A DNA stretch of 32,354 nt from a virus, in the IMG/VR virus record IMGVR_UViG_3300022821_000075, positions 1-32,354 of that record; one strand, written 5' to 3'. The notes beneath the pieces are model-generated. The model was given only the letters and a program-made list of their open reading frames with translations, ran no database searches and was not told where the DNA came from. Made by a program: the position numbers and the translations under genes. Positions 1 to 32,354 of this stretch are shown here, one piece after another. Position 1 is the stretch's first letter; every line of letters begins with the position of its first letter.

Positions 1-650
1 GTAAGAATATTGGAAGGCCATCAAGGGAAACGTCCGATCAACTTCTAAGGCAGGTGTCTCAGCATCCACACGTTGAGAAGGCGCTACGAAACCTCGGGGC
101 GCGTGGCGAGGCAGTACGCCGGGGAATTACTCGGGCGGGCCGGGCGAAAGACGATATCGCTACGCCGGGCCGGGGTATGTACACGAACGCAAAGCGGACC
201 CTTATCCACGAAATGAACTCGATGTACCACGAAGCCGATGCTCTCGCTTCTCACGAATCCCCAATGGTAGACCTGTTGCAATGGCACGTATCGGCACAAC
301 ACGCTACAATGGGCCACGCTCCTGATGTTTGTGACGGACTAAAGGAATTGAATCTTCACGGATTCGGCCCCGGTATATACTACCCGGCTACGGTTCCCTC
401 GCTGCCCCACCCGCACTGTCAGGACTACGTCACCCGAATAATGCGACCGCCTGAGAACTGGGGGGACCCGAAACGAACCCCGGTCATACCCCGCGTTCCC
501 GGTGCAGAGGAAGTGAGAAAAGCTATGGAGGCCGTGAATACGCGACCCGGCGCAAAACCTGTTTCGAAGATCAAGACCGACAATATCCGGATTCAAGTCG
601 AGCAAGCAACGCAGATTGCCCACGATGCCTATGTGGATTTTAATGGATAG
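1..650 (+). CDS. Minor head (MuF/gp7-like) protein, C-terminal part
   Basis: The frame is open from the left edge (first full codon at 3), so this is the C-terminal ~216 residues of a longer protein; the GTG at 54 need not be its start. The segment WHVSAQHATMGHAPDVCD followed by GPGIYYPAT and then PHPHCQDYV is the Trp/His/Cys pattern typical of the C-terminus of phage head-morphogenesis minor capsid proteins, where paired Cys and His probably bind metal. In such phages this gene sits between portal and scaffold, which fits the capsid genes downstream. It overlaps the next gene by 8 nt. Family assignment rests on motif recall only; a portal-fused protein is an alternative. Confidence 0.6.
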   Translation, partial: KNIGRPSRETSDQLLRQVSQHPHVEKALRNLGARGEAVRRGITRAGRAKDDIATPGRGMYTNAKRTLIHEMNSMYHEADALASHESPMVDLLQWHVSAQHATMGHAPDVCDGLKELNLHGFGPGIYYPATVPSLPHPHCQDYVTRIMRPPENWGDPKRTPVIPRVPGAEEVRKAMEAVNTRPGAKPVSKIKTDNIRIQVEQATQIAHDAYVDFNG

Positions 651-1041
651 TGAATACATTCCCGATATACGAATTTCAGTTCCCCTTGTCACAAGTTATG
701 TTCATATTTGGCACGGACGATATGAACTGCAAGAATGGCTCAAGGAAAAAGGCATAGTCCTAAATTTCACAATGACGAAAGGGTGTGCTCTGTACCTCAC
801 AGATCCGGACGGGAGGGGGTGGATGGTTATGTTACTCCCCAAAAAGACACCGATCCCGACGATAGCGCACGAATGTATTCATATGGCGTGGCAGATTTGT
901 GATCACATCGGTGTATCGGTTCGGTCAAAGGATCAGGAAATGCTCTGCCGGATAGCAGAATTCCTGTTGGATGAAATCCTGCAATTCAAGGAATACCGTA
1001 AACTCCCCTCTATCACGCGGGAAGCATTGGCCGGAACTTGA
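643..1041 (+). CDS. Small HECIH metallopeptidase-like phage protein
   Basis: A 132-residue protein. I chose the ATG at 643 because it overlaps the preceding stop (TAATGGATAG); in-frame ATGs at 625 and 631 and a TTG at 616 are possible. The stretch TIAHECIHMAWQICDHIGV contains HExxH, the zinc-binding and catalytic motif of metallopeptidases. About 20 residues later DQEMLCRIAEFLLDEIL offers a glutamate that could be the third ligand, a layout recalled from small phage proteins. It lies between a minor head protein and the scaffold gene, so a head-maturation or virion role is conceivable, but no substrate can be deduced. Confidence 0.55.
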   Translation: MDSEYIPDIRISVPLVTSYVHIWHGRYELQEWLKEKGIVLNFTMTKGCALYLTDPDGRGWMVMLLPKKTPIPTIAHECIHMAWQICDHIGVSVRSKDQEMLCRIAEFLLDEILQFKEYRKLPSITREALAGT

Positions 1042-1142
1042 TAGTCTCCCGGGGCTCCCCTTTTTTTAATAGACCCACTTGATAAAGACTGATTTTGTCC
1101 ATACGTTCAATCCGGTGGTCGCTCATTGGCGATTTTCTCTAA

Positions 1143-1170
1143 GCCGGGGTAGTGGAAACATTGCCCCGGC
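1143..1170 (+). promoter_or_regulatory. 12-bp RNA hairpin with GAAA tetraloop
   Basis: GCCGGGGTAGTG (1143-1154), loop GAAA (1155-1158) and CATTGCCCCGGC (1159-1170) form a continuous 12-bp stem with two G-U wobbles. GAAA belongs to the GNRA tetraloop class, so the structure should be very stable as + strand RNA. The wobbles mean that the + strand RNA is the likely functional form. Confidence 0.7.
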
Positions 1171-1205
1171 GCGGAGATTCAACCCGCTCCTGACCTCTTG
1201 GAGAG

Positions 1206-1235
1206 CCTTTTACGTTCAAAGGCAAAAAAACGAGG
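1206..1235 (+). repeat. Copy A of CCTTTT-GTTCAA-A7CGAGG element
   Basis: CCTTTT (1206-1211), GTTCAA (1214-1219) and AAAAAAACGAGG (1224-1235) recur in the same order at 3311-3338 before another head gene, with only short spacer differences. In this copy the first two blocks lie within a GCCTTT...AAAGGC hairpin. Confidence 0.6.
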
Positions 1236-1299
1236 GTATACTACCCAAAAAACGAACGGTGTGGGCGTTACTGAAAGCCCCTAGACAACAACCTCAGGT

Positions 1300-2064
1300 A
1301 TGAAAATCACAATCAAGATTGGAGATCAGACTCACGAAGTAGATCACGAAGATGCAAACGTGACCTTTGAGCAGGGTTTGGTGGTAACTCCTCAAGCAAG
1401 TTTTAACACAGCGATTGAAAACGCTAAAAACTCGCAGAAGAAAGCCACAGAAACCGAGTACAAAGGAAAAATCGCTGCACTTGGATCTGACGATGAGCAT
1501 TTCCGCTCGATTGCGACTGCCCGGGGGATATCGCTTGATGACAAGAATTTACCTGTCTCAAAAGACGATCCCGAGTTACTCAACAGAATCAAGCAACAGG
1601 TCATAGGCGAACTTGTTACTCCCCTCCAAGCAAAAGTCGATACGTTAACTGATCAGGTAGTCTCCGGACGAAGTGATAGGCTGATGAATCGAATTCACAA
1701 AGCAGCACCGGAGGCCGGAGTCAAGGAGTCGAGACTAAGGACGATATTTAAAGGGCAACACCCTGAGTTTATCCAATCGGTTGCTACGATGTTCACCTTC
1801 GATGAGGAGCGGGACGATTTTTACTTTAAGGATGAGCTAGGAAACCCCGTCTATGACGGCGCGAACTATGCGGGTCCTGATAAGCTATTCGTGAAGCTCC
1901 GCAAGTCTGATGAATCAGGAGACTACTTTGAGGATCGTAAACCGGAGGGTACCAAGTTTGGTGCTACTGGCAGATCGGGACAAAAAACAGTTTCTAGTCA
2001 ATCAATGGCGCAGGGTGACGTAGATGTTGAGAAGATCGCATCAGGGGAGATCACAGTTGTCTAA
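1300..2064 (+). CDS. Putative capsid scaffolding protein
   Basis: A 254-residue, charged, largely helical protein directly upstream of the major capsid gene, where scaffolds normally lie. The N-terminus (1-35) is a short beta-like segment. Residues ~35-130 are rich in Lys, Glu, Gln and Ala and suit a coiled coil. A middle helical part (RIHKAAPEAGVKESRLRTIF) is followed by an acidic C-terminus ending in VDVEKIASGEITVV. The start ATG at 1300 follows an AACCTCAGGT context without a clear SD. No protease motif is seen, so a separate or absent maturation protease is possible. Function is inferred from position and composition. Confidence 0.6.
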   Translation: MKITIKIGDQTHEVDHEDANVTFEQGLVVTPQASFNTAIENAKNSQKKATETEYKGKIAALGSDDEHFRSIATARGISLDDKNLPVSKDDPELLNRIKQQVIGELVTPLQAKVDTLTDQVVSGRSDRLMNRIHKAAPEAGVKESRLRTIFKGQHPEFIQSVATMFTFDEERDDFYFKDELGNPVYDGANYAGPDKLFVKLRKSDESGDYFEDRKPEGTKFGATGRSGQKTVSSQSMAQGDVDVEKIASGEITVV

Positions 2065-2099
2065 GTGGGCCTGAGATCCGGTAAAACCAACCGAATCAA

Positions 2100-3236
2100 A
2101 TGGCAGCCAACGATCTAACGCAAGTTGTTCCTCAGATTCTCGCACAGGGCCTTTTGGCATTGCGTAGTCAGACAATTTTGCCGTTCCTAGTAAACCGTAA
2201 TTACTCTTCTGAGGCTGCGGAAATCGGGGACACCATCGACGTAAACATTCCATCTGCTATTGCAGCAGCAGCCGTAACAGCGGGCGCAACGCCACCTGCT
2301 ACGGAAGGAGTGGCTCCGACCAAAGTTCAGATCCAATTGAACAAATGGTACGAAGCAGCTTTTTATCTCACGGATAAAGAGCAGAAAGAGGCTATGAAAG
2401 GGACAATCCCAATGCAAGCCTCCGCAGCCGTGAAATCCCTAGCAAATCAGGTGAACTCTGATATATTCGCTGAATACAAAGGTATTTACGGGTATGTAGG
2501 GACGGCAGCAACAACCCCATTCGCATCCACCCGCGCAGTAGCGACTCAGGCTCGTAAGACCCTGTTGAATCAGAACTCACCGTTGGGAGACCTTCGAATG
2601 GTTCTTGATCCGGATGCAGAAGCAAACGCTATTGACCTTTCTGATTTCGCTGACTCTGGCTTCTCTGCTGATTCAGGAATCATCAAAGAAGGTGTCATTG
2701 GTCGCAAAGTCGGTTTCGATTGGTTCGTTGATCAGCAGGTACCAACGCATACAGCAGGAACGCTATTGGCGAGTCCTCTTGTTAACGGTACACCTGCCGT
2801 TGGCGCTACCACGATGAATATTGATAAAACCACGTTGACCGGAACGGTCGTTGTTGGTGATATTTTTACTATCGCCGGAGATTCCCAAACCTACGTGGTC
2901 ACGGCTGCTGCTACGGCTGCTGCTAACGCCTTGGCAGGATTGGAATTCCTTCCCGGATTGGTCGTTGCCCCTGACAATGATGCGGTTATCACGTTCAAGG
3001 CTTCTCACGTTGTAAATATGGCGTTCCACCGTGATGCTTTTGCCCTTGCGACCCGTTCGCTTGAGGCAGAGGGTAATGGTCTTGGAAACATCATCCGTAC
3101 AATCTCAGATGCTAAGTCGGGCCTTACGCTTCGATTGGAAGTATCTCGGGAGCACAAGCGGACCCGATGGAGCTTTGATATCCTTTATGGCGTCAAACTC
3201 GTTCGCGCTGCCCTCGCTGTCAGAGTCGCGGGTTAA
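2100..3236 (+). CDS. Major capsid protein, P22 coat-like (HK97 fold)
   Basis: A 378-residue protein with the layout of P22 gp5-type coat proteins. An N-terminal arm precedes the GDTIDVNIP segment. The helical 'spine' region carries FYLTDKEQKEA and SLANQVNSDIFAEY. The C-terminus SGLTLRLEVSREHK...WSFDILYGVKLV closely resembles the end of the coat family. Residues ~228-300 form an inserted Gly/Thr/Val-rich beta module (VVVGDIFTIAGDSQTYVV) at the place where P22-like coats carry insertions. A related module occurs in the tail protein at 5397. It assembles the icosahedral shell on the scaffold encoded upstream. Confidence 0.85.
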   Translation: MAANDLTQVVPQILAQGLLALRSQTILPFLVNRNYSSEAAEIGDTIDVNIPSAIAAAAVTAGATPPATEGVAPTKVQIQLNKWYEAAFYLTDKEQKEAMKGTIPMQASAAVKSLANQVNSDIFAEYKGIYGYVGTAATTPFASTRAVATQARKTLLNQNSPLGDLRMVLDPDAEANAIDLSDFADSGFSADSGIIKEGVIGRKVGFDWFVDQQVPTHTAGTLLASPLVNGTPAVGATTMNIDKTTLTGTVVVGDIFTIAGDSQTYVVTAAATAAANALAGLEFLPGLVVAPDNDAVITFKASHVVNMAFHRDAFALATRSLEAEGNGLGNIIRTISDAKSGLTLRLEVSREHKRTRWSFDILYGVKLVRAALAVRVAG

Positions 3237-3347
3237 AGTTGGGTAGCTCATCATCTTGCCTCCTAGTGAGGTGATGCCAACCCGCGTTATCGTTACTTGA
3301 GCGACCACCACCTTTTTTGTTCAAGTAAAAAAACGAGGCCCTGAATT
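3237..3347 (+). promoter_or_regulatory. Capsid/head-gene intergenic region with dyads and repeat copy B
   Basis: The gap contains CCTC/GAGG and CATCA/TGATG nested inverted repeats around 3249-3280, and ACTTGA/TCAAGT at 3295-3300 and 3321-3326. Copy B of the CCTTTT-GTTCAA-A7CGAGG element lies at 3311-3338, ending 9 nt before the next start codon. No U-tract terminator is present, so readthrough from the capsid gene is likely. Confidence 0.45.
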
Positions 3348-3578
3348 ATGGCAAAGCTACCTACTGTAAAAGTCGTCAATGATGATGGTTTTGCAGTCAT
3401 AAACGAAACCGATTTCGATTCCAAGACGATGGAACTGTACGATGAGACAAAAAAACTGTCTGCCGTCGAAAAGTTCGCTCTCGAGAATGACGTAAGTCTC
3501 GATGATGTTGTCGGAACCGGGAAAGGTGGGGCTGTTACCAAAAAGAACCTCCAGGAATTCCTAGATCAAGCCGAGTAA
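3348..3578 (+). CDS. Small head-associated protein with E3-binding-like C-terminus
   Basis: A 76-residue protein between the capsid and connector genes. The N-terminal half (AKLPTVKVVNDDG...INETDFD) looks like an extended phage-specific segment. The C-terminal ~35 residues, ALENDVSLDDVVGTGKGGAVTKKNLQEFL, follow the pattern of the small E3-binding (peripheral subunit-binding) helical domain, whose hallmark is a VxGTGxGGxITxxD turn. In virions such small proteins may be head-fibre or connector-linked; the exact job is not shown. The start at 3348 is the only ATG fitting the 9-nt distance from the A7CGAGG element. Confidence 0.6.
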   Translation: MAKLPTVKVVNDDGFAVINETDFDSKTMELYDETKKLSAVEKFALENDVSLDDVVGTGKGGAVTKKNLQEFLDQAE

Positions 3579-3584
3579 TACCCA

Positions 3585-4040
3585 ATGTCCAAGATCATTG
3601 ACGGCAAATTTGTAGCAGAGGAAAACGTCCTCTACGAGAATCAGCAACCCCTTGACGATCTAGGGAATGCTATTCTTGTTCACGGTTACGAGTTGGCCAT
3701 CATTGAGTCTAAGCGGATTCTTGGAACAACCCGGTACGATGAGATAATTGCGCTTGGTGCCTCGAGCGCGTTCTACCAAACTTTGAAGTCGGTGGTTGCG
3801 AGGATAGCGTTGTACTATTCATTCAACCGCCTCAACCTCAGAGTTACCCGGAAAGGCGGATTCGTCCGCTCATCCGGGATGGTGGAAAATACCCTTGATA
3901 TTATGAGCTACCGGGAATCCATTGGGTACCGGAATCAGATATTGAAAGAGGGGCATATCCTACTGTCTACCCTGCATACCTCGACCGGGCTTCAACCTTA
4001 CGGAACAAGCCCCGGGAACGATACGGTTTACACGTTATGA
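3585..4040 (+). CDS. Head-tail connector/adaptor candidate
   Basis: A 151-residue protein. The N-terminus is extended, followed by helical segments (LGNAILVHGYELAIIESKRILG and SAFYQTLKSVVARIALYYSFNRLNL) and a C-terminal region with short polar strands. It lies directly before an HK97 gp10-like gene, the usual position of the adaptor bound to the portal. I do not recognise a specific family motif, so the call is positional. It overlaps the next gene by 4 nt (ATGA), showing translational coupling. Confidence 0.45.
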   Translation: MSKIIDGKFVAEENVLYENQQPLDDLGNAILVHGYELAIIESKRILGTTRYDEIIALGASSAFYQTLKSVVARIALYYSFNRLNLRVTRKGGFVRSSGMVENTLDIMSYRESIGYRNQILKEGHILLSTLHTSTGLQPYGTSPGNDTVYTL

Positions 4041-4507
4041 TCAAGATTATCGCCAATTTCGATATCGGGAAGGAATATGAGCAGATGTATGATGCTCTCC
4101 GGCGCGAATTGAATATGATAGGCGGTGATATTAGGCGTTATATCATAAACGTGTTAGAGGCAGCAGGGAAGAAGGCCACAGGAGACCTGATCAACTCGAT
4201 AGAGGAGGAGGTTCGGCTTGAATTGTTTACCTCAATCCTTACGGTTGGTCCAAACTCAGACGCTCCTCACGCCATCTTCGTTGAAGAAGATACTCCCCCC
4301 CGATGGGTCCCGATTGCTCCCTTGAAAAAGTGGGCCCGGGACAAATTCGGAGCCTTTGGAAAAGAAAAGGACAGTATCGCTTACGCCGTAAGGTGGAAGA
4401 TTCACAAGAAAGGGACAAAGGGAATCCATTTTATGGATCAAGCCTTTGCGTTTTACAACCCTTTGATAGAGCCTAAAATGAACGCCGTCATAAGTCGGTT
4501 TTTATAA
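4037..4507 (+). CDS. HK97 gp10-like head-tail joining/neck protein
   Basis: 156 residues. The arrangement AAGKKATGDLINSI, then LTVGPNSDAPHAIFVEEDTPP, then PLKKWARDKFG and a C-terminal GTKGIHFMDQAF is characteristic of the HK97 gp10 family of neck/tail-completion proteins (short helix, VGP strand, 'YA.FVE.GTPP' segment, 'L..WA' helix). These proteins join head to tail or cap the tail. It is coupled to both neighbours by overlapping start/stop codons (ATGA upstream, TAATG downstream). Confidence 0.7.
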   Translation: MIKIIANFDIGKEYEQMYDALRRELNMIGGDIRRYIINVLEAAGKKATGDLINSIEEEVRLELFTSILTVGPNSDAPHAIFVEEDTPPRWVPIAPLKKWARDKFGAFGKEKDSIAYAVRWKIHKKGTKGIHFMDQAFAFYNPLIEPKMNAVISRFL

Positions 4508-4932
4508 TGCAGACCAACGTAGATAAACTCATAGCTGCCGGACTTGCCGTAAAGGTGAGGGATTCGTCTGTGCCTCTTTTTGCAGAGGTATCAGATGAAC
4601 CCGCAAGCGAGTATATCAAATATCCTGTCTTGGTTATTTACGACCGGGATATGGATATGGAACAGATTTCCTCCGGACTCAGGGACTCCTATGAAGGGAC
4701 AATGCAGTACGGAGTATGGATTATTGACGCTCCCCATAACCCCAACGGGAACGGTGGGTCTTACTCGAACTTGGACACTATGCGGTCAAAGTTCCTGAAA
4801 GCAGCCTCCGAGCAAACCCGATTCCATATTCAACGTGTCCGGTCAAAACAACTAAAAGTTATGATCGGTCAAGACGAATGCTTCGTGGACCGTATCGGCC
4901 TCACGATAAATGATTCCTTCAAAGCAGCCTAA
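4507..4932 (+). CDS. Tail terminator/completion protein candidate
   Basis: 141 residues, starting in the overlap TAATG with the previous stop. Mixed alpha/beta composition with a central IKYPVLVIYDRDMDMEQIS...MQYGVWIID strand pattern and a late VDRIGLTINDSF strand. It sits between the gp10-like gene and the tail-tube genes, which is where tail terminator proteins (lambda gpU or HK97 gp11 equivalents) lie. No diagnostic motif is visible, so the assignment is by synteny. Confidence 0.5.
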   Translation: MQTNVDKLIAAGLAVKVRDSSVPLFAEVSDEPASEYIKYPVLVIYDRDMDMEQISSGLRDSYEGTMQYGVWIIDAPHNPNGNGGSYSNLDTMRSKFLKAASEQTRFHIQRVRSKQLKVMIGQDECFVDRIGLTINDSFKAA

Positions 4933-4943
4933 CCCCTAATACA

Positions 4944-5360
4944 ATGCATATTTCAGCAATTCATTTCGCAACAAACTACACTTGGGGTTCCGGTGGTTCT
5001 CCTACGTGGCAAGCCATTACCGATTTTCTCGCAGAGGATCTCGAGCCGGGCCTTGAAAACATTATCGCAACCCGTATGGGAGAAGGCGGTGATGAACAAG
5101 ACGGCGTGGAACTAAACGGTGCTTTTCTTGCTCTTGGAGCCACGCTTCCGGCAGCAGGAACACGTACTTGGATTCGCTTTACAGGCGAGGACAATGCGGG
5201 AAACTCCGTAGCGTTGGTCAATGGCGGTGCGCGTGGTTGCCGAATCCGCGTGGCCAAATCGAATATGCGACCCTCTGGCGGTGGCGAAAGTTTCAATAGG
5301 ATCGAGTTCTCATCGACAGGTGGCAATTCAGGTTCAACGATTGAAACAGATCAAACCTAA
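4944..5360 (+). CDS. Major tail (tube) protein paralog 1, short form
   Basis: 138 residues, beta-rich with many Gly, Thr and Ser. From residue ~22 it aligns without gaps to residues ~95-213 of the next gene product; by eye about 70% of positions are identical, including ITDFLAEDLEPGLE, WIRFTGEDNAG and TGGNSGSTIETD. Position between the terminator and the chaperone/tape-measure genes points to tail-tube subunits. The short form has a 20-residue N-terminus (MHISAIHFATNYTWGSGGSP) in place of the longer insert of its paralog. Confidence 0.6.
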   Translation: MHISAIHFATNYTWGSGGSPTWQAITDFLAEDLEPGLENIIATRMGEGGDEQDGVELNGAFLALGATLPAAGTRTWIRFTGEDNAGNSVALVNGGARGCRIRVAKSNMRPSGGGESFNRIEFSSTGGNSGSTIETDQT

Positions 5361-5396
5361 GTCATAACCTAGTTTCCCGAAAAACAGGAACCCCAA

Positions 5397-6038
5397 ATGC
5401 ACATTTCAGGAATTTCATACTGCCCCGACTATCCATTCGGTCAAACGAAAGGAACTGGTACTGGATATCTCGTAAACAATGGTGGTGGATATGCTGCCGG
5501 AGCCGTTACGATTGCCCTTGATACCGGGTCCGGCACAATCGCTATTGGCGATATGATAACCTTTGCGGGCCACACTACGGCCTACAAAGTCCTGACGGCT
5601 TTGGCTGCGGGTTCTTTAGTGCTTGAACGTGGACTCACGGATGCCGTAGCCGATAACGCTGCGGTGTCCGTTGGGCCTAATTGGGTTGATATCACGGACT
5701 TCTTAGCGGAGGACCTTGAACCCGGCCTTGAGAGCATTATTGGCGTTCGGATGGGAGAAGGTGGAGACGATCAGGACGCGGTGGAGCTTGATGGCTCTGT
5801 TCTTGCTTATGGATCAAATCTGCCTACCCCGGGAGAACGTCAATGGATTCGCTTTACAGGCGAGGATAACGCCGGGGCAGCCGTTAAACTCGTCAATGGT
5901 GGCGAAAAGGGTTGTAGGGTGTCAAACGCAAAATCGAATCTTCGTCCTGCTGGTGGTGGTGAAAACTATACCCGGATCAGCTTCAAGGCCACAGGCGGGA
6001 ATTCAGGATCAACTATTGAAACCGACAGGACTGCGTAA
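5397..6038 (+). CDS. Major tail (tube) protein paralog 2 with beta insert
   Basis: 213 residues. It starts MHISGISYCPDYPFG, like the upstream paralog, then carries ~75 extra residues (about 18-93: GAVTIALDTGSGTIAIGDMITFAGHTTAY...) before the shared tail-protein domain. The insert resembles the beta module in the major capsid protein (GDIFTIAGDSQTYVV). Two tube paralogs in tandem could form a mixed tube or a decorated version. Alternatively one caps the tube. Only one base separates the stop from the next gene's ATG. Confidence 0.6.
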   Translation: MHISGISYCPDYPFGQTKGTGTGYLVNNGGGYAAGAVTIALDTGSGTIAIGDMITFAGHTTAYKVLTALAAGSLVLERGLTDAVADNAAVSVGPNWVDITDFLAEDLEPGLESIIGVRMGEGGDDQDAVELDGSVLAYGSNLPTPGERQWIRFTGEDNAGAAVKLVNGGEKGCRVSNAKSNLRPAGGGENYTRISFKATGGNSGSTIETDRTA

Positions 6039-6039
6039 A

Positions 6040-6420
6040 ATGTTTTTCAACCGAAGAAAAAGGCGGGAAGCACAGGGCAAGTTCAAGCTTACCTTCAAAA
6101 CTCCTGTAACCTTTAATCGGCTCGAGCGGGCTTGCCTTGCTATTGGAGCCGAGATTGACCGAGTGATAGAAAACCCTCAAGCGGTACTCGATTCTCTCGA
6201 CCTAACGGTTGATCAACTCCAAGCATTCTGTGATGCTGTTCTCGTAAAGCCCCCTAAGTTATCAAGTATGCCCATAGACCGGGCAAGTGGGATCGGGTAC
6301 TACGTCATTACGGATTTTTTTTTGCACAGCTTCATGGAGCGTTGGAAAGGGCGAACGCTCGCCTCATTCCCCTCTTCAAAAGAGCAGGTAGGCCGGGTGC
6401 TTCGGGGAGCGTTACAGTAA
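6040..6420 (+). CDS. Tail assembly chaperone G-type protein
   Basis: 126 residues from the ATG at 6040, one base after the previous stop. It is helical and basic at the N-terminus (MFFNRRKRREAQGKFKLTF) and contains TFNRLERACLAIGAEIDRVI and SLDLTVDQLQAFCDAVL. It lies directly before the tape measure, the standard position of lambda gpG equivalents, which coat the tape measure during tail assembly and are absent from the virion. Near its end, nine T at 6315-6323 followed by a hairpin form a -1 frameshift site leading into the extension below. Confidence 0.7.
   Translation: MFFNRRKRREAQGKFKLTFKTPVTFNRLERACLAIGAEIDRVIENPQAVLDSLDLTVDQLQAFCDAVLVKPPKLSSMPIDRASGIGYYVITDFFLHSFMERWKGRTLASFPSSKEQVGRVLRGALQ
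6315..6360 (+). promoter_or_regulatory. Programmed -1 ribosomal frameshift signal
   Basis: T TTT TTT at 6315-6321 is a perfect X XXY YYZ heptamer in the reading frame of the chaperone gene (codons 6316-6318 and 6319-6321), within a run of nine T. A 7-bp perfect stem, GAGCGTT (6337-6343) with AACGCTC (6354-6360), follows after a 15-nt gap and encloses a 10-nt loop. Slippery run, spacer, stem and an open -1 frame coincide at the expected gene. Confidence 0.8.
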
Positions 6421-6572
6421 TGAGGGTTCTTGCAGCCCTTGATTCAGACGGTAATCCTCCCCCTTATTCGGAGTATCAACGGATCCTAAATGACGATATA
6501 GAAGAAGTTTTTGTGTTTTGGGGTAGAATATCAGTTAATGGTGCCCACTTAAAGGACCAAATAAAGAGTTAA
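6321..6572 (+). CDS. T-type extension of the tail chaperone (by -1 frameshift)
   Basis: In the -1 frame relative to the chaperone gene, the reading frame is open from 6258 to the stop at 6570-6572. Slippage on the T run would fuse 94 residues of the upstream protein to 83 residues encoded here, giving a ~177-residue G-T product. The frame also has an ATG at 6420 overlapping the upstream stop (TAATG), so separate translation of a 50-residue protein (MRVLAALDSDGNPPPY...) is possible. In lambda and many siphophages the G-T fusion links the chaperone to tail-tube subunits. Confidence 0.7.
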   Translation, partial: FAQLHGALERANARLIPLFKRAGRPGASGSVTVMRVLAALDSDGNPPPYSEYQRILNDDIEEVFVFWGRISVNGAHLKDQIKS

Positions 6573-6576
6573 TAAA

Positions 6577-8946
6577 ATGGCCCGAAATCGTACCCTGAAC
6601 ATCGAAGTGGTCCTAGATGAAAAAGGGGCCGTTAAGGGCATTAAGTCTCTCGATGGAGCGGTTAAGTCTCTCGAGAAACAATCCGACAAAACGGGCAAGG
6701 CGGGATTTAGCCTCGGTCAGTCATTCAATATGGCGGTCGGGAATCTTATGGCTTCGGCAATCCAAGCAACGGGCCGGGCAATAAAGGAGTTGGCCCGGCA
6801 GGGACTCGAAATGATCGGTCGTGGTTCTGAACTCATAGAGACGCAGAACAAGTTCAACGTAGTATTTGGAACCTCCACCAAAAAGGTAGATGAGTTCCTA
6901 GACGTATGGGCGAATATGGCGGGCCTAACAAAGGCGGTCGGTCAAGAAATGACCTCGACCTCCGCGTTTATCCTTCAAGGTATTGGGGTCTCAAAAGATG
7001 CTTCGGCAGACCTTTCAATCCAGATCGCGAAAACAGCCGGGGACCTGACTTCGTTTATGAACGTCCCGGCAGAGCAGACTTTCCGGGCAATCAACTCAGC
7101 ACTTCTTGGAGAACGTGAGCGATTGAAGCTCCTGGGCGTGACGTTGAGTGAGGAAGAAATCAAGGTTGAAGCGTATTCTCAGACCGGGAAGAAGTTAACT
7201 CAAGAGTTGACCAAGCAAGAAAAGGTCCTAGCTACCCTGACGTTGATTACGAAAAAAGCGGGTCCTGCTATGGGGGACCTTGAGGCCACTCAGTTTGAGG
7301 TCGCAGCGCAGACAAGGCAGTTCACGGCCCGAGTAGAGGACCTGAAAGATATGTTCGCCGGAGAGTTGATCCCCGGAGTAAAGGACACCATCACGGAATT
7401 AAACAAGTTCTCTCAACGTGACGATGTTTCCAAGTTCGTAAAGGAGATGGGGAAGGCTGTTGCTGAATCGCTATCGACAGCCCTTGATCTTATAATTAGC
7501 ACGATTGACTTTCTCGTTAAGTACAACGGAGAGATCAAGGAGGCAGCACAGATCACGGCTATCCTTACGGCTGCGCTTATTGCGTACCGTACCGCCGTAT
7601 TTATAGCGACTATTGCACAAAAAGGGCTCAACCTTGCAATGGCATTGAACCCAGTAGGCGCAGTCGTGGCAGCAATCACGATCCTGATAGGACTTATGTA
7701 CAAGTTCAGGAAGGAAATCGCTGACGTTGCTGCTAAATGGCTTCGCTTCTTTGGTATCGTTGTTAATGGTGTTTCTAGTCTGCTAACCGCCGTTGAAAAG
7801 CTCGGTATTTTCTCCGGGGCAGTAAAGGGTTTAAAAGGTCTCGTAGATGATGCCAACGACAGCTTGGCTACGTTCGCTACCCGGCTTGATGATGTTGGGG
7901 AATCGGCAACGTCCCTTCCGGGTGTTGGTGATAGCGGAAGTGGCGCCAATTCAGGATCAGGTAGTGAAGAGGAAATCCCACCGATAATAGATGATGAGGC
8001 ACTAAAGAACGAAGCCGAAAGGATTGCCAAGTCTACCCAGTTATTCAAGGAGAACAATTCCCTGAAACTGGCCCAACTTGCAGAATATCACGATGCCGTT
8101 CTCCTTCTCGAGAAAGAGCAGACAGCGACCTTGTTATCAAACGAGGTTAACGGGTCGGATGAGTTCTTTAAAGTCGCTCAGGCCCGCGCTGCGAAGCTCC
8201 TTGAGTTAAAACAAGAGCAAGAAGCGGACGTACTTGCATTGACTCAGGAGTTTTCGGCTGCTGAACTCGCGTATACCGCCGAAGTGGAAGGGCAGGAAAA
8301 GGAACGCCTAGCAGAAATGGATGCTGAGTTCTTGGCTACCAAGCAGGAACAGAATGCAGCCCTTTTAGCACTCCAACAGGAGCATATGGCAATACTGCTT
8401 GAAGCGGGCATTGCCAACGCAGAAGCACAGGAGGCCCTATCAATTAGGGTCGCAGAAGCGAAAGAGGAGGAGGCCCGGCGCGTACAGTCTGCCGTGCTAG
8501 ATATTATCCAGTCGAACCTTTCGGAATCCAAGTCCGCAAAAGAGGCTTTGGCATCCGTATTGAACTCGGTTCGGTCTGCAATCAAGGCCCGCCTAGCCGA
8601 ATCAATCGCCACGCAAATTGCGAAGATTATCAAAACGGTACCATTCCCGTTCAATATTGGAATCGCTGCTGCTGCCGGAGCCGGAATGAGTATGATATTC
8701 AACGCTGCCGTTCCCAAGTTTGAGCGCGGTGTACGTGGTTTCTCGGGTGGTCGCGCCATCGTCGGTGAACGTGGTCCAGAGGAGGTTATCCTGCCTCGAG
8801 GCTCACACGTTATCCCGAACGCGCAATCGAACCTCGGTGGATCCGGTGGCGGTGTGATGGATCTCAAGGGCGTTATCAAAGGGGAAGATATATGGATCGT
8901 GAATCAACGAATCACGGACCGCTATGATAGAGGAGGACTAAGCTGA
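6577..8946 (+). CDS. Tape measure protein
   Basis: 789 residues, the length ruler around which the tail tube polymerises; by the usual ~1.5 Angstrom per residue this suggests a tail near 120 nm. The N-terminal part (1-300) has the recurring NKFNVVFGTSTKKVDEF, TSAFILQGIGVSKDASADLS and NSALLGERERLKLLGVTL segments of siphophage tape measures. Hydrophobic stretches occupy ~325-395, a Gly/Ser linker ~445-465 and long coiled coil ~470-640. The C-terminus has GGRAIVGERGPEEVILPRGSHVIPN, a widespread tape-measure end motif. The start TAATAAAATGG lacks an SD. Its stop overlaps the next ATG (TGATGG). Confidence 0.9.
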   Translation: MARNRTLNIEVVLDEKGAVKGIKSLDGAVKSLEKQSDKTGKAGFSLGQSFNMAVGNLMASAIQATGRAIKELARQGLEMIGRGSELIETQNKFNVVFGTSTKKVDEFLDVWANMAGLTKAVGQEMTSTSAFILQGIGVSKDASADLSIQIAKTAGDLTSFMNVPAEQTFRAINSALLGERERLKLLGVTLSEEEIKVEAYSQTGKKLTQELTKQEKVLATLTLITKKAGPAMGDLEATQFEVAAQTRQFTARVEDLKDMFAGELIPGVKDTITELNKFSQRDDVSKFVKEMGKAVAESLSTALDLIISTIDFLVKYNGEIKEAAQITAILTAALIAYRTAVFIATIAQKGLNLAMALNPVGAVVAAITILIGLMYKFRKEIADVAAKWLRFFGIVVNGVSSLLTAVEKLGIFSGAVKGLKGLVDDANDSLATFATRLDDVGESATSLPGVGDSGSGANSGSGSEEEIPPIIDDEALKNEAERIAKSTQLFKENNSLKLAQLAEYHDAVLLLEKEQTATLLSNEVNGSDEFFKVAQARAAKLLELKQEQEADVLALTQEFSAAELAYTAEVEGQEKERLAEMDAEFLATKQEQNAALLALQQEHMAILLEAGIANAEAQEALSIRVAEAKEEEARRVQSAVLDIIQSNLSESKSAKEALASVLNSVRSAIKARLAESIATQIAKIIKTVPFPFNIGIAAAAGAGMSMIFNAAVPKFERGVRGFSGGRAIVGERGPEEVILPRGSHVIPNAQSNLGGSGGGVMDLKGVIKGEDIWIVNQRITDRYDRGGLS

Positions 8947-11900
8947 TGGCGTGGGGCACAAAATACAGAGAGACGTTTGACACATTAGACGGTGTTCACT
9001 CTTACCAAATAGACTTCAAGTTCAAGGGTTACGGCGGGGGCATCACCGCGGTTGAACTCGCTCATCCGTTCTTGGTCCTCAAGTACGGCTCTGGAGGGGT
9101 TGCTGATCTGCTAAAATGGAATATGGCCTCTCAGGCAGAGGTTGTTGTTCACGATGATAGTTCAGGCACTTTCCGGACGGATATCTCTGAATCAGATGAG
9201 GATGAGGTAATAATTGAGATCGAACGAGATTCGGCCCTGTTTTGGGCAGGTTTCGTAAAATCCGAGATTCAGTCAAAACCCCTTAATGACACAGAGCGGA
9301 ATGTTACCGTTAGGGCATTGTGTGGAATAGACCTTTCAAAAGGTCGGGCCTACGATAATTCGGGGACTAACTACACCGGGCGTGAAAAACTATCCGTAGT
9401 CCTTTCAAGAGCATTGGCGAAGATCGGTGTTGATCTTGGGATCGATTCAAATAATTTTGCCTCGAACTGGTACCCGTTCCGGGACTCCTCAGATATCTCC
9501 GGAGACCCGCTTAATACGGTTGAACTAAATCAGAGTTGGTTATTAGCCGATACGGGAGCAACCTATTCGGCCTACACAGTAATGAAGGAAATCGCATCTC
9601 GTTTCGGAATGCGGGTGATGCAGGTCGGAGGAAAGTGGTTTGTTACTCAGTCCTACTTAACCCGGGGTGCATCCTACACGGTATATGAGTATGATGCCTC
9701 CGGAACGGCGGTGACGTCCGCTTCAATAGGAACCGTTACCCCTATCGTCGTTGGTTCAGGCGTGGCGGGCGCGAATGATATTGAGTTAACTGTTGATGGT
9801 GAAATCACAGGAGCCTCGGCACTACGCAAGTCCAAGACTAAATACATTCACGGAATACGGGACGAAATCCTCATTGAAAACGGTGATTTCGAGGATATCA
9901 CATCATCTGAACCTGATAACTGGACCGCATCAGCAGTTGGGGCGGGCGAGTCGTATGCGCGTGGACACAACTCAACTAATTCACTAGCCTTTGACTCGGT
10001 AGTCTACACCTCCGGCCCGGTTGCTAACCTTGCCACGAAAAACAGGTCTCAATCTGCCGGGTTTATAAATGCCGACACTCAAATGCAGTTGTCAGGTATG
10101 TTTCGCGCCCTCAAGATTGACGCAGAAGGAGATGGAACGTGGGTCAACTCACGCCTTTCCCGTCCTATGTTTTGGTCCCTGTCTCAGCAGGACCTATCGG
10201 GAGCTTGGCTTGCTTATGACGATACGGACGAAACGTGGAAATCCGTTTTATCGGGTGTTTACTACAAGAACAGGGTTGACGCGCTGCCTCATTCGTGGAA
10301 GTCGCTAAAGCGTATTGTTGCAGCCCCGGGGACACCGGGGAAAGTGTGGTTACACCTTTGGAACGGTGTCGACACCGTTGATCTTGGTTCATCATCGTAT
10401 GAGATTGATAAATTCCTTTGGGACCAAGTCGGCCTAACTCCTCTCCCGAATGGAGAGACTGTTACGAAAGGCATTGAAACGACTCTTGAGAACACAGTAG
10501 CAATCAATTCCAAAACCGACGATGGATACGAGTTCATCCTCGGTGATGGCCCGAGTGAAATACACATTTCCCGGCTAACGTTTTCGGACGGTGGTGTGGA
10601 TATACCAACATCAGGTTGGCAGTCCGGGGCTTACTCAGGAGGCTCGACTACCGGGAATTCTATTGACTACCTATGGAACAAGGAGAACCTGATTCAAGGG
10701 AGGACTATTCAGAAACGCCTCATTGGTACGCTCCGACTCAAGGGAACCTCAGACTACCTGCCTCATCAAGCCCTTTCTTATGACGGCAGCCAATACGCTT
10801 GCACCCATTACAGACTTGATGCCTACCGTAGAAAGATATCCGTTGACTGTACAGAAACTTTGGCAACGGCCTCGGTGACGGCTACCGGATGGACCGTTAT
10901 CCTCAAGGATGCGCTGAATATCGCCAACACGGTTACTTCTGATTTTACTACGTCTTTGGATAATGCATCATCCTTTGACAATATCGCAATCACTACGGCC
11001 CCTTATGCCATTGGGGAGATCAGCGAATTAGACGTTGAACCACTCGAGAAGGGACTCGAGTATGGATCGCTATTGGTAGTTATTCCCCCGGGCGGTGGGT
11101 TCATATCGGTCCGGCTTGATACGGCTGCTGCTGTTGGGGCTGAGACTCTTTCTATTGACCCTATCTACTTGTCTGAGGTACTCCGATATCCTGCCGGGAT
11201 AAAACTGACAGAGGCCGAGGTTCGATCAGCGTTTATAAAAACGCAAGAGTCCATTTCCTTACTCGTTGAAGGCGGTCCCGTTTGTACTGCCGGGGGAACG
11301 CTTGGATCAGGTGCAAGAACCTCTATGAGTGTGTCTGCAGTGACACAGGTTTTAAGATCAGGAGAAACGCTTACAATCGTTCCTGCTGACGGATCGGACC
11401 CCATCGAACTAGAATTGAGCGCGGACACGGCAATCGGTGACGTCTCTATCTCGTTCGTCTCAAATACGTTTGCGGTAACAATAGGTGATCCGCTTTATGG
11501 CGCCGGGAATGCAACGGGCGAACTCAGGGTTGAGTCGAACCGAATAACAGCCGAGATAACAAAAGAGGGCGAACAGTACGGACTCCTTTCTTCCGGGATA
11601 TCCTCAGATACGACGATTGGCATAAAAGCCCCAGGAATCGTTGGAGCCCTTAAAGTCGGCGATACGCTACTGCACCAACGGATATCTACGGGGCAGCAGA
11701 GTGTTTTGACTGTCGCTGCTGACGCATCAGCAACAGCAACGTCGATAACTGTTGATGCGAACTCCGTTGTAGGAGATGAGGATGATGCGCTTACGCCGGG
11801 GGCAATCGTCGCACTACGGCTTGGGTTTGACGGAATAGAAGTGGAAGGCCCGGCCCTTTACTCAACCAACTTTGACGGCACGTTCGACGCTTCTTGGAAT

Positions 11901-13643
11901 ATCACGGCCCGGGGAACTACCGGATGGGCGTTTACCAAGACAGGAGACTTCGCAGCAACGAACGTATTACTGTCCGGGTCGATAGTTATTACTGGCGGTT
12001 CAGGAATCGCAAGCCTTACAGATGCCGGGGCGTTGGCTACGGCTGACAGCTTGGATGATGTTCCAAACGGATCGACCTATGCCCGCGTATTGGCCTCTAA
12101 AATTTCGAGCGGTTCGGTGCTGCTGTCCGGTGCGACAGGGTCGCTAGATGATGTTGGAGACGGGTCCTCATATGGACGCATTTTGCTGACCGCTATTTCA
12201 GCAGGGCGAATCCTATTAGCGGAGGCAACGGGCAGTTTAGATGATCTAGCCAACGGAACGTATGCAAAGGTTCTCACTACCGATATCTCAGCCGGGCATA
12301 TTCTTTTGTCCGCAGCGACCGGGAGTTTGGACGATATTTCAAACGGGGCTACGTATGGCAGAGTAAACACGACCGCGATTTCAGGCGGTAATATCCTCCT
12401 AAGTACGTCAGTTGGTAATATTGACGATGTTTCGGAAGGAGCGACTTATGGCAAGCTGAAACTTACTGACATGTCTGCCGGACGTATTTTAATACTCGGA
12501 TCAACCGGGGCAACAGTTATTACAGGAGGGGCGATTCAATCCGGGTCCATTGTTGCAGATGACATCACAGTAACGAATCTTTCATCTATAAACTCCGATC
12601 TTGGCGCGGTGACAGCCGGATCTATTGATATCAACTCCGCTTTTGTGGTTACGGCTCTTGGAGCGGTGACGGCCTCGAGTATGTCGATCACCGGAGGATC
12701 TATTACCGGAGGCACAATCAATATCGGCCCGGACGTTTTCACCGTTGATGCAGGTGGAGTTGTTACTGCATCCAACCTGACCGTGACCGGAGGCTCGATC
12801 AATCTTGGTAGTGGCGTTTTCACGGCAGACAACGCCGGGGCTGTGACTTCCTCGAATGCTACCCTGACCGGAGGGTCAATCAATATTGGGCCTAACGTAT
12901 TTACCGTTTCAACGGGTGGGGCGGTGATTGCCTCGAGCGCGACAGTTTCCGGGGCAATAACAGCGAGTACCCTGACCGCCACGACTGCCGGAAGCATTGC
13001 CAACCTTACTATCACAGGAGACCTTCAAACATCAGGATATTCTGTCTCTACGGCAGGGGTTCAACTTTCGACAACGGGGCTAATAACAAGAACGAATGCA
13101 ACGACATATACGCAAATTACAGCAGGGGTATTTACAGCCTCTCACGCTTCGGGTACAACAATTATTGCCGGAAACATTATATCGACCCCTTCAATTTCTG
13201 TATCAGGCTCAACGGCCACGATTGCGGGGGCTTATATCTACCGGGCGAACGGAACAGATATTCCGGTGACGGACGGGGGAACAGGCTCCTCTACGGCCTC
13301 CGGAGCAAGGACAAATCTCGGGTTGGCCATCGGTAGTGACGTTCAGGCGTACGACACTTTCCTGAATGATATCGCGGGACTATCAGACCCCGGGGCAGAC
13401 AATATGCTATTTTGGGACGATTCAGCCTCATCAATGGCATTTCTTACGCTTGGAAGTGGTCTCTCGATAGTATCAACCGAACTCCGGGCCGAATGCTATT
13501 CGGTAGCAACAGGGGTTGGTGCTGAAACTGCGTTGTATATTCCATCCACCACGCAACACGGATCGGCAGGTTCTCTTTATGGTTACATTGAGTTTAGTCT
13601 CGGTGGGACACTTAAAAAAATAGCTATTTACGATATCTCATAA
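8946..13643 (+). CDS. Tail hub/tip and fibre protein
   Basis: 1565 residues, directly after the tape measure. The first ~400 residues (YRETFDTLDGVHSYQIDF..., VVVHDDSSGTFRTDIS, FWAGFVKSEIQSKPL, MKEIASRFGMRVMQ) have the look of baseplate-hub domains that adapt the tube end. The middle has repeated beta modules (ETLSID, ATSITVDANSVVGDE). Around 12040-12510 there are five ~31-residue repeats with SLDD..NG.TYG...T.ISAG.ILL, then three ~27-residue repeats of GGSINIG..VFT. The C-terminal ~100 residues carry GGTGSSTASGARTNLGLAIG and VQAYDTFLNDIA, which are fibre-attachment motifs. It probably binds the host surface. Confidence 0.75.
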   Translation: MAWGTKYRETFDTLDGVHSYQIDFKFKGYGGGITAVELAHPFLVLKYGSGGVADLLKWNMASQAEVVVHDDSSGTFRTDISESDEDEVIIEIERDSALFWAGFVKSEIQSKPLNDTERNVTVRALCGIDLSKGRAYDNSGTNYTGREKLSVVLSRALAKIGVDLGIDSNNFASNWYPFRDSSDISGDPLNTVELNQSWLLADTGATYSAYTVMKEIASRFGMRVMQVGGKWFVTQSYLTRGASYTVYEYDASGTAVTSASIGTVTPIVVGSGVAGANDIELTVDGEITGASALRKSKTKYIHGIRDEILIENGDFEDITSSEPDNWTASAVGAGESYARGHNSTNSLAFDSVVYTSGPVANLATKNRSQSAGFINADTQMQLSGMFRALKIDAEGDGTWVNSRLSRPMFWSLSQQDLSGAWLAYDDTDETWKSVLSGVYYKNRVDALPHSWKSLKRIVAAPGTPGKVWLHLWNGVDTVDLGSSSYEIDKFLWDQVGLTPLPNGETVTKGIETTLENTVAINSKTDDGYEFILGDGPSEIHISRLTFSDGGVDIPTSGWQSGAYSGGSTTGNSIDYLWNKENLIQGRTIQKRLIGTLRLKGTSDYLPHQALSYDGSQYACTHYRLDAYRRKISVDCTETLATASVTATGWTVILKDALNIANTVTSDFTTSLDNASSFDNIAITTAPYAIGEISELDVEPLEKGLEYGSLLVVIPPGGGFISVRLDTAAAVGAETLSIDPIYLSEVLRYPAGIKLTEAEVRSAFIKTQESISLLVEGGPVCTAGGTLGSGARTSMSVSAVTQVLRSGETLTIVPADGSDPIELELSADTAIGDVSISFVSNTFAVTIGDPLYGAGNATGELRVESNRITAEITKEGEQYGLLSSGISSDTTIGIKAPGIVGALKVGDTLLHQRISTGQQSVLTVAADASATATSITVDANSVVGDEDDALTPGAIVALRLGFDGIEVEGPALYSTNFDGTFDASWNITARGTTGWAFTKTGDFAATNVLLSGSIVITGGSGIASLTDAGALATADSLDDVPNGSTYARVLASKISSGSVLLSGATGSLDDVGDGSSYGRILLTAISAGRILLAEATGSLDDLANGTYAKVLTTDISAGHILLSAATGSLDDISNGATYGRVNTTAISGGNILLSTSVGNIDDVSEGATYGKLKLTDMSAGRILILGSTGATVITGGAIQSGSIVADDITVTNLSSINSDLGAVTAGSIDINSAFVVTALGAVTASSMSITGGSITGGTINIGPDVFTVDAGGVVTASNLTVTGGSINLGSGVFTADNAGAVTSSNATLTGGSINIGPNVFTVSTGGAVIASSATVSGAITASTLTATTAGSIANLTITGDLQTSGYSVSTAGVQLSTTGLITRTNATTYTQITAGVFTASHASGTTIIAGNIISTPSISVSGSTATIAGAYIYRANGTDIPVTDGGTGSSTASGARTNLGLAIGSDVQAYDTFLNDIAGLSDPGADNMLFWDDSASSMAFLTLGSGLSIVSTELRAECYSVATGVGAETALYIPSTTQHGSAGSLYGYIEFSLGGTLKKIAIYDIS
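12040..12960 (+). repeat. Tandem protein repeats in the hub/fibre gene
   Basis: Five copies of a ~31-codon unit begin at the SLDD/NIDD codons near 12050, 12142, 12233, 12323 and 12416. Three shorter ~27-codon units centred on GGSIN(I/L)G follow at about 12690-12960. The DNA copies are divergent, so the repeats are old or conserved at protein level. They probably form a beta-helical or beta-prism shaft. Confidence 0.65.
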
Positions 13644-13978
13644 TGAAAAACGTAACACCACTTCCAAGACTTATCGGCGTAGTTGTTCAGATCGGGCCTT
13701 TTGATACCGACCTGACCGGGAAAACCGTTCGGGTATTTGCCGTAAATGATTCCGACTCAACCGATAAAACGGAAATATCGGATTCATTAGGGATTCCCGG
13801 GCAAGCGGTAGATGCCATGTATAGCCCGGTTTGCGACCTTTCCGGCCTAGCCTTGAGAACAGATTACAAACTCGTTTCATATACTGATACCGTTGGCGGG
13901 ATGCGAACAACTCTCATCCCGAACCCTGACACTCCACGCGACTTCTTATTTAACCTATTCGATCCTGATGGCAACTAA
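13643..13978 (+). CDS. Small virion-associated protein, unknown
   Basis: 111 residues, starting in the TAATG overlap with the hub gene. Beta-rich: LTGKTVRVFAVNDSDSTDK, LALRTDYKLVSYTDTVGGMRTTLIPN. No family recognised. The compact immunoglobulin-like composition and the location between two fibre genes suggest a tail-tip or fibre-accessory role. The next gene's ATG (13968) lies 11 nt inside its end. Confidence 0.5.
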   Translation: MKNVTPLPRLIGVVVQIGPFDTDLTGKTVRVFAVNDSDSTDKTEISDSLGIPGQAVDAMYSPVCDLSGLALRTDYKLVSYTDTVGGMRTTLIPNPDTPRDFLFNLFDPDGN

Positions 13979-14168
13979 TCAGAGAAATTCAACAGGGCGA
14001 GGCGCGGTCCGAATGGTAGTGCCGAGCGGACAGGCTAGGATGCTCGTTCCCCGAGGAGTAGTTACGATTAATGAAAACGTGACTGTCCGGACCTACCTCC
14101 TCTTAGATAACTTTTTAACCTTTCTCGTTGACGATGAAGGAACGGCCTTAACTGACAGGGTGACATAA
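13968..14168 (+). CDS. Small fibre-region protein, unknown
   Basis: 66 residues from the ATG at 13968, chosen because it overlaps the end of the previous gene and gives a sensible N-terminus (MATNQRNSTGRGAVRMVVP). The frame is open further upstream but that stretch is inside the preceding gene. Short beta strands (ARMLVPRGVVTINENVTVRTYLLLDNFLTFLVDD) are seen. Its stop overlaps the start of the long fibre gene (TAATG). It may be a fibre linker; no homolog recognised. Confidence 0.45.
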   Translation: MATNQRNSTGRGAVRMVVPSGQARMLVPRGVVTINENVTVRTYLLLDNFLTFLVDDEGTALTDRVT

Positions 14169-17100
14169 TGAGCGATCCACTTGTACTCGTAACGCTTGAT
14201 TCTAGGGATGAAGTTGTTGCTCCTGCCGATGGTGATTATCTAGGCTTGCAGGTTGCGGGCGTATGGAAGAAGGTGGCACTTTCTGTCCTCGCTCAGTACG
14301 TTGGCGATGAAGTAGAGTCTGACTACGCGAACACGGCATCCGTTGAGACCATTACTGGAATATGGTCCTACAACGTGGCGCCTGAGTTCAATGCCGGGGT
14401 TCGAATGGAGCAAGAATCCTCACCTCCTTCCGGGGTGGCAGGTTATTCAACCCTATATGTTAACGCTGCCGGGGCCTTGATCTCTATTGATGAGGCGGGG
14501 TCCTCTGAAACCGTTTCTTTTTTAGAAAGGGCTCAGAGTTTTACGGCAACTCAGACGTTCTCCGGAGTTGATATCAACGGCGGTAATATCGACGGGACAA
14601 TTATTGGTGCTGCTACGGCTGCTGCCGGTTCGTTCACAACGCTTGGAACGAGTGGGCTTGCTTCGCTTAATAGTCTATCACTTACAACCGTACTATCGGC
14701 TACCTACGGCGGTACAGGGCTAACGTCCATATCGACCCTTCTTAATTCAAACGTCACGCCAACCACTTTAGGCTTGGTGATCGGTACAAGCGTACAAGCC
14801 TACCACGCCACACTCGCGGCTGTTTCAGCAGGTACGTACACGGGCTCGACCTCTATTGTAACACTTGGCACAATAGCAACGGGCGCAATCCCTGCTTCAC
14901 TCGTCACAGCAGGCACGTTCGGCGCAGGGGCGTATGTCTTTCCGAGTACGTTGGCTAGTGGAACCCACACTATTTCGTCTGATTTGATTCTAGCAACGGG
15001 ATCAATAACTAGTGCAAGTGGAGCTATATCGTTTGGAAACGAGAATCTCACCACCACAGGCGTTGTCACTATTGGGGCGGACTCGACAAGTGTAAAGCTA
15101 AATATAATTGGCAATCGGAGTGATGTTGCGGGGGAAGGATTTGTCACCCTAACAGATGTATATAAATCGGCTTTCAGGTTGGACACTAGTAACAGGTTCA
15201 ACCTTGATATGTACAACGGCTCAACGTGGTATAATGCTTTTTCTGTTTCTACGATAGGCGCAGTCACATTCGCGGGCGCACTCTCAGGGATAACAACGCT
15301 TGGAACGAGTGGGTTGGCTACGCTCGCGTCCTTAACCGTAACGGGCGCGGTTATTCTGAAAGGGGCCACAATGTCCACCTTCATTGCCACGTTGATTGAT
15401 GACGCGACACAAGGTGACGCGCAGACCACGCTCGGAGTCGATCCGTCAGGAACGGACAATTCGACCGATGTAACTCTAGGCGGGTCACTTGATTACCTAA
15501 CCTTATCGGGTCAGGTTCTAACACGTAACGCGATTGTACTGACAACAGACGTTTCGGGTGTATTGCCCGTTGCGAATGGTGGAACGGCGTTAACGTCCAT
15601 TTCTACACTACTCAACTCGAACGTAACACCAACCACACTAAGCCTTGTGATCGGGGAAGATACACAAGCCTATTCATCCGTATTGGACGGTGTATCAGCA
15701 GGTACCTACACCATCCCCGCCGAAAGGGTAGATCCAGGTACGTTCCCAAGTGGGGCGTATGTATTTCAGGGCGCACTCTCAGGGATAACCGACCTCACCA
15801 TGTCGGGGGCGTTGGCACTTGGATCAGGCACAATAACCACTACGGGGGCGGTAGGAACGGGCGTCGCTACACACGGTACAGGTGCAGTCGTTCAAGTGTA
15901 TTCAGGTGTAACTTCGAGTACATTCTTACCACAGTTAATGGTTTTTGACGGTGCATTTAGTGGCGGAATACTCGTTAAGACAGACAGTACAACGGCGGCT
16001 AGGGGTGGACAAGTAACACTGGCAAGGTCAAATGGCTCAACAAATGGACTCGTCAACAATGGTGATGTATTAGGAGCAATTAACTTTGCAGGGGCAGACG
16101 GTGCAGATTACCGGAGCGTTGGGGCTTCGATAGTTGGTGTTGTGTCTGGCACGGCGGGCGTAAACGATATGCCCGCTTCTCTCAAGTTTTACACAACTCA
16201 AAGCGGTAACCAAAACCCCACACTTGCACTAACGATAGACGCGACACAAGTTTCCACGTTTGCGAGTACCGTAATAACTACGGCTTCTGGTGGGTTCAAA
16301 AGTGCAACCACTACGGCAAATGACAGAACACCGATTTGGCGCGTTGGTGATGCAGACGCATACGGATTCAGTTACTTCAGGGGAACGGCAAGTCTAGGTA
16401 CTGATGGTATCGGCTTTCATCTTGGCACAGCAACGGCAGCAGCTTCAATACTAAACATTATTCCAGCAGGAATAGTGGTGACGGGAACTGGTAGCTTTAC
16501 AGGCAACGTCCTCATCGGAACCACCACAGACACCTACGGGACGTTGCAGGTGAGTGGGGAGATGATGGCAGGTGATTCACTTTCTAACGCATTGTACACA
16601 AGTAGTGGGTCACTAAACGGGGCTTACGGCACAGACACTGATTCGGGCGCGTTGATATTTAATAACGTTGGCTATCAAAACGGCACGTCTAGGTTTAGAG
16701 ATTCTATATTCAAGGACGGGAAGAACACAACCGTAATGAGCATAGACGGCTCTGCCAAAGCCCTTACGATGGTAGACGGAGCCAACTTCGTTCTTGGTGG
16801 ATCGACTCTCGCTGCTTCTGCGACCAATACAATTCACGTTTACGATGGTACGGCCCCAACAGGGGCTATAACAAACGGTGCTTTACTTTGGTCGGAAGGA
16901 GGGGAAATGAAGGTTATGGACTCAGGGGCCAACACCACGACACTATCACCTCATAACTCCTCGCTACTCCCGGCAGGACACTTTTCCGAATTGATGGGAT
17001 GGGGTTACTACTCAACCAACTCGATTCTCGGATATGCGGTAAACGCTGATATCTCAAAAGCCCTGAGATACCTAGAGCAACTCTTGGGTGAGGATATTGT

Positions 17101-17284
17101 ACACCTCGGCAAGTGGAACGGATCAGGCTATGATATGGTCAAGGGACGTTCGCCTGAAAAAGGCCGGGTACAGGTTCTTGAAGAGGATAACGAGAAATTG
17201 CAAAAAGCTCTTTCTGAAATTGAGTTAGAATTTAGTACATTCAAGAAAAGCATTGAAGATCGCCTTATGGCAATCGGTGCTTAA
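14168..17284 (+). CDS. Long tail fibre protein
   Basis: 1038 residues. The N-terminus (LVLVTLDSRDEVVAPADGDYLGLQV) probably attaches to the tail. Residues ~130-900 are a Thr/Ser/Gly-rich shaft with recurring units, such as LTSISTLLNSNVTPTTL.LVIG and SAGTYT, each seen twice, plus two copies of the 21-nt string encoding TTLGTSG (14638 and 15294 regions). The last ~60 residues (GRVQVLEEDNEKLQKALSEIELEFSTFKKSIEDRL) form a coiled coil, probably for trimerisation. A preceding ADISKALRYLEQLLGEDIV segment is helical. It probably forms side or tip fibres for receptor recognition. Internal DNA repeats suggest module shuffling. Confidence 0.7.
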   Translation: MSDPLVLVTLDSRDEVVAPADGDYLGLQVAGVWKKVALSVLAQYVGDEVESDYANTASVETITGIWSYNVAPEFNAGVRMEQESSPPSGVAGYSTLYVNAAGALISIDEAGSSETVSFLERAQSFTATQTFSGVDINGGNIDGTIIGAATAAAGSFTTLGTSGLASLNSLSLTTVLSATYGGTGLTSISTLLNSNVTPTTLGLVIGTSVQAYHATLAAVSAGTYTGSTSIVTLGTIATGAIPASLVTAGTFGAGAYVFPSTLASGTHTISSDLILATGSITSASGAISFGNENLTTTGVVTIGADSTSVKLNIIGNRSDVAGEGFVTLTDVYKSAFRLDTSNRFNLDMYNGSTWYNAFSVSTIGAVTFAGALSGITTLGTSGLATLASLTVTGAVILKGATMSTFIATLIDDATQGDAQTTLGVDPSGTDNSTDVTLGGSLDYLTLSGQVLTRNAIVLTTDVSGVLPVANGGTALTSISTLLNSNVTPTTLSLVIGEDTQAYSSVLDGVSAGTYTIPAERVDPGTFPSGAYVFQGALSGITDLTMSGALALGSGTITTTGAVGTGVATHGTGAVVQVYSGVTSSTFLPQLMVFDGAFSGGILVKTDSTTAARGGQVTLARSNGSTNGLVNNGDVLGAINFAGADGADYRSVGASIVGVVSGTAGVNDMPASLKFYTTQSGNQNPTLALTIDATQVSTFASTVITTASGGFKSATTTANDRTPIWRVGDADAYGFSYFRGTASLGTDGIGFHLGTATAAASILNIIPAGIVVTGTGSFTGNVLIGTTTDTYGTLQVSGEMMAGDSLSNALYTSSGSLNGAYGTDTDSGALIFNNVGYQNGTSRFRDSIFKDGKNTTVMSIDGSAKALTMVDGANFVLGGSTLAASATNTIHVYDGTAPTGAITNGALLWSEGGEMKVMDSGANTTTLSPHNSSLLPAGHFSELMGWGYYSTNSILGYAVNADISKALRYLEQLLGEDIVHLGKWNGSGYDMVKGRSPEKGRVQVLEEDNEKLQKALSEIELEFSTFKKSIEDRLMAIGA

Positions 17285-17316
17285 ATAACGCATCATTTAA
17301 AACACAGACCAAGAAA

Positions 17317-17781
17317 ATGGCAACCCCATCTCGATTTAAAGTCGCTGCAAGCGCAACCCCAACGGCAATGACCGGGCTAAATGGCTCGGTAGTTGTTCGG
17401 CTTAACCCAAAACCAAGAACAGTTAGTACCCCTCGCAGACGTCAAATGACGGACAGCAACGGCGTACCTGTTTGGATTATGGAGGACACGAACCTCAAGG
17501 CTTCTAAGACGCAACCAGTAGGATCTATCAAAAGGATGGAGACCGTCAACGAGGACGTGCCTGTGACCCGTGACGGGAAAGCCGTTATGGATAATGGCTC
17601 CGTGAACCTCAGTATTTCCGTAGTAGATGAAAAAGGACACCGTATCGACGGGGGCCGAATTCCACAGGTTACACTCGACACGCTTTCAGTCGAGTCACAG
17701 GCTCTTTGGGAAGCTGCTTTTGAAGCAACCCGGAACGAGGTGTTGGCAGGATTTAGTGACTTAGAGGTTAAAGAGAACTAG
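17317..17781 (+). CDS. Unknown late protein
   Basis: 154 residues, starting after AAGAAAATGG. It has a polar, Pro/Arg-rich N-terminal third (LNPKPRTVSTPRRRQMTDSNG), a beta-like middle (NGSVNLSISVVDEKGHRIDGG) and a helical end (SQALWEAAFEATRNEVLAGFSDLE). It follows the fibre gene and precedes a strong hairpin, so it is the last gene of the structural block. I recognise no family. It may be a virion protein or fibre chaperone; no catalytic motif is visible. Confidence 0.45.
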   Translation: MATPSRFKVAASATPTAMTGLNGSVVVRLNPKPRTVSTPRRRQMTDSNGVPVWIMEDTNLKASKTQPVGSIKRMETVNEDVPVTRDGKAVMDNGSVNLSISVVDEKGHRIDGGRIPQVTLDTLSVESQALWEAAFEATRNEVLAGFSDLEVKEN

Positions 17782-17787
17782 ACAAAA

Positions 17788-17823
17788 AGCCCCCGGGCAG
17801 GAGGTTATCCATACCCGGGGGCT
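17788..17823. terminator. Hairpin terminator, U-tract on the - strand
   Basis: AGCCCCCGGG (17788-17797) and CCCGGGGGCT (17814-17823) form a perfect 10-bp stem with a 16-nt loop. On the - strand the stem is followed by TTTTTG, a good intrinsic terminator. On the + strand it is followed only by TACG. It separates the structural block from the lysis block. Confidence 0.7.
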
Positions 17824-17853
17824 TACGTTCTGCTTTCACTCATAAGAACGTAA
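17823..17853. promoter_or_regulatory. TTACGTTC/GAACGTAA inverted repeat
   Basis: TTACGTTC (17823-17830) and GAACGTAA (17846-17853) are perfect 8-nt arms around a 15-nt spacer, starting at the last base of the terminator stem. Five bases after it, ATG at 17858 opens an 8-codon frame (MTGYAIRF) ending 8 nt before the next gene's ATG. It could be an operator or an RNA control element for the lysis block. Confidence 0.35.
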
Positions 17854-17892
17854 AACAATGACTGGTTACGCCATTCGCTTCTAAAAAAACCA

Positions 17893-18195
17893 ATGTCAGA
17901 GTACACAAGAGCCTTTGCAAATATGCCCGGATTATGGAAAACGCTCCTTGTAGCGTTCTCTTTGATCGGGATCGGCTTCACGGTCGGGGGGGCCACGTAT
18001 TCACTTACTGAGATCCCACAACAGGTCAAGGCGAATACAGCGGCTATTATTGAAAACACACGGCGCATAGAGGCGTCAGGATCCAAGCTAGACAGAATCT
18101 TATCAGAGGTGGTGCTTGGGAATTGTCTCGCTGAAAAGTTAGCTCAGGGACTTCCTTATCAAATGTGTCAATACAAGAAGGTTGAGGACCGATAA
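17893..18195 (+). CDS. Membrane-anchored coiled-coil protein, lysis region
   Basis: 100 residues. After a short cytoplasmic N-terminus a hydrophobic segment (LLVAFSLIGIGFTVGGATYSL, ~18-38) predicts one membrane span. The rest is a heptad-like stretch (IPQQVKANTAAIIENTRRIEASGSKLDRIL) and a short tail with two cysteines. It resembles small single-TM coil proteins near phage lysis genes, which may be holin modulators or tail-linked. Start context AAAAAAACCAATG has no SD. Function not assigned. Confidence 0.5.
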   Translation: MSEYTRAFANMPGLWKTLLVAFSLIGIGFTVGGATYSLTEIPQQVKANTAAIIENTRRIEASGSKLDRILSEVVLGNCLAEKLAQGLPYQMCQYKKVEDR

Positions 18196-18210
18196 CTTGC
18201 ACCGCTCATA

Positions 18211-18257
18211 AATCGTTGTTACATTCGTTGGTCACTTTCACGCTACCCTAAACGATT
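18211..18257. promoter_or_regulatory. AATCGTT/AACGATT inverted repeat before gene start
   Basis: AATCGTT (18211-18217) and AACGATT (18251-18257) are perfect arms 33 nt apart, the right arm ending immediately before the ATG at 18258. A looped-out leader or operator is possible. Arms this short can arise by chance. Confidence 0.25.
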
Positions 18258-18821
18258 ATGTCACAGGTTGGAATAGAGATCCTCACTACCTACGGTGTCG
18301 CTCTCGCTGTACACACTTCTCTTGAATTGATTGGCAAGCTTGATCATATGCCATCAGACCTCTCCTACGCCGGGACACGAATCCGGCCCCGCCTCAAGCC
18401 AATGTCGGAAGAGATGGCAGACCTTGACCGGGATCTATACCGGAAACACGGCAAGAAAAACCACGAAGGAAACATATATGTTGATCGCAATGGTCACGTT
18501 GTTTTCGAGAACCCCGAGGCAGAGGACGCATTCTTGGCAGAGAAGCGGGCCAAACTAAATGATCCGTTCACGTTTGTTACTTATTCCTGTAAAGAGTCTG
18601 TTATTGACGAACTCAAGGCGGGCAAGTACGAAGGTGGGTTTGGATTCCTGGACGCGCTGATCGGTACGGTTATCCTGACGGCAGAAGAGGAGACAGAACT
18701 CAAGACCTCTGCCGAAACACGCAAGCGTGAATCAAAGGAGTTGGATATGGCTGCTGTTGTCTCTGACGAAAAGGAGACTCCTGTAACAGAAACGCCAAAA
18801 GGCAAAGCTAAAAAAGGTTGA
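18258..18821 (+). CDS. Unknown late protein
   Basis: 187 residues. The N-terminal ~30 residues are mildly hydrophobic (EILTTYGVALAVHTSLELIGKL). A charged middle contains GNIYVDRNGHVVFENPEAEDAFLAEKRAKLNDPF. A possible helix GFGFLDALIGTVILTAEEETEL precedes a Lys/Glu/Pro-rich, disordered C-terminus ending KGKAKKG. It is not a recognised family. It sits between lysis-region membrane genes but shows no membrane anchor or enzyme motif itself. Confidence 0.45.
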   Translation: MSQVGIEILTTYGVALAVHTSLELIGKLDHMPSDLSYAGTRIRPRLKPMSEEMADLDRDLYRKHGKKNHEGNIYVDRNGHVVFENPEAEDAFLAEKRAKLNDPFTFVTYSCKESVIDELKAGKYEGGFGFLDALIGTVILTAEEETELKTSAETRKRESKELDMAAVVSDEKETPVTETPKGKAKKG

Positions 18822-18826
18822 TTCCA

Positions 18827-19099
18827 ATGCTAAAACTGAAATTCAATGGCGTGAATATCGCCCTTCTTGTTGTAGCCGTTGCCACCGTATGGGTTACTTT
18901 CAACTTCTTTATCGAGTTCTCCGGGTTCGCGGTTGTGATAGCTAAAGCAAGCATTGGGCTCACGCTTGCTGCGGTGGTAGACAATGTGATTCTTAGAGCA
19001 TTCAACACAGTTGAGGAAATCAAGAATGGAAATGTCACCTATGCGACTGTTTACTTTGGCTTTATGTTTATCATTGGCCTCGCTTTGCTCTCGGGCTAA
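18827..19099 (+). CDS. Holin candidate, three membrane segments
   Basis: 90 residues from ATG 18827 (a TTG at 18818 is also in frame). Three hydrophobic segments are visible: NIALLVVAVATVWVTFNFFI (~9-28), GFAVVIAKASIGLTLAAVV (~34-52) and YATVYFGFMFIIGLALLSG (~72-90). Size, topology and position just before the endolysin gene fit a holin that opens the inner membrane. The endolysin start lies ~60 nt inside its 3' end in another frame. Because the endolysin has its own signal peptide, this may act as a pinholin-type timer. Confidence 0.6.
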   Translation: MLKLKFNGVNIALLVVAVATVWVTFNFFIEFSGFAVVIAKASIGLTLAAVVDNVILRAFNTVEEIKNGNVTYATVYFGFMFIIGLALLSG

Positions 19100-19586
19100 T
19101 GCCCAAGCCCACCTCGATACTGCACGTGTCTACATTGGTGTGCAGGAGTTCGGCAACAATGCAGGTCCGGATATTGAAAGATTCCTTGCCTCCGTTGGAC
19201 TCAGGAAGGGGAACCCCTACTGTGCTGCCTTTGTCTCGTTCTGCCTCAATCAAGCAGGAGGAATCGAGTTCCCGACTATTAGAACAGCCCTTGCTTCGCG
19301 TTTTATAACTCGAGGATCTATCAAGGCGAGTTCTGTCCTCCGGGGGGTTCACCCCCTCCCGGGGTCTATTGTTATTTGGAAAAAGGGAAACACAATCTTC
19401 GGACACGCCGGACTCGTTCTTGATTGGAGTGGTAAATGTGGGCAGACGATTGAGGCCAACACCTCCTCTGGAGTGTATGGATCTCAGCGTGACGGTGACG
19501 GGGTTTGGATTAGGGAAAGGTGCATCACCCCCGGGTCGTATTTCAGGATCGTTTCTTTTACCCCAGTTAGATATGTTCAAAAATAA
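19041..19586 (+). CDS. Sec-exported cysteine endolysin (CHAP/NlpC-like)
   Basis: 181 residues from ATG 19041 (ATG at 19032 possible). The N-terminus MRLFTLALCLSLASLCSRANA is a signal peptide with probable cleavage at ANA. The enzyme part has VYIGVQEFGNNAGPDIERFL, then NPYCAAFVSFCLNQAGG with the catalytic Cys at ~61, PGSIVIW and GHAGLVLDWSG with the His at ~122, and a final Asn/Glu region (IEANTSSG). This is the layout of CHAP/NlpC-type amidase or endopeptidase phage lysins, which cleave peptidoglycan. Export would place it in the periplasm before lysis. It overlaps the holin and the next gene. Confidence 0.75.
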   Translation: MRLFTLALCLSLASLCSRANAQAHLDTARVYIGVQEFGNNAGPDIERFLASVGLRKGNPYCAAFVSFCLNQAGGIEFPTIRTALASRFITRGSIKASSVLRGVHPLPGSIVIWKKGNTIFGHAGLVLDWSGKCGQTIEANTSSGVYGSQRDGDGVWIRERCITPGSYFRIVSFTPVRYVQK

Positions 19587-19953
19587 AACAGCCCTTGCCC
19601 TCGAGGTACTTGGGCTTGTCTTGGTCGTTCTTGCCGTGCTTCTTGCTGCAAGCTCTCACGTTAGCCGTATGGAGACGCAATACGCAAACGACCTACGGGA
19701 AGCAAAATCACGGATAAGCGATTCCGAGGTTATCGTGGACAGCCTCCGGGCGCAATCTGATGCCTCTGCCCTTGTCATTGATTCCCTCGAGGTTGTTGCT
19801 GCGTTTCACCGCCTTGAATCGGCCGATTTTAGAAACCGCCTCCTGATCCTTCTTGCAGAGATTGAGGAGACCAAAATCAATACGAGATATGAAGGTCCTG
19901 ATAGTTCTCTTGCTTCTGATGCTCTCCGCGCTTTCCGTCAACGCTCAAACTGA
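19573..19953 (+). CDS. Rz-like inner-membrane spanin subunit candidate
   Basis: 126 residues from ATG 19573, 14 nt inside the endolysin gene. One N-terminal membrane span (LALEVLGLVLVVLAVLLAASS, ~8-28) is followed by a periplasmic coiled coil (METQYANDLREAKSRISDSEVIVDSLRAQ...). This is the type II layout of lambda Rz. The 3' third encodes, in another frame, the start of the next gene (19889), reproducing the nested Rz/Rz1 architecture. It would link inner and outer membranes in the last step of Gram-negative lysis. Confidence 0.6.
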   Translation: MFKNKTALALEVLGLVLVVLAVLLAASSHVSRMETQYANDLREAKSRISDSEVIVDSLRAQSDASALVIDSLEVVAAFHRLESADFRNRLLILLAEIEETKINTRYEGPDSSLASDALRAFRQRSN

Positions 19954-20338
19954 GCAGGCCACCCGCGACACGGTATTGGTTATGTCTTATTCCGGGGTCC
20001 CCGGGTTTTGGGTAACAAGGCCAGTTATCGAGGACTACCACGCTGTCCGAACGGCTATCATACCCGGCCTTGAGCGGATTATCCTCACGTATTCAGGGCT
20101 TGCTATTTCTGACTCCCTCACGATCATTGCTCAGTCAAGGCAGATCGAACAACTCGTTTTAAGGGTTGGCACCGGGGACAGGATCTCAAAAGAACTCTCC
20201 GGGCAGGTTAGCGAGTGGCGAACGCTCAATGGTAAAACCCTCAAAATGTATCGCCGGGAGAAGCTGCTCCGGAAAATACTGACAGGATCGGCCCCTTTAC
20301 TGATCGCCGGAGGTATTCTTATTGGTGCTAGTCTATAA
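19889..20338 (+). CDS. Nested exported coil protein, spanin partner candidate
   Basis: 149 residues from ATG 19889, inside the Rz-like gene. MKVLIVLLLLMLSALSVNA is a signal peptide with probable cleavage before QTEQ. Helical segments (LTIIAQSRQIEQLVLRVGTGDRIS, QVSEWRTLNGKTLKMYRREKLLRKIL) follow, and the last ~20 residues (GSAPLLIAGGILIGASL) are hydrophobic. There is no lipobox Cys, so it is not a classical Rz1 lipoprotein; the C-terminal hydrophobic end could anchor it instead. The role is inferred from nesting and topology. The stop is followed directly by the hairpin at 20341. Confidence 0.5.
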   Translation: MKVLIVLLLLMLSALSVNAQTEQATRDTVLVMSYSGVPGFWVTRPVIEDYHAVRTAIIPGLERIILTYSGLAISDSLTIIAQSRQIEQLVLRVGTGDRISKELSGQVSEWRTLNGKTLKMYRREKLLRKILTGSAPLLIAGGILIGASL

Positions 20339-20380
20339 AAAGGCCCCGATTGCCTCCTGTGGTGAAGCAAACCGGGGCCT
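20337..20380. terminator. Convergent terminator between late and early genes
   Basis: AGGCCCCG (20341-20348) pairs with CGGGGCCT (20373-20380), extended by TTGC/GCAA. Reading the - strand, the stem is followed by TTTTT (20341-20337), a standard intrinsic terminator for the early unit. On the + strand there is no U-tract after the stem, but the stem sits exactly at the end of the lysis genes. The next 50 nt up to 20431 show nothing else except two GAGAC strings on the - strand. Confidence 0.75.
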
Positions 20381-20431
20381 AGCCTTCCGTCTCTGTCTCT
20401 GCGACTTACGTCCGTTTAAATAGATCGGGGC

Positions 20432-20812
20432 TTAGAACGAACGTGAGGAGGCCCTGTTAGCTTGTGCGTTTTTGATTTCCTCCACCTTCAATAGTCCAGT
20501 TTTTATCTTCTCCCGAATCAATCCCTTCCTGTCCTCGGAAGTCATAAGCCTTAATCGCTGTTCCCCGGGCAAGTCTAGGCCAAGAGTCCAGAGTACCGAG
20601 TCCGATCTCCTCATTGAGAAAGTGAGAACCGGGTAGTTTATGCTTTTCAAGTCTACGCTGAACGAGGCATTCCCGAAAACCGTCCGGGCTTTGGGTATAA
20701 TCATTGCAGCCACCGAGTACGTGACCCTTTTCAGTAAGGGCGGTACGCTTCTCATCCTGATATCGAGATCGCTCCTTTCTATCAACTCCTGATTTGCCGG
20801 GGTGTGTTCCAT
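20432..20812 (-). CDS. Unknown early protein, last gene of the leftward unit
   Basis: 126 residues, ATG at 20812. Mixed helix/strand composition with hydrophobic strands (VTYSVAAMIIPKARTVFG, INYPVLTFSMRRSDSVLWTLGLDL) and a helical basic C-terminus (SEDRKGLIREKIKTGLLKVEEIKNAQ). Its codon use and hydrophobicity are more gene-like than the overlapping frame 20457-20951. No family recognised. It ends ~50 nt from the terminator at 20337-20380. Confidence 0.5.
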   Translation of the reverse strand: MEHTPANQELIERSDLDIRMRSVPPLLKRVTYSVAAMIIPKARTVFGNASFSVDLKSINYPVLTFSMRRSDSVLWTLGLDLPGEQRLRLMTSEDRKGLIREKIKTGLLKVEEIKNAQANRASSRSF

Positions 20813-20951
20813 TGTTTTGAGGGTCTACGTGAACGATACAAAAAGAGGTGGCCTCGGTCCGGAAGTGGCATTGCTCCGATAGGCCGGGAACGTCAGGCAA
20901 GGGACGGACTGACCATCCTGAACCGACAATCCAAAAAATGACGAACCACAT
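20457..20951 (-). CDS. Doubtful overlapping open frame with hydrophobic N-terminus
   Basis: 164 codons from an ATG that follows the previous gene's stop by 13 nt, the normal spacing here. The first ~46 residues (MWFVIFWIVGSGWSV..., PLPDVPGLSEQCHF) look protein-like with a hydrophobic start. The remainder is polar, Gly-rich and overlaps the convincing frame 20432-20812. It may be a real short membrane protein with an overlapping C-terminus, or the 5' end of the neighbouring gene joined by a +1 frameshift near 20815. Otherwise 20813-20951 is non-coding. Confidence 0.25.
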   Translation of the reverse strand: MWFVIFWIVGSGWSVRPLPDVPGLSEQCHFRTEATSFCIVHVDPQNNGTHPGKSGVDRKERSRYQDEKRTALTEKGHVLGGCNDYTQSPDGFRECLVQRRLEKHKLPGSHFLNEEIGLGTLDSWPRLARGTAIKAYDFRGQEGIDSGEDKNWTIEGGGNQKRTS

Positions 20952-20964
20952 ATGGTTAACCTGT

Positions 20965-21318
20965 TTAATTGTTATGGATAATGCCTGATGGCAGAATAGA
21001 AGGCTGCGGGGCCTCCCAAGGTACCCAAGTGTAAGAAATTACCGTGTACTCGTTTCCATCAGCACCCTTCTCTTTTCGCTCAACGGCTATTTTGTCGTGA
21101 CAAAGAAAGGAGTATCTACCGGGGCCAAGATGGTTGATAAAGTCAAACAAGGCCGTGTCCTGCCCGTTGTTTTTGACAATATCGTCTAGCGAAACACTAA
21201 AGTATCGTTGGCAGAGTCCATTGATAAAAGGAAGATTGGAAAGGGTTGCCAACCTCATACCTGACGGGTGAAGTAGCTCCGGGATATAGTGCGATGTTTC
21301 CCAGTTTGGTTTAGGCAT
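20965..21318 (-). CDS. Unknown early protein
   Basis: 117 residues, starting 8 nt inside the previous gene's end (ATGCCTAA). Aromatic and polar: ETSHYIPELLHPSGMRLATL, FINHLGPGRYSFLCHDKIAVERKEKGADGNEYTVISYTWVPWE. The last part resembles a beta hairpin with conserved-looking Trp. No motif or family recognised. It belongs to the tightly packed unit with the SbcC-like gene, so a nucleic-acid role is only a contextual guess. Confidence 0.45.
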   Translation of the reverse strand: MPKPNWETSHYIPELLHPSGMRLATLSNLPFINGLCQRYFSVSLDDIVKNNGQDTALFDFINHLGPGRYSFLCHDKIAVERKEKGADGNEYTVISYTWVPWEAPQPSILPSGIIHNN

Positions 21319-22009
21319 TTTTGAACACGATTGCTGTGATGGGCCGTATTTGATAAGGTCCTCCTGTTTTGCGGTCTAACGAAAACCACGATGAAAAAGT
21401 TGACTGCAGGTTAGATACCGGGTGGCTCGTTTCGAATGACTCAAAAGCAACTTGTCGATCCTCTGTGATCTCAAGCCCTGTTTTAGTCGATCCGAAGTAT
21501 TCGTGTTGAATAACGAGGAATGTCACCTCTGATCCTCCCCGGGGACGATGTATTGTGACGGAAAACTCCTCGGACCACCCTTTCCACTCTCCTGATCGGC
21601 TAGGATAAATGGCGCCAAGACTACTCTTTGAGAGGATGTTGCCATCACGCCTTGATTGCCTAGTGAGGCTTATCTTTTCTCCGTCCCACGACCACCAAAC
21701 CTCATCTGAATCCTCGAGGTCGAGATTGTTAAAGGATTGAAGGCCGTACCATTTTATCCTCTTAAACCGAAGGCTCAGATCTGAGGCCCCTAAGAGTCTG
21801 CCCGATATCCCCGGCGTGAGGCTGTTTGTTTTTCGTTCGATCTTAGATCCGTCACTCCTAAATATGTCTTGATCCTCGCTTTCACCCTCCCATAACTGGA
21901 CTCGGAGCCGGATTGAAAAGAACTGATTCCGAGTTGGAAGTAGTTTTTTGAGCCTGTGGATTAGTGGCCCGGCAAAAACAGCCCCGGCCTTGATGGTCAA
22001 TACCTGCAT
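21311..22009 (-). CDS. Unknown beta-rich early protein
   Basis: 232 residues from ATG 22009, one base after the previous stop (TAAAATG). Upstream in-frame codons lie inside that gene. The composition is beta-rich with many Trp (KIERKTNSLTPG, RIKWYGLQSFNNLDLEDSDEVWWSWDGEKISLTRQSRR, EWKGWSEEFSVTIHRPRGG). I recognise no domain. Basic/aromatic strands could bind DNA or protein. It is coupled to its neighbours on both sides. Confidence 0.45.
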   Translation of the reverse strand: MQVLTIKAGAVFAGPLIHRLKKLLPTRNQFFSIRLRVQLWEGESEDQDIFRSDGSKIERKTNSLTPGISGRLLGASDLSLRFKRIKWYGLQSFNNLDLEDSDEVWWSWDGEKISLTRQSRRDGNILSKSSLGAIYPSRSGEWKGWSEEFSVTIHRPRGGSEVTFLVIQHEYFGSTKTGLEITEDRQVAFESFETSHPVSNLQSTFSSWFSLDRKTGGPYQIRPITAIVFKNA

Positions 22010-22010
22010 T

Positions 22011-22250
22011 TTATCCTCTGCCTCTTGGGTCGTTACCAAATGAATTGCGATACCGGATCCTGCCATCCTTACGGTGGACGAACACCTCCGCTCTCGTTAG
22101 CCGGGCAAGCCTCCGGGCTTTTCTGTATGCCCCGTATTGAGTATGAGCGGAAGCAATAACTAGTGTTGATTTAGACCTCTTGACGATCCACCGATGGAGC
22201 CGGGGAGCGTTAAGGTCGTTTTTGCTTTTGTAGGTGACGTGAATCTGCAT
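22011..22250 (-). CDS. DUF2188-like small basic protein
   Basis: 79 residues, 1 nt after the SbcC-like gene. The pattern W.VKRSKSTLVI...TQYGAYRKARRLARLTRAEVFVHRKDGRIRYRNSFGNDPRG matches the DUF2188 family of short beta-hairpin proteins (strand, Ala/Arg helix, 'VHxxDGRIR..xSxGxDP' ending). The family's biochemical role is not established. The high Arg/Lys content suggests nucleic-acid contact. It is probably co-translated with the recombination gene upstream. Confidence 0.55.
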   Translation of the reverse strand: MQIHVTYKSKNDLNAPRLHRWIVKRSKSTLVIASAHTQYGAYRKARRLARLTRAEVFVHRKDGRIRYRNSFGNDPRGRG

Positions 22251-22251
22251 T

Positions 22252-24657
22252 TTATATCTCGATTTTTTCGGGTAGCTGCAAGACTTTTTGACGGTCCGGG
22301 GTTACAACGATAATGTTATCGAAGTGGGTAGAAACATTTCCTAGCAAGGTAATGAGTCGGGCCGTGTTTTTGGGCGAAAGGCTGTCGAATGCTTCGTCTA
22401 AGAATATCGTCCCGTAGGAGTACCCTGACCGGAGCGATATCCACCGGGCAAGAGCAAGCCTGATAATCGTTGAGAATATCCTCCTCTGCCCCCCTGAATA
22501 CTGGTATACGTCCCGCTCCCCGGTATGGCTTGATATTAGTATTGAGATTTCCTCCCTAGTGGTTCCGTCTTGGTTTTCCTTGACTGTCTCAATCCTAAGA
22601 TCGTTCGCCCCTCCTGTGGCCTGTTGAAGCATTGTTGATGCCATCATCTCGAATGGCTTAATTGCAGACTCTATGAGGATAGACTGAACGCCTGACCGAC
22701 CGAATGCCCTTTCAATGATGGCGAGTCGGCCCTCATTATCCTGTTCGACCTTCATTTTTTCGTTTAGGATTCCGACCTTTTCAGCAACGTATCGGAGGGA
22801 CTTGATTTCCATTGCGTGGTTATTCGCCCCGGACTGCTGAGTCATTAAAAGAGTTTGTAGTTCCGTTTTTTGATCGCGGGTTTTTCGAGCAAGCAAAACC
22901 AACCGATCGTGTTCTTCTATTAGGTTCTCATCCGGTTCGTGGGCCTCGAGTAGATCCTGTTTGTTTAGGATATCCCGCTTTATGAATGCCAGTTCCTCTT
23001 CCATTTTAGGTACTGATTCTGCTGCGCTTTTAGCATCGTCCAGTCCTGACGCTTGCCTTGATAGGTCCATATACAGATCGCGTTCTGCCTCGAGTTGCTC
23101 CCGAGTGTACTCCGTGTCTCCGGGCTTAACGGACTCAAGTACCCCGCGCAAAGTGTTAACCTTTGAGGTTATAATATCTCTGCGCCCCGCGTTCTCTGTT
23201 TCTGACTTTAGGCTCTTTTGTAGGCCCATAATCTGATCGGACCACAACCTCATCTCCGTGTTCTTTTGTTCAATCTCATCGAGAACCTCGGCTAATCCCG
23301 GAGGGGTTTGTTGCATAAGTTCAGCCCGCTTAACCTCTAAGGCTTTGATTCGTGCCGTAGTGGGTGCGTTCTTGCTCCTGATGCTCTCTATTTCCCGTTC
23401 AATCGCCGCGGTATCTATCGGGGATGGTATACGCTCTAATTCAGCTTCGGCAGCCTCGAGAGTCGTACGGGCCTTGTAGACCTCCATCTTTGCGTCGAAA
23501 AATGCTTGCATTTCCCTTGACCGCTCGAGTGTATCATCGGCCTTCTTCCTGATAGCCTCGAGCTCAGGGATCCTTACTGATATGTTTTTGAGCCGTTCGA
23601 CTTCTGCCCGGAACGTCTCCCCGGATGCAATCAGTTTTTCTAGTTGTACTTGTGCCTCCGTGTACTTGGAGGCTGCTCCCATCTTGGCGGTCAATTCTGA
23701 AAGGGAGTCGAGTATTTTATCCTCTTCTTTTTTAATCCTCGAGATATCACCATTTAGCGTGGCGATCTGTTGGTTTACGATCTCCTCTTTTTCAGACTCG
23801 GAAATGATCCGTTCAGAGATATCGTGATTAGGGTCTTGGTCCCTGATCTGACTACCTATCAGCGAGGCTCGGGTGTTTGATACTTGTTTCTGAGACTTCG
23901 CAGACTTGGCGATTTCCCCGAGGCTTGAAACGTTGATAAAGTCCCCGATCAGGTCCGACCGCTTTGATGGCAGTAATTCGCAAAGATCCTTGTCTGATCG
24001 GTAGCAGGAGAACCAAGTGGCCTCCGCTAACTCCCTTGTACCGATGTGGGTCTTGACCCAAAAGTCAAAGTCTCGTTGTTTAGGGCCTTTGAATGGCGGG
24101 TTTTCTATGAAGCCCGGCCCCTCCAAGACAACGGCAGTATTGTCTTTCGTCTTGCCTGACGCTGAAACGCTGACGATCCTTACGATCTTAAAAACCTTTC
24201 CTTTGATCTCTACGACTGTTTCAACTCGGCCTTGACCGTTACCATTCTCTGTAAGGGCCTTGTAGATGTTGCCCTTGTATGAAGGGAAGTCCCCGAATAT
24301 GGCTGCGAAAGGAGCCTCAATCATGAACGTCTTGCCCGCTCCGTTCTCGGCAATGACAGGGGTAACGGATCGGTAATCACTCCATGGAGTAGATAACGAT
24401 TTGTGTGGTCCGAAACCTTGAATGTAAGAGGATAGAATTCTCATTATACGGCTACCATTCTCTGTAAGGGCCTTGTAGATGTTGCCCTTGTATGAAGGGA
24501 AGCCCCCGAATATGGCTGCGAAAGGAGCCCCAATGATAGACGTCTTGCCCGCTCCGTTCTCGGCAATGACAGGGGTAACGGATGGGTAATCACTCCATTG
24601 AGTAGATAACGATTTGTGTGGTCCGAAACCTTGAATGTAAGAGGATAGAATTCTCAT
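22252..24657 (-). CDS. SbcC/Rad50-like (gp46-type) ATPase with duplicated N-terminus
   Basis: 801 residues; ATG 24657 overlaps the SbcD-like stop (TAATG). It works with SbcD as an ATP-driven DNA-end nuclease in phage recombination. Residues 1-71 and 72-142 are near-identical copies, each with a P-loop (IAENGAGKT); the second keeps IEAPF, the first has IGAPF. Long coiled-coil arms run ~250-640. Only two Cys are present and no CxxC, so there is no zinc hook. The C-terminus has the YSGGQRR signature, Walker B TIFLDEAFDSL and VVTPD where relatives usually have a His. Translation from ATG 24444 would give an ordinary 730-residue protein. Confidence 0.85.
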   Translation of the reverse strand: MRILSSYIQGFGPHKSLSTQWSDYPSVTPVIAENGAGKTSIIGAPFAAIFGGFPSYKGNIYKALTENGSRIMRILSSYIQGFGPHKSLSTPWSDYRSVTPVIAENGAGKTFMIEAPFAAIFGDFPSYKGNIYKALTENGNGQGRVETVVEIKGKVFKIVRIVSVSASGKTKDNTAVVLEGPGFIENPPFKGPKQRDFDFWVKTHIGTRELAEATWFSCYRSDKDLCELLPSKRSDLIGDFINVSSLGEIAKSAKSQKQVSNTRASLIGSQIRDQDPNHDISERIISESEKEEIVNQQIATLNGDISRIKKEEDKILDSLSELTAKMGAASKYTEAQVQLEKLIASGETFRAEVERLKNISVRIPELEAIRKKADDTLERSREMQAFFDAKMEVYKARTTLEAAEAELERIPSPIDTAAIEREIESIRSKNAPTTARIKALEVKRAELMQQTPPGLAEVLDEIEQKNTEMRLWSDQIMGLQKSLKSETENAGRRDIITSKVNTLRGVLESVKPGDTEYTREQLEAERDLYMDLSRQASGLDDAKSAAESVPKMEEELAFIKRDILNKQDLLEAHEPDENLIEEHDRLVLLARKTRDQKTELQTLLMTQQSGANNHAMEIKSLRYVAEKVGILNEKMKVEQDNEGRLAIIERAFGRSGVQSILIESAIKPFEMMASTMLQQATGGANDLRIETVKENQDGTTREEISILISSHTGERDVYQYSGGQRRIFSTIIRLALARWISLRSGYSYGTIFLDEAFDSLSPKNTARLITLLGNVSTHFDNIIVVTPDRQKVLQLPEKIEI

Positions 24658-24669
24658 TATACGGCTACC
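24240..24669 (-). repeat. 213-bp in-frame tandem duplication in the SbcC-like gene
   Basis: Positions 24240-24456 match 24453-24669 with offset 213 nt. I count seven mismatches over ~217 positions. The unit spans the SbcD-stop/SbcC-start junction (GTAGCCGTATAATG), the N-terminal strand and the Walker A loop. The reading frame stays open across both copies (213 = 71 codons). Confidence 0.9.
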
Positions 24670-25700
24670 GTTTTGAGGGTCTCGTGAAGTGCTGTACGAT
24701 CCTCGGTGTAATTCTCGTTGTCGAGGAAAAGATCAAGTAAAGCGTGTTTATCGTCCACGATGGCTACGGCCTCCTCCGGGGATATCCGGGCGGTGGTATG
24801 CTCGGCCTTGACCTTGTAGGTCACTTCCACTCCGGGTTCTGCCGGGCTGTCCTCATCCGTAGCTACCCAATCAATCGTTTTGATCCGGGTATTAAATCCC
24901 GGGGTTGGTGTTGGCCTCGGGTCCCCCTTGATCCAGTCGAGTACTTCGTGACGTGGTGCTGAATTTATTTCGACGAACTCGGCTGTATTTGTTGCCGGGT
25001 CGTAAATCTCAAACCCTTGAGGCTCCCCGGCGTGTCCGTAGTCCATTTGGCGCAATGCTCCTACGTACATTCCCCGGTTATCCGCGGTGTTTTGGCGTTC
25101 GTGAAAGTCACCAAACCAAAAACGGTCGAACGTAGTGGTCTTGAGTTGCTCCTCTGATACTGAGAATGATTCCCGGTTACATACCCGATCTCCGTTCATC
25201 CTTGCTCCCTGAACCCGTAGGTGAGAACATAGGGCGGTTCGTGATAGTCCCGGTGGCTTCAACTCTGAAAGGGCTTTTATATCGGGCCAAGCTGACTCTT
25301 TGTATAGCCAAGGCAAAAAGGCAATTCCCATTGAGATTCCGCTTGGAAGGTTTATGCAAACCCACTTAGGCTCCCTGATTATCTCAACGTTCGGGATTCC
25401 CTCGAGGCTCGTTAGCGCGTCCCGGTTAGTCTCGTTTTCCTTGTCGTGCTGCCCGGGGATAATGAACACCCGGCAAAAGTGGCCTTTGGCAATATCGATG
25501 AGCGGGGCCTTGATAGCGTTTATGATATCGCCAACGGAGGCCCCACCCGTCGAAATGTTTGGGAAGTCGAAAACGTCCCCGGCAAGGATGAAATTTTTAC
25601 ACCCTCGATCTACCGCCCCCGTCAAGGCGGTCCGAAACTGCCTTGAGAATTCGGGCAAGTCCTTGTCCCGGGCGTGAATATCTGCGAATACTGCGATCAT
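24657..25700 (-). CDS. SbcD/Mre11-like (gp47-type) nuclease
   Basis: 347 residues from ATG 25700, chosen because the phosphoesterase fold begins at once (MIAVFADIHARD) and GAGAC lies 4 nt upstream; a GTG at 25745 is also in frame. Metal-binding motifs in order: DIH (7-9), AGDVFD (40-45), PGQHD (82-86, normally GNHD), LCSHLRVQG, and FGDFHERQ where relatives have GHxH. It is the Mn-dependent nuclease partner of the SbcC-like ATPase encoded next in the unit. The Gln and Asp substitutions may alter activity; most metal ligands remain. Confidence 0.8.
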   Translation of the reverse strand: MIAVFADIHARDKDLPEFSRQFRTALTGAVDRGCKNFILAGDVFDFPNISTGGASVGDIINAIKAPLIDIAKGHFCRVFIIPGQHDKENETNRDALTSLEGIPNVEIIREPKWVCINLPSGISMGIAFLPWLYKESAWPDIKALSELKPPGLSRTALCSHLRVQGARMNGDRVCNRESFSVSEEQLKTTTFDRFWFGDFHERQNTADNRGMYVGALRQMDYGHAGEPQGFEIYDPATNTAEFVEINSAPRHEVLDWIKGDPRPTPTPGFNTRIKTIDWVATDEDSPAEPGVEVTYKVKAEHTTARISPEEAVAIVDDKHALLDLFLDNENYTEDRTALHETLKTVAV

Positions 25701-25908
25701 TCGTGTCTCTCGGTTCTGATAGGTGTCCGTATGAACGGAGTTCACGGACGGCCTGATTTAGTGAATCCCTTTGGCCTATTGTTGGTCGGTGTAGGCTTTC
25801 GAGGTGTTGAACTTGGGTAAACAGGAATAAACATCGAGCATCGTTAATGTCGAAAGGCCCCCTGTCTACCCGGGGTTGATTCAATACGGTACTGATGGAA
25901 GTTTTCAT
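25597..25908 (-). CDS. Small unknown protein overlapping the SbcD-like gene
   Basis: 103 residues, ATG 25908 overlapping the XRE gene stop (TAATG), so translation coupling is likely. The N-terminal ~65 residues (ISTVLNQPRVDRGPFDINDARCLFLFTQVQHLESL...) look protein-like. The last ~35 (Arg-rich) lie inside the SbcD-like gene in another frame, a 104-nt overlap that is unusually long. Either the overlap is real or the annotated 3' part is not functional. No family recognised. Confidence 0.4.
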   Translation of the reverse strand: MKTSISTVLNQPRVDRGPFDINDARCLFLFTQVQHLESLHRPTIGQRDSLNQAVRELRSYGHLSEPRDTNDRSIRRYSRPGQGLARILKAVSDRLDGGGRSRV

Positions 25909-26099
25909 TATTCGCTTTTTTCCCTGTTTTCAGTTGCAACGATAAATCCGAGGATTATCACGGCAGCCTTTGAGATTGGAGCGCGGTCGTTTTCGATCTC
26001 AGAGATTGTTCTGTCCCGCTCGTAACCGAGCATTTTAGCGAACGCTTTCTGAGAGAATCCAAGACGTTTCCTGATTGCCCTGACTTCTTTGCCTGACAT
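25908..26099 (-). CDS. XRE/Cro-type helix-turn-helix regulator
   Basis: 63 residues. GKEVRAIRKRLGFSQKAFAKMLGYERDRTISEIENDRAPISKAAVIILGFI is a complete single-domain HTH_3 fold: helix 1 RAIRKRLG, turn helices SQKAFAKMLG and RTISEIENDR, then the hydrophobic core helix. It probably represses by DNA binding and, given the ATTGAG-TT-CTCAAT palindrome immediately upstream, represses itself and the recombination unit it heads. It is coupled to the next gene by TAATG. The gene is too short for any effector domain. Confidence 0.75.
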   Translation of the reverse strand: MSGKEVRAIRKRLGFSQKAFAKMLGYERDRTISEIENDRAPISKAAVIILGFIVATENREKSE

Positions 26100-26114
26100 A
26101 GTTTTATTTAGTGG

Positions 26115-26154
26115 ATTGAGTTCTCAATATAATGGATTAAAGCGGAATAACGCA
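26115..26154 (-). promoter_or_regulatory. Promoter and palindromic operator of the XRE regulator
   Basis: ATTGAG-TT-CTCAAT (26115-26128) is a perfect 6+6 inverted repeat. On the - strand TATATT (26131-26126) overlaps it and fits a -10 box. TTGCGT (26155-26150 region) stands ~18 nt upstream as a weak -35. The start codon of the HTH gene is 16 nt downstream of the palindrome, the usual geometry for an autorepressor. Confidence 0.5.
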
Positions 26155-26162
26155 AACCGGAA

Positions 26163-26489
26163 CTAGATGAGTTCGGTAAGTGTCCGAGCGAGACTGTCTA
26201 CTTGAGACTTGATGTTGTCTATGCTCTCGGATAATATTTGAAGGATCACCTTTTTTGTGAGGGCCTTTATCAACTCGAGGTCTCGCCACGTAAAACTATC
26301 CACCGCCTTGAGCGCCCTTTTCAACGGTAGTAAATCCGGTGTTCGTCCATAACTGGAAACCGAGTCTTTGGCGTAAACGGTGGAGTAATCCTTTGGCTTG
26401 ATTTCCCAATACTGGTTGGATATATGGATATCCCCGCCTGTTTTTTCTACTCGCTGAGTTTCAACTATGATGGATGGGTACTTTTTTAT
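26163..26489 (-). CDS. Unknown early protein with apparent ATA start
   Basis: 108 codons with no ATG, GTG or TTG near the 5' end. The frame is bounded upstream by an in-frame TAG at 26499-26501, the stop of the previous gene. The leader GAGACCGAAA sits exactly where ATG is found in neighbouring genes (GAGACCGGAA-ATG at 27771), but the codon is ATA (26489-26487). The translation is normal: IKKYPSIIVETQRVEKTGG, IHISNQYWEIKPKDYSTVY, LKRALKAVDSFTWRDLELIKAL, IDNIKSQVDSLARTLTELI (helical end). Family not recognised. Either ATA initiates or this is a start-lost gene. Confidence 0.6.
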   Translation of the reverse strand: MKKYPSIIVETQRVEKTGGDIHISNQYWEIKPKDYSTVYAKDSVSSYGRTPDLLPLKRALKAVDSFTWRDLELIKALTKKVILQILSESIDNIKSQVDSLARTLTELI

Positions 26490-26498
26490 TTTCGGTCT

Positions 26499-26879
26499 CT
26501 ATTGAGTGACGATTAGTGATTCGAGGATTCGCACAACATCGAATGAGGAAGTAGATGTGTTGGCGTATAGAACAAGGGCTGATAGAACCGTGTCGGGTTC
26601 GTCTTTTGCCTCGTTAGCAATGAGTTCTTGGATTGGTATATCGTCCGTTATAGGAACAAGACCTTTTGTGTTTTTCACGACTGCGAGGAGATACGACTTC
26701 GATAGGTCTGCATATTCGTGTAGAACTTGTAGCTCTACGTGATACCCGCGCTTTGAGAACGTGGACTCGGCCGCATCGAATCTGTCGATCCACTCGTTGG
26801 CGGTCTTTTTGATCTCTTTTGCTTGGAGCAAAATTGCCCGGTCTTTTGATAGGTAAAAATCTTTGTGGTCGTAAATCAT
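26499..26879 (-). CDS. Unknown early protein
   Basis: 126 residues from ATG 26879; GAGAC lies 6 nt upstream and the preceding gene's stop is 13 nt away, so this start is preferred over an upstream in-frame one. Helical, with SKDRAILLQAKEIKKTANEWIDRFDAAES, a beta part YHVELQVLHEYADLSKSYLLAVV, and a C-terminal helix FDVVRILESLIVTQ. No enzyme motif or family recognised. Confidence 0.55.
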   Translation of the reverse strand: MIYDHKDFYLSKDRAILLQAKEIKKTANEWIDRFDAAESTFSKRGYHVELQVLHEYADLSKSYLLAVVKNTKGLVPITDDIPIQELIANEAKDEPDTVLSALVLYANTSTSSFDVVRILESLIVTQ

Positions 26880-26892
26880 TCCCTTGTCTCGA

Positions 26893-27135
26893 TTAGTCGT
26901 TTGGATTGTATGCCCGAAGGTCGCACTCGCCAAGCTTGATTAGCTCGGCGTTTGTGTAACTAGTGTTTACGCAGAACGTAACCTTTCTTGGGTTTTCCTC
27001 GCAAGATGGGCAGACCGAATCAACGCCTAGCCCGGTATCATCTTGACTGTAAGTGGTTTTACAATTAGCGCAAATGAGAGTGACGTCCGGAGCATCGTCC
27101 GGGCCGAATCTATTGGGGTCGAAGTCGTTACGCAT
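26893..27135 (-). CDS. Small zinc-ribbon protein
   Basis: 80 residues. CANCKTTY...(16 residues between pairs)...CPSCEEN gives a CxxC-x16-CxxC pattern, a zinc ribbon that could bind nucleic acid or protein. The N-terminal 20 residues are acidic and disordered; the C-terminus contains TFCVNTSYTNAELIKLGE. It is the first gene of the unit driven by the 27179-27203 promoter-like repeat, with GAGAC 5 nt before its ATG. Early zinc-ribbon proteins can take over host transcription, but nothing here proves that. Confidence 0.6.
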   Translation of the reverse strand: MRNDFDPNRFGPDDAPDVTLICANCKTTYSQDDTGLGVDSVCPSCEENPRKVTFCVNTSYTNAELIKLGECDLRAYNPND

Positions 27136-27178
27136 TTTCTGTCTCGGTCTATTGTTTATTACCTGCCTCCCCCTATAC

Positions 27179-27219
27179 TACGGTACGGTTTACGGAAGGT
27201 TCCGCAAAGCGGAAGAAAA
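27179..27219 (-). promoter_or_regulatory. ECF-like promoter repeat R1
   Basis: Read on the - strand, GGAAC (27203-27199), exactly 16 nt, then CGTA (27182-27179), preceded by TTCTTCCGCTTTGC. It lies 43 nt before the start of the zinc-ribbon gene. The layout equals the GGAAC-N16-CGT form of many ECF-sigma promoters, and the same sequence recurs as R2 and R3. Confidence 0.6.
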
Positions 27220-27230
27220 ACAAGAATGCT

Positions 27231-27440
27231 TTAAAATCCCGGGTCCTGATATGCGCTAGAATCGCCCTGTCTCCAACGCTCGATGGTAGCATTGATTTGA
27301 TAAGCAAGTCCGTCTACTATGCGCTTGAGCATCCAGTCCTCCTCGTAATCCGGTAGTAAACGAATGGCCTTGAGCGCCCCGAGGTCCAAGGATAGCTCGT
27401 TGACTAACTGGTTTTTCATTCTGAATCCGGTGATTTTCAT
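27231..27440 (-). CDS. Small helical unknown protein
   Basis: 69 residues from ATG 27440, 4 nt after the previous stop; longer in-frame versions would overlap that gene. MKITGFRMKNQLVNELSLDLGALKAIRLLPDYEEDWMLKRIVDGLAYQINATIERWRQ suggests two helices. No motif recognised. Unlike most early genes here it has AGGACT, not GAGAC, before the ATG. Confidence 0.5.
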   Translation of the reverse strand: MKITGFRMKNQLVNELSLDLGALKAIRLLPDYEEDWMLKRIVDGLAYQINATIERWRQGDSSAYQDPGF

Positions 27441-27444
27441 AGTC

Positions 27445-27771
27445 CTAAAAGTTGTAGTCGTGAAAGCGAACGGGATGATCTGAAATGCTGTACCTGTCTC
27501 CGCTTGGGTCTCTCCATTTTCCATCTTTATGCAGACGTATCTCGATGGTGCTGTTTGCCGGGGCCTGAAAATATTTGTATTCCTGATTATCGTTGTTGAC
27601 GCAAAACCCGAGGAACCCGCCCGCCTTAATGTCGGGGAACCATCCCTCTACTAGCCTTGAGCCCATTTCCCGAATGATTAGCTTTTTATCCGTCCTAGCC
27701 TCAATGACTTCGAATGGTCGAATATCTGAGTGCATTATTAGGTTGGCGAATTTTGGTGTAGGTGTTTCCAT
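27445..27771 (-). CDS. Unknown early protein
   Basis: 108 residues, first gene after repeat R2; GAGACCGGAA precedes the ATG. The core (FEVIEARTDKKLIIREMGSRLVEGWFPDIKAGGFLGFCVNNDNQEYKYF) has a beta-strand pattern, with KWRDPSGDRYSISDHPVRFHDYNF at the end. The regular strand layout resembles small phage 'DUF' proteins of unknown role; I cannot name the family. Confidence 0.55.
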   Translation of the reverse strand: METPTPKFANLIMHSDIRPFEVIEARTDKKLIIREMGSRLVEGWFPDIKAGGFLGFCVNNDNQEYKYFQAPANSTIEIRLHKDGKWRDPSGDRYSISDHPVRFHDYNF

Positions 27772-27809
27772 TTCCGGTCTCTTAATTGGTAGAAATAATC
27801 TACCCCTTA

Positions 27810-27850
27810 CACGGTACGGTTTACGGAAGGTTCCTGAAAACGGAAGAAAG
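27810..27850 (-). promoter_or_regulatory. ECF-like promoter repeat R2
   Basis: On the - strand GGAAC (27834-27830), 16 nt, CGTG (27813-27810), preceded by TTCTTCCGTTTTCA. It lies 38 nt upstream of the 27771 start. It is identical to R1 from GGAACC through ACCGTACCGT apart from the last base of the -10 box. Confidence 0.6.
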
Positions 27851-27869
27851 GTGGTAATAAAATATGCCT

Positions 27870-27911
27870 AAAACGAGAAAAGCCCCGGGAATTGCTCCCC
27901 GAGGCCGTTTT
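27870..27911 (-). terminator. Bidirectional-looking intrinsic terminator
   Basis: GCC-C-CGGG (27882-27889) pairs with CCCG-A-GGC (27898-27905) around an 8-nt loop, flanked by AAAACG and CGTTTT. On the - strand the stem is followed by CTTTTCTCGTTTT, which ends transcription of the gene at 27930-28652 before repeat R2. Confidence 0.65.
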
Positions 27912-27929
27912 AAAAGGATAAAAAAAGTT

Positions 27930-28652
27930 TTAGAACCCGATCCGTTCAGCTACTAATAGTTGAATTTTCAACATTTCCTCAATATCCTCGACCGTTTCTG
28001 CGAAGTTTGATTTCAACCTATCTAGCGTGGTCTCTGGCTCGGTCATAGCCTTTGGGGTCTCGCCGGATAAAGCAAAGATCCGGAGGTGATTGGCGAGCTT
28101 TTCGAGGGAAACAAACTCATCCCCTGTAATGCCGAGGCTCCAAGCGTTCATCGTGTCGAAAAACTTCCATTGATCGTAATACCTGCCATCAGGGGTAATA
28201 AAGGATACCCCGTTGATAATATTGGCCCGCCAAGCCCGGCGCAACAGCATTGGGAGAACGAACTTGTGCAGGTTGTGGCTAGTAACCTTTGTCATTGCTC
28301 CGGCTCGTAAAAGATCAAGAACAGCAACAAGGAGATCCTTCTCTTCTTGGAAAAAGGAAAAAGTGGACGGCCCCTCCACCTCATCCGTAGCACAGCCGTC
28401 TACTGCGCTGTTTAGAATAAAGTGATGGGGTGTTTTTCCCGGCTCATCCTGTGCGACCAAAGAGACCATAACGATCTCGGCTGCAAGCGCATCAAACGGA
28501 GCCTTGTTTTCAAGAAACTCCTCACGCTTTTTTTGGAGGTACGCGTCAATCTTGTCTTGGTCCTTGTAGTTTCCGGGGACCTTGTAGTCGTAAATAAAAT
28601 CCATCGCCCGGTCGTGGGGTGTGGTTTGAATTGAAATAGCTAACTTGCTCAT
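27930..28652 (-). CDS. DnaQ-fold 3'-5' exonuclease homolog, active site degraded
   Basis: 240 residues. GNYKDQDKIDAYLQKKREEFLENKAPFDALAAEIVMVSLV and VTSHNLHKFVLPMLLRRAW follow the phage RNase H-like 3'-5' exonuclease pattern (usually DIET..., GNxKDPxKI..., HNxxxFDxPFLxRRA). Here the N-terminal DIET position reads SIQT and the FD of motif II reads FV, so two or more metal-binding acids are gone. A final EDIEEMLKIQLL may retain motif III. The protein probably binds DNA ends or a partner instead of cutting. It forms a single-gene unit between R3 and a terminator. Alternative: a divergent, differently folded protein. Confidence 0.55.
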   Translation of the reverse strand: MSKLAISIQTTPHDRAMDFIYDYKVPGNYKDQDKIDAYLQKKREEFLENKAPFDALAAEIVMVSLVAQDEPGKTPHHFILNSAVDGCATDEVEGPSTFSFFQEEKDLLVAVLDLLRAGAMTKVTSHNLHKFVLPMLLRRAWRANIINGVSFITPDGRYYDQWKFFDTMNAWSLGITGDEFVSLEKLANHLRIFALSGETPKAMTEPETTLDRLKSNFAETVEDIEEMLKIQLLVAERIGF

Positions 28653-28690
28653 CGGTCTCTTTATTTAAGTGTTCTTGGGGCCGTCCTACA

Positions 28691-28921
28691 TTACGGTACG
28701 TTCTGCGTAAGGTTCCGGATAACGGTAGGCGCGGGTTTCTTTTTTACCTTTCGTTCATAGGTGATCTTTACGGAATGAACGGTGTTTTTGCCTTGCCTGA
28801 TCCGCTCAATGCTGTGCTTCGTAAAGGAGCGGTCAATCATTATTGAATGATATTCTGCAAGCTGCTCCTCGAACGTGGCATATATCGTGATCCGTTCAAT
28901 CACCTCGCGTCTCTTTATCAT
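28691..28921 (-). CDS. Small basic unknown protein
   Basis: 76 residues; ATGA overlap with the upstream gene. Basic and mostly helical (IKRREVIERITIYATFEEQLAEYHSIMIDRSFTKHSIERIRQ) with a Lys-rich strand (VKITYERKVKKKPAP). No family recognised. Its last 13 codons double as promoter-like repeat R3 of the next unit. Confidence 0.5.
   Translation of the reverse strand: MIKRREVIERITIYATFEEQLAEYHSIMIDRSFTKHSIERIRQGKNTVHSVKITYERKVKKKPAPTVIRNLTQNVP
28692..28728 (-). promoter_or_regulatory. ECF-like promoter repeat R3
   Basis: On the - strand GGAAC (28716-28712), 16 nt, CGTA (28695-28692), preceded by CCTACCGTTATCC. It lies 39 nt before the 28652 start and is embedded in the last codons of the upstream gene (28691-28921), so coding constraint may explain its divergent middle. 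Confidence 0.6.
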
Positions 28922-29451
28922 TCGAACCCCATAAACTTGATGAGTCTCCGCTCGATTTCTATTGCCTTGAGGTCCAAGTCATACGGCCCGTAGCTCTCCA
29001 TTGAGCGGGCGTGTCTCGCAGCCCACTCGCGGGCAACTTGCTCAATAAATTCTGAGGGCTGATCTGCGAACCACTCCAAGTAGTAGGCCCGGCCCATTAT
29101 TGCGTGTGTCCGGATCTCAAAGAATCTTCTGAACACTCTGGAACCCGGGTAGTGGAAAAACCCTGATGTTGGATAGATCAAAAACGGGATCAGGGCAAGA
29201 AGGGACCACCACGAAATGAAGGTCAACCAAAATATGACGGCGCACAGGAAAATAGAAAATGAAGTCAAGTAGACCTCAACCTTTTCTTGTTCAATAACGT
29301 GTGACGCTGTGTCATCGTCTATCCATATTCCAAGCGGGCCAAGATTAAACGCTGCCCGGCCCTGCCCCTTCTTGTCCTGGGGGTTATCGGACAAGCCTTT
29401 TGAAACGTGATGAATCAAGAATTTAGGAAAAGGAATTGGAAACCGTATCAT
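28918..29451 (-). CDS. Unknown protein with membrane hairpin
   Basis: 177 residues. A hydrophobic pair (VYLTSFSIFLCAVIFWLTFISWWSLLALIPFLIYP, ~60-95) predicts two membrane helices. The preceding 60 residues and the following 80 (RVFRRFFEIRTHAIMGRAYYLEWFADQPSEFIEQ..., a helical soluble tail) would lie on the same side. Start overlaps the small upstream gene (ATGA). No recognised family. An inner-membrane early protein could affect the host envelope or superinfection, a guess from topology only. Confidence 0.55.
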   Translation of the reverse strand: MIRFPIPFPKFLIHHVSKGLSDNPQDKKGQGRAAFNLGPLGIWIDDDTASHVIEQEKVEVYLTSFSIFLCAVIFWLTFISWWSLLALIPFLIYPTSGFFHYPGSRVFRRFFEIRTHAIMGRAYYLEWFADQPSEFIEQVAREWAARHARSMESYGPYDLDLKAIEIERRLIKFMGFE

Positions 29452-29591
29452 TTAGAAACCTCTGTTTGTGGTTGTTTATTGGTTGTTTTGTCCGGAATAT
29501 CAAAAAGGCTCGGAGGCTCCTTTTTTCTTGCAGCCTCACGCGCTTGCTCGATCCTCTTGTTGACATCTTCAAAATGTTTACTCGACTTCAT
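29448..29591 (-). CDS. 47-residue early protein
   Basis: ATG 29591, overlapping the HNH gene end by 14 nt and ending in an ATGA overlap with the membrane-protein gene; GAGGACGAAA precedes the start, resembling the leader of other genes here. Sequence: MKSSKHFEDVNKRIEQAREA followed by ARKKEPPSLFDIPDKTTNKQ, a charged helix then a Pro-rich tail. Both gene junctions fit, so it is probably real. No function assigned. Confidence 0.55.
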   Translation of the reverse strand: MKSSKHFEDVNKRIEQAREAARKKEPPSLFDIPDKTTNKQPQTEVSK

Positions 29592-29913
29592 TTTCGTCCT
29601 CGGCTTCCCAAAAGGCTATCACTTCAAAGGACTCGGGATATAGCCGGGTTCCTTTCTCGAGGTTGTAGTCTGCCGTTACGATTTGAAGGTTTCTACGGGA
29701 CGCTGTACGCTCCGGGCTTTTCTCGTGGTTAAAACACCACTCCTTGGGTACTGCGTGGTCCACAACGTAGCCGGGCGGTATCACTAAGCCCTCCGCGAAC
29801 CATTGAGCAAGCGTAATTTGTAGGGCTTCTGATTGCGCCTTGTTCCACGCCTTTTTCCGGTCGGTTCGCTTTTGGCTTATCCGGGGTCGCTTCTTTTTTT
29901 TAGCGTCACTCAT
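29578..29913 (-). CDS. HNH endonuclease-like protein
   Basis: 111 residues. After a basic N-terminus (KKKKRPRISQKRTDRKKAWNKAQ), GYVVDHAVPKEW carries the DH of the HNH ββα-metal fold. RNLQIVTADYNLEKG gives the Asn and final N..K of the family. It would nick or cleave DNA with a divalent metal. It may be a packaging-associated or homing enzyme. AGGAGGGAAAGG before the ATG is one of the few good SD sequences in the window. It overlaps the next gene downstream. Confidence 0.65.
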   Translation of the reverse strand: MSDAKKKKRPRISQKRTDRKKAWNKAQSEALQITLAQWFAEGLVIPPGYVVDHAVPKEWCFNHEKSPERTASRRNLQIVTADYNLEKGTRLYPESFEVIAFWEAEDENEVE

Positions 29914-30152
29914 TCCTTTCCCTCCTCTAGACGGGCTTTCTGAACCTCATCAATCAGCGCGTTTATGTCGTCTGAAAGCTGTTCATTCTCAAGACAAACG
30001 CTTTCCGCATATGCTTCCAGTGCTATCAAAGCGTGAGGGTCTTTGTCTGCTCGAAGCACAAGGTACTTGGCTTTGGGATCAACGGGTTTTCCGTTTGATT
30101 TCTGAACGGTGTAGCGTTTCATATCAAGACCGCCCTTTTTGTAACTAGCCAT
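29910..30152 (-). CDS. Small phage protein of a widespread unknown family
   Basis: 80 residues; ATG 30152, with another at 30122 (MKRYTV). KRYTVQKSNGKPVDPKAKYLVLRADKDPHALIALEAYAESV follows the pattern of a short phage protein family (strand, 'P.A.YLVLR.D.DPHA..AL..YA') seen in many tailed phages, with a helical acidic C-terminus. Function unknown. It ends 4 nt inside the HNH gene. Confidence 0.55.
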   Translation of the reverse strand: MASYKKGGLDMKRYTVQKSNGKPVDPKAKYLVLRADKDPHALIALEAYAESVCLENEQLSDDINALIDEVQKARLEEGKE

Positions 30153-30178
30153 TTTGTTTTACCCCTAACGTGTTGTTG

Positions 30179-31108
30179 TTATATTTTTTCTAATGGACCG
30201 TAATAGTCGAAATAATCTGATGAAACGTGTTCTGATTTATCTTCGTAAACGAACGATTCTCCGCTCCAAATGACATTGCACTTTTCTTGCTTGCACCAAT
30301 AATGCCCCTTTAGTGTGATTGTTGAATCATTTTCCCAGTCCACATCTCCCGCCGTGATTGGCTTGGGTTGGGTGGGTGGGAGTGGGGGTCGTGATTTTAA
30401 CTCAACTTGCCATGAACATATATGGCAAAAGTGGAAGTCTTCTACATCTATCTCGTCTACAAATAGAACGCTCTGCCCACACTCTGTTTTGAATCCAGGC
30501 GAAACGGTTCCGTCTATTTTGTTATGCCAAACCCAAACACAGGTCTTGTTATCCTTCCTTTCTCCCGAAGGCGTGGGGGTGAGCTTGCTGTCGAAGTATT
30601 CCTGAATGTCAGATAAGAACAGTCTTGTGTCGTGGCCTATCGGGGATTCACCTAATAGAAACGACTCGTCTTTTTCCTGCTCCTTGCTCAACCATTCAAT
30701 AAGCCCTTTGTAGCTCAACACTTCCGTTCTCGGCTCGGTTGGTGAGGGATCGGGGAGACAGGCTTTGTATCTCGGAGGACGCGGAACGATTGGGTTTGCC
30801 ACATCCTCATCGACCCCATATGGATAGAACTCGCCTTCGTAATACGAAGCTATATCCCAACTCGGAATATCATTACCATCTTCGCCCACAATCTCTACGA
30901 AGTATGTTCTGTGATTCACGCATCCGCCATTTATCGTATTTATCCACCCGTCTTCTCCCGAAGGCGTGGGGGTAGAGGCTAGGTGAACCTGTTCAACAAG
31001 CGTATCGGCTATTACTTTCAGCGTAGTTCTATCCAGTTCTGACAGTTTATACGTGTCAAGTATTTTATGAAAGTCCTGCCTAATACTGATTACTTTTTCT
31101 TTACTCAT
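30179..31108 (-). CDS. Multi-part Cys/His-rich early protein with TPTPSGE linkers
   Basis: 309 residues, GAGAC 1 nt before the ATG. Two TPTPSGE linkers (residues ~46-52 and ~177-183) divide it into a helical N-terminal part, a central beta/helix part (WINTINGGCVNHRTYFVEI..., YKGLIEWLSKEQEK) and a C-terminal part with CVWVWHNKIDG, ECGQSV, FCHICSWQ and WCKQEKCNVIWSG. The Cys/His pairs of the last part suggest zinc binding. The linkers are encoded by a 20-nt direct repeat (30561-30580 and 30954-30973). No function is assigned. A mosaic formed by fusion of small proteins is likely. Confidence 0.55.
   Translation of the reverse strand: MSKEKVISIRQDFHKILDTYKLSELDRTTLKVIADTLVEQVHLASTPTPSGEDGWINTINGGCVNHRTYFVEIVGEDGNDIPSWDIASYYEGEFYPYGVDEDVANPIVPRPPRYKACLPDPSPTEPRTEVLSYKGLIEWLSKEQEKDESFLLGESPIGHDTRLFLSDIQEYFDSKLTPTPSGERKDNKTCVWVWHNKIDGTVSPGFKTECGQSVLFVDEIDVEDFHFCHICSWQVELKSRPPLPPTQPKPITAGDVDWENDSTITLKGHYWCKQEKCNVIWSGESFVYEDKSEHVSSDYFDYYGPLEKI
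30561..30973 (-). repeat. Two 20-nt copies encoding TPTPSGE
   Basis: TCTCCCGAAGGCGTGGGGGT at 30561-30580 and again at 30954-30973 (+ strand spelling), both in the frame of the same gene and reading TPTPSGE on the - strand. Such exact DNA identity in a linker suggests a recombination site between modules. Confidence 0.6.
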
Positions 31109-31119
31109 TGTCTCCCTCG

Positions 31120-31375
31120 TTAAGCAGGTGTTTCGTTATGTGCAGAACAATCAGGCTGATCTCTTGGATCGTATTCTTCCCAATCATTACTGCGCTTTTC
31201 GTTTTCTGGAACTTGTTGGTCTAGCGGAATAGTGTGATTCTTCCAGTACACATTAGGGGCAGTTTTTCCAACCCTGTTTATGTCTCTTAGCGCAGGATGA
31301 GATTTTATCAGGTCATCCTCCGTGTACGTCTTGGTAGGGTCTGATACTCTGTAAATACCTGACCGAACGTGGCAT

Positions 31376-31403
<28 letters not shown>
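31120..31403 (-). CDS. Small unknown early protein
   Basis: 94 residues from ATG 31403, with GAGAC 4 nt upstream; a TTG at 31416 is in frame but less likely. TYEEAKAKCHVRSGIYRVSDPTKTYTEDDLIKSHPALRDIN is followed by a C-terminus rich in Pro, Asn and Asp (NDWEEYDPRDQPDCSAHNE). It overlaps the previous gene by 28 nt. The middle (RVGKTAPNVYWKNHTIPLD) resembles short Trp/His peptides in phage early proteins, but I name no family. Confidence 0.5.
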
Positions 31404-31985
<582 letters not shown>

Positions 31986-32005
<20 letters not shown>

Positions 32006-32330
32006 CGGGAGCCTCGGTTTTTAGGCTGTCATTAAACTGAATAAGCTCTTTGTATAGCGACTCGGGGATTTCTTCCCAACGGTGTCCGTCCCAGTTTTTT
32101 ATCGACCAATAAAAAAGCCCCTTCTTCTTCTTAGCGGTAAGCATTCCGTAATAATTCCCAATATTTCCTATTTCTTTCTTCATTTCCTCTCTTCCCGTAC
32201 TAGGGGTGGTTATTGCTTTTTCTTGTTGGATCTGTTTTTGGATCTTCTTTCTTCGGAGCTCCCTTCGCCAGTTGTACAGAATTTTATTAAAACGATACTC
32301 GGATAGGCGTTCTTCGTCTGTCCTCTTCAT
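31986..32330 (-). CDS. Small basic unknown phage protein
   Basis: 114 residues, GGGGGAGGG before the ATG (SD-like). The basic helical N-terminus (LYNWRRELRRKKIQKQIQQEK) and a TTPSTGREEM linker, like the TPTPSGE linkers nearby, precede GNYYGMLTAKKKKGLFYWSIKNWDGHRWEEIPESLYKELIQFND. This C-terminal segment resembles small phage proteins ('YYGxL..K..GxFYWSIxNxDG..WEEIP'). Role unknown. It overlaps the alanine-repeat gene by 20 nt. The window ends 24 nt later. Confidence 0.5.
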
Positions 32331-32354
32331 CCCTCCCCCTGCGTAACCGCTTGG

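Follow-up and report, generated by a model that had tools for sequence, protein, structure and literature searches.

Three transcription units on the minus strand of an unclassified viral record are preceded by the same short element, GGAAC followed after 16 nt by CGTA or CGTG. The initial annotation took it for an early promoter read by an ECF sigma factor borrowed from the host, and the question raised by this locus is whether such a factor, another polymerase or something other than a promoter stands behind the repetition. The record is a 32,354-base IMG/VR sequence, analysed over its whole length and referred to below as the window. The element is indeed present on the minus strand at 27179-27203 (R1), 27810-27834 (R2) and 28692-28716 (R3), at 43, 38 and 39 nt from the start codons at 27135, 27771 and 28652, respectively, in agreement with the 38-43 nt given originally. 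As also described, each site is preceded by CCGYTWT. These three are the only matches to GGAAC-N16-CGTR in the window, while 100 shuffled versions of it yielded 0.48 matches on average and two at most.

The window is without a close named phage. Neighbouring IMG numbers come from Ace Lake, Antarctica, which is therefore a possible origin of the sample. A pattern scan for the element led to two further contigs, L002 and L003, which overlap its ends: positions 1-778 of L002 correspond to window positions 778-1 at 99.9% identity, and positions 1-127 of L003 to window positions 32228-32354 at 100%. L002 and L003 share ∼8.2 kb, in which they differ at eight positions once the first 68 nt are set aside, and the three sequences close into a circular map of ∼44.9 kb. 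The coat protein is P22-like and 52-54% identical to the capsids of Vibrio Mardecavirus. The plus strand carries late genes. The minus strand carries genes for the replication initiator, VRR-NUC, SbcCD-like and exonuclease-like proteins and many small orphans, and from this gene content we infer that they are early. No family match to a sigma factor or an RNA polymerase was obtained among the 59 phage proteins scanned. In addition, we found no integrase or CI-like gene in the phage and saw no restriction-modification genes.

Relatives were sought via the exonuclease-like gene, the terminase, the ParB-like protein and the capsid protein. The best capsid relative had 63% identity, and Vibrio Mardecavirus 52%. 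Among the fetched loci, no homologues of the early and replication genes were found, only genes on the terminase and portal side matched, and none of these loci had a homologous early region. In IMG/VR, both exact and relaxed scans returned the element only on contigs of the same phage, and its full form was absent from a scan of 84,980 prokaryote species genomes. Contigs L008-L010 had single chance matches inside coding sequence and no further copies.

The 5' end of the SbcC-like gene contains a 213-bp tandem duplication (window 24235-24660, 96%), which repeats an N-terminal segment in frame. An Imm5-like protein (window 31376-32005, minus strand) has a long alanine-rich tract built of 9-nt and 12-nt repeats. 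Near the terminase gene, L002 carries a QueE-like radical SAM gene and two genes with ParB_N domains (7001-7753, 5054-5716 and 6460-6996), which perhaps have a role in DNA base modification. The late structural genes on the plus strand (window 1300-20338), including the major capsid gene, are mostly without Shine-Dalgarno sequences, and several early genes have GAGG or GGAGG; the sparse Shine-Dalgarno sequences of the late genes hint at a possible host with weak use of this signal.

Alignment of the copies demonstrates that conservation extends over a 36-bp block (roughly CTTCCGYTTTNCGGAACCTTMCGYANAMCGTACCGT) and is not confined to two short boxes. A fourth copy, R4 (GGAACCTTACGTATACCGTACCGTC), is located on the early strand about 41 nt before an ATG (L002:9548, plus strand, which is the same site as L003:3863, minus strand). 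GGAAC and CGT at a distance of 16 nt are retained in all four copies, and the spacer between them is invariant at 12 of its 16 positions. R4 reads CGTC, and CGT is followed by A, G, A and C in R1-R4, respectively, so that only CGT is invariant. The similarity stops sharply after CGT, with nothing comparable outside the block except for an AGAGAC(C)-like motif, which all four leaders carry 29-34 nt 3' of the block, just ahead of the start codon. All four blocks are on the early strand, each placed 38-44 nt ahead of the gene that opens a unit, and the block occurs at no other place; a position-matrix scan of the whole ∼44.9-kb genome gave no fifth full copy. The R3 block overlaps the last codons of the ORF at 28691-28921. 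This means that, should this ORF be a gene, the block has been retained despite having to code as well. The sites, their spacing and their position were thus given correctly in the initial annotation, and the element was drawn too narrowly, leaving out the 36-bp block, the fourth copy and the shared leader motif. Coordinates are given in the table.

Table. Features of the early region in window coordinates (those on contig L002 carry its name).
Feature	Position	Strand	Details
R1 block	27180..27215	-	D1 27200-27214 (TTCCGCTTTGCGGAA); D2 27183-27197 (TTCCGTAAACCGTAC); -35-like GGAACC 27198-27203
R1 predicted -10, TAGTAT	27175..27180	-	register test
AGACCG motif, R1 leader	27145..27150	-	
R2 block	27811..27846	-	D1 27831-27845 (TTCCGTTTTCAGGAA); D2 27814-27828; -35-like GGAACC 27829-27834
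R2 predicted -10, TGTAAG (weak)	27806..27811	-	register test
GAGACCG motif, R2 leader	27775..27781	-	
Terminator-like hairpin	27881..27906	-	end of R3 unit, just upstream of R2; 11 pairs, 7 GC, T-rich tail
R3 block	28693..28728	-	D1 28713-28727 (TACCGTTATCCGGAA); D2 28696-28710 (TTACGCAGAACGTAC); -35-like GGAACC 28711-28716
R3 predicted -10, TAATGT (weak)	28688..28693	-	register test
GAGACCG motif, R3 leader	28653..28659	-	
63-aa HTH_3 protein (XRE/Cro-size), candidate regulator	25908..26099	-	coded in R1 unit
Predicted HTH-gene promoter, TTGCGT-N18-TATATT	26126..26155	-	half-site copy TTCCGCTTTA in spacer
Operator-like dyad TTCCGGTTTGCGTTA before HTH gene	26148..26162	.	third best unseen site genome-wide
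Intragenic perfect dyad TTACGCAGAACGTAA	26967..26981	.	14/15 identical to R3 D2; inside first gene of R1 unit
Predicted replication-gene promoter, TTGC[AG]T-N16-19-TATATT	L002:7817-7845		operator-like site in spacer

The block is composed of two tandem 15-bp dyads, D1 and D2, with a centre-to-centre distance of 17 bp. D1 has the form TTCCG-N5-CGGAA and is perfect in R1 and R4, with one mismatch in R2 and R3. D2 begins 17 bp after D1, within the spacer, and is a weaker dyad with related half-sites (TTMCG...CGTAC). The GGAAC of the original finding is the right half of D1 (GGAA) plus one linker base. Two invariant parts, the CC linker and the CGT that follows D2, belong to neither dyad core.

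Similar dyads occur elsewhere in the genome. We derived a symmetric matrix from the four D1 sequences only and scanned all 44.9 kb, leaving the training blocks out of the ranking. The best three unseen sites were L002:7824 (16.4 bits), L002:7788 (16.2 bits) and window position 26148 (13.6 bits), with null top scores averaging 14.6, 12.7 and 11.7. The first two lie within the 212-bp gap before the replication-initiator gene at L002:7966, and the third within the 63-bp gap before the gene of the 63-aa HTH_3 protein. Intergenic DNA makes up 4.3% of the map, and among 2000 control motifs, obtained by permuting and complementing the D1 columns, none placed its three top sites all in intergenic DNA, and ten placed two there. 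D2 itself scores 11.2 bits under the D1-only matrix in R1 and R2 and falls outside the top 22 in R3 and R4. In the promoter of the HTH gene, the dyad is directly followed by the half-site copy (26133-26147), which repeats the first ten bases of the D1 of R4. These observations are clear internal evidence for one putative operator type common to promoters across the genome.

The pattern TTGC[AG]T-N16-19-TATATT has exactly two matches in the genome, one before the HTH gene and one before the replication gene. Each has its spacer filled by an operator-like site, which stops 1 nt short of the -10 box. In R1-R4, the end of D2 is 2 nt ahead of TAGTAT, TGTAAG, TAATGT and TCTAAT, respectively. Because scanning for the plain sigma70 consensus gave no promoter at any of R1-R4, their -10 boxes were tested by register. 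The tails after CCG average to TATWAT, in register with the two TATATT promoters. Compared with positions 2-6 of TATAAT, the tails have 12 matches out of 20 (p=0.003 at this register, 0.03 over any of nine offsets); the first T was left out of the test. The counterpart of the -35 box, GGAACC, matches TTGACA poorly. The hairpin between the R3 unit and R2 means that the R2 unit needs a promoter in 110 nt that are mostly taken by R2. A sigma70 -10 at TAGTAT or TAATGT combined with an operator repeat, which the initial annotation had kept as its alternative, is closer to these data than its main proposal. Upstream of the HTH gene, window positions 26163-26489 (minus strand) hold a 108-codon open frame after a AGAGACCG leader; its first codon is ATA (AGAGACCGAAA-ATA-AAA-AAG) instead of ATG, GTG or TTG, and may be a rare start codon or an altered start.

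The 63-aa protein matches Pfam HTH_3 (1.7e-8) and a PHROG of transcriptional regulators (1.8e-8). Its single-sequence structure model has a mean pLDDT of 76, and the nearest solved folds in a Foldseek search are the XRE proteins HigA2, C.BclI, C.Esp1396I and P22 c2, with E-values of 0.005 or more, which back the fold class and no specific relative. This is a small XRE-fold protein with the same operator type at its own promoter, as in autoregulated operators of the C-protein or Cro type. Judging from this site, which is all that ties the protein to the dyads, it is most likely the binder of the D1/D2-type operators.

We conclude, with a probability of about 0.6, that R1-R4 are early promoters for the housekeeping (sigma70-type) polymerase of the host, on which an XRE-type regulator of the phage acts through tandem operators. 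That these early promoter-operators form a family is real; the family is phage-specific and ordinary in kind. What the sequence itself shows is the blocks with their dyads, the return of the motif in two promoter regions, the common register and the terminator ahead of R2; from these we infer promoter activity, the type of sigma, the identity of the binding protein and the sign of regulation, as follows. The sigma70-type RNA polymerase of the host would read R1-R4 as promoters of the early units, with D1 spanning and preceding the poor -35 box GGAACC, and D2 filling the 17-bp spacer before the degenerate TATAAT box. The 63-aa HTH_3 protein, coded in the R1 unit, would bind D1 and D2 as dimers. 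Occupation of D2, the second site, at about -22, would block the polymerase, and D1 alone, centred near -39, may aid the polymerase at the weak -35 box, as C proteins and lambda CI do. Via the same kind of site in their promoters, the HTH gene and the replication-initiator gene would also come under control of the HTH protein. The earlier observation that the element recurs beyond chance holds, and there is good support for reading it as an early promoter combined with an operator.

A host ECF sigma factor borrowed for the early genes, reading GGAAC as -35 and CGT as -10 with the dyads as a second layer, is unlikely. The best evidence for it is the retention of GGAAC-N16-CGT in all four copies; moreover, the dyads leave the invariant CC linker and CGT unexplained, and GGAAC-N16-CGTT is a real EcfG motif with a flexible -10 (PMC7083833). 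However, the likeness to EcfG/RpoE-type promoters is one of layout. In the described EcfG regulon, spacers differ between promoters and -10 boxes are flexible (PMC7083833), whereas the phage block has a nearly invariant spacer where a free one is expected, a variable base after an invariant CGT, and a dyad that explains GGAA. This same half of the dyad recurs before the replication gene and the HTH_3 gene without an ECF-like layout, and the TATAAT-like box has the register seen in the two consensus-like promoters. Finally, no ECF factor was found among the 59 phage proteins. The spacer, the dyad, the register and the variable base weigh against the ECF part of the initial annotation. Still less probable is a combination in which a host ECF factor reads the early units through -35 and -10 boxes fused to the tandem operators of a repressor from the phage. 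If true, early expression would need two inputs, host signalling of envelope or general stress and a switch of the phage.

Plasmid Rep proteins repress their own genes via iteron-like operators. By analogy, the replication initiator of the phage (L002:7966-8772) could bind the dyads as iteron-like sites and also repress its own promoter. Two sites directly before its gene agree with this, as do the HTH_36 domain of the protein and its matches to replication-initiator PHROGs. Still, the sites are single promoter-linked blocks spread across the early units and the HTH gene, at a fixed distance to start codons, with no origin-like cluster, and we consider this improbable. An RNA-level or start-associated element, that is, a leader structure or translation control in place of a promoter, would fit the fixed distance to start codons and the common AGAGAC(C) motif near them, and D1 could fold as an RNA hairpin. 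Against it, R2 follows a terminator and its unit needs a promoter there, related dyads lie within the spacers of two consensus-like promoters, and the changes in the D1 loop and stem show no compensatory pairing in the four copies, which makes it very unlikely. Finally, it is hardly credible that the block is the promoter of a polymerase or sigma factor of the phage itself that has diverged beyond recognition: the long, strongly conserved block and the purine-rich start region of R1-R3 do resemble promoters of single-subunit RNA polymerases in general appearance, and proteins of 1565 and 1038 aa are without PHROG matches, but the genes of these two proteins sit among tail genes, the 59 proteins include no RNA polymerase or sigma family, and the first G run does not stand at a constant distance from the block (6, 4 and 6 nt in R1-R3, with none close in R4).

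Sigma70-type promoters under tandem operators have parallels in several known systems. Lambdoid phages have a Cro/CI arrangement, in which a Cro-size HTH protein acts through several short dyad operators over early promoters. Similarly, the phage described here has an HTH protein of Cro size and dyad operators at its own gene and in the divergent region before the replication gene. Unlike lambdoid phages, it has no CI-like or integrase gene that we could find, and its operators occur at six promoters or more.

Tandem operators (OL/OR) also occur with the C proteins of type II restriction-modification systems. That of C.Esp1396I, a small XRE-fold protein, is 35 bp long and lies at the promoter of the protein; its two quasi-symmetric sites adjoin each other, the upstream one serving activation and the second one repression (PMC4041747). 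The phage blocks have two tandem sites as well, at about -39 and about -22, together with a small XRE protein whose model resembles C.BclI and C.Esp1396I. On the other hand, this protein scores as HTH_3 and is not identified as a C protein, restriction-modification genes were not seen in the phage, and the operators differ in sequence, with a centre-to-centre spacing of 17 bp here.

The nearest described element is the ESAS of cluster K mycobacteriophages such as TM4 and Adephagia, an intergenic element of ∼46-47 bp with putative -35 and -10 boxes 17-18 bp apart (PMC3203893, PMC11373665). An imperfect inverted repeat underlies this pair, the element stands ahead of selected genes, and a second short motif, SAS, is found at the start codon; Adephagia has seven ESAS copies with SigA-like boxes, and repressor control has been suggested (PMC3203893, PMC11373665). 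Like ESAS, the block described here recurs ahead of several units and combines a -35/-10 pair with an overlapping inverted repeat, the -35 box being weak here, and a second conserved motif, AGAGAC(C)-like, is present at the start codon in four of four leaders. The likeness is one of anatomy, as the two have no sequence in common, and we do not claim common descent. ESAS contains one inverted repeat of 15-17 bp with an internal spacer, whereas the phage block has two tandem 15-bp dyads; SAS reads GGGATAGGAGCCC, while the leader motif here is AGAGACC; and the hosts of ESAS phages are mycobacteria. Together with ESAS, our observations suggest that phages have reached the design of a promoter, an inverted-repeat operator and a start-codon motif more than once.

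A reading confined to short boxes can take a tandem operator for an ECF promoter. For this unclassified phage lineage, the outcome is a testable map of early control, comprising six predicted promoters, one operator type and one candidate regulator.
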